This document shows positions 1 to 64,000 of a stretch of 64,000 nt of DNA, piece after piece (within the stretch, counting starts at the first letter, position 1; each line of letters begins with the position of its first letter). Made by a program: the position numbers and the translations under genes. Under the pieces are notes generated by a model that had not been told where the DNA came from, made no database searches, and was given only the letters and a program-made list of their open reading frames with translations. Source of the DNA: Odiellus spinosus (Eukaryota > Arthropoda > Arachnida > Opiliones > Phalangiidae); NCBI GenBank assembly GCA_963920705.1, contig OY987230.1:6262001-6326000 (forward strand). The letters run 5' to 3'.

Positions 1-793
1 TTTTCCTCTCCCGTAAGTAGTTCTCCGATTGTAGCGAACCTATCGGCCGGAAAGGTTAATATCGTTTGCTAGTTTACAGAGAAGCATTTTGCATAGGCGG
101 TTAAGCATGGAAGTCCCAACCTCGGGGAAGTGATTAGGAATTGTGTTAATTGTGTGATTGATCAATCTGGTCTAAGTAAAAATATATTAAATCTTATGGA
201 GGCTAAAGTTACTTTGAAAAACTTAATTATTAATACGAATGGCCAGTTTAATATACTTTTGAAAACATGAAGATGATGCGCCTGGTGGCTATTCTAGCTT
301 TTTCGTGGCCCAAGTGGATTTACCATAAGGATATTTATTTTTGGGACAAAAATATTAAAATTATAGTTTATGTTAATAAGTTTTTTACATTTATTTCTTT
401 AAAACTGTAGATTATTAAAATATATTCACTAGAGAAACTACTACTTGGTTGGCGTTAGAACTATTTTTCGGCCTCTTCGCTCATATTTTAGTGCTACGGC
501 ACAAAAAGATCTTACGCCAATAAGGGGGGCTGGGAATTCAGAGGGGAGATCAGTAGTTCTCCATATTACAGGTTCTAGACTCAAAGTCCAGTAGCGCCCT
601 TTTTACTTTCTATCCCCTTTTGGTAGTATTAGCTGAAACGATCAGGGAAAATCGTTGGACAAGTTCAGGGAATTTGAATCTGAAAAAACTGTCGCAACCC
701 TGTGATTACCTTAAAACCATAGGTCTTTGTAAACATCTGGTTAATTCCTTCCTGATTTTAAAATGGACTATAGTCCAGTTCAGCTGAGCAAAG
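1..793. other. Intergenic or intronic sequence, nothing recognised
   Basis: No gene, repeat array or transposon end was recognised. A consensus-like splice donor (CCC then GTAAGT) sits at positions 10-18, so an exon could end just inside the window start, but too little sequence is present to judge. Confidence 0.3.
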
Positions 794-1004
794 TTTAAAG
801 ACCCATTCAGACTATAGGATTTTTGCTCAAAAACTTGTGTTAAAACTAATCTCGAAATGTGAAAGCCAAAGTTGTACAACTTTAGCTGATTCAACATTGC
901 GATTTTTTATCGCCCCATCGACCGATTTCTACAAATAAACTTGTACAGCAAAGGTTGCGCGAAGGTTTTCAGCAAAAATCCCATAGTCTGAATGGGCCTT
1001 TAAA
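794..1004. repeat. Inverted repeat, about 41-bp arms
   Basis: The arms at about 794-834 and 964-1004 are near-perfect reverse complements. Each holds the core CCCATTCAGACTAT followed by a run reading TTTTTGCT. The 130-bp spacer has no recognised content. This is a small foldback element or the ends of a short non-autonomous transposon; target duplication was not resolved. Confidence 0.6.
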
Positions 1005-1475
1005 TTGTGACTTAGTCATGTTTTTAAAGAAAGAAACGCGTGGAGTAGATGGTGTTAAGTTTTTATCCTTAAAAACTGTTTTTGCCTCATTGCGGGTTTT
1101 ACTCTTTTAAATCCCATAAATTTTTATTTAAAGATTAGTTAATTGAAATGATTTATAAGTCAACGGATAATATCTGCATATAATTCAGTAAATCTATCAA
1201 ATCAATAACTTTAATTTATTCAAACTCCGAGCACTATATAGATAGTATTTTTATTATTAGTTCGTTTCGTCTGGTAGTAGGCTCATTAATATTAATGCAG
1301 AGATTTCTTGGTTTCTTCCCAGTGTAATTTTATAATAATTAATGAAATTATAGATTAATGAAACTATATCTGCAACTCAACCGTTATTAGATGTTTCTTG
1401 AAGTCTTAAGCCTATAGGTCCACGGATAAATTCGATATTTGGTGCACTAGGGACCTCTAGAACGACCTATATTGA

Positions 1476-1476
<1 letters not shown>

Positions 1477-1507
<31 letters not shown>
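1477..1507. repeat. Poly-A tract (about 31 A)
   Basis: An uninterrupted run of A preceded by ATATTGAC. It could be a retroposed tail, but no SINE or processed pseudogene body is recognisable upstream and no target duplication was found. The rest of 1009-1734 shows nothing else. Confidence 0.6.
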
Positions 1508-1509
<2 letters not shown>

Positions 1510-1734
1510 AAAACGTGTTTAAACGATAACGGTAAGACATATTCTGGAATAATTACTTTCACGAGAGAGATTACGGGCCAGCCTCTATGTCACGTGGAAG
1601 AATGCTCCAGAATTAATTATTGATTGAATATTCATCACGAAGTAAAACACTTTAATTTTTTTTTGTTCGAATATTATTTCACGAAGAAATAAATATTTGA
1701 TAGTTTTTGAAGGGGTAAAAGGTTTTGTTTTGTA

Positions 1735-2110
1735 GAAAAAATGCTAGATGGCGTTTAAACTTGTCTCTTAAAAATATTTTAAATTTAAATTTTTATTATT
1801 CGTTAAATAAATGCATAGTGAAAGATATGGAGGAAAAAAAAACACGTGGTATGACGTCACTAAGCTTAAATACTACGTAATTATTTATTTTTACCGTTGC
1901 CCTTATATCAATTGGGACTAGCCGATTTCCAGAAACCGTAATTTTCTAACGTTAGCGACAACTCTGACCTTTCCTCGTAAAATACCCAAAAATACGCTTT
2001 AATCTAATTGTAATATAGTTCAAATAGTACGTCATCTTTTATAAACATTCATTAGGTACTTCATTCATGTCGCAGTTAATTAAAATAATTAACAATCCCA
2101 CAAAAAAAAC
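1735..2110 (-). mobile_element. Fam8 repeat copy
   Basis: This shares a long colinear block with 24340-24770, 27530-27790 and 37070-37810: TATGACGTCACTAAGC, then CGTTGCCCTTAT, TTGGGACTAG, and GACCTTTCCTCGTAA, then GTACGTCAT. It is non-coding. The conserved TGACGTCA-type core is shared by the copies. Ends are approximate and the superfamily is not assigned. Confidence 0.6.
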
Positions 2111-2349
2111 CATGATTTCTGAATTAACCACCCTCTTAATTCCCCTTTTAAATTAAAACGCGAATTAAATTTGGTTTCAAATGAAAAATCGGTAACAGAG
2201 CCGCTTTAATAAAAAACCCACTCCAATTGACATAATTTTCTTTAATGATTTGTTATATAACTAATTATAATACTTATATTGTTTATTATAAACGCGGTGA
2301 AATGGATATCTTTCGGGTTTAAAGGTTTAGATTTTTGATACTATTTCCT

Positions 2350-2589
2350 TTAAAGGGAGAATGCAGTCTAACAACAAGCGTTTTTTTATCTATTATCGTT
2401 TAAATATGCCTAATCAAACAATAATTAAAAAAATTAGAAACAAATCTTAAACTAGAAATAAATTACCATCAAAATAGGCTTAGCTCGATTCATTAATATT
2501 TGTTTGTAAATTTTACTGGTTGGTTAATACTATTTAAACGATAAGGAATCGATAAAAAATCACTTGTTTAGGCTGCATTCTCACTTTAA
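2350..2589. mobile_element. Fam1 TTAA-flanked MITE, internally deleted copy
   Basis: It begins TTAA-AGGGAGAATGCAGTC and ends GGCTGCATTCTCACT-TTAA, with the inner inverted blocks CGTTTAAATA and TATTTAAACG. At about 240 bp it is shorter than the roughly 370-400 bp of fuller copies because the central arm region is missing. TTAA at both ends fits a piggyBac-type target duplication (inferred). Confidence 0.75.
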
Positions 2590-3154
2590 GAAGATGAACC
2601 AGAAAAAATATAGTGGTATTAATTGAACTTTTGCATTTTTCTTCGTTAGGGGCTTAGAATGGTCTAATTTTCCTAAAGAAAAACAGGTTAAGACAGTGTT
2701 AGTTTAGATTCTTTCTATAGGGAGCCTTCCCTTTGGCTAACTTACTTAAAATCAAGTTTTTTCTAACTCTAGGCCATATAGGTACGTGCAATAAAGAATT
2801 CGTACCTCTTTCAAAAACTTTCAGCACTTTTTATGAATTTTGATCTTTATAATAAAACTAGGATTTTAACGCAATTACGTATAAAAGGAAAAATTAAATT
2901 TAAAAATCTACTTTAAAGCGCAAAAATCGGGTTATTACTCTTTTTATTTAAAATTAAAAGATGGTCACGTTTATCGATTTTAAACCACTTTCTATACGAT
3001 AGATTTTCGCTGGTTTCTTAGAATAATATATTTATTAAAGGGACTGTGTAGACACTGAAATTCAATCTTCTTAAAACATATTTTAATCCCAAGTAAATTC
3101 GAGTTTTAGTTGAATTAAATTCATTAAAATATTCGAAAATTTTTATCCTAATCC
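2590..3154. other. AT-rich sequence, nothing recognised
   Basis: No open frame, tandem array or transposon terminus was recognised in this stretch. Confidence 0.3.
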
Positions 3155-3308
3155 CGAGGGGCTGACACTCGCGAACTCAGGTGTACAAAATGTTTGAGCT
3201 CTTTGCACTATCAAAGCTGAACTCGGAGTTCATGAGAGTACGAACTCAATGCACTGTCAAAGCTGAACTAAGGTGTACAGCGAATTCAAGAGTGTCGGAC
3301 CCCTCGAG
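3155..3308. repeat. Short foldback element with internal direct repeats
   Basis: The outer ends CGAGGGGCTGACACTCGCG and the reverse complement of GTGTCGGACCCCTCG form an imperfect terminal inverted repeat. Inside, CACTATCAAAGCTGAACT and CACTGTCAAAGCTGAACT are direct repeats about 58 bp apart, and GGTGTACA occurs twice. It is probably a small non-autonomous DNA transposon; no clean target duplication was seen. Confidence 0.5.
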
Positions 3309-3597
3309 GAATCCTTAGGTGTAATTGATTTGAATATTTATTATTCGTAATAAATATGTTTATAATAATCCAAATTTTTAACATTTTCTAAACCGCCTTA
3401 GCTTTTGCCATATTGTAATCTCTTCTTATATGTAATCCAGATGTTCATTGGCTAAAAAACCTTTTCATGATAACTAAGGTACATTTCAATAAATTTGTTT
3501 TATTTTCTTCGAATTGTAATTGCGAATTTGAATTATATTTCTTATTTTACACGAATTCTAAGTGTGAATATTCTTATCCAATAACACGAGTAAAGCC

Positions 3598-3628
3598 CCG
3601 TTTTCAATCAAATCTTGATTGAAAACGG
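3598..3628. repeat. Perfect 14-bp-arm hairpin
   Basis: CCGTTTTCAATCAA is followed after a 3-base loop by its exact reverse complement. It has no poly-T run, so a terminator role is not supported; it is recorded as a structural motif only. Confidence 0.6.
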
Positions 3629-3955
3629 CCCACGGCTTGATCAAATGACCGAGAATCCAAAACATTAAAGTGGTGTATTTCTTACTATTCATATTTAGAT
3701 CACTCGTTTTAGAATTTAAGTTTGGTTTTCCTAGAATCAATCTCTTCAAATATACCGTATATTTTACTTTGGTTTTCGAATGAATCCCTCGAAGGAGGCA
3801 TTTCATTTTTATTTGCGGTTTCAAATGAATTATTATTGAACTGGTTTTTTTAATTTATGACTTTCCAATGGCACTACGGAGTAAGCGACTATCTTGTTCA
3901 ACTCTTGGTCCTATACCGATTTATACGCGATAGATAGAAAATTTAATTAGATGGG

Positions 3956-4903
3956 TTAAAGGGAAACTTGGAGCTAAAAATAGGAATGTCAGCTTTTGAA
4001 TTTTTTTTCCGAATCATTATGCCAAAAAAACGTATTCGAAATTTTTTTTAAACAATTATTAGACACGTTTTAGTGGTTAAATTATTTTCTAAAGTTTGGT
4101 TAGAGCTCGGAATCGGATAATGAATAACTTAGGATATAGATTGATTCGGATATCCATTAGTTCGGATATTTTAATCTTGGGTAAATTGTTTGTTAATATA
4201 AAACCACAAATTATATAAACAGATGCGTATCAAATGGATACCAATTATCCGGAGATAATTTTAAGCTCGATTAATAAACAAATTACTCGTTTATTAGAAC
4301 GGATAAAAATACTATGTTTCTCGAAATCCGTGTAGAATGAAATATAATAATTATATTTGAAAGGAACCAAATAAATGACTACAATCTAGCTTCGAGATCT
4401 CAATTTGGGTTAAAATCGGCGAAGAAACTCGAGTTTCAAATTGTTCTTATCGCCGAATTAATAACTAGTATAACGTTTCAATTTCTTATAACAATGAGTA
4501 CGAATAAAAAGTTTGCCGTTAACTCGAATAACAAATGTATCTATTTTCGCGAACCAATAATATCTGATCTAAGTTTGGTTAAGATTGTATGTAAGTGAAG
4601 TATAAATTCGGGCCAATCATATTATTTTTAAGCCTTCACGATAGTTTAAAAACGTCGCCAGATGGCGAAAGCGACGCTTTCGGAATAAATTGGGATATCT
4701 GTATCGTACGTTGAAGGCGGGAGCCGTTGGGTTTTTCCGATTGGTTCGTTTTTATACTTCATTTACATTCAAACTTAACCAAACTTTAGAAATTCATTTT
4801 AACACCTAAAATGTCTTATAATTCTCGAATACGTTTTTTGGCATGGTGATTCCGAAAATAAATTCAAAATTTGTTCCAATTTTAACTCATAGTTCCCCTT
4901 TAA
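3956..4903. mobile_element. TTAA-flanked foldback transposon (AGGGAAACTTGGAGC ends), split by a nested hAT
   Basis: It starts TTAA-AGGGAAACTTGGAGC and ends TAGTTCCCCT-TTAA. Inverted inner blocks include CCAATCATATTATT on the left and the matching GGTTCGTTTTTATACTTC region on the right. The second copy at 32738-33240 aligns over the whole length. The excess length is explained by a 471-bp insertion at 4101-4571. The centre (4660-4690) has the short palindrome GTCGCCAGATGGCGA. Non-coding, non-autonomous. Confidence 0.75.
4101..4571 (+). mobile_element. Fam3 hAT-like MITE nested in the TTAA element
   Basis: It begins TAGAGCTCGGAATCGG and ends ATCTGATCTA. It is flanked by a perfect 8-bp duplication AGTTTGGT at 4093-4100 and 4572-4579. 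Removing the element and one duplication restores the host AAGTTTGGTTAAG seen in the sister copy near 32875. TAGAG ends and 8-bp duplications fit the hAT superfamily. No transposase is present. Confidence 0.8.
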
Positions 4904-5269
4904 TATAAATTCCCAAGCAATTAACAAGAAACACGACTTATTGCGGTTATAAGTAACCCGGATAATTTTAATTTTCGTATAGTACCCTATAACTATGAGT
5001 AAAAATTGACAACGTTCCTTCCCAATTATTCACGCCGTTTTATATTACCCGCTTAATCTTTTAAAAATTACAGAAATACTATTTTGGTGGAATAAATATA
5101 AAAGTAAATTGGGGACACCTTCTTTTCGATTTCTAAGAAATGTTTTTTATTATTTATATAGGATACTATAGATTGCCGTTATATAATTTTTATTTTCGTG
5201 ATTTATCGAATTTAAGGTAATTTAAAAAAATCTTTAATCGATAGAAATGTAACAGATATTTAAATCGTT
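4904..5269. other. AT-rich sequence, nothing recognised
   Basis: No gene, array or transposon end was recognised. Confidence 0.3.
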
Positions 5270-5600
5270 CGGAATCTTTGGAGCGTCATTTGTTGGCGTA
5301 TCATCTTCATAAATCGATTTATTATTTTCAACCGGTTTGGAAAGGTCAAAATTGAAAATTTCAAGGTCAACTGTAAAGATCATTTGTCAAAGAATGAAAT
5401 TATTTGTTTGAAAAGTCAATTTTAACATTCGAAACGGTTTGAAAACGATTTCAAAGTTGCTAGTGTGAACGTAGCTCTATTGACTGTTAGTATGAAGCCG
5501 AATCGGTTTGAAACTTGTTCCCGAAGCAGAGACGATAAATCGATTTGTGTTTGACGTTCACACAAAGACCCCAAAGCCTAGCATGAACGCCATTTTTATA
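5270..5600 (-). mobile_element. Fam5-related fragments
   Basis: It contains CGAAACGGTTTGAAAACG, CTAGTGTGAACGTAGCT, AATCGGTTTGAAAC, GTTCCCGAAGCAG and CCTAGCATGAACGCC, all in the order found in better Fam5 copies such as 14722-15003. At least two degenerate copies appear to be juxtaposed; boundaries are approximate. Confidence 0.55.
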
Positions 5601-5650
5601 TAACGCTTAACAAAATCGTTGAAACATCGAGGTTTCAAAAGGATAATATA

Positions 5651-5714
5651 ATAATTTATTCAAAATGATAATATTATAATTTATTCAAAATGATAATATT
5701 ATAATTTATTCAAA
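5651..5714. repeat. 25-bp tandem repeat, about 2.6 copies
   Basis: The unit ATAATTTATTCAAAATGATA plus ATATT starts at 5651, 5676 and 5701. It lies directly upstream of the large 27-bp array. Confidence 0.75.
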
Positions 5715-5944
5715 CGGCTTATATGAAAAACTATGCCTATATGAAATATGGAAATAAAACAAAGTGGGAAACGTGAGGAATTTTAAGCAATTGTGACTAA
5801 TAAGAAATTTAAAACCAAATACGATAAACATGAGGTATTTAAAGCAAGCATTGGGAATGTGGCCCAATAAGTAAACTAAAACCAAATACGATAAACACGA
5901 AGAATTAAAACCCAATAAGACAAAATTAGAAATAAAAGCCAATA

Positions 5945-7245
5945 TTTCATAAATGAGAAGTACAATCCAATATGTCATAATGAGAAATACAATCCAATAT
6001 GTCGTAATGAGAAATACAATCCAATATGCCATATAATGAGAAATACAGTCTAATATGTCATATAATGAGAAATACAATCCAATATGTCATAATGAGAAAT
6101 ACAATCCAATATGTCATAATGAGAAATACAATCCAATATGTCATAATGAGAAATACAATCCAGTATGTCATAATGAGAAATAAAATCCAATATGGTATAA
6201 ATGAGAAATAAAATTCAATTTGGTATAAATGAGAAATACAATCCAATATGTCATATAATGAGAAATGCAATCCAATATGTCGTAATGAGAAATACAATCC
6301 AATATGCCATATAATGAGAAATACAGTCTAATATGTCATATAATGAGAAATACAATCCAATATGTCATAATGAGAAATACAATCCAATATGTCATAATGA
6401 GAAATACAATCCAATATGTCATAATGAGAAATACAATCCAGTATGTCATAATGAGAAATAAAATCCAATATGGTATAAATGAGAAATAAAATTCAATTTG
6501 GTATAAATGAGAAATACAATCCAATATGTCATATAATGAGAAATGCAATCCAATATGTCATATAATGAGAAATACAATCCAGTATGTCATATAATGAGAA
6601 ATACAATCCAATATGTCATATAATGAGAAATACAATCCAATATTTCATAAATGAGAAATACAATCCAATACGTCATAATGAGAAATACAATCCAATACGT
6701 CATAATGAGAAATACAATCCAATACGTCATAATGAGAAATACAATCCAATACGTCATAATGAGAAATACAATCCAGTATGTCATAATGAGAAATAAAATC
6801 CAATATGGTATAAATGAGAAATAAAATCCAATATGGTATAAATGAGAAATAAAATCCAATATTGCATAAATGAGAAACAAAATCCAATATTGCATAAATG
6901 AGAAACAAAATCCAATATTGAATAAATGAGAAATAAAATTCAATTTGGCATAAATGAGACATACTATCCAATATGTCATAATGAGAAATACAATCCAATA
7001 TGTCATAATGAGAAATACAATCCAATATGTCATAATGAGAAATACAATCCAATATGTCATAATGAGAAATACAATCCAATATGTCATAATGAGAAATACA
7101 ATCCAGTATTAATGAGAAATACAATCCAGTATTAATGAGAAATACAATCCAGTATTAATGAGAAATACAATCCAGTATTAATGAGAAATACAATCCCATA
7201 TGGCATAAATGAGAAATTAAAACCAAATGTGATTAATAACAAAAA
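5945..7245. repeat. 27-bp minisatellite with higher-order duplication
   Basis: About 45 units built on AATGAGAAATACAATCCAAT plus ATGTCAT, with 27-29-bp variants (GTATAAATGAG, ATATTTCATAAATGAG, TATTAATGAG). Degenerate related sequence extends left to about 5706. The unit is a multiple of three and lacks stops in several frames, so long open frames on both strands (up to 166 codons) are artefacts. A block starting near 6000 recurs 278 bp downstream, showing higher-order amplification. The right end abuts the THAP element at 7302. Confidence 0.9.
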
Positions 7246-7301
7246 TTAAAAACATTTCCAAATGTGGCAACACGAGAAATTAAAACCAAATATACATGCG
7301 C

Positions 7302-8015
7302 CATGGACTAATTATAGTATACACAGGGACGAGTGGCAGACACAGATTTCCCTTATAGCGCCGCGTCCGAGTCTTATTAAATGTCGTGCCCTGTTTTTAC
7401 CCCCCCGACCAAATCTAGCCGAGTCTAAACGAAAAAAAAAAAAAAAAAAAGGAAACAGAATTATGCGGCTAATGCCATCTTTCCGCCGTGAACTGAACTA
7501 TTTTATTCAATGTAGTTTAAAATTTTCGTCTGCTTATAAGCTAGGATATATTTCTAAACGCTTATTTTAGTCTCGTTTGTTAAAATTTAACGAATTATTA
7601 GTTGGTTAGTCTTACGTTTTAGAGATTAATTATGAGGAAAAAGCTGTGCGTTTACCCGTCTTGCAAAAGCGATTCACGGTATTTATATAAAGAGCATATG
7701 AAAGGTGTATTCTTCATACCATTCCCAAAAGCAAAGAAAAGTTTTGACAAGTACCTGGAGAATGTGTAAAATCTCCAAACAATGTCACAAACGTTTGAGC
7801 ACTAAAATTCATCGCGAATTCGCGATAAATCTAAACACGTGCGTAAAGGCATAACTTTATAAATCTTGTGCTAGTATTTTTCCCCGCGTTCCTACCCCCT
7901 TTTGACTCGGTTTGTCGTTAGTTCCCAGAAATGCCGCTGGAGCGCGCATTTAACAATCGTTAGCCAGAAAATTACTTCTGCCACTCGTCCCTGTGTATAC
8001 TATAATTAGTCCATG
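7302..8015 (+). mobile_element. THAP-domain DNA transposon remnant, possibly P superfamily
   Basis: A 39-bp perfect terminal inverted repeat begins CATGGACTAATTATAGTATA (7302-7340 and 7977-8015). It is flanked by a perfect 7-bp duplication CATGCGC (7295-7301 and 8016-8022). The 714-bp body holds a frameshifted THAP zinc-finger domain at 7632-7854 and a poly-A run at 7435-7450. P elements carry an N-terminal THAP domain and have CATG-type ends, but usually make 8-bp duplications. Other THAP-carrying transposons remain possible, so the superfamily is an inference. Confidence 0.75.
7632..7854 (+). pseudogene. Frameshifted THAP-type zinc finger fragment
   Basis: The first frame starts at ATG 7632 and runs 45 codons to TAA at 7767-7769. 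It shows the THAP opening CVYPSCKSDSR (zinc-ligand Cys6 and Cys11 spaced C-x4-C) and FFIPFPK, the typical F-x-x-F-P element, near residue 27. A +1 shift at about 7753 continues as TWRMCKISKQC, with the Trp and Cys expected after the first half of a THAP domain, then stops at 7852-7854. The last C-x2-H ligand pair is not recovered and no catalytic domain follows. THAP domains bind DNA in transposases and in host transcription regulators. Lying inside terminal inverted repeats, this one is read as a dead transposase N-terminus. An intron instead of a frameshift is possible but no good splice pair is seen. Confidence 0.7.
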
Positions 8016-8134
8016 CATGCGCTGCTTTCATGCTGAACGGAAGCAATACTACTTCGCTATAGTTCTCACTATAGAAATCTTTAATAAGATAAATGTTTAT
8101 GAAAATAAACTTATCCAGTTTTTCAATTTTCAAA

Positions 8135-8217
8135 TAATTTTTTTTCAAACAAAAAATTAATTTTTAACATAATTTTTTTTCAAACAAAAAATTAATTTTT
8201 AACATAATTTTTTTCTC
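8135..8217. repeat. 35-bp tandem repeat, about 2.4 copies
   Basis: TCAAACAAAAAATTAATTTT recurs with a 35-bp period from 8145 and 8180, followed by a truncated third unit. Pure A/T tracts; no other content is seen in 8218-8817. Confidence 0.7.
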
Positions 8218-8817
8218 AAATTCCTATGGGGTGTTTTAATATTTCTTTCTTTTGCGTCTTTCGAAAATAGTTCGGCTTATACGGAGCGTGTAATATATCG
8301 CTTTAAAAGCGAATCAAATTAATTAACATATTTGCGTCCGTTTCGTATAATGCAAATTACATTAATGCACCGATATAATTATTATTTCTTACGTTTCAAA
8401 GATACTTTAAGCTCCCTCAGTGCATTGCAAACTATAACTTAAATCAACTCAATGAAGTGGGCTTTAGATTTAATTTCCGCACCATCGATTCTCTAAATTT
8501 TAATTTTAATAATACGGAAATCTTTTGGGGGCTTTTTTTTCATATTTTTTTAAAGAAAACCATATATATAAATCTCATTTAATTTTAATTAACCTTAATT
8601 TTCTGGGATAAAGGGGTTATTACAGTACAAAAGCTGTTATACAATTTTGGTACCGGTAATTTCGAATCGGATTTATTAGTCCTTGACGCCCTTAGGCTAC
8701 CTTATCTTACAAAATTTATATTTTTTTAGGTATTTTAATATTTTATGAAACGAGCATGAAAATATTTTGTTCTGAATGTTAAATTTTAAATGAAAAGCTG
8801 AATATCTTGTATTTTTG

Positions 8818-8868
8818 CAGGATGACCATATTTCCCATATTTTCAATGTGTTAATTCCCATAATTTCG
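8818..8868 (+). mobile_element. CAGGGTGACC-family transposon, left-end fragment
   Basis: CAGGATGACCATATTTCCC followed by CATATTTTCAATGTGTT matches the left end of the copy at 49132. It breaks off abruptly into Fam1 sequence at about 8867, so either a deletion fused two elements or one inserted into the other and lost an end. Confidence 0.6.
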
Positions 8869-9732
8869 ATTCCTTATCGTTTAAATTGACCTAATCCACC
8901 AGTAAAATTACAAACAAATATTAAACTAGAAATAAATCTAAAAATTACTCGGATTCGTAGAGATCCTGAATTTCTTCGCGCTGATAGGTCATCGAATAAC
9001 TGACTGCTGTTGGAAGTCTCACGGAGATCTCGCCTTAAGGACTAGAGCTTGGAATCGGATATCTTCTGTTATTCGTATATATTTTAATTTCGGATAAAAT
9101 TGTAACTAAAAAATGAAATTTCTATATGTTAAATGTATAAGGTTTACCCGAAGATAAGCGTTTGGATCTTTATCTACCATAATTACTCGTATTCAAACGT
9201 ATAACGATGGGTAAGAAAATTCAAGTTTATAGAATTAGTCTAAAATATAAGAAAAATATTTCAAATTGACTTTTAATTTAAAGAATATAAATAAAACAAC
9301 GAAACTAAGATTTTAAGTCATCTTTTTATTCATTATTTTCACAAAAATAATTTTGAAATTTTTTATCCGAACGTTTATCGCGGATAATATTCTAAGATAA
9401 GGCCATTATCGGATAAAAACGGATATGGATTATGTTTTTTACTTTATCTTCGAATAAGTTAACTCGAATGAAAAATAGTCTATTTTTAATCAAACAGATA
9501 ATATAAATCAGAATTTAGATTTTATCCAATTAATAAAAATTATACGAATTCCGAGCTCTATTAACGACGAGCCTTTGCTCATTGGTCGCGAAGAAATTTA
9601 GGATCTCCATGAATCCAGCTAAGCCTATTTTAGGGGTAAGTTCTAAAATTATCTTGCTGGTGGATTATGCCTATTTAAACGATAAGGAAACGATAAAAAA
9701 TCACTTATTGTTAGGTTGCATTCTCCCTTTAA
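8867..9732. mobile_element. Fam1 MITE interrupted by a nested hAT
   Basis: Left part: CGATTCCTTATCGTTTAAAT, TTAAACTAGAAATAAAT and GAGATCCTGAATTTCTTCGC. Right part resumes at 9561 with AACGACGAGCCTTTGCTCAT and ends GGTTGCATTCTCCCT-TTAA. The outer left terminus (AGGGAGAATGCA) is missing. The interruption is the Fam3 element at 9043-9560. Confidence 0.75.
9043..9560 (+). mobile_element. Fam3-like hAT MITE nested in Fam1
   Basis: Ends are TAGAGCTTGGAATCGGAT and AATTCCGAGCTCTA. The flanks TTAAGGAC (9035-9042) and TTAACGAC (9561-9568) match at 7 of 8 positions; the uninterrupted Fam1 sequence reads CTTAACGAC. The body (GGATAA motifs, GTTATTCG) resembles 27913-28412 more than 4101-4571, so Fam3 has at least two subfamilies. 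Confidence 0.75.
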
Positions 9733-10582
9733 GACAACAAATTTTAGCTAAAATACAATTATATTACATATCTGACTTCATTCAAAAATGAATTAACCTT
9801 TTTTTTTTGTACCTATTTTTCAAATTCCCCGACTTATCCAGGAACCTTCAAAAAGATTTAAATATATATTTAAATTTGAACCAGTTTCCCTGTCTTAAGA
9901 ACCTTCGATAAAGCTTTTTTTTTTATTTCAAACCTTGTTTTCGAAAGATATTTAAAATTTAATTAACATATAGTTATAAATTAAAAAATATTTTCCCAGA
10001 AAAACACATTTTAATCAGGGCCATATTAGCGCATATGCCCAATGGGCCCAAACCGGGGGGCTCCGGATTTTAGAGTGCGCCATCCATACCCATCATCCCA
10101 GAGGGGCCCTGAACCCGATAGTGGGCCTAAGGCTCCCGAAATCATTAACGCGGCACTATGCTAAAAGTTGCTGGAGAAAAATATTAAAAAATTAGGAACT
10201 CTTAATCGAGAATTCGAGAAAGAGAACCCTCACAAAAATTTAAGCAAGTTTTTTTCTGTCCATATAATAACCTTCGTCGGTGTTTTTTTATTTCAAGCCT
10301 TGTTCTCGATTCTCGAAAGAGATTTCGAATTTAATTAATTAATATAAATCAATCTTAACCCAGAAAAACACACATTCTTATACTAAAAACTGCTGAAAAA
10401 ATATTCAAAAGTTAGGAACTTTTAATCTAGATGAGGAAGGTGACCTTTCACCTATTTTGAATTGTTTGGCACACGATAACCTTTCAGCCCGACATTTATT
10501 ACGTGTTTTTTTTTTTTTTCTTAACCGCAGCGTCTTCAACTGATTGTCGCGAGACAGACTAGTATGATAAATCTCCAGTGTA
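9733..10582. other. No gene; short GC-rich patch at 10020-10150
   Basis: Mostly AT-rich. The patch contains AGGGCCATATTAGCGCATAT, GGGCCCAAACCGGGGGGCTC and AGAGGGGCCCTGAACC, with local inverted symmetry, and may be the remnant of a further transposon. Nothing else was recognised. Confidence 0.35.
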
Positions 10583-11000
10583 CAGGGTGACCACTTTTCC
10601 TATATTTCCTATTTTTTCCTATATTTTCACCTCCTTCCTATTTTCTCCTATAATTTAATGGCAATTCCTGTAATCTCCTATATTTCTACTCAAAATCTCT
10701 AGTTAAGGGTAAGTTATAAATCATACTGTCAGCTGTGGCTGTATAAGATTATTTTAGCTTGACTGTACATTTTCCAGTTAAAATAGTCTGTAAAATTCCA
10801 TACTATTTAAGCAATTGGATCATATTAATACCATGTTTAAACCGGTGGCGAGAGTTGTGATGCAATAATAAACATGGTTCCTACTTTTAATCAATTATTT
10901 TCCTATTTTATCATATATTTTACACTTATTTCTTCCTATTTTATCCTATATTTCGCAAAAGTTTCTATATAGGATTTTCAAATTTTCAGTGGTCACCCTG
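10583..11000. mobile_element. CAGGGTGACC transposon, compact copy
   Basis: It begins CAGGGTGACCACTTTTCC and ends AGTGGTCACCCTG. The interior is rich in TTCCTAT / TTTCCTATTT in irregular copies and has not grown into a regular array. CAG ends suggest hAT, but no clean 8-bp duplication is visible. Non-coding. Confidence 0.7.
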
Positions 11001-11281
11001 ACCTAGGCATAAACCGATAGAAAGAAGGTATTTCCTAGGTTAATATAAAATAATAAAATTAACATGAGCCACTCGTTAAAGACTATTTCGCCACTGATGG
11101 AAATCTAGCAAAAATCCAAAAATGACCCCTATCTTGAAATGGCAGTAACTTTTTTATTTTAACACCTAGGCATAAACCGATTGAACCATTAGAAAGAAGG
11201 TATTTCCTAGATTAATTTAAAATAATAAAATTAACATGAGCCATACGTTAAAGACTATTTCGTCACTGATGGAAATCCAGA
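10995..11281. repeat. Direct duplication, about 166-bp period
   Basis: CCTAGGCATAAACCGAT, AGAAAGAAGGTATTTCCTAG, AAAATTAACATGAGCCA and AAAGACTATTTCG occur twice in the same order and orientation. A third, more diverged copy lies at about 12950-13140. It is not a recognised family; the first copy directly abuts the transposon ending at 11000. Confidence 0.65.
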
Positions 11282-11650
11282 CAGCGGTCATTTTAATTTC
11301 TACTGGCAACTGCAGGTAGATGACAGTCGTATTAATTTAAGGTTAATTATACTTTTCCTGGCGCCATCTATTCAGCTGTCATTAATAATTAAAAAGGCAT
11401 CGTTTTGGAAATCAAGTTCGGAATCCAAACAGTCACGTGGCTTGGCAGAGTGATTAATTATCGATTCTTCTACTAATTGTAAGACCTATTCGCGTAGTTA
11501 ATCATTCGGGATTATGTATCCCAATGATTTAAAAAAAAATAAAATAGATCCAGATTTCACTGTTCTTCTAAATTGAACCCCTCCAACTAATCGCATAACG
11601 CCTTGCCTTATAGTGAGCAAAGTACTCGTGTAAAACGAACTTATAGCGCG

Positions 11651-12080
11651 CAGGGTGACCAGACTTCCTATTTTTTCAATGTCTTCCTATGAATTCCTAT
11701 AATATAAGGTTTTCTCCTATATTTTCACTTTTTTCGGTTATCAGGTTGTTCATTTTCAAATAAAAGTATAATTTAAAATTTCTGAAAAATATAAAATTCC
11801 CACCAAAGGCATCGAGTCAAAAACAGAAGAGATTAAGATTTTAAAGAAAATCAAATAGCGATAAATATGTGGTGAAAATATTAAATCAACGGCGTATTAA
11901 AAGATATCCTATTTTTTTCCTATAAATTCGCTGTTATTTATCCTATATTTCCTTATATTTTCGTTATTATTTATCCTATATTTCCTATAATTTTAAATTT
12001 TCAATCCTATTTTCTCCTATAATTCGCCTTTATATTTCCTATTTTTCCTATAAAACTTTCTTTTTTCCCAGGTCACCCTG
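11651..12080. mobile_element. CAGGGTGACC transposon, compact copy
   Basis: Ends are CAGGGTGACCAGACTTCC and CCCAGGTCACCCTG, with a 430-bp body dominated by irregular TTCCTATA and TTTCCTAT motifs. It lies about 650 bp from the previous copy in the same orientation. No target duplication is evident. Confidence 0.7.
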
Positions 12081-12801
12081 TGTGTAGTCTAGATTGTTTT
12101 TGGCCAAAAATGAACTTTATAAACATTCCCTGTTAGACGAAAAAATTTCCTTTTGATTGAAAACCCGCCTTAATTAGTAATAAAATTGGTTCGCGTAACA
12201 AAAAGTTGTTTATTGGTTAGGTACTTTGACCAGTTCTTTTAAGAAATAAAATATTGCTACACTATTCCTTAAGAATCATTTTACATTTACGTACGTAAGT
12301 TGATTTCATTTATATTTTCCTGCAAATGTTGTATGTGTTAATGAACTTGAATTTTCAGTAGTTTTTCGTTTACTATGTAAAAAAAAAAAGATCCTTTAAA
12401 ATTTAACCATGCATAAAGAGCTTTAATATCTATTGTATGTAAATTATACGAAAATTACTATTATCTTTTATCATAAAATAACTTAACATAAGTATGTCAA
12501 TTAGGCTCTATCCGACGAGAACAGATAGAGTAGTCGTCTCCTTATGCTTCTTTTTCTCGATACAGCTGAAATTCTGTAGTGAAGAATCTGCTTACTTAGT
12601 CCATTGCGAAGTCCGCTATGTAGTGAAAAAAGGGGGTTTTGAACTCATTTTAATTATGGGTAATGAGCTTTATGGCATACTCGGCTTTAATTATTGTCCT
12701 TATTCTGTTATTTATAAGGCGTTAAAATGATAGAACTTCTAGATCGACATGCTCTACGCTTTTTGTACATTTTTATTTTCAAATAATAATATGTGAGCCT
12801 C
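12081..12801. other. No recognised gene or element
   Basis: A 78-codon open frame at 12494-12730 has no recognisable motif and its length is expected by chance in sequence this AT-rich. Confidence 0.3.
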
Positions 12802-12898
12802 TTAAAGGAAGGATGCAACCTAACAAGTGATTTTTTTTATCGATTCCTTATCGTTTAAATAGGCCTAATCCAACAGTAAAGAAAAATAAAATCAGGAG
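12802..12898 (+). mobile_element. Fam1 left-end fragment
   Basis: TTAA-AGGAAGGATGCAACC, then AACAAGTGATT, CGATTCCTTATCGTTTAAAT and GGCCTAATCCAACAGTAAA. Only one arm is present; the remainder of the element is absent. Confidence 0.7.
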
Positions 12899-12949
12899 TA
12901 GACATTGGTGTTATAAAGTACACATTTTCTAAATTATTTTATAGTAATA

Positions 12950-13140
12950 AAATCCTGCCTCGCCACTAATATAACTCGAGCAAAACATTTCCAAAAATGA
13001 CCCATATTTTAAAATGGCAGTAATTTTTCTCTACGATCACCAAGTCATAATCCGATAGCACCATTAGAAAGAAGATATTCCATAGATTAATTAAAAGTAA
13101 TAAAATTGGCACGAGCCATTTGTGAAATATTATTCCGCCA
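12950..13140 (+). repeat. Diverged third copy of the 10995-11281 repeat
   Basis: It shares CCAAAAATGACCC, AAATGGCAGTAA, CATAATCCGATAG and CCATTAGAAAGAAG with the two upstream units. Confidence 0.5.
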
Positions 13141-14721
13141 TTTTAATTGAAACTGTAGGAAAGAGGTTTGCTTGAAAGTCATGCTCGGAATTTGAAATCG
13201 TTTATTTACTAATTCTTTACGATTAACCGTAACATTTCCGCTAATTTAACCGTTATCTTTATTTTAATTTATCTTTAAATACGATTATCTAAAAAAAAAT
13301 CACACTAACGGTTAAGCTGTTAACCGTTTGTTCATTGGATAAAGTTTCTAAGATTGAATGAAAAATATATTTCGGGAAATTTCGCTCCGTAATTATTTTG
13401 AACAATACGATGGTGGTCCTCGATTATTCGGAGTGTAATGCTAATTTTTTTTTGTCGAATATCTTTAAAATAACCAGAAAAATTTACGCAAATATGATTT
13501 AGAAACAATATTTATGTTATTTTTTAATAATTCCACCATTAAATTAATAAATAAAAAAAACTCGCTAAGGAGTTAACTTCACGGTTAATCGTGAATAATC
13601 GTTTAAATTGAACTAAAATTCTTTATAAACCAACATTAAATTGCTAGATACGGTTATATTAATACAAATAAATTCCTTATTGATAAATTTATCTGATTTG
13701 TTTTTCGTGATAATAGTTACATTTCCGACTTCCGTTCCTAATCGAAAAAGGTTATTTTTTTTTAATCTAAACTGAGATATTATCTCTTAATGCATTTATT
13801 TTTGTACCACACCACCTTATCAAACGTTAAAAGTTTATCCCAGTCACCAAGCCCTACTTAAACCTAGAATTCAAATTTATAACGAGGAATAAAGTTACTT
13901 TGTGATATTTTCCCCAATTTCAAAATCGACAACCGACCGTTAAACGTATAAATATAATTAATAATATTTCTTTTAAATCCATTTTCAATATAAAACATGT
14001 TTATACTTTTATAGATTAATCAAGAAACTAGTTCTCCTTCAACCTTTAACTCTAGAAACCTCTTTCGATAAATAAATCCTAGCGACATATTAGGATTAAA
14101 TAAGAAAAAGTAAAATAAAATCCACATTTTCGAAGCAATTTCCCCTTAAAAAGTAGAGTACCCCGGTTTTTTACACCTGATAGAGAGACAGTGATTAAGA
14201 AACGGAAAATTTTCAATTTATTGTGAAAAAAACTAGATTTATAAACTAATAAAAGTGTTAGAACCGGTTGATTGAACCCACTTTATCTATTTTGTCGTTA
14301 AAAAAACGGATTGACTCTATGACCTTTTACAAAATATTTTAAAAAGTCAAAATATTTAAATAACGGAATACGATTTTTTTTGGATAATTTAATTTTTAAA
14401 GGAAGAAGAAAAACTTGTCTTCTGGATATAGATAAGGTTTTTATATTAACTTACAATTGACATATCGGTAAGACCTCGTTACTATAATCTTAAATTAAAA
14501 CTGAAACGGAATTAAGGACTCTCGCTAGATTTTTTTTTAAGCGTACTGATTTCAAAACGATACTAAAAGGCGTAGAAACAGTTTAATAATTAACTTATTA
14601 ATATATAAAATCGAATTAAATTAACCCCTTGTAAAATGTCTGTACTTCTCACTCATGAAAAATCAATTCAAAATAGTCATGTCTATCTTGGATTGTTCAT
14701 GAACTTCAAATGGAAATTATT
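13141..14721. other. AT-rich, no gene recognised
   Basis: Contains many short A/T tracts and scattered CGGTTAA / AACCGTTA words, but no array, long open frame or clear transposon terminus. Confidence 0.3.
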
Positions 14722-15003
14722 TAAGCTACGGTCACACTAGTATTTCTCAATCGATTTGAAACGGTAAAATCAAGCCGCTATTCAAATCTCCAGGAATCGT
14801 TTTAAGCGTTATATGTTCACGCATTACCTTTATGAATCGATTTATTGTAACTTCAGCTATCGGTTGTTGAAACTAGTTCCGAAGCAGTTTCGAAAAATCG
14901 AATCAAATCGATTTGAGAAACTACGGTTTTCCGTTCACATGACTCTAGCGAAACATTTTGAAACGGGTTAAATCGATTCCAACGCCTAGTATGAACGCGG
15001 CTT
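14722..15003 (-). mobile_element. Fam5 MITE, near-complete copy
   Basis: It begins AAGCTACGGTCACACTAG and ends CTAGTATGAACGCGGCTT. Internal landmarks in order: CGATTTGAAACGGT, GGAATCGTTTTAAGCG, ATCGATTTATTGTA, TATCGGTTGTTGAAAC, CGAAGCAGTTTCG and GTTCACATGACTCTAGCGAA. A 3-bp TTA lies beside each end, which would fit a PIF/Harbinger-type duplication, but this does not hold at all copies. Non-coding. Confidence 0.65.
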
Positions 15004-15049
15004 TAGTATTTTCGGAATGATTCAAAATTTATATACATTTGTCATCGAA

Positions 15050-15190
15050 ATTTTTAAAATATAAATTCCCCCGAATACTACGTCTTCACTATGGTCATGT
15101 GATTTCGCTATTGAAGAGCCTACAGTTGACTCTCGCGCGTTCTGGTAACAGCGGCGCGGTCTTTTTCGTATAAGTACTTAAGTAATTAAC
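15050..15190 (-). mobile_element. Fam9 fragment
   Basis: GTCATGTGATTTCGCTATTG, GAGCCTACAGTTGACTCTCG and CGCGTTCTGGTAACAG match part of the block repeated at 20515, 38080, 60105 and 62505. Confidence 0.55.
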
Positions 15191-15875
15191 GAAAATTATC
15201 GTTAATTAAATTCCAGTAATAAGCTACGTCATATATCGGAAAAAAATACTTGTTCATTTTTGATATTTTCAAAGAACTCGTCGTATGAAGTTTTGAAAAT
15301 TGCGTTTTAATAGCATGATATAACTAAAAATATAATCGCGGGTAAATCATGCAAGGATGATTCACTTGTGATATAATCCATTGGCATTCGGAAAAAAAAG
15401 GGTTACAGTCTCACTTTAAGAACATTACTTTTTCTATGAACTATTTAAAAACCAGATAAATCCAGTTTTAAATATTACAAAAAAGTCTGAAAAAACCTAA
15501 ATTGATATCTCATTATATTACGCAGATCTGATAATGCCTTTATAGTTCACCTCAATAATATCGATATCAATAAAATGAAAAATTCTAAAGCTTTAGATAA
15601 TTCTTAACCAAATCTGTTAACATCTGGTTGAAATAAATTATGCAAAACAATTTTAACGAACCAGTTAACCTCAACCTGTAAGTGATAAGGTAACTTTAGC
15701 GCGTTTTATTTTTTTTTTTTTTAAATAAAATTATTTAATCCAAAAAGAAATATGTAGGTAGCATAGTTGATATTTTAATTTTAAAGTTTATTAAAAACGC
15801 GTCAATCCAGAGGTATGGTGCTTTAATAACTTATTAGAAACGTAATAATATAATCCATAGGAATTATCAATCCTG
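15191..15875. other. AT-rich, nothing firm recognised
   Basis: A Fam9-type terminus (TTACAGTCTCACTTTAA) occurs at about 15404-15420. No gene or array was seen. Confidence 0.3.
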
Positions 15876-16548
15876 TTAAAGGCCTAGGATTACTTCTGCC
15901 TGTCACCCTGGAAACAAACTCAGCCTTCATGCTTTCTTTTACCTCGCTACCCAATAGGAAGCTCAGATGGTCAGCCCGGCTTAGGTTCATTTGCTCGACT
16001 TCCAATTGATCGACAAGGAGTCCGTTTGATCGACTACCGTTTGATAGACTCCCATTTGATCGACTCCCATTTGATCGACAAGCCATTCCAATTGATCGAC
16101 AGCCCAGTTTTTAAAATCATAAAAAAATTTCTGGAATAAAATAGTTTCGAATAAAGTACTTACGACCCGTCACTCTTGTAATATTTTAGGTTAGGTTAGA
16201 TTGGTTAGGTTAGGTTAGGTTTAGGTTAGGTTAGGTTAGGTTTGGGTTAGGTTAGGTTGGTTAATCTATTTATAATCGTTATTTGAAGTTGACCAATTGG
16301 GAAACGATCAAATGCACCCTTTGTTGTCGGTAATTTGGCATTAGGCATCAATCATTTGATCCCTTTGTCGATCGTTTGGGAGTCGATCAAGTGGACCCTT
16401 TGTCGATCATTTGGGAGTCGATCATTTGGGTGTCGATCAAGTGGACCTCTTGTCGATCATTTGGGAGTCGATCAAGTGGACCCAAATCGGTGAGCCCACT
16501 TCCAGTGAAACAGGCAGGTGACAAGCGGAAGAAATCTTAGGCCTTTAA
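15876..16548. mobile_element. TTAA-flanked element hosting a Fam10 insertion
   Basis: Imperfect terminal inverted repeat: TTAAAGGCCTAGGATTACTT at 15876 and the reverse complement of GAAATCTTAGGCCTTTAA ending at 16548; inward, CTTCTGCCTGTCACC pairs with GGTGACAAGCGGAAG. Most of the interior is the Fam10 element at 15979-16490. TTAA is present at both edges. Confidence 0.6.
15979..16490. mobile_element. Fam10 element: TTGATCGAC clusters around a TTAGG-like array
   Basis: The left side carries about six TTGATCGAC motifs (15-bp spacing TTTGATCGACTACCG or TCCCA variants) and the right side their reverse complement GTCGATCAA/GTCGATCAT. The middle (16188-16262) is a GGTTAGGTTAGG array. Ends GCTTAGGTTCATTTG and GTGGACCCAAATC are roughly inverted. 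The flanks TCAGCCC and TGAGCCC are a weak duplication. The second copy is at 58995-59695. Confidence 0.65.
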
Positions 16549-16587
16549 AGATAAAATAAAAAAATATATATATATTCATTTCTTGAA

Positions 16588-16911
16588 TAGGTTTTTATTG
16601 GAAAATGGCAACTTATCATAGAATATTATTTGAGTTATACGTTCGGATAAGAACAATTTAAAAATAGATTTTTCTCTGTTTCATTGAATTCTTTTATTTT
16701 CCACGTATTCGAAGGAATGTGAATTTTTCTTTTCCAATCTTATACGTTTTAATTCGAGTAACTTGTTAATAGATAAATGGATAAACCCAACATGCATTTA
16801 ACTATTATCTGAATTTACGAATTTCTTTATTCACAAACAATCAATCCGAAAATAAAATATCTAGAAAATTATGAAAAACTGAAGATAATGGTTTTCTGAT
16901 TCCGAGAGCTA
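16588..16911 (-). mobile_element. Fam3-like hAT MITE
   Basis: It runs from TAGGTTTTTATTGG to TGATTCCGAGAGCTA. A perfect 8-bp duplication TTCTTGAA is present at 16580-16587 and 16912-16919. It shares the CGGATAA / GATTCCGAG terminus with other Fam3 copies. Non-coding. Confidence 0.8.
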
Positions 16912-16949
16912 TTCTTGAAATAATTCAATTATTCTAGTTTTAAATAAAC

Positions 16950-17215
16950 TGCGTTGTTAGGAGGCCTTGGAATCGATTTAAACCGTTTCAAAACGTATCG
17001 CTAGAGTCGTGTGAGCGGAAAACCGTCTTTTCTAGAATCGATTTGATTCGATTTCTCGAAACTGCTTCGGGAACCAGCTTCATACCGATTCCGTTTCAAC
17101 GAATTACAGTTGAAGATCATGTGAACAAGTGGCGTCCAAAGGTATTCTGAGCGATTTAAATAGCGGTTTGTTTTTATCGATTCAATTCGATTTGGATACA
17201 CCAGTGTGACCGTAA
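16950..17215 (+). mobile_element. Fam5 MITE copy
   Basis: CCTTGGAATCGATTTAAACC, CGCTAGAGTCGTGTGAGCGG, CGAAACTGCTTCGGGAACCA and CCAGTGTGACCGTAA occur in canonical Fam5 order. A second Fam5 copy follows after about 100 bp. Confidence 0.65.
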
Positions 17216-17319
17216 CCGAGCAAATTCGCAAAAACACTTTGATTTGTGAACTAAACGCTCACTTCCCCAGTAACGAAAACCATTTTCTTCTTTTTTTACA
17301 ATCGCGCGTCCATTGTAAA

Positions 17320-17580
17320 CATTGGAATCGATTCAAACAGTTTCAAAACGTTTCTCCGAAATTGAGAAACGGTTTCCCGTTCACATACGAATCGATTTGA
17401 ATCGATTTCTCGAAACTGCTTCGGGAACCAGTTTCACAAAACGATTCTGACTCGACAACCTACGGATGAAAAGTCTGTTACGATGATACGTGAACAGACG
17501 GCGTTTAAAACGATTCCTAGGGATTTAAATATCGCTTTGATTTTACGATTAAAATCGATTTGGATAGTGTCAACGCGGCT
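17320..17580 (+). mobile_element. Fam5 MITE copy
   Basis: TTGGAATCGATTCAAAC, CGAAACTGCTTCGGGAACCA, AACAGACGGCGTTTAAAACG and GTCAACGCGGCTAATGAC. Same orientation as the preceding copy; the left terminus is degenerate. Confidence 0.6.
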
Positions 17581-17799
17581 AATGACTTATCGTTCTCTGC
17601 TAGTCCACAAGCTCGTTAGTGAATGTATTAGTCAACAGAACAAACTTTGATTTAACATTATGAGAATAGGGAATTAGAAACTCTTCCCTATCCTGGCCAA
17701 ACGTGGTTAATCAAAATAAATCTTTAATCAACCGCTTTTTTAAGTTTCAATGCCACCATATTGATCTTTAAAGGTAAACTTGTTACGAAAAGCTAAAGC

Positions 17800-17987
17800 T
17801 AGAGCTCGACATTTGGACAAGAAAATATCCGTTTGTTTTATCTTTATTCGTAATTTGAAATTATCCACGGGGAGTCTATGATAAATGCATGTTATCGCGA
17901 ATAATTTACTGAATAATATCGATTATTATTCATAAATAAATGATTAACCGTTTTTTATGGATTATCTTGTCCAAACGCCGAGCTCTA
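17800..17987. mobile_element. Fam2 hAT MITE (TAGAGCTCG ends)
   Basis: 188 bp, beginning TAGAGCTCGACATTTGGACA and ending TTGTCCAAACGCCGAGCTCT plus A. A perfect 8-bp duplication GCTAAAGC lies at 17792-17799 and 17988-17995. hAT-type ends and duplication length; no coding capacity. Confidence 0.85.
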
Positions 17988-17994
17988 GCTAAAG

Positions 17995-18250
17995 CCCGCA
18001 AAAATAAACGTGTTTTCATTATTTAAAACTAGAGTAATTAAAGTTTATCGTGAATTAGTTTTTTTAACTGAAATTCTAAACGTAAATTAAAATAGTAATG
18101 GTTAAACTTAACTCTTTTTGTCATTGGCGATCGAATAATACAGGTCCGATTTCAATCGTTTGAATTTTAATTAATAGCTACGCGAATGAATTATGTAATG
18201 AATCTTTGAAAAATATAACGTAAATAACCAAAATTGGTTATTTTTATCCA
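17995..18250. mobile_element. Fam8-related partial copy
   Basis: GCCCGCAAAAATAAACGTG, TTAAAACTAGAGTAATT and TTTTAATTAATAGCTACGCG match the outer part of the block at 37680-37810 and 42160-42360. The core near TGACGTCA is absent. Confidence 0.5.
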
Positions 18251-18312
18251 ATCGCCGAGCCCTACACAAGCCCTAATAATTTTGATTGGAACGGAGGTAT
18301 GATTATTATCTC

Positions 18313-18799
18313 TTAAAGGGAGAATGAAAGGCAAAACAACCTATTTTTAATCGATAAAGAATTCTAAAATAATGAGAAAAACAATAATATAACGCACCAA
18401 AAATATTTCCTTATTTTATAATCAATTTCCAAAGTTCCGAAACTTGCGGATGCTAAGCCTTGGCTGCATAGCTCGGCGAACTAGGCGAGCACGAGCCGTA
18501 TTTTTTTTAATATTCCCGTCTGAACTAGTCGCCAATCACGAGCGAGTACGCGTATTTTTAAAATACGCGTACTCGCTCGTGATTGGCGACAAGAACAGCC
18601 GCGAATATTAAAAAAAAAATACGGGTCGTGCTAGCCTAGTTCACCGGGCAAGGCAGCCTAGGCTTAGCATCGGAACTTTGGAAATTGATTATAAAATAAC
18701 GAAATATTTTTGGTGAGTTATATTATGGTTTTTCTCATTATTTTAGCATCCTTAGTCGATTAAAAATAGCTTGTTTTCGGCCTTGCATTCTCCCTTTAA
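18313..18799. mobile_element. Fam4 TTAA-flanked palindromic MITE
   Basis: TTAA-AGGGAGAATGAAAGGC at the left and TTGCATTCTCCCT-TTAA at the right. Long inverted arms (AATTTCCAAAGTTCCGA, GCTAAGCC, TTCGCCGAGC types) converge on a near-perfect central palindrome, CGCCAATCACGAGCGAGTAC and its complement, at about 18530-18590. Sister copies: 33237-33640 and 53656-54123. Confidence 0.8.
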
Positions 18800-19690
18800 T
18801 ACAATTATTTCATATTTTTTGCACCACCTTATCAATTAATAAAATTTTATCCAATCACCGAGCCCTACTGAAGCCTATATATTAATATTTAGTAGATTGT
18901 TTGGTCTATGTTTAACAAAGACAGAAACAAAAGAAATTTCAGTAATTTTAATATATTACGTATATGATTATGCGACATAATAAGGAATTAATATTAAAAA
19001 AAAAAAAATCTTTAAAGTCCATCATTTTTGACGGGTAATAACTTTTAAATAGATCAATAATTAGTATTATTTACTACAATATCTTCAATATTACCGTATT
19101 TTAATGTAATATTTAACTGTATATACGGCTAATGAGAAAGAAATAGAGAGAGAAGGTAATAGGTATATGTGTATAGAATTACAGCTGTACCATGTTACGC
19201 ACCGATTACCATGAAGGTTGAGCTCAATTCGAAAATTCCCTTTTTTTTCTCCAAAAGCGAATCCTAGACATATTTAGGTCGGATGTATTTTTTTTTTTTT
19301 TTTCTAATTTTTAGTTTTTCTATATATATTTATATATCCTTTTTATTACGGAATTTTCTTTACATTCGTTTTGATAAAATATGATGGTCTATTTTACCCC
19401 AATGTTCTTAAGTTACGCCTTTTAATTACACGTTACGTATCGAATTTTTTATTTTTTTGCAAAAATTAATTTATTACGTTTGTAATAGACACAGCCTTGA
19501 TTTTAGAAATATAAAATCTAAGGTCCAGTTAATTGACGACGGGCTTTTTTTACGAAAGAGCAAGTCTTTCAAAAAACCCATTTTTAAATATAAATTTATA
19601 TACTCATAGCAAGAATAGATTTAACACAAGATTATGGAAGAGCTATATCTTTGTCTGCGCGCTAGTCACAATCGGGCGGAGCCTATGGGG
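18800..19690. other. AT-rich, nothing recognised
   Basis: Poly-T and AT runs (for example 19288-19303) only. Confidence 0.3.
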
Positions 19691-20063
19691 GTCATTTCTA
19701 TGAAATTAAAGTACTGTTAATGACCATTTCTATGAAATTAAAGTACTGTTAATGACCATTTCTATGAAATTAAAGTACTGTTAATGACCATTTCTATGAA
19801 GTTAAAGTACTGTTACTGACCATTTCTATGAAATTAAAGTACTGTTAATGACCATTTCAATGAAATTAAAGTACTGTTAATGACCATTTCTATGAAATTA
19901 AAGTACTGTTAATGACCATTTCTATGAAATTAAAGTACAGTTAATGACCATTTCTATGAAATTAAAGTACTGTTAATGACCATTTCTATGAAATTAAAGT
20001 ACTGTTAATGACCATTTCTATGAAATTAAAGTACTGTTAATGACCATTTCTATGAAATTAAAG
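19691..20063. repeat. 32-bp minisatellite, about 11.6 copies
   Basis: The unit is CCATTTCTATGAAATTAAAG followed by TACTGTTAATGA. Copies differ by only a handful of point changes (AAGTTAAAG, TCAATGAAA, TACAGTTAA, TTACTGACC), implying recent or homogenised expansion. Sharp edges on both sides. Confidence 0.9.
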
Positions 20064-20514
20064 TCGGATTCGCGTGTTCCGTTATTATTAAATTGACTAT
20101 TATATTTTTTTTACTTATTAACATTTTTTTAATCATTCAATTTGATATTTCTGAAGAAAAGAAGGATTATTTCGACTATTATCCTGTGTGATTGCTAACA
20201 TTTAACTGCGATTCAAAATAGGGTGAAATACGTGTTAAATATGTAGAGAATAGCGATAGCGTCATAAAGAACTCGAAGGTTTCTCAAAAATCAATTTACA
20301 ACCAACGAGGGTTTGGTCGTTAATTTTATTAAAGATATTATGATTGCCATAGCGATATTAATCTAGTAAAAAAAAACTAGTTTCATTATAACTTCAGGCT
20401 CCTTTTATTTATTTTCTAAGAAACTTAATTTTTATAAAAGTTTCGCTGTGGGCCTATCTTGATGCAAATGAGAATAGTCTCATTTAAAAGTTCTGACCGA
20501 GGGACTAATCACTA

Positions 20515-20800
20515 TTGGAATATTTGTACACTTCATTACTGATGATTATTTTTGCGAAAGCGACCTTATCACGTGTCAGAACTCGCGAGAATCAACTGTA
20601 GGCTCTACCATAATGACGTAAATTTTGCGGGAAATTTTCGAAAAATGGCGATTATAAAATATATATTTTTACTGTTGCGGTAATTTTTTCTATGACAAAT
20701 GGGTATATATTTTGAATCGTTTTTTTAACGATTTTTCTGAAAATGCTACTCAATTTCCATTTATAGTTCATGAAAAATCGGTAACAGGCTCATTTTAAAG
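20515..20800 (+). mobile_element. Fam9 MITE copy
   Basis: GCGAAAGCGACCTTATCACG, TGTCAGAACTCGCGAG, TCAACTGTAGGCTCTACC, AAAATGGCGATTATAAAATA, TTCCATTTATAGTTCATG and AGGCTCATTTTAAAG, in the order shared with 38080-38905 and 60105-60518. Confidence 0.65.
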
Positions 20801-20805
20801 CAGAC

Positions 20806-21260
20806 ACGCAACCTGACTCGATTCTGGCCTTGTCAAATTGATCTTGCGCCAAGCTCGCGAATTTAAACTTAGGAAATTGAAAAAAAATCGGGTAAAACGA
20901 AAGAAATCGGCTTAACCAATGAGTAAATATCTTTTTAATTTGGTCAAAAATGGTTCAAATTGGAAAATAGAACAAATGAAACAACCCGAATCTAATAAAA
21001 GTGGATCGAAGACATTTTACAATTTGGTTGACTTTTGTTGAATTCGGGTTGTCTCTTTTAATCTTTTTTGTCAAATTCGATCATTTTGACCAAATTATAT
21101 AATTTTTCCTCATTTGAAAGTCTATTTCTTTCGTTACTCTATGGGAGTAACTTGAAATGAAAAGCAAAACCGACGTCACGCGTATACAAAACAGCCTCGA
21201 TAATATTTTAAATTTCTTCAGATTTCTCGTGAGATAAATTTGATAAGACACGAATCGAGT
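20806..21260. mobile_element. Fam7 inverted-repeat element
   Basis: ACGCAACCTGACTCGATTC on the left; the right half has GAAATGAAAAGCAAAACCGA and CGTCACGCGTATACAAAACA, with inverted halves pairing around TTGGTTGACTTTTGTTG. Related to 31295-31480, 54985-55235 and 56365-57330. Superfamily not assigned. Confidence 0.55.
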
Positions 21261-21568
21261 GTCAGATTGCTTGTCTATTTTAACTTTTAAATTTGTTTTG
21301 GATTCGCCCTTACCTTGTGAAGGTGGTTTGGTTTTTTTTTGTTTTTCAAACTGACCTAGGCGCTATTAATTTGGAATAAGGAAAGTTCGAAATTTGGGTG
21401 TGTTACATTTTCATGATTTGCTATTGGTTTACAGGTGTAACCCGTTAAATACGGGATAGAAACGAAAAAGTAATTTATTTTTGATAGCGCGGTGAAAAGA
21501 AATCTAACCAGGCCGTTCGTAATTCGTTCACTGGATTACAAGCGATGGAGAGCGAGAGAGATAAGCTT

Positions 21569-21966
21569 AATAAAGGGAGAATGCAACCTAACAAGTGCTT
21601 TTTTTATCGACTCCTTATAGTTAAAATAGGTCTATTCACCAGTAAAATTACAAACATATATTAAACTAGGAATAAATTAAAAACTTACCGAAAAAATGGC
21701 CTAGCTTGATTCATGGAGATCCTGATCGAATTTTATTGAAAGTCTCATGGAGATCTCGCCTTTGCGACGGGCATATGCTGATTGGTCATTGACCCATCAA
21801 TGCGAAGAAATTCAGGATCTCCATGGAAGAATTTTTTCTGGGTCAGTTTTAATTTCTAGTTTAATATTTGTTTTATAAACTTTTTATTAGTGGATTAGGC
21901 ATATTTAAACGGTAAGGAATCGATAAAAAAAGCACTTGTTGGTTGGATCTTGCATTCTCCCTTTAA
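21569..21966. mobile_element. Fam1 MITE, full-length copy
   Basis: Left end AAAGGGAGAATGCAACC, right end TTGCATTCTCCCT-TTAA (21963-21966); the left TTAA has become ATAA. Inverted arms carry GGTCTATTCACCAG/TAGTGGATTAGG and GAGATCCTGA/TCAGGATCTC, with a central GAGATCTCGCC. About 400 bp, non-coding. Confidence 0.8.
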
Positions 21967-22179
21967 TGACATCATTGCACTACTATAGCAATGTTTGGTT
22001 TAATATTCATTGAAAATACATTTTTTTATCTCAACATAAATTAATTTATTGCGTGGCCAAAGTTTAAAATTATCTCATAGTTGCCTTCAAATAAGTTTAA
22101 TTAATTTTCAGATAAATCTAAACCTAGTTATTGATAAAAAACGTAATTGATTGAACAACATTTTTATTATGTAGGGGAC

Positions 22180-22465
22180 ACTAAAGCTGCATTTATACTA
22201 GATAATGAAATCAATTCAGACCCTTTCAAAACGGTCCTTTCGCTATGCAGTCATTTGAATGGGAAACCATTTTTCTTTAATCGATTTCAATATATTGCTC
22301 AAAACTGCTTCGGGAACCAGTTTCAAACCGATTCGACTTCAACACCCAACAGATTAAACTCTAATAAATCGGTTTATTAAGATATGGAATGATTCCGAGC
22401 GATTTAAATATCTGATTTTATCGATTATAATCGATTTGAATACTCTAGTGCTAACGCAGTGTAAT
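22180..22465 (+). mobile_element. Fam5 MITE copy
   Basis: AAGCTGCATTTATACTAG at the left, CTAGTGCTAACGCAGTG at the right, with CAAAACTGCTTCGGGAACCA and CGATTCGACTTCAACA between. An open frame at 22147-22380 is incidental. Confidence 0.65.
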
Positions 22466-22591
22466 AAAAACGAAACAATTGGTATAGTTTTCACTTAACA
22501 ATTTCGCTAATATTACTCCAGTTATAAACTTCATTCTTTTAAGACAATGATTTAAGGTATAGCCTGTATTTAACATTTTATTTAAAGAATA

Positions 22592-22761
22592 TAGAGGTCG
22601 GGATTTGGACAAGATAATCCACAAATGTTTGGTTAATCTGTTAATTATTAATAATAAACGTTTAAATATTCGCGATTACATAGGATTCATCATAGATAAA
22701 TTCAAATTATGAATAAAGATTAAATAATCAGAACTATCTTGTCCAAATAACCCCGACCTCA
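22592..22761. mobile_element. Fam2 hAT MITE, older copy
   Basis: TAGAGGTCGGGATTTGGACA and the reverse complement of TGTCCAAATAACCCCGACCT form the ends. No intact 8-bp duplication remains. Confidence 0.7.
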
Positions 22762-23461
22762 ACTAGATTATCTACATTATCATTTAAAACGTTAAGTTTA
22801 ATGAACTGATCTGAACTAAACTAAACAAGTGTGTAGTGACATATTTTTAAACAAGAGTCGTGTACAGGTGGTTCTCCAGACTGATTTATTGTTTACTTCT
22901 ATTCATTTTTGATAACAATAACGCTGTTGTTTCAAATTGTTTTTGGGAAACTTTTCAATTTTAGCAAAAACCTATTTGTTAAAAAAATTATTTACACGAA
23001 ACGTATCAGACGGCCTAAAACTGTTGCGCAAGTTTAATATAAAACCTATATTTCTATTATTACGTAACCCTTTTATTATTTGCACACGCACTTGAGATCG
23101 TATCAAGAAATTCGCTTCAGTAACAAAAAAATTAAGGTGTTCCTTCAAGTTTCTAGTTTGTCCCTCCGGGCCAAGTCGTGATATCCACCAAAATTGAATC
23201 GTAACGTTTGAAATAATTTGAAAGACTTCTAAATCGACGGGCAACTACATATAAACACCATTTACTGTACCATGCAAACGCAAATTCTATTATTATCCAA
23301 TTTTCCCAACCTTCCACGATAGATTTAACGCTGGTTCCGTTATTTATATAAAGAGAAGCTTGTAATTTTCCAGACTTATACCAAGTTTAGACGAGGCGTA
23401 ATTAACCGGTTTAATCAGAGGATTACGTAGCCTTCTCACAAGACAGTTCTATAAACCTCGG
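22762..23461. other. Unique sequence upstream of the espin-like gene
   Basis: Contains a 90-codon minus frame (22972-23244) of no recognised family, of a length expected by chance. No promoter motif could be assigned with confidence. Confidence 0.3.
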
Positions 23462-23468
23462 TTAATAC

Positions 23469-23792
23469 CAGAAGCCGATGAAACCCTCCTTTGAAGTCTA
23501 CTACTCCAATGTTCCATATAGCGCTCCTCTCTGTATGGGTAAAATTCCCAATTTTACAAGATCGGAGGGGTCCTACTTCGTACCCCCTGTCTACGGAAAA
23601 TTGGAAATTCTCTCTCTCCACAAACGACGACGTTTTTTGGACGAACTCCAAGGCTGCTAGAGATATTCGCTCGACGAGCTCCCGCTCCGAAAACATCTAC
23701 CGTTAGGAGGCGTACGAATCGCGCCTTTTGAGAATAACCCATACAGAGAGGGGTAGACAAGACCCGGGAGTAATAGACTTCAAATACTTCTG
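23469..23792. mobile_element. Fam6 MITE (CAGAAGCCGATG ends), 7-bp duplication
   Basis: It starts CAGAAGCCGATGAAACCC and ends CTTCAAATACTTCTG; the right arm has lost the GGAGGGTTTCATCGG block. Perfect duplication TTAATAC at 23462-23468 and 23793-23799. Several overlapping short frames on both strands (about 60-86 codons) recur at other copies but come from the inverted-repeat arms, not from a gene. Confidence 0.85.
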
Positions 23793-24339
23793 TTAATACT
23801 GATTAAATTGGGATAATTACGCCTTATCTGAAGAGGGTATAATGCAAATTTGATGGCCAGTGGATGCAAGAATGACTTGCTTTATACGTGTATATTAATA
23901 TTGAACAGGAGTTAACACCTAGGACAATTAACAATAGACACCTATCTTAATAGATAAAGCTTGGCGTTCATTTTTGATTAGTCGCAATTATTCTAATATC
24001 CGAATTATAATTTTATCAGTATTATAAAATCATGACTACGATAATTAAGTTAACTGTAACTTAACTGGAAATTTTGGATAAGTTTTGATGACGTTTTTTG
24101 TGAACATTGCGACACTCCTAATCTATAGACAAGTTTGGAAAACCAAAATATTACCTCCACTTAAATTAATCTCAAATTTTATATAGTTGACGAGAAGTGC
24201 ATCTGCTCGCAATTTTGAATTATCCTATTGTATATTAATTACCCCTATTCATTGGCGTAAAATAGTAGTTACATCCAATTCACAAACTGGAAATAATTAG
24301 AAAACCGCAATGGAGAATTTATCTTCTATTTTTGTCGTT

Positions 24340-24770
24340 GTTACTCAAATTTCTTTGTTAATCGATTTCAATCATTTGAATTTTAATTAATAGCAACTCG
24401 AATTTATTTATTTATGAATGTTTATAAAGGATGACGTACTAGTTGAGCTATTTTATAATTAGAATAAAGTGTATTTTCGGTGTTTTACGAGGAAAGGTCA
24501 TAGATGTCGCCACAGTTAGAAAATCGCGGTTTCGGGAAATCGACTAGTCCCAATTGGGATAAGGGCAACGGTAAAAAGAAAGAATTAGGCTTTATTTAGG
24601 CTTATTGACGTCATCTCGCGTGTGTTTTTTACTCCCTATCTTTCACTTAGTATTTGTGAAATAAAATTAAATTAATAGATTTTAAGGGGGCGAGTTTCAA
24701 CGCTATCTAGTATTTGTTTCACAAAACAAAATTTCATTTTGAATAAATTTCACGTTTTAACCTCCAGTTG
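24340..24770 (+). mobile_element. Fam8 repeat copy
   Basis: ATGACGTACTAGTTGAGC, TTTACGAGGAAAGGTC, GACTAGTCCCAATTGGGAT, AAGGGCAACGGTAAAAA and TTATTGACGTCATCTCG, the mirror orientation of the copy at 1735-2110. Confidence 0.65.
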
Positions 24771-25041
24771 AGACTTAATCCGTTTTCAACTTTAATTTTT
24801 ATTTATATATTTATTTTTTGAAAATATTGATGTTATTATCGTACGGTACAAACCTTCCACTCGATATAAAATATAAATCAAAACTGGTTTTATTAAAAAA
24901 AAAAAAAGTCATATTTAATACAAGTTTTTATTATTATTTAAAAAGGAGGAAGCTTTTGTACTAATTTAATTTATATAGTTGTTTGAATGCGTATTCATTT
25001 GGGTTATATATAATGTTGAATTATTTTTCAAATCTTTTTAG

Positions 25042-25114
25042 CATTCCCTGGCCGAAAAAAAAAGCATCTGGTCAACTCTGGCCCGAGTCTGAAAGTAGCA
25101 GCTAACGGGGGAAG
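25042..25114 (+). other. Probable 5'-UTR part of the first coding exon
   Basis: A pyrimidine-rich stretch TCAAATCTTTTTAG ends at 25041 and would serve as a splice acceptor, making the exon begin at 25042 after an unseen non-coding exon upstream. An in-frame TAA at 25103-25105 precedes the ATG. No TATA box is obvious, so transcription starting here is less likely but not excluded. Confidence 0.5.
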
Positions 25115-25276
25115 ATGCCGGAGCTTCCTCTAATTCATCGGGCTCTAATCGCCTCTCGTGAGGGCGATCTACAAGGATTACAACTCCTCAAGAAAAATCA
25201 GGAATTAATTTCTACCATTCAGGATGATTTTGGCGCCACCTGCGTTCATTACGCCGCTAGAGGAGGAAGTGTTAAG
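25115..25276 (+). CDS. Espin/forked-like protein, first coding exon (residues 1-54)
   Basis: The exon encodes MPELPLIHRALIASREG onward and ends at the donor AAG|GTAAAT after a whole codon (phase 0). The start is supported by an in-frame TAA ten bases upstream and an A at position -3. Residues 6-30 form a first ankyrin-type helix pair and residues 40-51 give GATCVHYAARGG, the start of the next ankyrin repeat. Espin family proteins (forked in Drosophila) bundle actin filaments in bristles and microvillus-like protrusions and open with this same row of ankyrin repeats. Joined to 28440-28627 the frame is continuous. The rest of the protein, including any actin-bundling region, is outside the window. 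The family call is from recognition of the pattern, not a search. Confidence 0.85.
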
Positions 25277-25335
25277 GTAAATATTGTTCTTTATTAGAGC
25301 GTGTATTTAGTCTGTTGTCACTTTTAATTTTCTCA

Positions 25336-25736
25336 TTAAAGGGAAGATTAAGAGTAAAATTAAATGATTTATATCGATTCCTATTTGTTTAAATAGGCCT
25401 AGTCCACTAGTGAAAAACATTTACGAACAAATATTAAACTAGAAATAAATTTAAATAGGCTTAGAGATCCTGATTTCCTCGCGTATAAGGTCTAGCGACC
25501 AATTGAATGCGATTGTAAGTCTCGTGGAGATCTCACGTGAACGACTGGCCTTTGCTCATTGGTTGCTAGACCTTACACGGAGGCAATTAAGGATCTCCAT
25601 GAATCCCGCTAAGCTTATTTCCGGGAAAGTTTTAAATTTATTTCTAGTTTAATATTGATTTTGTAAACTTTTTATTGGTGGATTAGGCCGATTTAAACGA
25701 TAAGGAACTTGTTATTAGGCTGCATTCTCCTTGTAA
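25336..25736. mobile_element. Fam1 MITE in intron 1
   Basis: TTAA-AGGGAAGATTAAGAG at left, GGCTGCATTCTCCTT-GTAA at right; inverted arms GAGATCCTGATTTCC / GGATCTCCATGAATCC and a central GTCTCGTGGAGATCTC. The left terminus lies only 59 bp from the exon 1 donor. Confidence 0.75.
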
Positions 25737-25781
25737 GAATATCACTTGTTCGCGTGATTAAAACATTCGGAAAATGTACTG

Positions 25782-25784
<3 letters not shown>

Positions 25785-25819
<35 letters not shown>
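25785..25819. repeat. (AT)n microsatellite
   Basis: About 17 uninterrupted AT units between Fam1 and Fam5 copies in intron 1. Confidence 0.85.
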
Positions 25820-25824
<5 letters not shown>

Positions 25825-25924
25825 GCATTGAATTAAAAGGATAACCTCCGACGAATCAAAAGAATCCCATGTACCTTCGTAAAATATCCGCGACACGCGC
25901 TGTTGTACGCACGTGAAAATAACC

Positions 25925-26585
25925 AAGTGCCATTCAAAAGCTTCGTTCGTACTAAGCATCTTAGCTTGGAGTCCATTCAAAACGTGTCTCCGCAATCGTG
26001 TGAACGGGAATCCGTTTTCTTCGAATCGATCTGAATCCATTTCTCGAAACTGCTTCGGGAACCAGTTTCAATTAAGCTTCGTTCGTACTAAGCCTTGGAA
26101 TTGATTTAAACCGTTTCAAGACGTTTCGCTAGAGAGGTGTGAATAGCAATCCGTATTTTCTCTCTCGATTGATTCGATTTCTCGAAACTGCTTCGGGAAC
26201 CAGTTTCGCACCGATTCGGTTGAAACAACCGATGAAGCTACAAAAAAAAAAAAAAAAAATTATAAAGATCACGTGACGCTTAAAAACGATTCCTGGCGAT
26301 TTGAATATCGGTTTGATTTTACCCTTTTGATTCTTATTAAGAAATGGTAGTGTGACCGTATCTTTACTGATTCGGCTTCAACCAGTAGGAGCTGCTTTTC
26401 AGTGTGTAATACAGTGCTTCGCTAGCCTCGGTTTAAGTCCCACTTATGGCTTCAACACCCGACAGATGAAACTATGATTAAAATCGGTTTAAAAAGATGA
26501 TACTTCTACAGATGAGGAGCTTAGAAAGATTCAGAACGATTCAAATATCGGTTTGATTAGAATCTAGTGTGAACGTAGCCATAGA
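25925..26585 (+). mobile_element. Fam5 MITE cluster in intron 1 (about three partial copies)
   Basis: The motif CGAAACTGCTTCGGGAACCA occurs at about 26046 and 26185, each after an AGCTTCGTTCGTACTAAGC or equivalent left end. A more degenerate copy ends TCTAGTGTGAACGTAGCC at about 26580. The direct repetition AAGCTTCGTTCGTACTAAGC (about 25938 and 26074) shows a tandem partial duplication. Confidence 0.6.
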
Positions 26586-27015
26586 GTTATTTTTTATGAA
26601 GCCAAAGGTGGAGCTTCTTTTGATTAGTTGGAGGTTCACCTTTTAATTCAATGCGATTTTTGTTTTACTACACAAACATGTTTTATTTTTAGAAAACAGA
26701 ATCATTAAAAAAAATCACTTCATCCTCCCATCAAAAAGGCTATACTTTTAATATTTTCTTCAAGCGTGAAGTTGCTTTCCCGAATTTCCCATTTAATTTT
26801 TGTTCTTTTTAGTAATAGATGTAAGCCTAGTAGGTCAGTGTGTACGTGCTGCGAACAAAGTGTGATTGACTATAGAACGTGTAATATTTTCAGGAACGGT
26901 ACTGTAGGTGCCATCTATCTATTATATTTTGAAACTAAATTTTTGGGATCGAAGGGATAATGAAACTGAGATCGATTAAGATGAAGTGAGAAATTAATTC
27001 ACAAATCATGGTTTT

Positions 27016-27175
27016 CAATATTTAAAACCAGAAGCCGATGAAACCCTCCTTTGAACAATATTTAAAACCAGAAGCCGATGAAACCCTCCTTTGAACAATA
27101 TTTAAAACCAGAAGCCGATGAAACCCTCCTTTGAACAATATTTAAAACCAGAAGCCGATGAAACCCTCCTTTGAA
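27016..27175. repeat. Four exact 40-bp tandem copies of a transposon junction
   Basis: Each unit is CAATATTTAAAACC (host flank with the target duplication) joined to AGAAGCCGATGAAACCCTCC and TTTGAA (Fam6 left end). Units start at 27016, 27056, 27096 and 27136 with no visible differences. The duplication must post-date the insertion because flank and element were amplified together. Confidence 0.95.
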
Positions 27176-27485
27176 GTCTATTACCCCCGGGTTTTGTCTA
27201 CCCCTCTCTGTATGGGTTAGTTTCAAAAAGCGCGATTCGTACGCCTCCTAACGGTAGATATTTTCGGAGCGGGAGTTCGTCGAGCGAATATCTCTAGCAG
27301 CCTTGGAGTTCGTCAAATAAACGTCGTCGTTTGTTGAGAGAGAGAATTTCCAATTTTCCGTAGACAGGGGGTATGAAGTAGGACCCCTCCGATCTCGTAA
27401 AATTGTGAATTTTACCCATACATAGAGGAGCGCTATATCGAACATTAGAGTAGTAGACTTCGAAGGAGGGTTTCATCTACTTCTG
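27029..27485. mobile_element. Fam6 MITE with amplified left end
   Basis: First CAGAAGCCGATGAAACCC at 27029; right end GAGGGTTTCATCTACTTCTG at 27485. Flanks TTAAAAC (27022-27028) and TTAAAAC (27486-27492) are a perfect 7-bp duplication. Inner landmarks CCCCTCTCTGTATGGGTTAG and ATACATAGAGGAGCGCTATA mark the arms. Confidence 0.85.
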
Positions 27486-27529
27486 TTAAAACTAGAAAAA
27501 TGGGAGTATGTCATGAGTATTTTTTTGTT

Positions 27530-27790
27530 GACGTGTTAATTAAAATATTTTATAATTAGAATAAATCGTATTTTCGGTAGTTTACGAGGAAAGGTCCCAG
27601 CTTGATGTCGCTATCGTTAGAATTTCGCAATTTCGGGACATCGACATCCCAATTGTGATAAGGGAAACGGTAAAAATAAAGAATTAGACTGTATTTAGGC
27701 TTAGTGACATCATCTTCATATCTTTAAGATTGTGATTGTGATTGTTTTTCAATCACAAAATGAGAAAACTTTTACTTCCACCTTAAATAG
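27530..27790 (+). mobile_element. Fam8 repeat copy in intron 1
   Basis: TATTTTCGGTAGTTTACGAG, GAAAGGTCCCAGC, GACATCCCAATTGTGATAAG, GGGAAACGGTAAAAATAAAG and TTAGTGACATCATC follow the order of the 24340-24770 copy. Confidence 0.6.
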
Positions 27791-27912
27791 AATTAAAAAT
27801 ATGTTTTTAAACCAACGAATAATATCCAATTAATGAAAGTTATAAGAACTTCTAATACTAAACAATTGTTATATTAAAATTTTATTTTTAAATCTAATTC
27901 AATCAATAATAC

Positions 27913-28412
27913 TAGTGCTCGAATGATCTTCTGTTATTCATATTTTATGAAATAATTTATTTAATGATTAATTATTCCTGGCAAAAATAAGTCAATTTGA
28001 AATTGAAATAACAGTTAAATGTATGTTGGCTTTATCCGAAGATAATAAGTTTTAAGCTTTATCTATTAACAAGTTACTCGAAATTAAACGTAAAACATTG
28101 GATTAGAAAACTCAAGTTTCTTAGAATTCGTTGAAAATAAAATATTCTTTGAATTCACAATTACAATTACAATAAAACAAAACAATAAAACCAAATTTTT
28201 ATTATTTTTAACGAAAATTGATTTATCTTATCCGAACGTATAACTCGAATAATATTCTAGGATAAGTTGCCATTTTCGAGTTATTTTTGATTTTAACTTC
28301 GGATAAGTTAACTAGAATGATAATTAGTCTATTTTTAAGAAAACGCGTAATATTTGAATATAACCAGTAGATCTATCCATTTATTGAAAGTTATACACAC
28401 TTGGAAGCATTA
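27913..28412 (+). mobile_element. Fam3-like hAT MITE ending 27 bp before exon 2
   Basis: Begins TAGTGCTCGAATGATC and ends ACTTGGAAGCATTA. Flanks AATAATAC (27905-27912) and ATTAATAC (28413-28420) match at 7 of 8. The body shares TCTGTTATTCATATTTTATG and GATAAGTTAACT with 9043-9560. Because the acceptor AG is at 28438-28439, the element lies next to or within the branch-point window. Confidence 0.7.
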
Positions 28413-28439
28413 ATTAATACGGAATTAATTCAATTTTAG

Positions 28440-28627
28440 GTTTTATGTTTCGTGGTCAAAAAATGTGGTATGAAAGCCAGCGTCCGTTCATACGTGGGAG
28501 CAACACCAGCGCACGACGCGGCAGCTATGGGGAAATTAAATGCCCTCATTTGGTTGCTGACGAATACCGAATGCAGTTTATGGGATCGGGATAAAGATGG
28601 CGCCACTGTCTTGCATATCGCTGCTCG
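28440..28627 (+). CDS. Espin/forked-like protein, second coding exon
   Basis: The acceptor TTTTAG is followed by 188 coding bases to the donor CG|GTGAGT (phase 2). Translation opens VLCFVVKKCGMKASVRS, completing the ankyrin repeat begun in exon 1. It then gives GATPAHDAAAMGKLNALIWL and LWDRDKDGATVLHIAAR, two clear G-A-T-x-x-H-x-A-A ankyrin signatures about 34 residues apart. The order and the words GATPAHDAAA and GATVLHxAAR are characteristic of the espin N-terminus. The exon is visibly richer in G+C than its surroundings. The next exon should supply the last base of the Arg codon and more ankyrin repeats; none was found downstream in this window. Confidence 0.88.
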
Positions 28628-28856
28628 GTGAGTTCATTTTTTTTACCTTTTTATATTGGAGTGTCGGTATTTTTGGCTCTCCTTGCTATAGTAATAATAA
28701 ATATTTATCCGGAGTTTCTAGGTAGAAAGCGATACGTGTTAAAGTTTAAAACTTTACAATAATTCGGACAATTATAATATTGTTTAGAAATAATAATTGT
28801 TTGAAGTGTAATATGCTGCAATTTAATTAATTCCACAATTTGGTGATATTATTTTC

Positions 28857-30550
28857 AGTTTATTTTATTTTATATTTTATTAGAAAGAAATGGAATTATT
28901 TTAATTCTACTATTTATTTTATAGCAAAGAAATGGAACTATTTTCATTTTATTAGAAAGAAATGGAATTATTTTAATTCTACTATTTATTTTATAGCAAA
29001 GAAATGGAACTATTTTCATTTTATTAGAAAGAAATATTTTAATTATATTATATATAAATGGGATTATTTTAATTCTACAATTCATTTTATTAGAAAGAAC
29101 TGGATATATTTAAAATCTACAATGTATTTTATTACATGGAATTGTTTTAATTATATTTGTAAGAAATGGAATTTTTTAAATTCTATTGGTAGGATATGGG
29201 ATTATTCTTTTAGTAGGATATGGGATTATTTTAATTCTATTGGTAGGATATGGAATTATGTTAATTCTATTGGTAGGATATGGAATTATGTTAATTCTAT
29301 TAGTAGGATATGGAATTATTTTAATTCTATTAGTAGGATATGGGATTATTTTAATTCTATTAGTAGGATGTGGGATTATTTTAATTCTATTAGTAGGATA
29401 TGGGATTATTTTAATTATATTAGTAGGATATGGGATTATTTTAATTCTATTAGTAGAATATGGGATTAATTTAATTCTATTAGTAGAATATGGGATTATT
29501 TTAATTCTATTAGTAGGATATGGGATTATTTTAATTTTATTAATAAGATATGGGATTATTTTAATTTTATTAATAAGATATGGGATTATTTTAATTTTAT
29601 TAATAAGATATGGGATTATTTTAATTTTATTAATAAGATATGGGATTATTTTAATTCTACTAGTAGGATATGGGATTATTTTAATTTTATTAATAAGATA
29701 TGGGATTATTTTAATTCTATTAGTAGGATATGGGATTATTTTAATTCTATTAGTAGGATGTGGGATTATTTTAATTCTATTAGTAGGATATGGGATTATT
29801 TTAATTCTATTAGTAGGATATGGGATTATTTTAATTCTATTAGTAGAATATGGGATTATTTTAATTCTATTAGTAGAATATGGGATTATTTTAATTCTAT
29901 TAGTAGGATATGGGATTATTTTAATTTTATTAATAAGATATGGGATTATTTTAATTTTATTAATAAGATATGGGATTATTTTAATTTTATTAATAAGATA
30001 TGGGATTATTTTAATTCTATTAGTAGGATATGGGATTATTTTAATTTTATTAATAAGATATGGGATTATTTTAATTCTATTAGTAGGATATGGGATTATT
30101 TTAATTTTATTAATAAGAAATGGAATTATTTTAATTGTATTAGTAAGAAATGGAATTATTTTAATTGTATTAGTAAGAAATGGAATTATTTTAATTGTAT
30201 TAGTAAGAAATGGAATTATTTTAATTGTATTAGTAAGAAATGGAATTATTTTAATTTTATTAATAAGAAATGGAATTATTTTAATTGTATTAGTATGAAA
30301 TGGAATTATTTTAATTGTATTAGTAAGAAATGGGATTATTTTAATTATATTAGTAAGAAATGGGATTATTTTAATTATATTAGTAAGAAATGGGCTTATT
30401 TTAATTATATTAGTAAGAAATGGGCTTATTTTAATTATATTAGTAAGAAATGGGATTATTTTAATTATATTAGTAAGAAATGTGATTATTTTAATTATAT
30501 TAGTAAGAAATGGGATTATTTTAATTATATTAGTAAGAAATGGGATTATT
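28857..30550. repeat. 30-bp minisatellite, about 45 regular units plus a degenerate left edge
   Basis: From 29186 the unit is GGGATTATTTTAATTCTATT plus AGTAGGATAT, shading into TTTATTAATAAGATAT variants and then GTATTAGTAAGAAATGG variants at the right. From 28857 to 29185 the repeat is 60-75 bp and irregular (AGAAAGAAATGGAATTATTT). A block pattern of variants is itself duplicated about 390 bp apart (near 29460-29760 and 29850-30110). The unit is a multiple of three without stops, so open frames up to 370 codons exist but are not genes. The array starts about 230 bp after exon 2. Confidence 0.92.
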
Positions 30551-31294
30551 ATCCTTTTCTAAACTGTTATTATAATTAAATATTATCATCACCATGGTGC
30601 AAAAATATTTTCATGAAGGAATATTAGCAGTATTATTAGTATTAGTTGTACCATAGAGTATTCGAGAGATTATTAATGTCACTATTTATTATAAATTTTG
30701 TCAGTGATAAGATATCGAATTAACATCCGGGACATTCGATTTGGAATGCAAATTTTCCAAGATTTATAAAATTAAAACCTGGTTGCTTCAGTTTACTACC
30801 AAATTTAAGTGGGCAAAAAATACCTTTGTAAAACATTAATTGGTTTTGTCGACTCCCGGAGGGGTGTTAAATTTTCTTCGAAAAATAACTTTTTATACTT
30901 TTCCTGCGGTTATATCGATTCCTATAGTATACTTTAACCATCTGATAAAGTTGCACGAAAGGGTCGTAAACACGATTATAAATTTATGGCAGAAGATAGT
31001 AAAATCTAGGGGAAAGGAACTCGAAACGGGAGTTTGAAATTTCCGTATTTTCGGTTTTATATTTAATGAATTTCAGAAAACGGAATTTCCAGTTAACTAT
31101 TTTATTAATCCTTCCTTATTGATTTTTGTGCCCGAAGAAGATTTGGGTCAACGTTGTTTAAAATAAAACATTTTTATTGTTAATCCGATTTGGTGATATA
31201 AGATAAGAAAGAGTTATTTTCAGGAGTTAGGATTATTATTTTTTTTTTTCAAACTCAAAATTTAAAAGACTTTTCAATCTCACATTTTTAACTT
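30551..31294. other. Unique sequence in intron 2, nothing recognised
   Basis: A 65-codon frame (30840-31037) has no recognised motif and is of chance length. Confidence 0.3.
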
Positions 31295-31480
31295 TTGTGA
31301 AACACGCAACCTGACTCGCCAATTTAATCGATTCGGTTTTTACGTACGCGTGACGTCGGTTTTACTTTATATCAAAAGTGGTCCAAATTGGTAAATTTCA
31401 ACAGAATTCGACCAAAATGACCAAATCAAATACCCCGAATTCAACAAAATTGTCGTTTTTAGTCTCGCGTGCTTTTTTAC
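31295..31480 (+). mobile_element. Fam7 fragment
   Basis: ACACGCAACCTGACTCGCC, TACGCGTGACGTCGGTTTTA and AATTTCAACAGAATTCGACC match the left half of 20806-21260 and of the 56365 copy. Confidence 0.55.
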
Positions 31481-31741
31481 TCCATATCTTTGACTTTCTA
31501 TTTGTTTCAACGAATAATAATTGAAGTACATTTCTCACAAAACACGTAACATTAGTACTGTTACTCCCCTAATAAGTAAAAGTAAAGCTAAATGTGAAGT
31601 AAGAAAAGACGTCCCGTCGAAAGAGGTAGAACACTGCGAATTAAAATGTAGCAATAAAATTGAAACATTTTAGCTCACACGGGCCTTGAAAAATTACCGG
31701 AGGCAACAGCTATACATTGGTAATAACACTATTTTTTTTTT

Positions 31742-32119
31742 TTAAATTGAGAATGCAGCCTAACAACAAGTGAATTTTTATCGATTCCTTAACGTTTAAC
31801 TAGGCCTAATCCAACAGTAAACATTATTTAAACAAATATTAAACTAGAAATAAATTTAAAACTTACCATCAAAATATATTCATGGGGATATCCTGAATTC
31901 TCCATATAAGGACTAGTGACCAATGACATTGATCGATGACACTTATATGGGGAATGCAGGATCTCCATGAATCCAGCTTAGCCTATTTTGATAGTAAGTT
32001 TTAAATATATTTCTAGTTTAATATTTGTTCGTTATTTTGTTACTGGTGGGTTAATTCCCATTTAAACGATAAGAAATCAATAAAAAATCAATTCTAGTTA
32101 GGTTTTATTCTCCCTTTAA
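31742..32119. mobile_element. Fam1 MITE, subfamily with CCATATAAGG centre
   Basis: TTAAATTGAGAATGCAGCC at left after a T run, ATTCTCCCT-TTAA at right. The centre reads TCTCCATATAAGGACTAGTG and its inverted counterpart ACTTATATGGGGA instead of the GAGATCTCGCC centre; 61910-62286 shares this centre. Confidence 0.75.
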
Positions 32120-32544
32120 TAAAAACTTCTAAGCGATTGTGACATAGAATCATCAATCTCGAATCCGGATTTATGTATGTTAATAGGCTGTCAATACTTT
32201 AAATATGAGCTTAAACGATACGAAAAAAATGTATTCTTCGCGGTTCAATTTCTTACTCAACAATTACTTTTGCCCATTGATATCAAAAACTGTTTTTTTA
32301 GAGTATATTTCTTCGCAACGTGGAAGCTCAAAAATGAAGCGTTTCAGAAATTCAGACTGACTAGAAAATTGCCGTGACTGTCAGTTACAAATTTTGATAT
32401 TATAGGGAGAGTGGAATGGAATGGTCAAACAAGTTACTTTTATTTCTTATAATATAAACTTTTGCTGTTCATTTCTTGCATTGACGTGCAAAGAGGAAGT
32501 TATAATAATCGAAGTACAATTCTTATAATCTATAATTTTAACTA

Positions 32545-32660
32545 TATTTTCAAAGTATTCCTATAAATTCCTATAATTTCGACAATTTTCCTATCTTTTC
32601 CTGTTTTTTCAAGATTTTTTTAGTATTTGTCCGTTTTTTTAACATTGATGGGGCGCATAA
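32545..32660 (+). mobile_element. CAGGGTGACC-family interior fragment
   Basis: TTCCTATAAATTCCTATAAT, TTTTCCTATCTTTTCCTG and TTTTTTCAAGATTTTTTTAG resemble interiors at 11690 and 49200; no termini are present. Confidence 0.4.
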
Positions 32661-32737
32661 ACTACTAAAGGCTATGAATTATTTTTAATATTGACTAGCG
32701 CAAAAACTAATTAAATTTGATTGTATTGTCGCTCCCT

Positions 32738-33240
32738 TTAAAGGGAAACTTGGAGCTCAAAAGGGAACACTTTTTGAATTTACTATCGGAATCACCGGAT
32801 GCCAAAAAACCTTATTCGAGACTTTACTAACAATTATTATTCACGTTTTTGGTGTTTAATTTAATTAAGTTTGGTTAAGTTTGAATGTAAGTAAGTATAA
32901 AATCGGACCAATCATATTATTTCAGGCCTCAACAGCTCTTGTATAATGTCCTAACATTAAAAGAATAGGCGTTTGACGTCCAAGGTCTTAGGCATCAAAC
33001 ACCGGCCTATTTTCTTAATGTTAGGACAATACAAGCGCAATTAAAAGCTGAAATAATATGATTGGCCTGATTTTTATTCTTATTTACATTCAAATTTAAC
33101 CAACGTTTAGAAATTAATTTAAACACCAAAAACGTTTCTAATAATTGTTTTGGAAATTGTAGAATACGGGTTTTGGCATCCGGTGATTCCGAAAATAAAT
33201 TCAAAAGCTGTTCCATTTTTAGCTCCAAGTTTCCCTTTAA
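32738..33240. mobile_element. TTAA-flanked foldback transposon (AGGGAAACTTGGAGC ends), intact
   Basis: 503 bp between TTAA at 32738-32741 and TTAA at 33237-33240. Arms pair for over 200 bp, for example TTGAATGTAAGTAAGTATAA with TTCTTATTTACATTCAAATT, and TATAATGTCCTAACATTAA with the complement near 33020. The right TTAA also serves as the left TTAA of the next element. Confidence 0.85.
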
Positions 33241-33640
33241 AGGGAGAATGAAAGGTCGAAACAACCTATTTTTAATCGATTAAGAATGCTAAAATAATGA
33301 GAAAAACAATAATATAACTCACCAAAAGTATTTCGATATTTTATAATCAATTTCCAAAGTTCCGATGCTAAGCCTAGGCTGTCTAGCTCGGTGAACTAGG
33401 CGAGCGTACTCGCTCGTGATTGGCGACTAGATCTGACGGGAGTATTAAAATAAATACGGCTCGTGCTCGCCTAGTTCGCCGAGCTAGGCAGCCAAGGCTT
33501 AGCATCTTCAAGTTTCGGAACTTTGGAAATTGGGTATAAAATAACGAAATATTTTTGGTGAGTTGTATTGTTTTTCTTATTATTTTAGCATTCTTAATCG
33601 ATTAAAAATAGGTTGTTTTGGCCTTTCATTCTCCCTTTAA
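33237..33640. mobile_element. Fam4 TTAA-flanked palindromic MITE
   Basis: TTAA-AGGGAGAATGAAAGGTC to TTTCATTCTCCCT-TTAA. About 80 bp shorter than its sister copies because one side of the central palindrome (AATATTCCCGTC through ATACGCG) is deleted. Confidence 0.85.
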
Positions 33641-34197
33641 GAACAATCAATGCCCTGTATAACTTTATAGCCGGTTGCCCATATAATAAAAATCGACAGA
33701 TGTAGGAATGTTTTGACTGATAACTCGCGATATAATTATGTCCATTTTCTAGAATGAATCGAAAATCGATGTTGAATTAAAGGCTACCGAAGTGCCGTTT
33801 CGTTTCAATCGTTCGCGAGGCCCCCAAGTACATAGACGGTTTTGACACTGAAAGCTCCAATTAATATAGAACAAATGTGAAAGTATATAATTACTATTTC
33901 GAAATATATACCCGGAGGGAATTCGTAGTCAAGTTCAATTTATAAATGATCGAATACTAGAACGTTTCTCGATAGATTTACGTCGAGATAACGCTATATT
34001 ACTGGTGGTAATTTAGGTGACTTTTTTAACTGTAGGTTATCATTTTTTGTAAAGGTTTTGATTTTAGTTGGCAAAAGTAAATCACAGTCCAGAATCGTAA
34101 AAAATAATCTAGTAAATAATTACCCCTGACCAAATTGATTGTTTTTAATATGTGGGGACAGTTTTAATTTTGTAGGTGTTACGGATTTGGTTGCATT
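33641..34197. other. Unique sequence, nothing recognised
   Basis: No frame, array or terminus recognised. Confidence 0.3.
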
Positions 34198-35722
34198 CAG
34201 GGTGACCAGACCTCCTATACTTTTCTTTTTTATTTTCTTTATAGGCCTACCTTACTTTTTTCCTTACCTATTTTTTCACCTATTCAGCACAAGAGATTAG
34301 TAGTTTCCACTCGATTCCAAGTTGAATGTTAGTTTTCCCATCCAACTTTCACCCCGCCCCCAAATTTTTATCTTTTTATTTAGAATGTCTATTTATTTGG
34401 AGTTTATGGTTTTCGGATGCTTCGTAAGAGACACTTCTATCATTTCTCGTATATTTTCCTTAATTTGAGTGTTATTTCGCCTATAATTGTATGCTCCTAT
34501 ATTTTTCCTATAATCTGTGTTATTTCTCCTATATTTTCCTATAATTTTAGTATTATTTCTCCTATATTTTCCTATAATTTTAGTATTATTTCTCCTATAT
34601 TTTCCTATAATTTTAGTATTATTTCTCCTATATTTTCCTATAATTTTAGTATTATTTCTCCTATAATTTCCTAATAATTTTAGTATTATTTCTCCTATAT
34701 TTTCCAATAATTTGAGTGTTATTTCTCCTAATTTTCCTATAATTTTAGTATTATTTCTAATATAATTTCATTTTTTAGTATTATTTCTCCTATAATTTCC
34801 TAATAGTTTTAATATTATTTCTCCTATAATTTCCTGATAATTTTATTGTTTCCTAATAATTTTAGTATTATTTCGCCTATATTTCCCATAATTTGAGTGT
34901 TATTTCTATCATTTCCCATAATTTTAGTGTTGTTTCTCCTATAATTTCCTACAAGTTTTAGTATTATTTCTCCTTTCCATATAACTTTAATATTATTTCT
35001 CCTTTCCATATAACTTTAATATTATTTCTCCTTTCCATATAACTTTAATATTATTTCTCCTTTCCATATAACTTTAATATTATTTCTCCTATATTTCCAT
35101 ATAACTTTAGTATTATTTCTCCTATATTTCCATATAACTTTAGTATTATTTCTCCTATATTTCCATATAACTTTAGTATTATTTCTCCTATATTTCCATA
35201 TAACTTTAGTATTATTTCTCCTATATTTCCATATAACTTTAGTATTATTTCTCCTATATTCCCATATAACTTTAGTATTATTTCTCCTATATTCCCATAT
35301 AACTTTAGTATTATTTCTCCTATATTCCCATATAACTTTAGTATTATTTCTCCTATATTTCCATATAACTTTAGTATTATTTCTCCTATATTTCCATATA
35401 ACTTTAGTATTATTTCTCCTATATTTCCATATAACTTTAGTATTATTTCTCCTATATTTCCATATAACTTTAGTATTATTTCTCCTATATTTCCATATAA
35501 CTTTAGTATTATTTCTCCTATATTTCCATATAACTTTAGTATTAATTCTCCTATATTTCCATATAACTTTAGTATTATTTCTCCTATATTTCCATATAAC
35601 TTTAGTATTATTTCTCCTATATTTCCATATAACTTTAGTGTTATTTCTTAAATTTTATTTTCCTATACCTCGCCTTTCCTATTTTCCTATGAAAAATGCG
35701 AGGCCTTTCCAAGGTCACCCTT
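34198..35722. mobile_element. CAGGGTGACC transposon expanded by an internal satellite
   Basis: Left end CAGGGTGACCAGACCTCC, right end TTTCCAAGGTCACCCTTT. The 430-bp size of compact copies has grown to about 1.5 kb through the array at 34430-35640. No target duplication was resolved. Confidence 0.7.
34430..35640. repeat. 33-bp satellite inside a transposon
   Basis: Right part: about 20 nearly identical units TTTAGTATTATTTCTCCTAT plus ATTTCCATATAAC. Left part: older variants with TTTTCCTATAATTTTAGTAT and irregular spacing. The homogeneity increases from left to right, a sign of directional expansion. Units are multiples of three and produce spurious frames on both strands. Confidence 0.9.
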
Positions 35723-36185
35723 TAACTTTGCTGAAAACACCAAACTTTTGTATATTTCTAAAACCACATATTCTTTTTATAAAGTTTCTTCTCGTCACTA
35801 CATCTTTGTTATTTTATTTTGAAGTAAATAATAGCTATCTAAGTTACATAATAGAAAATTACTGAACCTTATCTTTACCTTCAATTTATTTTCAAACAAA
35901 TTTTCGGAAATTTATTTCTCCGCCAATCTTTTAAGTATTCCTAATATAAAGATGCCGTTAGAATTTATCGATTGTTGTATTTACGTGTTCCATACTAAAT
36001 TGGTCTTTCGGAAATGTATTTTCAATGAAGAACATTATTTCATAAGCAATAATTTCTCTTGTATTGATTTTTTTTTGTTAAATATTAAAAACAGGTAATG
36101 CCCAAAATTACTTCCTATAACTTTGCAGATAAAAAGGAATATTGACGTGATTAACTTCATTTCAAAATTTCGTTATTAAATCATC
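35723..36185. other. Unique sequence, nothing recognised
   Basis: No gene or element recognised. Confidence 0.3.
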
Positions 36186-36530
36186 TTATAACTTTTGTTA
36201 ATTGAATAAGACCATCGTGAATATAACAGATTATCCGTTCGCGAAAAACATATCCATTTCTTATCCGAATTAACGTATACCCGAATGTTCAGGCAAAATT
36301 TTTATTCTTACTCATTGTTATAGGAAATTATTCATTCGCCGATAAGAAACATTTGAAACTCAAGTTTCTTCGCGGATTTTAACCCAAAATTGGGATCTCG
36401 AAGCTAGAATGTAGTAATTTAGTCTGTTCCTTTTAATTTAGATTAAAATATAATTGTTATATTTTATTCTACACGGATTTCGAGAAACGTCATATTTTTA
36501 TTTTCGCGTTATCCGTTTGAATAACATTTT
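36186..36530 (-). mobile_element. Fam3 hAT MITE, truncated
   Basis: TAACTTTTGTTAATTGAATA, CATTCGCCGATAAGAA, GGGATCTCGAAGCTAGAATG and TTCTACACGGATTTCGAGAA align with 42757-43221; the TAGAGCTCGGAATCGG terminus is missing after about 36530. Confidence 0.7.
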
Positions 36531-37069
36531 AACATTATAAAAATAAGTCGAAATTCACTTAAGTTGCACTTTATCATAAAAGTAAAACTCTTATACGAAT
36601 ACATAAGGTTAGAGTATGAACTTAGAAAATCTCATTTTAATTTTGAAAATCGAATGTGTGCTGTACCGTTATCGATTGTAAAATAATTATTATTATTATT
36701 TTTTGAGGATGAGGAAACCCGTTAACTTATTGTTATGTAATAATCTATAATATAGTAATTTTCCAGTTCATTTCCTCGTATTTATGCATCAACCATCGAT
36801 GAAAAATAAAAGGGCATATATTTTAAATTAATTTGAAGTTATTAAGACCTTTTATTATTTTTATTTTCATTCTTATTTTTAAGCGCTAGCTTCCTAGACA
36901 TTACAGTTCTTAAACGGAAGTAAGATAAATGATTAAAACAGCTAATAAACGAGGCTAGATAAATGTTATACAACTTAAAATAATAATTATAAATTTGTAA
37001 AGTGCGGGTTATTGCCGAGAAGGCTTAGGAAACGGCGCAGTTTAAAACACCTAGGAAGTTAAGTTTTCT
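36531..37069. other. AT-rich, nothing recognised
   Basis: No gene or element recognised. Confidence 0.3.
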
Positions 37070-37810
37070 GTTTTCTAGAAAAACAATATTAGATGGTGCT
37101 GAAACTCGTCACTATAAATACATTTTAATTTCGCTAAACAAATAGAAAGGGAAAGATATGCAGTAAAATACACACCCGAGATTACGTCACTAAGCCTAAA
37201 TAGTGCCTAATTCTTTCTTTTAAGCGTTGCCCTTATCTCAATTGGGACTAGTCGATTTTCCGAAACCACGATTTTGTAACGGTAGCGACATCTCAGACCT
37301 TTCCTCGTAATCTACCGAAATTGTAAAATAGTTCAACTAGTACGTCATTTTATTATAAACTTTCATTAGGTACTTCATTCGCGTCGCTATTAAAATTCAA
37401 ACGATAGAAATCGGACCAGGAGTCTTACCATGGGCCAAGAAAAGATAAATCCAGGACATGACTCTAGCGTCTACTAAAAGAAACAGGTACGTCATCACCG
37501 TACCGTGATGACGCGTTTTTTGGGGTCAAGTTTGTACAGTCAAAGGTATGGCGTTTTGGGAGCAAAGTGACGTCATATGATGTCACACGCTGTACGAAGG
37601 CTGTTTGTTTGGCTGACCGAGAATTTTATTCCCTCAAACGGGGAAGAGTCATGTCCTGGATTTATCGTTTCTTGGCCCATGGTCTTACCAATTATATTTT
37701 AATTTACGTTTAGAACTACGGTTAAACAACTAATCCATGAAATACTTCAATTATTCTAGTTTTAAATAGTGAAATTCTTTTATTTTTGCGGGAATTAGTT
37801 CGCAAAAATA
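37070..37810 (-). mobile_element. Fam8 repeat copy, interrupted
   Basis: AGATTACGTCACTAAGCC, GCGTTGCCCTTATCTCAATT, GGGACTAGTCGATTTTCCG, GACCTTTCCTCGTAATC and TAGTACGTCATTTTATTATA, continuing after the insertion as CAATTATATTTTAATTTACG and TTATTCTAGTTTTAAATAG. It hosts the 253-bp element at 37429. Confidence 0.65.
37429..37681. mobile_element. Short CATGG-ended transposon with 7-bp duplication
   Basis: Terminal inverted repeats of 37 bp with one mismatch begin CATGGGCCAAGAAAAGATAA. Perfect duplication GTCTTAC at 37422-37428 and 37682-37688. The interior has a small palindrome around TACGTCATCACCGTACCG. CATGG ends and 7-bp duplication are shared with the THAP element at 7302, so the two may be relatives. 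Confidence 0.85.
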
Positions 37811-38079
37811 TCATGATTCTGAATTAAATTATATACACAATGAATTAAAGCATTACATTCTTCAATAATCAATTTTAAATCGCAAATAGGTTAACGTACA
37901 TATCGTGTTTATTGATTTTACTGCAGATTTTTCCCGATTAATCCAAATCCTATTTGAATCCGAGTCAATTTTATATATGACATAATAAAAATTGGTTTTT
38001 TATCTTCAAAATAAAAACCAAATCAAATCAAATTAGATGGCCGTTTGACGCGTTAGAAAGAAGCTTCAAAATGAAAATG

Positions 38080-38905
38080 CCAAAAATATTTGGCTAATTT
38101 TATTCCGATATTTGACGTAGTTTATTTTTGGAACGTAATAAACGATAGTTTTCATAAGAAATGTTGGACGTTCTGGATTAAGTACCTTTATGAAAAAGAC
38201 CGCGCGAAAGCGAGCATATCACTCGTGCCAGAACGCGCTAGAATCAACTGTAGGCTTTACAATAGTGACCATAGTGATTGCGGTGTAATTTTTATTTTAA
38301 AACTTTCGGAATAGATAATTATAAAATATCAGAGGTATATAATAACCCCTTTCGGGGGGAAGTATGAAAGCCCCTATACTACCAATGCTAAAAATCACGA
38401 ACAACAAGAGCCCGCTGCTGACTATCTAGGCCACTAGCTCGCGCTGGACTTCTCAATGTCGCTACTCTAGTAAATGGTCTTTGTATAAACAAGACGGCTC
38501 GATTTGTGTTTAGAACTTCCTGTCTCAGGAGTCAGGCTGTCTGTTAAATTGGAGTCGAAGGCTGACTTCAGCTCGCGAGTTCCGGAAGTGTGCGTAGGGA
38601 AAATTAAGTGAGGTTCAAAATGGTGTAACTATTTTTTGGGAGTAAAGCGGTGTGTCGATCCGCCGCGATTTACGCCGGGCACTTGTTGTTCGTCGATTTT
38701 GCCTACCTTTCATACTTCCCCCCGAAAGGGGTTATTATATACCTCTGAAAATATGTATTTTTACTATTGTGGCAATTTTTTTTATGACATTTGTATATAT
38801 ATTCCAAATCGTTTTTAACGATCTTTCCGAAAATGTTATTGAATTTACATTTGGAGTTGGTGAAAAATTTCGTGACAACAATTTACGCTTTAAATATTCA
38901 TGAAA
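38080..38905 (+). mobile_element. Fam9 MITE interrupted by a hAT-like element
   Basis: TTATTCCGATATTTGACGTA, GGAACGTAATAAACGATAG, CGCGAAAGCGAGCATATCAC, CCAGAACGCGCTAGAATCAA and TGTAGGCTTTACAATAGTG, then after the insertion TTTTTATGACATTTGTATAT and TTCCGAAAATGTTATTG. It corresponds to 60105-60518 plus the 418-bp insertion. Confidence 0.65.
38330..38747. mobile_element. hAT-like element, CAGAGGTATATAATAACC ends
   Basis: 41-bp terminal inverted repeats are perfect or nearly so (38330-38370 and 38707-38747). The flanking direct repeat AAAATAT occurs at 38323-38329 and 38748-38754 (7 bp, the eighth differs). The interior is richer in G+C than the surroundings and has frames of 60-83 codons near the right end without recognisable domains. 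CAGAG ends suggest hAT. Confidence 0.8.
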
Positions 38906-39454
38906 GAGGATAACAGCAACGAAAGATTGCTAATCAACCCCAAAAATAAGCTTCAATTTAGTAGAAAATAAATTAACCCTCAAACCAAATTCAACCCAAA
39001 ATAAATAAAATAAACCACACACCCAAGAATTAACCCGCTCCTTTCATATTAAATCACTTTTTTTTTTTTTTTTTTTAATTTTAAAGACAGAACTAAGAAG
39101 GAAAATATCATAAATTTCCTAGATTATGTAACCGCTTTAGTGGCCCCGCGTGTAAATGAAACTAGTCTTTTATATTACAAAGATAAGAAAATTCAAATAT
39201 GTACCTAACAAGTACCTAAACATTTCGCGTAATTAAATTCGGGCTACCTTTTTTATTTTTCAAATTATTTTGAAAAGGGGGTGAATATAAATACGGAAGA
39301 TTTAAAAACCCGGAAAAATTCAAAAAACCTAGTACGTTTACGCTTGATTAAATAACGAAAATAATATTAACCGGTACGATATGGGAAGTTTCTTATTATC
39401 AAAATTAAAACATAAATTTCTTTTAAAGGTGTCTAACAATTAATGTACAATAAC
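38906..39454. other. AT-rich, nothing recognised
   Basis: Only a poly-T run near 39058-39076. Confidence 0.3.
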
Positions 39455-40192
39455 TTAAAGGTAGAATGCAACCTAACAACAAATGATTTTTTTATCGATT
39501 CCTTATCGGTTAAATAGGCGAGTAAAAAAAATTGCAAACAAATATTAAACAAGAAATAAATTTAAAACTTAAGATCAAAATAAGCTTAGCTGTATTCATG
39601 GATATCCTGAATTTTTTCGCATCGATGGGTCAGCAGTCAATCGAATTGATTGGAAGTCTCGAGGAGATCTCGCCTTAACAACGGGCATTTGCTCGTTGGT
39701 GGATGACCCTTCAATGCGAATAAGTTCAGGATCTCCATGAATCCAGCTAAGCCTATTTTCTGAGTAAGTTTGAAATTTCTGGTTTAATATATTTACTTGT
39801 GAATTAGGCCTATTTAAACGATAAAGAATCGATAAAAAATCAATTGTTGTTAGGTTGAAATCAGTTTAAATCTTATCCAGAAAATAGGCTTAGCTGGATT
39901 AATGCAGATCCTGAATTTATTCACATTGATGGGCCATGGACCAATGAGCAAATGCCCGTTGTTAAGGCGAGATCTCCTTGAGATTTCCAATCAATTCGAT
40001 TGGCTGCTGACCCATCAATGAGAAGAAATTCGGAATCTTCACGAATCCAGCTAAGCCTATTTTGATCTCACGTTTTAAATTGATAACTAGTTTAATATTC
40101 GTTTGTAATTTTTTTTACTGTTGGATTAGCCCTATTTAAACGATAAAGAATCGATAAAAATTACTCGTTGTTATGTTGCATTCTCCCTTTAA
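39455..40192. mobile_element. Two Fam1 MITEs head to tail
   Basis: The first copy begins TTAA-AGGTAGAATGCAACC and runs to TTGTTGTTAGGTTGAAATC near 39863. The second starts internally (TTTAAATCTTATCCAG, 39875) without its outer left end and finishes TTGCATTCTCCCT-TTAA at 40192. Both have GAGATCTCGCC-type or inverted centres in opposite orientations, so this may be one element partly duplicated or two insertions fused by deletion. Confidence 0.7.
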
Positions 40193-40554
40193 TGTGCCCA
40201 TTGGGGGCAATGCCCCTCTGATAAAATTGTATTTGCCCCTTTAATGCCCCAGTTTGCTACGTTAAAGAAAGCTAAATCCACCTCAATCAAAATTGTATGG
40301 CTAGGGGCCTGTGTGTCAGTGACTCTTATTTTGATTTATATAATTAGAAGAATCATTTTCTTGAAGTTAAATGGCTATAGGCTCATCAAGCGCCAATAAG
40401 GAAGATTGATAAATCGTACCATTAATGCCTAATACGATTACAACACTTGTAAGGAGATAAAGTACGTAAAAAATGATTTTGTAGTTGAAATTAATGAAGT
40501 TCTTTTAAAGAGGATATCCTTCAGTCGATCTTTAGTGTTATTAACGATCGACCT
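40193..40554. other. No gene recognised
   Basis: A small GC-rich patch, TTGGGGGCAATGCCCCTCTG, near 40200-40250 could be another element remnant. Confidence 0.3.
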
Positions 40555-41745
40555 TTGCCAAATTTAATATCGATTCCTTCTACTTAAAACAGGCATAACA
40601 TATTGATTATTTAAGAGATAGGCCTAAAATATTTTGATTACTTAAAGAGTTAAACTAGACCTGATAAATATTGTTTCCTATATATCTAATTAATATTGAT
40701 CCTTTATTCTAAAAAATAGGCCTGATTAATCTCGATCCATTATTCTAAAAATACACTTTATTAATATCGATTTATTATTCTAAAAATAGGCCTTATTAAT
40801 ATCGATGCATTATCATTAAAAATGCATAATGAATATCGATTGATTATAAGAAAAAATGCATAAATAATATCGATGCATTATAATTAAAAGTGAATAATTA
40901 ATATCGATGCATTGTCATTAAAAAAGGCATAATTAATATCGATGCATTATCATTAAAAAGGCATAATTAATATCGATTGATTATAAGAAAAAAAATGCAT
41001 AAATAATATCGATGCATTATCATTAGAAGTGAATAATTAATATCGATGCATTGTCGTTAAAAAGGCATAATTAATATCGATGCATTATCATTAAAAAGGC
41101 ATAATTAATATCGATGCTATATAAATAAAAAATGAATAATTAATATCGATGCATTGTCATTAAAAAAGGCATAATTAATATCGATGCATTGTCATTAAAA
41201 AAGGCATAATTAATATCGATGCATTATCATTAAAAAGGCATAATTAATATCGATGCATTATCATTAAAAAGGCATAATTAATATCGATGCAGTATCATTA
41301 AAGAGGCATAATTAATATCGATGCAGTATCATTAAAGAGGCATAATTAATATCGATGCAGTATCATTAAAGAGGCATAATTAATATCGATGCAGTATCAT
41401 TAAAGATGCATAATTAATATCGATGCATTATCACTAAAAGAAATCATTATCATTAAAAAGGCCTAATTATTATTGAATATAATTCCCATTTAATTAAGGG
41501 AATTGTTATAGATTTCTTATCCTTAAAATAAGCTTAATTAATATTGATTACCTTTCCTTAAAATATACGTAATTAATATCGATTACGCATATTTAAAATA
41601 GGCCGAATTAATATCGATTACTGATCCCTAAAATAGGTGTAATTAATATCGATTCCCGATCCTTAAAATAGGCGTAATTAATATCAAAGCATTGTCATTT
41701 AAATATGCCTAATTAATACGGATTGATTGTTAATAAAATAAGTCT
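40555..41745. repeat. 34-bp minisatellite carrying ATCGAT
   Basis: Regular core 40800-41440 of unit AATTAATATCGATGCATTAT plus CATTAAAAAGGCAT with 33-36-bp variants; degenerate flanks on both sides (AGGCCTGATTAATCTCGATC, AATATCGATTACTGATCCC). Each unit carries two palindromic hexamers (ATCGAT, ATGCAT). Homogeneity is highest in the middle. Confidence 0.88.
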
Positions 41746-42159
41746 TTAGAAATTATCATATTATTAGAATTTGTCACATACGCTTTAATTCGAAATTTCC
41801 TTCATTTAATTAGTTTTTTCTTCACTAATCGGTCGCTAATGTTTGAGTTTACGACAAAAAAGTATTTAACATTTTTGTAAAATATTTCACGAGAGGTCGG
41901 GTGCATTTGTTGTCCAGTGTTCCGTTTGGTTAATTATTGTTTCACCCTTATTTAAACGATTATTCAGATATGGAATAATTCTTATATTGAGGATATTTTT
42001 CTATTTTTTTGTATGATTACTCAAACGTTTTTAATTAATTTTCCAAATGCGGTCGAACTTCTCGGCGAGTTGACAAGTTTAAATATAATTTGCTACGGTT
42101 ATTAGGCCTAGAGCTTGGATAAATTAAGGGGGAAGTGAGAGACTAATTAAAAAAGAATG
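41746..42159. other. Nothing recognised
   Basis: AT-rich sequence without recognised content. Confidence 0.3.
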
Positions 42160-42360
42160 GTGTAATAGTATACTTTTTGCGGAAAAACTAAAGCCCGCAA
42201 AACTTAAATTAAAATTCTGACGGTGAAGTAAGACTATATTTGTCATTGTTACTCGAATGCTCATGGTCTGATTTCTATCGTTTCAATTTTAATTAATAGC
42301 GACGCGAATGAATATTTTTAAAAGAAGAAATATACTAGTTGAACTTTTTTAAATTAGAAT
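42160..42360. mobile_element. Fam8-related partial copy
   Basis: GCCCGCAAAACTTAAATTAA, CATTGTTACTCGAATGCTCA, TTTAATTAATAGCGACGCGA and ATACTAGTTGAACTTTTTT. Confidence 0.5.
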
Positions 42361-42414
42361 TAAGCATTTTCTCATTATCGGAATCGATAGAGCTCTGTCA
42401 TATCGGAAGAGGAC

Positions 42415-42635
42415 TCTATGAGCTATGTTCACACTTGACACTTTGAAACTAGGAATATAATACTTCGTCTTCGAGACGAACTATTATTTCTAGCTTTTCC
42501 AACCATTTCTATGGATCAAAACAACTATTCAAGAAATTACTTCTATTTCTAGAGCAAAGATCTACACGGGAGACCACGAAACTTTATTATTAATCGGTTT
42601 CAAAGTCTCTAGTGTGAACGCGGCTCTACTTACTT
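42415..42635. mobile_element. Fam5b MITE (short subfamily)
   Basis: AGCTATGTTCACACTTGACA at left, CTAGTGTGAACGCGGCTC at right; interior AAAGATCTACACGGGAGACC. Shares interior with 51118-51430 and 54757-54948. Confidence 0.65.
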
Positions 42636-42756
42636 CATTAAAATGTCTTGCCGAATTAATGAATTGTTTTGAGCAGTTTTACTTGCGAGGGATTATTTTT
42701 AAAATAGAAATTATATGTTGTTAAACCAAAATTGAATACTGAGTGGTCCCTAAACC

Positions 42757-43221
42757 TAATTTTTGTTAATTAGACTATCGTGAATGTCAATCAGACATTA
42801 ACCCGCTCGTGAAAACATATCCTATCGAGTTATCGTATCAGAATGTAAGGCAAATTGTTTATTGGTAATCATTGCTATAGGAAATTAATTATTTTCATTC
42901 GCCGATAAGAACAATTTGAAAATCGAGTTTCTTCGCAGATTTTAACCCAAATTGGGATCTCGAAGCTAGAATGTAGTCATTTAGTCGCTGTTCCTTTCAA
43001 TTTAGATTAAAATATAATTATTATATTTCATTCTACACGGATTTCGAGAGACGTCATATTTTTATCTTCGCGATATCAGTTTGAATAAAAGCGTAATTAG
43101 TTTATCAATCAAGGTTAAAATTGTATCTCCGGATAATTCGTATTTATCCGAGATTAAAATATCTGAAAAAAAAACCTAGTTATCAATGGATAAGTTATTC
43201 ATTATCCGATTCCGAGTTCTA
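42757..43221 (-). mobile_element. Fam3 hAT MITE, intact
   Basis: 465 bp ending TTATCCGATTCCGAGTTCTA. Perfect 8-bp duplication CCTAAACC at 42749-42756 and 43222-43229. Interior GGGATCTCGAAGCTAGAATG and TTCTACACGGATTTCGAGAG match 4101-4571 in reverse. Confidence 0.85.
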
Positions 43222-43889
43222 CCTAAACCTTTAAAACAGAAATACGTTAAAAAAATGAATACTATTCAAGCGTATCCTTAACAACAACATTTATAAAAAT
43301 AAAAATTAGGCTTCGAAATCGGTTCTTTTAACTCAATTGTACGTTTTGAGCCTGCCTGCATGCGGTCCATCATTTTAAAAGGATTTTACTCTTTTTGCCA
43401 CATCGAATAAATGCATATAGTGGTACCGCCGTCAAGAGTTCGCTCGACCTTGCAATCAGTTCTAGAAAAAAAAGATGATTTTCGTTTCAATGCCATAGCT
43501 ATATAGTAGAAGATCTTAGATTCGAGGAAAAGCGCGATTAAAAGGCGGAGGAAACCTTTATCTTCCACTTTTTTTAAACTTCTTCCCACTTCTTTACTCC
43601 ATAAACTATCTTCTTTAGAAGAATAAAACTTCTTGGGCTTTTCTAAAATCATCCTCTGTCTTCTCTTTTGAAACATTCTTTCGCGTTTCCTCATTCTGTC
43701 ACCATTTAGATTTAAAAAACCTCTTTATATTCTTGTATGAAAGCTGCAAGTATTAACATTTATATAGATATTTTTATTATAAATAATTAGATTAGATTAT
43801 CCCTGATTTAATGTAATAAAAAAAGGTTTTAGTTACAATATGTAATTTAATTGAAATTATACTTCTTTACTTTGTAAGGCTTAAAAATA
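43222..43889. other. Unique sequence, no supported gene
   Basis: A 102-codon minus frame (43386-43694) is rich in Lys, Arg and Glu but of a length expected by chance; no domain recognised. Confidence 0.3.
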
Positions 43890-44069
43890 TAGAGATCGGG
43901 GTTTGGACAAGAAAATTTCTGATTATTTTATCTTTATTCATAACTTAAAATTTTTCGAAAAAAGTCTATGATAAATCCAATGTAATCGCGAATAATTTTC
44001 CGATTATTTTTTTATGATTAACTGATTAACTGATAGTTGTGGATTATTTTGTCCAAACCCCTATCTCTA
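43890..44069. mobile_element. Fam2 hAT MITE
   Basis: 180 bp from TAGAGATCGGGGTTTGGACA to TGTCCAAACCCCTATCTCTA. Perfect 8-bp duplication TAAAAATA at 43882-43889 and 44070-44077. Confidence 0.85.
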
Positions 44070-44689
44070 TAAAAATATAAGTAAAACTTAGGATTTCGCT
44101 ATAGAAAGTTAAATTGCGGTGATTTTAATCTTCTTCTAAACTATCATTATAAGTGTTTGTGACTAGTGTTCATTGTATTTAACCATTAAATTATTATAAG
44201 ATAGGTATTGTCCTAAGTTTTATATTAGATGGCACTCTTTTTTTCACTGTTACACACGCGTATCATCTTCAAAGAAACACGCGTTAAAATCTTTCCTAAG
44301 AATAAATTTAAAAGTTTTATTGAAACTCCCAAACTTATACGATAAAAAACAGTATTTCTTCGTGGTGGCCGAGTTGTGTCATAATTGTGATCAACGAGTC
44401 GACAATTGGTCGTTAACAATATAGTATTCAGGTTGGAGGTCCTTGTTTTCAACCAAACTACGCGTTTCCCGCAAATAACGAGCTCCGCGTGCCATTATAA
44501 AAATTCCGCGGGGTTAAAAAATAACATTCAATCAATCATCAGGATATATGCCGTATTGAGGTGCACTGAACTTGAAAGAAAAATAGAAAACAAAACGACT
44601 TCGGAGAAGAGTCGTACGGCATAAGAATCGGAACTGTATAGTTCTATAAAAACCGTGTTCACATTGGAGACTTTGAAACCGTTTTTAAC
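44070..44689. other. No supported gene
   Basis: Short frames on both strands around 44225-44624 have no recognised motifs and chance lengths. Confidence 0.3.
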
Positions 44690-45295
44690 CGTTTTAGAAA
44701 GGTCGAATTAGCTTCGGTTCCACTATCGATTTGAAATGGTCAAATCAAACCGATATTCAAATCGCTAGGAATCGTTTTAAGCGACACGTGTTCATGCAAA
44801 ATATAGCTGCGTTCATACAAGGCCATGGAATCGATTTAAACCGTTTCAAAACGTTTCGCTAGAGTCGTGTGAACAGGAAACCGTCTTTTCCCGAATCGAT
44901 TTGATTCGATTTCTCAAAACCGCTTCGAGAACCAGTTTCATACTGATTCGGATTCAACAACCGATAAACGAAGCTACAATAAATCGATTTATGAAGATAA
45001 TGCGTGAACACAAGACGTTTAAAATGATTTCTGTCGATTACAATATCGGTTTGATTTTACCGATTAAAATCGATAGGGATATGTAAGTGTGGCCGTAGGT
45101 TATGTTTAAACATCGATTTATTGTAGCTTCATCTATCGGTTGTTGAAACCGAGTCGGTATGAAACTGGTTCCTGAAGAAATTTCGAGAAATCGAATCAAA
45201 ACGATTCGAGAAAAGACGGTTTCACGTTCACACGACTAGCGAAACTTTTTGAAACGGTTAAAATCGATTCCAAGGCTTAGTGTGAACGCAGCTAA
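44690..45295. mobile_element. Fam5 MITE inserted in an oppositely oriented Fam5 MITE
   Basis: The outer copy reads CGGTTCCACTATCGATTTGA ... GTTTTAAGCGACACGTGTTC, breaks at about 44803, and resumes at 45110 as ACATCGATTTATTGTAGCTT ... TAGTGTGAACGCAGC. The inner copy (about 44804-45103) runs in the other direction from AGCTGCGTTCATAC to GTGTGGCCGTAGG. A target duplication was not resolved. Confidence 0.65.
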
Positions 45296-45327
45296 CGTAC
45301 AATTTTGAGGTTAAGTGTAAATAACAT

Positions 45328-45664
45328 CAGAAGCCGATGAAACCCTCCTTTGAAGTCTACTACTCCAATGTTCCATATAACGCTCCTCTCTGTATGAGTA
45401 AAATTCACAGTTTTACGAGTTAGAAGGGGTCCTACTTCATCCCCCCTGTCTACGGAAAATTGGAAATTCTCTCTCTCTACAAACGACGACGTTTTTTGGA
45501 CGAACTCCAAGGCTGGTAGAGATATTCGCTCGACGAGCTCCCGCTCCGAAAACATCTACCGTTAGGAGGAGTACGGATCGCGCCTTTTGAGAATAACCCA
45601 TACAGAGAGGGGTAGACAAGACCCGGGAGTAATAGACTTCAAAGGAGGGTTTCATCGGCTTTTG
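45328..45664. mobile_element. Fam6 MITE, full-length, 7-bp duplication
   Basis: CAGAAGCCGATGAAACCC to GGGTTTCATCGGCTTTTG, 337 bp. Perfect duplication ATAACAT at 45321-45327 and 45665-45671. Arms carry CCTCTCTGTATGAG and CATACAGAGAGGGGTAGACA; the centre has GACGAGCTCCCGCTCCG. This is the best reference copy of the family. Confidence 0.88.
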
Positions 45665-45671
45665 ATAACAT

Positions 45672-46974
45672 TTCTCAAAAAATATAAATATTATCTTAAA
45701 AAATTCACCGAAAGACTCGAAACGGTTTGAAAATGATTTCAATGTCTCTAGTGTGAACAAAATAATTGAGCTGAACTTGGCCAAGACAATATATCACGTC
45801 ACAATGTTACAGGTCAATTAATCGAGACACTCTTTGGTATGACTCATTTGAATCGAATTTTCTTAGATGCTTTGAGAACTCCAGGTGGGTGGGAACAAGG
45901 TTGATAGAGTTTCACTAAATTCAAATGTATTACTACCATATTACTGTTTCCACTAAATCAAAAAGTTCACTAAAAGTTACTATTTTTTTTAATTTGGTTA
46001 CTAAAAATTACTATTTTCGTAATTAGGCAAGTTATCTATATCATTTAGACTATGTAAAAGATAATAATTCTCGCGGGTTTCAAGTTAAACTAGGCGGAAA
46101 CCCCAACATCAAAGATATTATCTGCGTAAGAAGAGAAATAGAGCATCTTATAACCCTTTTTTTTTTTTCAAAACTTATCCTATAATTGTACATTTTCTCT
46201 ACGATTCTTTCTAGTCTTTGTCAAATGAAATGAAAAACTATAAAGAATTGAATACAGTTGTCGTGGAAAAAAATCTTGCTGGTTGCGTAGGTTTATTTAT
46301 TGTCGCGAACGCGCTGAAAGTTTCTACTCCAATCTATTATATATATACTCTACTATACCGCGTTATGCCCAAGGTCATGACGACTGCCAGTGAGTTGGAA
46401 ATAATCAGGGCTAGGAATATAATACTCGTGCCTCCCCCTTCATCCTCCTAGATCAGAGTTCGTACAAACCTGGAAAACTCAGGGAAATAAAGGCTTAAGG
46501 GAACGCGTCGTAGGTCTAACCTTCAAAATCTCCTAGGTCGGGAATGAATCGTACGGACGCGTTGCGCGTATCATCATCGCTGACATTTTCATTGAACTTG
46601 TCGAAATGTTTCAAGATAATCATCCAAATTTATCGGTAATAGTTAACTTAGGTTGTATATTATCTAATTTATTCAAAAGTTTCCGTGAGTCTCGTGAAGT
46701 TTATTTCCAAATCGTTTAAACGATTTGTTGCATCGTCGTTGCGCTAAGCCTCGGCCTTGTTGCTATTTATCTATCAAACGCGAATTGAGCGAACAAATTG
46801 GCGCGGTATCGCGAAGTGAAAAAAAATGGATTACTTAATTTACGCATCTAATTGGTAAGTTTATAAATAATTATTTTTTAATTAGTTGTTGGTATTTGTA
46901 CCAAAATGTGTATTATTAGTAGTCCTTCTGAGCTAAGCCAAAATGACAATCTGGCCCCAAATTGGTACAATTGT
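45672..46974. other. Mostly unique sequence, no supported gene
   Basis: A Fam5 end (TCTAGTGTGAACAAAATA) lies at about 45748. A 77-codon frame at 46218-46451 is unrecognised. The 46440-46800 part is somewhat richer in G+C than the surroundings but holds no frame that could be assigned. Confidence 0.3.
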
Positions 46975-47402
46975 ACTTTACGTGACCCACCCAACTAACA
47001 CATTTTTCTGACTGTTTAGACCATGGGAGTTCAAAAAAAATAGTTAAAAAAATATTGGACCGCCGCAAATATTTTTAATTTTTTTTTGAAAATTTGAAAT
47101 TCCCATGCTAAAATCCCATAGAATGCGCCATAGGTTGGGTTGGGTTAGGTTAGGTTAGGTTGGGTTAGAATCTATGGGATTTAACACGCAAAATTTGAAG
47201 TTTGCGTGTTAAATCCCATAGATTCTAACCCAACCTAACCTAACCTATGGCGCATTCTATGGGATTTTAGCATGGGAATTTCAAATTTCAAAATTTTTTT
47301 TAAATATTTGCGGCGGTCCAATATTTTTTTAACTATTTTTTTTTAACTCCCCATGGTCTAAACAGTCAGAAAAAAGTGTTAGTTGGGTGGGTCACGTAAA
47401 GT
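46975..47402. repeat. 428-bp near-perfect palindrome with telomere-like segment
   Basis: The left arm starts ACTTTACGTGACCCACCCAA and the right arm is its reverse complement, ending TTGGGTGGGTCACGTAAAGT. Arms of about 210 bp meet near 47193, where AACACGCAAA faces TTTGCGTGTT across 8 bases. Each arm contains CCAACCTAACCTAACC-type repeats; the left arm has one more repeat block. Differences between arms are few. It is either a foldback transposon or a recent inverted duplication. Confidence 0.88.
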
Positions 47403-47484
47403 AAAATCCTACCCTAAAGTTAATATATTGGGATGGCGCAGCCTCTGTCTTAGGCTGTATTATTTTTAAATTAGCTGTTTTATC

Positions 47485-47684
47485 NNNNNNNNNNNNNNNN
47501 NNNNNNNNNNNNNNNNNNNNNNNNNNNNNNNNNNNNNNNNNNNNNNNNNNNNNNNNNNNNNNNNNNNNNNNNNNNNNNNNNNNNNNNNNNNNNNNNNNNN
47601 NNNNNNNNNNNNNNNNNNNNNNNNNNNNNNNNNNNNNNNNNNNNNNNNNNNNNNNNNNNNNNNNNNNNNNNNNNNNNNNNNNNN
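47485..47684. other. Assembly gap (200 N)
   Basis: Exactly 200 N, likely a placeholder size. It lies between the palindrome and a 115-bp tandem repeat, both hard to assemble. Confidence 0.99.
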
Positions 47685-47738
47685 TATAGGCCTACATTCA
47701 CTAAAATCCAAACGAGAGAAATCTATTAACACTGACAA

Positions 47739-48310
47739 AAATAATGGATATATTTTACAATAGCTACACCACCCAATATAGACAAAAACATATACCAATA
47801 GCTTCGTTGACTTAAACCCTATCCAACGCAAGAAAAATAATTCACCGGAATTGCCATAATGGATAAATTTTACAATAGCTCCACCACCCAATATAGACAA
47901 AAACATATACCAATAGCTTCGTTGACTTAAACCCTATCCTACGCAAGAAAAATAATTCACCGGAATTGCCATAATGGATAAATTTTACAATAGCTCCACC
48001 ACCCAATATAGACAAAAAAATATACCAATAGCTTCGTTGACTTAAACCCTATCCAACGCAAGAAAAATTATTCACCGGAAATGCCAGTTTATATATTTTA
48101 CAATAGCTCCACCACCCAATATAGACCAAAAAATATACCAACAGCTTCGTTGACTTAAACCCTATCCAACGCAAGAAAAATTATTCACCGGAAATGCCAT
48201 AATGGATATATTTTACAATAGCTCCACCACCCAATATAGACAAAAAAATACCAATAGCTTCGTTAACTTAAACCCTATCCAACGCAAGAAAAATTATTCA
48301 CCGGAAATGA
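47739..48310. repeat. 115-bp tandem repeat, five copies
   Basis: Units start near 47741, 47856, 47971, 48086 and 48199, each with TTTTACAATAGCTCCACCAC, CCAATATAGACAAAAA, AATAGCTTCGTTGACTTAAA and CCCTATCCAACGCAAGAAAA. The first starts about 55 bp after the assembly gap, so the true copy number may be higher. It is followed by poly-A and AGTTAGGATATGTTAGG words. Confidence 0.9.
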
Positions 48311-48600
48311 AAAAAAAAAAAAAAGTTAGGATATGTTAGGTAAAAGTTAGGATATGTTAGGTTAGGTTAGTTTATGATACAAAATTATATACATAACGTT
48401 TTTGGGGTAATAAAAGTGTATTTTTAGTTTTGGTTTGATAACACAATTTTCGCTCCACATTTTGGGTGTAAATTCACAAGAATGCTATCAGAAGGGTGTG
48501 ACATTGGAATTTTGGAAATATGGTTTTACTCTGGTTTTTTATGCCTCTTACGGCTGATCCGACTCAAACTATAATCATCCCTTATACTTTTGAATAGGTG

Positions 48601-48735
48601 AAGCTATTGTAAAAACTCCCCCTAACCTAACATATCCTATTTTTTTTTTTTTTCTTGCGTTGGATAGGGTTTAAGTCAACGAAGCTATTGGTATATTTCA
48701 ATTTATATTGGGTGGTGGAGCTATTGTAAAAAAAA
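48601..48735 (-). repeat. Inverted single copy of the 115-bp unit
   Basis: TTTCTTGCGTTGGATAGGGT, TTAAGTCAACGAAGCTATTG and TTGGGTGGTGGAGCTATTGT are the reverse complement of the upstream unit, preceded by CCTAACCTAACATATCCTA, the complement of the words after the array. Together 47739-48735 form a foldback structure with a roughly 230-bp unique loop. Confidence 0.8.
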
Positions 48736-49077
48736 CCTCCCAAATAATCGTTTAACCATTACTTTTATAATTTTGGGTAAAAAAATTTATATATTAAATA
48801 ATCAAGTGTTCTTGTTTTAAATATTGAACACCGTTTATTTTTCCATAACAAATTAAGTTAACAAAAAAGTACCATGATTTCAAAATTAACCTCTCATTTC
48901 CCCCTTTAAGTTTAATGTTATTAGTGATGTCCAGACCAAGAGACAAACTTTGTTACATTGAAAAACATCAAAACTCCATTAATTTATCCTAATATAAGTC
49001 AGACCTCTATTTTGACTAGAATGACTGTACTAATTGGAATCTTGAAAACGGTAGAGACGCTCCATTTAAGTTATGTT
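48736..49077. other. Nothing recognised
   Basis: AT-rich; no element ends or genes recognised. Confidence 0.3.
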
Positions 49078-49519
49078 CACACTAGGCACTTTATCCGCGT
49101 TCACACTAGACCTTGGAGTCGATTCAAACCGCAGGGTGACCTCAATTCCTATATTTTCTAATTTTTCGTATATTTTCAATGTGTTTCTTTAAGTTCCTAT
49201 AATTCCTTTTTTCAAGATTTTGTATTTGCGCGCTCAAAGCTACAAAAATTCGATGTAAATGCTTAATAGAGATATGGCACTCAAAAACTACGAAAATGAA
49301 GTGAAAATTGGGCCAAGTTTGGTGTCATTTGTATCAATGTGTATTCCTACATTTTTAGATTGAGAAATAAGCTGGCTTTTTTTCCGAAATCTATATTTTC
49401 TATAATTTGAATAGATATTCTACTATATTTCCTATATTTCCTATATTTCCAAAATAACATTCCTCCATTATCCTCTATTTCTAAATAAATATTCTTACAT
49501 TTTCCTATGTTTCCAAGTA

Positions 49520-51010
49520 AATATTCCAATAATTTCCTATATTTCTAAATATTCCAATAATTTCCTATATTTCTAAATATTCCAATAATTTCCTATATTT
49601 CTAAATATTCCAATAATTTCCTATATTTCTAAATATTCCAATAATTTCCTATATTTCTAAATAAATGTTCCAATAATTTCCTATATTTCTAAACAAATGT
49701 TCCAATAATTTCCTATATTTCTAAACAAATATTACAATAATTTCCTATATTTCTAAATAAATGTTCCAATAATTTCCTATATTTCTAAATAAATGTTCCA
49801 ATAATTTCCTATATTTCTAAACAAATATTACAATAATTTCCTATATTTCTAAACAAATATTACAATAATTTCCTATATTTCTAAATAAATGTACCAATAA
49901 TTTCCTATATTTCTAAACAAATATTCCAATAATTTCCTATATTTCTAAACAAATATTACAATAATTTCCTATATTTCTAAACAAATATTCCAATAATTTC
50001 CTATATTTCTAAATAAATACTCCAATAATTTCCTATATTTCTAAATAAATACTCCAATAATTTCCTATATTTTTCAATAAATATTCCAATAATTTCCTAT
50101 ATTTTTCAATAAATATTCCAATAATTTCCTATATTTTTCAATAAATATTCCAATAATTTCCTATATTTTTCAATAAATATTCCAATAATTTCCTATATTT
50201 TTCAATAAATATTCCAATAATTTCCTATATTTTTCAATAAATATTCCAATAATTTCCTATATTTTTCAATAAATATTCCAATAATGTCCTATATTTTTCA
50301 ATAAATATTCCAATAATTTCCTATATTTCTTAATAAATATTCCAATAATTTCCTATATTTCTCAATAAATATTCCAATAATTTCCTATATTTCTCAATAA
50401 ATATTCCAATAATTTACTATATTTCTAAATAAATATTCCAATAATTTACTATATTTCTAAATAAATATTCCAATAATTTCCTATATTTTTCAATAAATAT
50501 TCCAATAATTTCCTATATTTTTCAATAAATATTCCAATAATTTCCCATATTTTTCAATAAATATTCCAATAATTTCCTATATTTTTCAATAAATATTCCA
50601 ATAATTTCCTATATTTTTCAATAAATATTCCAATAATTTCCTATATTTTTCAATAAATATTCCAATAATTTCCTATATTTTTCAATAAATATTCCAATAA
50701 TTTCCTATATTTTTCAATAAATACTCCAATAATTTCCTATATTTTTCAATAAATACTCCAATAATTTCCTATATTTTTCAATAAATACTCCAATAATTTC
50801 CTATATTTTTCAATAGATATTCCAATAATTTCCTATATTTTTCAATAGATATTCCAATAATTTCCTATATTTCTTAATAAATATTACAATAATTTCCTAT
50901 ATTTCTTAATAAATATTACAATAATTTCCTATATTTCTTAATAAATATTACAATAATTTCCTATATTTCTTAATAAATATTACAATAATTTCCTGTATTT
51001 CTTAATAAAT
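49520..51010. repeat. 32-bp satellite inside a transposon, about 45 copies
   Basis: Unit TTCCAATAATTTCCTATATT plus TTTCAATAAATA; subfamilies in order: TCTAAATA (25-bp short units at left), TCTAAACAAATATTACA, TTTTCAATAAATATTCC (longest, most homogeneous) and TCTTAATAAATATTACA. The shared core TTTCCTATATTT is also the core of the array at 34430-35640. Confidence 0.92.
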
Positions 51011-51019
51011 ATCTCATTT

Positions 51020-51037
51020 GGGGGGGGGGGGGGGGGG
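51020..51037. repeat. Poly-G tract (18 G)
   Basis: An uninterrupted G run at the right edge of the satellite; its length is likely variable or error-prone. Confidence 0.85.
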
Positions 51038-51117
51038 CTGTGGCCACTCTGAAACCGTTTCATAACGATTTGAACATTCGAAACGGTTTCAAAGAGTCAA
51101 GTGTGAACGTAGCTTCC

Positions 51118-51430
51118 GAATCCGTTCTCAAACCGATTCGAATGATCAAATCGACTTTCCAAGATATTAATTTTGTTTCTTGATCAAATCTCTACACGGG
51201 TGACGCCATAATTTTATTTTAGCTTTCCAAAACAGTTAAAAACCATTTCAAAGTATCTAGTGTGAACGTAGCTTTTCAATCCATGTTCAAACCGTATCGA
51301 ATGTTTAATTAGACTCTTCAAGCCAATATCTACATTTTTGGGCAAAAAATCTCTACAGTTAACCCCAAAATGCTAAATCTTGACCATTCCAAAAAACGAT
51401 TTTTGAAGTTTCCAGTGTGAACGTGGCTTA
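51118..51430. mobile_element. Fam5b MITE fragments
   Basis: GATCAAATCTCTACACGGGT, AAGTATCTAGTGTGAACGTA and AAGTTTCCAGTGTGAACGTG show two overlapping or tandem partial copies. Confidence 0.55.
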
Positions 51431-53252
51431 TATGGAAGAATGGCATTTTTTGTAAATATTAACAACGAAGGCCATAATGGCACACTGACAATCGTATTTG
51501 CTTTTATAGGAAAAATGAAATGCCTTGTGGGTAGAGTTGAGGTTCATGGTTAGATTTAACCGATTGTGTAATCATGAATTACGTGACTGTAATTTATTTT
51601 TGTCGGGCATGCGATACACCCAAAGGGGGGGAGTCTCGAGAATTAGGTTTGCAGTGTCTTGTCCGATAAGCGCCTACGAGAAGATTAATTGGCTCGAGAT
51701 TCTAATTTTAATCCCGTCGCGTTTTATAGTTTAATCGCCATGATAAAAGCGACATGTTCCCTCTCAAGATCAGGAAGAAAGATTTTTTTTAGCATTTATC
51801 TACACCTTTAGACATAAAAGGTAATTAAAATTACGCGGGAAAATTTGTTTCGTACCGTCTTTATCAAATGTCTCCTTCCCTCTTTCAGGCCTCGAGCATT
51901 TGTTAGTTTCTGATAAAGAAAATGAATGTTAGCTCTTAGTGCCTCTGGGTTAATAATACTATGTACAATTTAAAGAACAAATATCAATTTAACTTTTACG
52001 GGTTTAGTTTAGTTTTCTCGATAATTACGGTTATTCAAAATTGGTTAAAAATGTCTTTAAAATTAACGTAATCATCATATTATGATTAATATTATTAAAT
52101 TAATTAACGAGAATGATTACTTCATGGTTGAGAGCTTTAATTTATAAATATTGTAAGTTATTCACCATGCTCAATAATATTTTCTGTAAAGGAATAGAAT
52201 CATCACTAGACATTTTGAAGAAAAACTCTAAAACTGGTTCGACATTTTCGGACTTTGAATACCCTCCAATAGGGGGCTTATCAATTTGAACCTTTCCGCT
52301 ACAGGGCTAAAATCCAAACCCAAAAGTTTAGGGCCAAAAGGGAGGCCTTACGCCCCTTGGATTTAACCAAAAACTCAAATGTGGGGGCGCGAAATTGGTC
52401 TTAATCTAACCCTGCATGGGATTGACTAGGAAAAGATGACGATGACGTCAACTTACGCGTTCATTGGTTCAATAAACGTCACTGTTTTCTACTTCCTGTG
52501 AAACAGAAAATGTGTGGAAAATTTTAAAAACTTCGTGTTGGTTTGCGAATTTTTAATTTTTCGCCATTTGTAAATCTGATATTTTTATACTATTTTGGCG
52601 TATGCGTCATATTTTCTCTATTAAACAAGAATACAGTGACTTTTTTTAACCAATTCGCGAGCAAATATCCAGATAGTTCGTTTCTTCGAGCGCGGAGAGA
52701 AGAGAGATATTTTTCCTTCGCACTGCATACGCTATACTGTTAGCCTTCAGTCTCGAGATATTCCCGGGGAAAGATTACCTCATTTTTATTGGCGTGCTTA
52801 GCCAAACAAGGCCTAATTGTATTATTATATGGTTAGAGATTTGATATTTGAAGATTGTACGATTATATCTCATAACTAACGACTAATTAATATAAAAACC
52901 TTAATATGTTATCTTTTTGGACGAGTAATTGCTAGTATTAATTATATCTTTGTAGCCCAAAAACCTGATATTCAACCAGACTTGTCCTTTAAAAATCGAA
53001 ATCTTTGATAAACGCCAAAATATCGTGCGTGGTAGTAAAGACGTACGTACCTGACCTGGTGAATTTTTGTGGATAAAATCTGTTTTTCTGATAACAAACT
53101 TCTCGGAGTATAATATTTATCACGCTCAATTTTTAAAACGTATATAGGCCTATGCCTAGTTCAACTTGGTTGGAAGTTCATCTATGTAGAAAGGGTGAGC
53201 TATTTCGGGTTACACTCCAGTGCGTGGGCTATATTTTTATCGCGTTGGTGGC
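51431..53252. other. Longest stretch without recognised repeats; no supported gene
   Basis: Frames at 51525-51734 and 52543-52743 are short and unrecognised. A GC-rich patch at 52260-52410 (AAAGGGAGGCCTTACGCCCC, GTGGGGGCGCGAAATTGG) may be an element remnant. CRE-like TGACGTCA words occur near 52446. Confidence 0.3.
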
Positions 53253-53493
53253 CAGGGACGGAAATAAGCACAAGTCACTGGTCATTTGTCCGATAAATTT
53301 TCCAAATGTCCGATAACTTTTTATTTTTAAGAAGGGGTCACTGGACAAATGTCCTATAGGAAAAAAAGTACTTTTCAATACAGGAAATGTAGCATTGTCC
53401 GGTAATTTTGTTAAATGTCCGATAACTTTTGAATTTTTAAGGGGGGTTACTGGACATTTGTCCAATAAGAAAAATTTCTTATTTCCGTCCCTG
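53253..53493. mobile_element. hAT MITE (CAGGGACGGAAATAAG ends)
   Basis: 241 bp from CAGGGACGGAAATAAG to its complement. Perfect 8-bp duplication TTGGTGGC at 53245-53252 and 53494-53501. Inside, ATGTCCGATAACTTTT occurs twice (direct, about 115 bp apart) and GGACATTTGTCC is palindromic. Intact duplication and ends imply a young insertion. Confidence 0.88.
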
Positions 53494-53655
53494 TTGGTGG
53501 CAAGTTGTTTTCTAATTTTAAATTGTAACGTTAATTATTATTACCCACAAATCCTCATAATGTTATAATTGCCTTTTGAAAAGTGACGGATCAGGTAAAA
53601 AACAACTTTTAGAACAAGTTTTGAGCCTATTTCATTCTCTCCTTTCAAATGATAT

Positions 53656-54123
53656 TTAAAGGGAGAATGAAAGGCCAAAACAACCCATTTTTAATCGATT
53701 AAGAATGCTAAAATAATGAGAAAAACAATAATATAACTCACCAAAAATATTTCGTTATTTTATAATCAATTTCCAAAGTTCCGATGCTAAGCCTAGTTTG
53801 CCTAGCTCGGTGAACTAGGCTAGCACGACCTGTATTTTTTAATATTCGCGGGTGTTCTTGTCGCCAATCACGAGCGAGTACGCGTATTTTATAAATACGC
53901 GTACTCGCTCTTGATTGGCGACTAGATCAGACGGGAATATCAAAAAAAAAAAAAAGGCTCGTGCTCGCCAGCCAAGGCTTAGCATCTGCAAGTTTCGGAA
54001 CTTTGGAAATTGTTTATAAATTAACGAAATATTTTTGGTGAGTTATATTATTGTTTTTCTCATTATTTTAGCATTCTTAATCGATTAAAAATAGGTTGTT
54101 TTGGCCTTTCATTCTCCCTTTAA
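53656..54123. mobile_element. Fam4 TTAA-flanked palindromic MITE
   Basis: TTAA-AGGGAGAATGAAAGGCC to GGCCTTTCATTCTCCCT-TTAA. The central palindrome CACGAGCGAGTACGCGTATT / AATACGCGTACTCGCTC is at about 53867-53912. Confidence 0.85.
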
Positions 54124-54706
54124 TAAAAAAATACCTTTTTTGGCCGAAGCGGGGAAAAACTTATATTTAAAAGGGGTGTTTCAAATCATATCATTGACTA
54201 CCGAGGTTTGGTGCGGACCACGATGACCTTTTGAATTTTAAAATTAGATTGAATAGAACTTGAGATAGTAAATTTTAATTAAATTTTAATAATAGTAATT
54301 ATATTTCAAAAATTTGCAAAGCTATATTAATTACTAGAATAAATATTCAACTAATTTTTAAAACAATCCTATTATAATTCTCTCGTAATAAGTTCAAGAA
54401 CGCTTTTTATCAATTTTATTTCATCAAATCGAACTTCCCCCTTAAAACATAAATACATAATTCCACAGACACCTTTTCTGTGTTTTGACTAAATGTATTA
54501 TCTCTTCCTTGTTCGATTTTCTTTTCTTTAAAAAAAAGAAAGATTTCGATATTTTAGGAAAGAAATATTGAAAAAGACACCATTTTATCGTAACACTTTT
54601 ATTAATTCTCATAGTAATTACATATTACCTAAAGCTAGAAAATTAATATTTTTAAATTATCATTTTAAAATTACTATCGTGTTGATTTTTTTTACCCCGT
54701 TAGCTT
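54124..54706. other. AT-rich, nothing recognised
   Basis: No gene or element recognised. Confidence 0.3.
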
Positions 54707-54969
54707 TTAAAGGGAGAATGCAACCTTATCGATTCCATATCGTTTAAAAAAATCACTTAAGCCGCGTTCACACTAAAGACTTTGAAACCGTTTTAAACCG
54801 TTTTGGATAGGTCAAATTATAAGATTTTGGGGTCATCCGTGTAGATCTTTGATCGAGAAATAAAATTCATGTCTTGGAAAGACGATTCGAAAATTCGAAT
54901 CGGTTTGAAAACGGTTCCAAAGTGTCAAGTGTGAACGTAGTTTTATTGTTAGGTAGCATTTCCCTTTAA
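54707..54969. mobile_element. Fam1 MITE remnant hosting Fam5b
   Basis: TTAA-AGGGAGAATGCAACC at left and GTTAGGTAGCATTTCCCT-TTAA at right, but the Fam1 interior is reduced to CGATTCCATATCGTTTAAA and AATCACTT. The rest (54757-54948, GCCGCGTTCACACTAAAGAC to AGTGTGAACGTAG) is a Fam5b copy. Confidence 0.7.
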
Positions 54970-54984
54970 TTTATTTTTTCACAT

Positions 54985-55235
54985 GGAAAATATATTGGTC
55001 TATTTTCTCTGTTATAATTTTCTAATTTGAACCATTTTTTGATATTTACCTCATTGGGAAAGCCGATTTCTTTGATTATTCTATGAGAGCACATTGAAAT
55101 TAAAAGTAAAACTGACGTCACTCGTATTAAGAAACAGCCTCGGGAGTTGTTTCAAATTTCTTGCGATTAAATTCGTGAGCTAGGCCCGAATCGAATCAGT
55201 CTGAAACCGAAGAATACCAGTATCAAAAAAAAAAA
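54985..55235 (-). mobile_element. Fam7 fragment
   Basis: AGCCGATTTCTTTGATTATT, CTATGAGAGCACATTGAAAT, AAAACTGACGTCACTCGTAT and AAACAGCCTCGGGAG match the right halves of 20806 and 56365. Confidence 0.55.
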
Positions 55236-56364
55236 CAGGTTTTTCTTCACCCTCTTTTCAATTGCATTTAATCTAAATATAACGTTATGAAAATAAAACA
55301 TTTTAAAAATGAAATCTCGCCCACCCTAGAAACGTGAGAATAAAATAGCGTCCATGACGCGTGGGTGTCACAATATAATAAATACAACCCCGGCGTTTAA
55401 TCATACTGCGTGGTGCATCGTGTCTTTAAGGAAAACTCTTGTTTTAAATGGTCAAAGATACAGTTTCAAAATGCTACAAGATAAAGCAATCTCAGATCTG
55501 AATTAACCGCTCTTATTGCGCCCTTAAAGCTCTCAATGAGATATATATCAATATTTTGGTTATTACCAAATAAAGTTTTAGTCAGACTTGTCCTTGAAAT
55601 ATTCCGCCTACAATAAATATAAAGAAAAGATAAAAAAATATAAATTGGACAATGAAGAGGACCGTGAAAATAGAGCAGTAGAACACGAAATGGCGTCAGA
55701 TCAAGTTTAGGGAAATTATCAAAGAACCTTCTTTTTGTCAGCAAGTTTCGTAAGAAATATTCTTCTTTCATCCCACTATTTCTTTTTCTTCGGACCATCA
55801 TTGTTCCAATTTAGCTCTTACTTTTTAACGAGCTTCTAGAGTTCAGTTGATTATTAGATTAATAGGAATAGCTGAGGCGGATTGATACTCAATGATAAAC
55901 TTCAAACCGAAGAAAGTAGTTGTGTTCCCCTTGAAATATGTGGGATCATTTTGGCAAAAACTACTTTGGCGAATATTTAAATTCACAAACTAGAACTTTG
56001 GCGAATAACACATTTATTAAAACCCATTACAATAATTTAATTTGATTTTTCTCCACCGATTTGCCGTACACATGACTGTTATTATTTTGGGTGATTAACT
56101 AAACTAACCTAAACTTAATTAAAATATTATAAGAGAGAGAAACTAGCCCGGGAAATTAAATAGTTAGAAAAATGGATTAATTATCATATTAAAGGTACTA
56201 AGTTAAATTAAATTGAGATTTAAGGAAATTCGCCAAAGTGGATTTTACATTTATGAAAAATCTCCAAAGTAGTACTGGAAATATACGACAACGCCGTTTT
56301 CTCCAATGTGACCCGACCCCCTTGGATACGAGTGTACTTAAATACCATTTAATTTATCGTAGAC
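55236..56364. other. Unique sequence, no supported gene
   Basis: A 111-codon minus frame (55466-55801) lacks recognisable motifs; about two frames of this length are expected by chance on 64 kb this AT-rich. Confidence 0.3.
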
Positions 56365-57330
56365 CTTTAGCTTGATTCGATTCGGGCTTTGTCAAATTGA
56401 TCTCGCGAGAAGCTCGCTAAATTAATCTTCAAAAATTGAAAGAATTTCAGACGCTGTTTTTAAATGCGTGTGACGTCGCTTTTACTTTTCATTGTCAATA
56501 TGCACTCTTAGAATTATCAAAGAAATCATAAGGAAAAATCTTTTTTGTTCAAAAAGGTGTATAAATTGGAATATTTCAACAGAATTAATTCGACCAAAAT
56601 AAACCAAATTAAAGACACGACTTCAACAAAAGTGGATCGAGGACATTTTAAATTTTGGTCAAATTTTGTTGAATTCATGTTAATTATTTCATTATATTGT
56701 CAAATTATGTTGAAATTTTCAAATTTGGACCTTTTTTTTGCCCAATTAGCAGATGGTCAAAAATATACATATTAGAATATTTCAACAGAGCTTGACCAAA
56801 ATTGTCCTAATTAAAAAAAAAGTAGACCAAGGGAATTTAAAATTTGTTCCATTTTTATTGAATTTGGGTTAATTATTTCGTTATTGTCGAGTTATGTTAA
56901 TATTTTCAAAATTAGACCTTTTTTGGGCCCAATTAGATTTTTTTCTGCGTTGTGGAATCTTTTGTGGTCAAAAAAGTACAAATTGGAATATTTCAACAGA
57001 ATTCGACCAAAATACCCCAAATTAAAAGACATGAATTTAAACAAATGTGGGCCCAAGGACATTTTAAATTTTGATCCATTTTTATTTGAATTCAGGTTAA
57101 TTATTTCGTTACTGTCGAACTCTGTTTACATTTCAAATTTTGCCCAATTAGGCGATTTTTCCTCATTGTGTAAGCCAATTTATTTGATTATTCTATGAGA
57201 GCACATTGAATTGAAAAGTAAAACCGACGTCATCCGTATGTAAAAACACTAGCCTCGGAAATTTTTCAATTTCTTTTGATCAATTTCGACGAGTCAGTTT
57301 GTACGTCTACTTGAAAACACACATGCAATC
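56365..57330. mobile_element. Fam7 element with internal triplication
   Basis: Left arm TTGATTCGATTCGGGCTTTG and TGCGTGTGACGTCGCTTTTA; right arm AGTAAAACCGACGTCATCCG and TTTCGACGAGTCAGTTTG. Between them a roughly 205-210-bp block (GGAATATTTCAACAGAATT ... TTGAATTCATGTTAATTATTTC) is present three times in tandem, starting near 56565, 56773 and 56984. Frames of 76 and 104 codons here follow the repeats. Confidence 0.65.
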
Positions 57331-58129
57331 TAATATTTAATTTAATTCCAATATTAATATGCCAATAATTAATATTTTGCATTTAAATTTACACTCGACC
57401 ACAAACGGAAGTGCGTGATCATAATAATAATGTTTAGTGGGTGATTTACCAAGTAGAATTTACTTCAGTATGCTTGAAGAAAAATATTATTTTTATAATG
57501 GATATTTTATACCATAAAAATGACAAAATTACAATTTAAATCTATGGCTTGCGGTCTTTAATTATATCTCTATCGGGAATTTTTAATATATAAGATTTAT
57601 TCCATTTTTAATGTATTAGATGCGTAATGAGTAGCTTTATGAGTGCTGCAAAGTTCGTCCAATGTTTTCGCCTTTTTTCACCTTGATTTAGAATTTTAGA
57701 CGAAGGAGGAAATAATTTTAATTTTGTTCGATTCTGCTCAGCAAAGTTATTATTAGGATTTTTCGCCATCTTTTTTCCCATTTTCTCTCTCGCTTAATTA
57801 TTTTTTAAAGATTAATATACGAGGAAAATTATTACGTAATTACTAATCTCAACGACCAAAAAGCATATTTTCAATATTTATTTCTTAGTTAGCTTTTTGT
57901 ATCCTCTATAATAAGACGTGCGCTTAATATTCTAACGATCCAGCTATAGTTTGTAAAAGAATATACCTTAGATTATCTAAATGATGTTTAAAAATGGGAT
58001 TAACTACGAGCATTATACGGCTTATTTCGAATATTATAAGTGAGTACATTTTTAATTGGTGGTATTGTGGGCTTTGGGTCACCGTGTTTATGCGTGGTTA
58101 CTCTTAAATTAATGATTATAATGATTTAT
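57331..58129. other. Nothing recognised
   Basis: AT-rich without recognised content. Confidence 0.3.
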
Positions 58130-58532
58130 AGCCTTAAAACAAGTGTATTTTATCGATTTCTTATCGTTTAAATAGGTCTAATTCACCAGTAAAAAATACA
58201 AATAAATTTAAAACTGAAAATAGGCTTAGCTGGATTCATTGAGATCATGAATTTCTTCGAAGAGTCAGCGACCAATCGAATGTTATTCGAAGTCTCTTGG
58301 AGATCTCGCCTTAACGACTAGGCCTTTGCTTATTGGTTGCAATATAACCCATAAATTCGAAGAAATTCAGGATCTCCGTGAATCCTGCTAATTCTATTTC
58401 CGGGTAAGTTTTAAATTGATTTCTAGTTTAATATTCGTTTGTAATTTTTTTTTTTTACTGGTGAAGTAGGCTTATTTAAACGATAACGAATAAATAAACA
58501 ATCACTTGTTGTTAGGTTCATTCTCACTTTAA
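58130..58532. mobile_element. Fam1 MITE, left end truncated
   Basis: Starts at AACAAGTGTATTTTATCGAT without AGGGAGAATGCAACC; ends TTAGGTTCATTCTCACT-TTAA. Centre GAGATCTCGCCTTAACGACT is the intact site matching the hAT target at 9035. Confidence 0.75.
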
Positions 58533-58660
58533 TCTAACAAACAATTTAAAGTTTTATTCAATTTTTTTGCAAATATTAATTGTTAGAAAAAATATCCAAA
58601 ATATATTTCTCTATTTAACAATGTCTATATATATGCGGGTCTGTCCAGCGGACACTGACG

Positions 58661-58682
58661 TTAGGTTTCATTCTCACTTTAA
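58661..58682 (+). mobile_element. Duplicate Fam1 right terminus
   Basis: TTAGGTTTCATTCTCACT-TTAA repeats the terminus at 58513-58532 about 150 bp later, with the unrelated GTCTGTCCAGCGGACACTGA palindromic word before it. Confidence 0.6.
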
Positions 58683-58994
58683 TTAGAGCACATTCCCAAT
58701 CGAGATTTTTTTTTCTGGGCTAAAAATTGAGCTTTTGCGTTAAAAATTCATTATACTCATTTATAAATAAACGTAATTAATGATCAACATGCATTATTGA
58801 AAAGCGTCTTAGTCCGCTAACCCCTTCTATGAATAAAGAGAATCAGGTCTGAAACTTGTGTGCTCGGCGGCGGGCTCGCTAGGTTTTTCCTCTCTTATCA
58901 GCGACATCATCTAAACGTAAATTCCAGAGATCAATAGAAAATTTATTAAGTTTTTGAAAGACGCTAAGAGGGTTCTTGCCTTGTCTTCGAGTCG
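58683..58994. other. Nothing recognised
   Basis: Short intervening stretch without recognised content. Confidence 0.3.
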
Positions 58995-59695
58995 GCTTAG
59001 GTTCATTTGCTCGACTTCCAATTGATCGACAAGGAGTCCGTTTGATCGACTACCGTTTGATCGACTACCGTTTGATCGACTACCGTTTGATCGACTACCG
59101 TTTGATCGACTACCGTTTGATCGACTACCGTTTGATCGACTCCCATTTGATCGACAAGCCATTCCAATTGATCGACAGCCCAGTTTTTTAGCGAGTAACG
59201 AGTATAGGTCAAAGTTTTTTTGCAAGAAACTATTAAAGGTTAAATTATGGTATATAAATAAGAACTAATTCAAATAATAATTATTCCGTGAAAATGGGGT
59301 CAGAGTACTCGTTTGTCGGTTGGGTTAGGTTGGGTTAGGTTGGGTTAGGTTAGGTTGGGCTAGGTTGGGTTAGGTTGGGTTAGGTTGGGTTAGGTTGGGT
59401 TAGGTTGGGTTAGGTTGGGTTAGGTTAGGTTTGGGTTAGGTTAGGTTGGTTAATCTATTTATAATCGTTATTACGAAGTTGACCAATTGGGAAACGATCA
59501 AATGCACCCTTTGTTGTCGGTAATTTGGGATTAGGCATCAATCATTTGATCCCTTTGTCGATCGTTTGGGAGTCGATCAAGTGGACCTCTTGTCGATCAT
59601 TTGGGAGTCGATCAATTGTGAGTCGATCATTTGGGTGTCGATCAAGTGGACCTCTTGTCGATCATTTGGGAGTCGATCAAGTGGACCCAAATCCT
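58995..59695. mobile_element. Fam10 element with telomere-like core
   Basis: Left cluster 59022-59152: about eight 15-bp units TTTGATCGACTACCG. Core 59318-59450: about 13 units of GGGTTAGGTT. Right cluster 59575-59690: GTCGATCAAGTGGACC and GTCGATCATTTGGG in the opposite direction. Flanks GAGTCGG occur at both sides (58989-58995 and about 59697-59703), a probable 7-bp duplication. Frames of 60-104 codons on both strands come from the 15-bp unit. Confidence 0.7.
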
Positions 59696-59699
59696 ATGA

Positions 59700-60104
59700 G
59701 TCGGAATACAGTAAAGGCAATATGTTGCTTTTAACCCACGTTATCAGGCTTTGAAATGACAGAGAAGAGAGATATTAAATTGAATTTCATAATGAATTCT
59801 CTTGGAAAAGCGAAAGCTTGAAAAAAGTTCATTTAAAACTAAGTTTTAAGATTTAATTAAATAAACAAACGCGGTACTTGCACAAAAAATAAGATTAAAA
59901 ACGCTAGTCCAATTATTATACAATAAATTGATCTAATATTTAAATACGTTTTAAATATATTTTACTGTCTGAACTTAAGATCTATCCAACCAACGGGATA
60001 TTAACCATTTAATTTATTGAAATGCCTCTGGATTGTATTTTAGTTTTATCATTCTATGAAACCGCTATATTCAAAATTTTTTCGTTAGGGTTAATGCGTT
60101 ATTA
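59700..60104. other. Nothing recognised
   Basis: AT-rich without recognised content. Confidence 0.3.
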
Positions 60105-60518
60105 AGTATCTTAAAAATGAAAATGACAAAAATATATAGGCAGTTGTTTTTCCGATATAGGACGTAGTTTATTTCTGGAACGTAATTAACGATCATTTTC
60201 ATACGAAAGGCAGAACTCTCTGAATTATGTTTAAGTACTTCTACGAAATAGACTACGCAAAAGCGACCTTATCACGTGTCAGAACGCGCTAGAATGATCT
60301 GTGAGCTGCACGATAGATTCGCGACCATATTGATGACGTAGTATTGCGGGGAATTTTAAATAATTTTGAAAATGGCGATTATAAAATTAGCATTTTTACT
60401 GTTAAGGTATTATTTTTCTATGACGTATCTAAATATATATTTCGAAACGTTTTTTAAAGATCTTTCCGAAAATGCAACTCAATTTCCATTTTGAGTTCAT
60501 GACAGCCTCACTTTAAGT
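60105..60518 (+). mobile_element. Fam9 MITE, uninterrupted copy
   Basis: TTTTTCCGATATAGGACGTA, GGAACGTAATTAACGATCAT, AAAGCGACCTTATCACGTGT, CAGAACGCGCTAGAATGATC, AAATGGCGATTATAAAATTA, CTTTCCGAAAATGCAACTCA and GACAGCCTCACTTTAA. Confidence 0.7.
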
Positions 60519-60562
60519 GTGAAAAATTGAGTATTTACCTTGACATTTCAATTTAGTGAAAT

Positions 60563-60685
60563 TAGAAGCCGATGAAACCCTTCTTTGAAGTCTATTACTC
60601 CCGGGTCTTGTCTACCCTTATAGAGAGGCGCGCTCTATGGAACATTAGAGTAGTAGACTTCAAAGGAGGGTTTCATCGGCTTCTG
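60563..60685. mobile_element. Fam6 MITE, 123-bp internally deleted copy
   Basis: TAGAAGCCGATGAAACCC to GGGTTTCATCGGCTTCTG. Perfect 7-bp duplication GTGAAAT at 60556-60562 and 60686-60692. The two arms are almost directly joined, leaving a hairpin. Confidence 0.88.
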
Positions 60686-60692
60686 GTGAAAT

Positions 60693-61386
60693 CTAGAAAC
60701 GTAGCCAACTTTAGGAAAGTTTTCTATCGAAAATCTGACCCCAATATTCCTGAAATAATTTTAAATATTCGTTTGAATATATATTTCTTTACAAAGTATT
60801 TTAAACCGTGTTATATGTAATACGATTATTATATTTAGGTCTAAATTATTTATTAGAATTTTTCTTTAGTAACAATCTGAACAGTATCAAAAATGACCCT
60901 ATTGAAAACAATTTCCAAGAAACTCATTTATTATTGGCGCGGAATGCCACGATGTTTTGCTCCGACCTGTCATTATAAAATTGGAAGAATGACGACTTAG
61001 GTTAGACTCGCAACCTCGTATCCGAATGGTAAAAACACTTAAGTGTAGGATTAACGTAATGTAAACGTACTTGATTTAGTGTTATTGATTTTTCAAAAGT
61101 AGGCAATATAGAATATAAATTCTGTTTCGGTCGAACGCTCTCTCACCTCAAATAAACTTTGTTGATATATAAAGGAGGCCGAATATCGATGATTATACGG
61201 GTGTCTGAATTCTAGAAAAATTCGAATTTAAAAAAAAAATATCTGGGTGTCAGAGTAGGGTGGGTTCGACGATACTTCCAATTTTGTTTCAAATTTATGA
61301 TATTTTTTGAGGAGATTTGGGAAAACTTCGCTTCTTCAACTACCCTCCTATTGTGGATATTATACATTGTTGTTTAGTATGGTTTA
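60693..61386. other. Nothing recognised
   Basis: No gene or element recognised. Confidence 0.3.
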
Positions 61387-61902
61387 AGGTTAGTAAAGAG
61401 ACAGGTTAGGCAGATTCTGACGTCAGCCGGAAGTTACCTAGCGCGCAGCTATCTTCCAAATTCCTTTGAAAATTGCTAGATGGCGGTTTATATTGTAATT
61501 ACGGCGGGAATTTCAAACTAATATCCAATATGTTGTTTCCAATGAACTTTACCAGGTGGCACTTAGTAAGTCGATTGTCATATAGCGTAGGTAACGCTTT
61601 ATCATACGTTTCACTATAATCAAGCATAAATTTCACTATATTATAATTTTTAAGCAGACGCCGGTCGTTCAGTTCAGTTCAGTTCAGTTCGTATTCCACT
61701 CAGTCACTTGAGTCGGCTTGACCTTAATGCCACCTGGCAACGTTCATTGGAAACAACATATTGGATATTAGTTTGAAATTCCCGCCGTAATTACAATATA
61801 AACCGCCATCTAGCAATTGTCAAAGGAATTTGGAAGATGGCTGCGCGCTAGGTAACTTCCGAATGACGTCAGAATCTGCCTAACCTGTCTCTTTACTAAC
61901 CT
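61387..61902. mobile_element. Foldback transposon with about 180-bp arms, 7-bp duplication
   Basis: Begins AGGTTAGTAAAGAGACAGGT and ends with its complement. Arms include CTAGATGGCGGTTTATATTG, GGAATTTCAAACTAATATCC and TTGTTTCCAATGAAC; the centre has four to five AGTTC units (CAGTTCAGTTCAGTTCAGTT). Perfect duplication TGGTTTA at 61380-61386 and 61903-61909. Arm divergence is low, suggesting youth. Confidence 0.85.
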
Positions 61903-61909
61903 TGGTTTA

Positions 61910-62286
61910 AATGGCCCTAGTCTAACAGTAAAAAAAAAATTACAATCCAATATTATACTAGAAATCAATTTAAAACTTACCCGGAAAATAGGCTTAGCGG
62001 GATTCATGGAGAACTGAATTTCTTCGCATTGAAGAGTCCAGCGACCAATTAGCAAAGGTTTAGCTGGATTCTTGTAGATCCTAACTCCCCATATAATGAC
62101 TAGTCAAAGCTACTAATGAAATTGATCGATTACCCTTATATGGGGAGTTCAGGATCTCCACGAATCTAACTAAGCCTATTTTCCAGGTAAGATTGAAATG
62201 TATTTTTTACCGGTGGATTAATCCCTATTTAAACGATAAGGAATCGATAAAAAATCGCTTGTTATTAGGTTGCATTCTCCCTTTAA
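61910..62286. mobile_element. Fam1 MITE, left end missing
   Basis: Resumes directly after the foldback element with ATGGCCCTAGTCTAACAG and ends TTGCATTCTCCCT-TTAA (62283-62286). It contains two successive left-arm starts (AGGCTTAGCGGGATTCATGG and GGTTTAGCTGGATTCTTGTA), so it is a composite. No Fam1 left terminus is found before 61380. Confidence 0.7.
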
Positions 62287-62504
62287 TGAGTATAGATGAA
62301 TAATAAACCATGGCTTTCAAAAGCGTCCGCTAACGGCCGAAACAGTGGCAAAAGTAGGAACTAACAAAGCCCATATTTATAAAGTTTAGACAGACACGTA
62401 CGTGGTTTTGTTAGTTACTTTGCCTGCACTGTTTGATGTTGCACCTAGATTGTAGTAGGGAAAACATAGCTGTAACACCAACTCATTTAAAATAAGGATG
62501 TCAC

Positions 62505-62780
62505 TGATTTTTCATGAACTCTAATTGAAAATTGAGTACCATTTTCGACAATATCGTTAGAAAAAAATTAAAAATATATATATACATATGTTAAGAATAA
62601 ATTACCGCCTCAGTAAAAATACATATTTTATAATCGCCATCTTCGAAATTGTTAAAATAAAAATTCTCCAGAATACTACGTCGTCACTATATGGTCGCGT
62701 GGATATTGTAGAGCCTACAGTTGATTCAGGAATCCATAAAAATTCATTTTATATTAGGTTGCATTCTCCCTTTAAAGCCG
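62505..62780 (-). mobile_element. Fam9 MITE with a Fam1 end attached
   Basis: TTTTTCATGAACTCTAATTG, AATTACCGCCTCAGTAAAAA, ACTACGTCGTCACTATATGG and GAGCCTACAGTTGATTC; then a 22-bp Fam1 right end TTAGGTTGCATTCTCCCT-TTAA (62754-62775). Confidence 0.55.
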
Positions 62781-63101
62781 ATAATAGACGTGTACGTTTA
62801 ACCCATGAAAGTCGAGTAGGACTTCCTGCATCTTTAGCGAAATGTTGGGAATAAAAATTAATAAGAAAATAATGCTGACAAATGAAGAAATTAAAAGTAA
62901 AATTAATTCTAAACGTGATCTTTAACTACTTCCGTGCCACTGAACCAAGCCAAAACTTAAAAACACTTACTAGGGATTCTTGGCACGCTTTTCGATCTAG
63001 ATGTCATTAAATCCGTAGAATTTCTAATAACTTTCTATTTCTAATAAAAAAAAATCCCCAAAATATGTCGATAACCCGACGATTCTGCTGCCAAATTCGT
63101 A

Positions 63102-63563
63102 TCATTCGAGATGTCGGACAAGGCAATTAATATACAGTCTATTAATACGAACAAAAATGTATCTCGTATATATAGGTTGCTTCGCGGTTTTCGTTTCTTT
63201 AAATAAAGAAATGTATCCATTTTTTTTCTTGAAAACATACGCGTCTTGGAATAAAGACGGGTCAGTTTGAATTTTCAAAACCTTCGAAACTAGAAAGCTT
63301 ATATGGTTTAGTTTATCCGTCTTATAATGATAAAGTGTCGCGTATGATTTACTCGCGATGAAATTTGAAACTAATTTCGAGTGTATAAATATAGTTTCCC
63401 TTTTTGATTCTTCATAATCTTGAATCTCGATCAATGATAAGCGCGGTAAAATAGCCGAAAGTTTTTCCTCGATGCCATAACGAAATTTCAAGTTTCGCTG
63501 CCGATTGAGATCGGTCATTTTTACGAATTTTTTCGTATTTTTATTATGAATTTTTATAAACAA
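63102..63563 (-). CDS. Unrecognised 153-codon open frame
   Basis: It starts at ATG 63561-63563 and a second Met (MTDLNRQRNLKFRYGIEE) is 15 residues in. The composition is mixed, without tandem repetition, signal peptide, long hydrophobic segment or known motif; Lys, Ile and Leu are frequent as expected from AT-rich DNA. In DNA of this composition I estimate about 0.1 such frame by chance in 64 kb, so it is mildly unusual. It lies in a roughly 800-bp gap between transposons, inside the expected long intron 2 but on the opposite strand. It could be a small nested gene, a fragment of an unrecognised transposon, or chance. No function is proposed. Confidence 0.2.
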   Translation of the reverse strand: MFIKIHNKNTKKFVKMTDLNRQRNLKFRYGIEEKLSAILPRLSLIEIQDYEESKRETIFIHSKLVSNFIASKSYATLYHYKTDKLNHISFLVSKVLKIQTDPSLFQDAYVFKKKNGYISLFKETKTAKQPIYTRYIFVRINRLYINCLVRHLE

Positions 63564-63609
63564 ATTTTATTGACAATAATATTATATTGACCTATTGAGA
63601 TCTAATCAG

Positions 63610-63982
63610 TTAAAGGGAGAATGCAGTCTAAAAACGAGTGTTTTTTTTATCGATTCCTTATCGTTTAAATAGGCCTAACCTAACAGTTAAATTTAAAACT
63701 TATCCGGAAAATAGGCTTAGCTGGATTCATGGAGATCCTGAATTTCTTTGTCAGCGACCAATGAACAAAGGCTAGTCGTTAAGGCGAGATCTCCGTGATA
63801 CTTCCAAACACAGTCGAGTTCAGGATCACCATGAATTCAGCTAAGCCTATTTTCCGGATTAATTTTAATTTATTTCTAGTTCAATATTTGTTTTGTAAAC
63901 TTTTTACTGTTGGATTAGGCCTATTTAAACGATATGGAATAGATAAACAATCAATTTTTATTAGGTTGCATTCACCCTTTAC
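63610..63982. mobile_element. Fam1 MITE, near full length
   Basis: TTAA-AGGGAGAATGCAGTC at left; TTGCATTCACCCT-TTAC at right (last base changed). Arms AGGCTTAGCTGGATTCATGG / CATGAATTCAGCTAAGCC, centre AGGCGAGATCTCCGTG. Confidence 0.8.
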
Positions 63983-64000
63983 AGGGCTCCCACCAGGTCC

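Follow-up and report, generated by a model that had tools for sequence, protein, structure and literature searches.

The two kilobase-scale tandem arrays in the window, a 64,000-nucleotide stretch of the Odiellus spinosus genome, likely belong to a single hAT6-like, non-autonomous transposon family whose tandem-prone arms have repeatedly expanded into copy-specific arrays. Four elements in the window begin with an exact CAGGGTGACC and close with its inverted partner, which is exact in two compact copies and carries one or two mismatches in two expanded copies (Table 1). The initial annotation had put the compact copies at about 420-430 bp and described the expanded ones as the same ends around arrays with units of 33 and 32 bp; the measured lengths and exact ends bear out the former, and the end search together with TRF (33 bp x 34.8 at 34535-35648; 32 bp x 48.7 at 49471-51012) the latter. 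Its proposal of parallel array birth is correct, with the cause apparently lying in a tandem-prone right arm and not in one common motif.

Table 1. Family elements, arrays and probable relics in the window
Feature	Position	Strand	Basis
Compact element, subfamily A, 418 bp, ends exact	10583..11000	+	end search, alignment
Compact element, subfamily B, 430 bp, ends exact	11651..12080	+	end search, alignment
Right arm of compact B, degenerate 31-33-bp tandem	11907..12053	+	alignment
Expanded element D, 1525 bp; left end exact, right end 1 mismatch; no duplication seen	34198..35722	+
33-bp array, right part of element D	34494..35648	+
Expanded element C, 1920 bp; left end exact, right end 2 mismatches	49132..51051	+
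32-bp array, right part of element C; first four units 28 bp	49471..51012	+
Target-site duplication AAACCG of element C, left copy, perfect, 6 bp	49126..49131	.
Target-site duplication AAACCG of element C, right copy, perfect, 6 bp	51052..51057	.
Left end, probably a relic: CAGGATGACC and sequence resembling the left arm (by eye); no partner assigned	8818..8880	+
Probable relic left arm without recognised terminal repeat	32517..32607	+

The ends and the core word of the arrays both exceed chance. At up to one mismatch, CAGGGTGACC occurs at 11 sites (0.45 expected) and TTTCCTATATTT gives 90 matches in the window (3.07 expected); none of 100 shuffles produced as many of either, which rules out chance or a simple repeat as their source. 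Genome-wide, exact CAGGGTGACC is found 2377 times compared with 402 for the reversed pattern, and 100 listed places include 25 exact inverted pairs, of which 23 measure 385-490 bp (hand count). The alignment defines terminal inverted repeats of 10 bp in subfamily B and 13 bp in subfamily A, CAGGGTGACC(ACT). For target-site duplications and strand counts, 9 overlapping or far-partner pairings were dropped from 26 candidate end pairs (609 bp at L018, two at L020, one at L024, 932 bp at L025, and 2183, 565, 1645 and 1498 bp in the window) and L001 was added, leaving 18 elements. A 6-bp duplication is exact in four of the 18 and present at up to one mismatch in eight, a result matched in none of 4000 shuffles at k = 6, and at k = 8 no element of the 18 has one. 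In the window, a duplication was found only at the 49132 copy and at none of the other three. The sequences flanking 10583-12080, taken as one composite, agree at 5 of 6 positions.

These are short elements with inverted ends, many copies and no recognised gene, as in tandem-repeat MITEs, and the family looks like a non-autonomous DNA transposon. The 6-bp duplication and the short CAG... ends suggest a hAT6-like placing. The genome holds at least 150 matches to the hAT transposase domain PF05699; in C1:0-19.7 Mb, every listed match is more than 5 kb from all listed CAGGGTGACC sites, the smallest distance being about 7 kb. Five open reading frames at unpaired loci had no significant match in Pfam; a search for an autonomous element found none, and every copy seen is without a recognised gene. 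The relic at 32517 resembles positions 12-73 of the 49132 element (81%) and 18-84 of the 11651 element (78%).

Alignment of 16 copies shows that compact elements have at least three unrelated cores between common arms built of TCCTAT doublets, and across the 18 elements this word lies 255 times on the majority strand and 11 times on the other. The compact copies had been credited with irregular words; instead, the doublets are spaced 9-10 bp apart and in subfamily A recur every ~29-30 bp in the left arm and 33 bp in the right, with a similar but less regular pattern in B. The right arm of compact copies is itself a degenerate tandem of ~33 bp, and it is unstable: among 12 aligned A copies, the median number of gap columns is 32 of 132 in the right arm, 10 of 80 in the left arm and 2 of 181 in the core, a density in the right arm about 20 times that of the core, and L032 carries one additional adjacent 34-bp unit. 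By analogy with Ac/Ds and Galileo, the arms are probably transposase-binding repeats. Helical phasing, with doublets at 10 bp and a 31-33-bp period of three turns, is weakened as an account of the spacing because TCCTATA arrays also step by 24, 25, 26, 28 and 29 bp; match positions of such arrays number 1444 (control 211) in the 24-29-bp bin and 3431 (control 58) in the 30-35-bp bin.

Tandem arrays lie inside element boundaries at 34198, 49132 and L009, and each of the three is built from a different unit. The 32-bp unit is private to one copy, with 36 of 36 genome matches in the 49132 element and none elsewhere at up to three mismatches. The 33-bp unit has 25 of its 40 matches in the 34198 element and belongs to a unit family common to several copies: the other 15 fall at C6:17237394 (9), C14 (2), C8 (2), C11 (1) and C16 (1), and 11 of them, at L056 and L063, appear by eye to lie in elements with decayed ends. 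A matching 33-bp stretch also recurs at C1:24607030-24607491. All exact and one-mismatch matches (17 of the 40) are in the 34198 copy, and the other loci have variants of their own. In the B element at L009, where an exact right end but no left end was recognised, a 22-bp sequence without TCCTAT stands in 40 copies; the same stretch is single-copy in the B copies L010, L036 and L020, a 1-to-40 expansion. Further copies have expanded A-type 33-bp and B-type 31-bp units, which score best on the A and B right arms, respectively, above all 200 shuffles. Within the window arrays, neighbouring units resemble one another in blocks, beyond all 2000 reorderings, for 22 of 36 segments of the 33-bp array and 42 of 46 of the 32-bp array.

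The right arm of compact B (element positions 257-403) and the start of the 34198 array (34495-34643) share 80% identity over 151 aligned positions; the left units are closest to the compact B arm, and a variant has been amplified on the right. A tandem proto-array is already present in compact B, so the 33-bp array expanded an existing tandem and did not arise from a single isolated motif. The seed of the 49132 array is less sharply placed, since its unit scores 70 on the A right arm and 29 on the right arm of L001. The early 33-bp and main 32-bp units score 63 against each other (shuffle maximum 58; above 100 of 100 shuffles), so that the two are not wholly unrelated.

These results sort the remaining claims of the initial annotation. 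Membership of one transposon family is upheld by the shared inverted ends, arms and 6-bp duplication, and separate growth in each copy by the private 32-bp unit and the expansion of other units elsewhere. The core word said to unite both arrays is exact, as TTTCCTATATTT, in the 49132 copy; the 34198 array has it with one mismatch, mostly as TCTCCTATATTT. A single internal motif as the seed is not supported: each subfamily has its own seeds, right-arm stretches of 22-34 bp, and at L009 the array arose from a stretch lacking TCCTAT. The two window units are found mostly within elements (36 of 36 and 25 of 40 matches), and derivation of compact copies by deletion from an ancestral array finds no support: the A, B and C cores are unrelated, and the few degenerate right-arm units of A and B copies fit a short ancestral arm.

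Expansion may not be strictly exclusive to the right arm. Candidate arrays adjoining an exact right end gave 26 rows of pattern matches at 23 loci and none in the control, overlapping rows of one array or end having been merged by hand into loci. Right-arm exclusivity is weakened because the mirrored left pattern matched in 14 rows at 12 loci and left-arm matches are repeated at C12:5390267-5390608; left arms may expand too, and some left-pattern matches may be short elements. Among the five TCCTATA arrays listed on C1, a single one lies less than 5 kb from an exact CAGGGTGACC and the other four do not, and a 30-bp array at C1:18546691 is hardly arm-like (best arm score 28; highest shuffle score 26).

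The subfamilies share inverted ends of 10-13 bp and, subterminally, two arms of same-strand TCCTAT doublets around differing cores. We propose that the arms, the right one above all, are prone to slippage or unequal exchange because they are themselves degenerate tandems. A minority of copies would have duplicated an arm stretch of 22-34 bp, and neighbouring units would then have kept duplicating blockwise into an array of ~0.9-1.5 kb between the core and the right end. Growth presumably followed insertion and did not precede it, and we infer slippage or unequal exchange as the molecular step. With different stretches amplified in different copies, one family would give rise to many different-looking satellites. 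A bolder version, which we consider rather doubtful, makes the right arm a dedicated array nursery that turns varied 22-34-bp stretches into satellites; its driver might be, improbably on present evidence, whatever process maintains the tandem doublets (putatively transposase-binding), such as transposition-coupled one-end gap repair.

It is a real, if tentative, possibility that the genome makes 20-40-bp arrays from any sequence and that some land in transposons by chance. Eleven arrays of 200 bp or more whose units lack TCCTAT, outside the family as far as seen, lie in the ~151 kb formed by 29 loci and the window, and unrelated minisatellites are thus so common (~1 per 14 kb) that no excess of the family over its surroundings can be claimed. 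About 21 elements (~9 kb) in 30 loci contain one array, that of L009, against ~0.65 expected (hand count); including the window, there are 3 arrays in ~25 elements against ~0.8 expected, although the window was chosen for its arrays. What speaks against such a background is position: the right arm has a far higher density of gap columns than the core, and the arrays in elements examined begin in an arm and never in a core. The remaining window minisatellites were rejected as family members because their units lack TCCTAT; their flanks were inspected only by eye.

Two other readings, both unlikely, would grant the family a role of a different kind. The arrays could be old parts of subfamilies, spread ready-made by transposition as in Xstir or Cg_HINE, and the units near that of 34198 on C6, C14, C8, C11 and C16, with the repeated stretch on C1, speak for it; against it, the 32-bp unit is confined to one copy, the closest 33-bp matches are confined to another with variants elsewhere, and the stretch amplified at L009 occurs just once in each of three further B copies. 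Alternatively, and with a similarly small chance, selection for added putative transposase-binding sites expanded the arms, the long arrays being overshoots. Copies whose cores differ do share arms, the transposase THAP domain binds TIR repeats in Galileo (PMC3688188), and the Tetris authors propose such a selection route (PMC4079207). The L009 array counts against selection because its amplified stretch lacks the TCCTAT word, an outcome not expected if that site were being selected. Expansion of tandem-prone arms within individual copies remains the reading that we prefer.

Several known element types were weighed as the identity of the family. Helentrons and HINEs make no target-site duplication and insert between T and T, and are ruled out by the 6-bp duplication. 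Foldback elements have long, internally repetitive inverted repeats and are likewise ruled out, the inverted part here being 10-13 bp and the arm repeats direct (TCCTAT 255 to 11). A universal COI primer contains CAGGGTGACC, and the 20 listed of 1,421 literature matches to it were mostly barcoding or COI work; a COI or nuclear mitochondrial copy was set aside, as L005, with CAGGGTGACCAAAAA, has reverse-transcriptase-like reading frames and no recognisable COI. Dada elements, in the part of the account seen, make a 6-7-bp duplication, insert into small RNA genes and have no terminal inverted repeats (PMC3706591); they are ruled out by the terminal inverted repeats and by flanks that are not alike between copies. 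The likeness to hAT6 is in the 6-bp duplication and short inverted ends, as far as the source consulted goes (PMC12730594), and the ends of 10-13 bp compare with the 10-25 bp given for hAT TIRs in an excerpted source (PMC3942097); unlike in hAT6, a transposase is not linked to the family ends, though hAT domains exist in the genome. Maize Ac/Ds differs, from partial descriptions, in its 8-bp duplication and AAACGG hexamers, and those descriptions mention no kilobase arrays in subterminal regions.

Tetris, like Galileo a foldback-like element of Drosophila, offers a parallel for the arms, since tandem repeats within its ends seed longer arrays (PMC4079207, in part), although the ~220-bp repeats there described lie inside the inverted repeats, whereas this family has 10-13-bp ends and direct 22-34-bp units. 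Galileo, whose repeats bind a transposase domain according to the section seen (PMC3688188), is comparable to the family arms by analogy. Pacific oyster Cg_HINE Helentrons share the combination of related flanks and unrelated arrays (PMC7492417, from an extract); they differ in that their arrays form 13 genome-wide clusters, as extracted, while the fully tested unit here is copy-private, and in that a target-site duplication is present in this family. Xenopus Xstir and miDNA4 likewise carry a satellite monomer inside a MITE (PMC9659126, partial view), but with one satellite per element in that view, compared with several units within the present family. In the titles and abstract openings of top-ranked, mostly non-subscription literature, we found no description of the family; primer matches swamped the sequence search.

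The phenomenon is of a known kind and is unusually well replicated. Because the ancestral sequence no longer exists, the first steps from single-copy DNA to a satellite are usually difficult to follow. In this family, the state before array growth survives in compact copies of the same element, and the different expanded copies serve as independent repeats of the event. The 22-bp stretch of L009, single in related copies, is repeated about 40 times at that locus within one genome. Should an arm-specific excess over background be confirmed, the family could test which sequences start arrays and could separate transposase sites from plain slippage as the driver. If the right arm were indeed a dedicated nursery, the family would be a source of perhaps ~100 or more different-looking satellites in this genome, each traceable to an ancestor in one or a few copies that could be dated.

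Four elements in the window (G000:C6:6262001-6326000 of the 443-Mb genome) are marked by exact CAGGGTGACC ends, and counts of the ends and of the inner word greatly exceed those in shuffled sequence. In the 49132 element an 18-G run (51020-51037) separates the 32-bp array from the right end, and L001, a relative of this element outside the window, has a T/G-rich stretch at that place. The outer flanks of the neighbouring compact elements (10583-12080), AGTGTA and TGTGTA, are identical at 5 of 6 bases, hinting that the neighbours were possibly mobilised together as a single unit.

Coordinates of the elements and of the tandem arrays they contain, in the window
Feature	Position	Length	Basis
Element	10583-11000	418 bp	exact CAGGGTGACC end
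Element	11651-12080	430 bp	exact CAGGGTGACC end
Element	34198-35722	1525 bp	exact CAGGGTGACC end
Element	49132-51051	1920 bp	exact CAGGGTGACC end
33-bp array	34535-35648		TRF
32-bp array	49471-51012		TRF

Genome-wide, CAGGGTGACC occurs 2377 times, compared with 402 for the reversed control pattern. Among the 100 sites listed, which cover C1 as far as 19.7 Mb, we counted by hand 25 inverted pairs at most 1 kb apart, spanning 385-490 bp in 23 of the 25, 557 bp in one and 885 bp in one. An additional exact-end pair at C16:6385148-6386053 (spacing 906 bp) is matched by right- and left-end array patterns and is presumably a single element. The family looks clustered, as 56 of the 100 listed sites (C1:0-19.7 Mb) fall within C1:0-3 Mb and the window holds 6 exact sites in its 64 kb. 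Alignment of 16 compact copies revealed at least three mutually dissimilar cores beneath common ends and common arms, the subterminal stretches of TCCTAT doublets on either side of the core: A (10583 and relatives), B (11651, L010 and L036) and C (L001, which the 49132 copy matches along two 37-bp stretches, one in the core and one in the left arm). The first 277 bp of the 49132 copy find 69% matches at two genome places. The 34198 copy has a separate core (D) with about ten weak relatives elsewhere, the best at 81-82%. Across 18 elements, TCCTAT falls 255 times on the majority strand and 11 times on the opposite strand, so the arms are direct repeats, outside the inverted ends. In subfamily A the doublet period is ∼29-30 bp in the left arm and 33 bp in the right arm.

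Of 18 elements selected from 26 candidate pairings, 4 (49132, L025, L027 and L038) have a perfect 6-bp target-site duplication, and 8 have one with no more than a single mismatch. Random flank pairing gave means of 0.21 and 0.77, respectively, and neither observed count was attained in any of 4000 shuffles. Of duplication lengths 3 to 11, none besides 6 was enriched at such a level in these 18 elements; L012 carries an exact 7-bp duplication. The name hAT6 is used for hAT transposons with 6-bp duplications (PMC12730594), and the genome contains at least 150 matches to the hAT dimerisation domain. The domain matches listed in C1:0-19.7 Mb all lie more than 5 kb from any listed end (nearest found ∼7 kb), and so our term for the family, hAT6-like, refers to the duplication and the ends only.

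The arrays grew from the arms by expansion. Across 151 positions, spanning several units, the compact B right arm and the first part of the 34198 array are 80% identical. Compared with 200 dinucleotide shuffles per arm, the B right arm scored 108 (shuffle maximum 46) against the early 33-bp unit, from the left part of the 34198 array, and 79 (maximum 26) against a B-type unit from C1:1964018-1964814, where the printed sequence has a B left arm and core directly preceding the array; the A right arm scored 124 (maximum 43) against an A-type unit from C1:1824247. These three units also beat shuffles on some other arms, with lower scores, because the TCCTAT word is common to the arms. For the 49132 unit the score was 70 with the A right arm against just 29 with that of L001, and so the seed of the 49132 array is uncertain. 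In 12 A copies, the median count of gap columns was 32 (of 132 aligned) for the right arm, 10 (of 80) for the left arm and 2 (of 181) for the core, indicating instability of the right arm even in compact copies. The single additional, adjacent 34-bp unit at locus L032 is an early step along the continuum from compact to expanded. Repeated matches to the 49132 left arm at C12:5390267-5390608, two of them 40 bp apart, suggest that the left arm is expandable too.

The initial annotation had proposed parallel satellite birth from a shared internal motif. A clear case of array birth is L009 (C1:134937), a B element whose right end is exact and whose left end was not identified; 40 matches (≤4 mismatches) to the 22-bp unit ATAAAATTTCAACTTTTTTCCC lie between its B arm and the right end. 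The same stretch occurs once each in L010 and L036 (1 mismatch) and once in L020 (4 mismatches); 11651 has no match at ≤4 mismatches. As this unit contains no TCCTAT, array growth does not need the shared word, and the common feature of the arrays is their position in the right arm. The parallel growth stands, and the motif as seed is not supported as proposed; a better account of the mechanism is runaway growth, from differing seeds, of a right arm that is unstable and tandem to begin with.

The 32-bp unit (≤3 mismatches) has 36 matches genome-wide, all within the 49132 copy; the reading of two satellites from one transposon family was broadly right, and their parallel growth is real. For the 33-bp unit, 25 of 40 matches lie in the 34198 copy, 9 at C6:17237394, 2 each on C14 and C8, and 1 each on C11 and C16. 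The arrays at L056 (C6) and L063 (C14) lie inside elements whose ends, judged by eye, are decayed, and the flanks of L056 repeat GTGTTAG. The main 32-bp unit scored 63 against the early 33-bp unit (maximum of 100 shuffles, 58) and 26 against the late unit, from the right part of the array (reached by 16 of 100 shuffles). The units have a word in common and otherwise differ. Neighbouring units in both window arrays are more similar than in any of 2000 reorderings (22 of 36 segments tested in the 33-bp array, 42 of 46 in the 32-bp array), as predicted by block-wise local duplication.

A pattern of three TCCTATA words at array spacing matched at 3431 positions when the period was 30-35 bp (control 58) and at 1444 when it was 24-29 bp (control 211). 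The matches listed (C1 to C3) step by 24, 25, 26, 28, 29, 30, 31 or 33 bp, which means that several different TCCTATA arrays exist; we guess, from the C1 density, that the genome holds roughly a hundred or more. By pattern counts, the array pattern adjoins an exact right end in 26 rows (23 loci), a right end relaxed to TCACCCT in 42 rows (36 loci) and, mirrored, the left end in 14 rows (12 loci), each with a control of 0. Five arrays are listed on C1 (1824247, 1964018, 18546691, 18624180 and 18626303). Among the end sites listed, an exact CAGGGTGACC comes within 5 kb of 1824247 alone, at a distance of ∼2.4 kb.

Arrays of at least 200 bp outside the family number, as far as seen, 11 in ∼151 kb (TRF; 29 non-overlapping loci plus the window), or ∼1 per 14 kb. 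At this rate, ∼25 compact elements (∼11 kb, hand count) would hold 0.8 arrays; the 3 observed (34198, 49132 and L009) include two from a window selected for having arrays, and the C1 sample alone gives 1 array in ∼21 elements (hand count) compared with ∼0.65 expected. These figures do not show the family to be more satellite-prone than its surroundings. The window region is minisatellite-rich. Five further arrays with 27-115-bp units, without TCCTAT, lie at 5901-7217, 19693-20064, 29136-30550, 40687-41439 and 47741-48309. TTAGG-like runs at 16186-16263 (within 16025-16474) and 59318-59452 (within 59038-59687) are bordered on each side by 15-bp GTCGATCATTTGGGA / TTTGATCGACT repeats, one layout twice in the window, and L063 has a comparable block near 2610-2770 in reverse complement.

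Transposons carrying or seeding tandem arrays are well known, including Tetris (PMC4079207) and Cg_HINE (PMC7492417), and have been reviewed (PMC9659126). What is distinctive here is the replication and the preserved ancestors, rather than a new kind of system.
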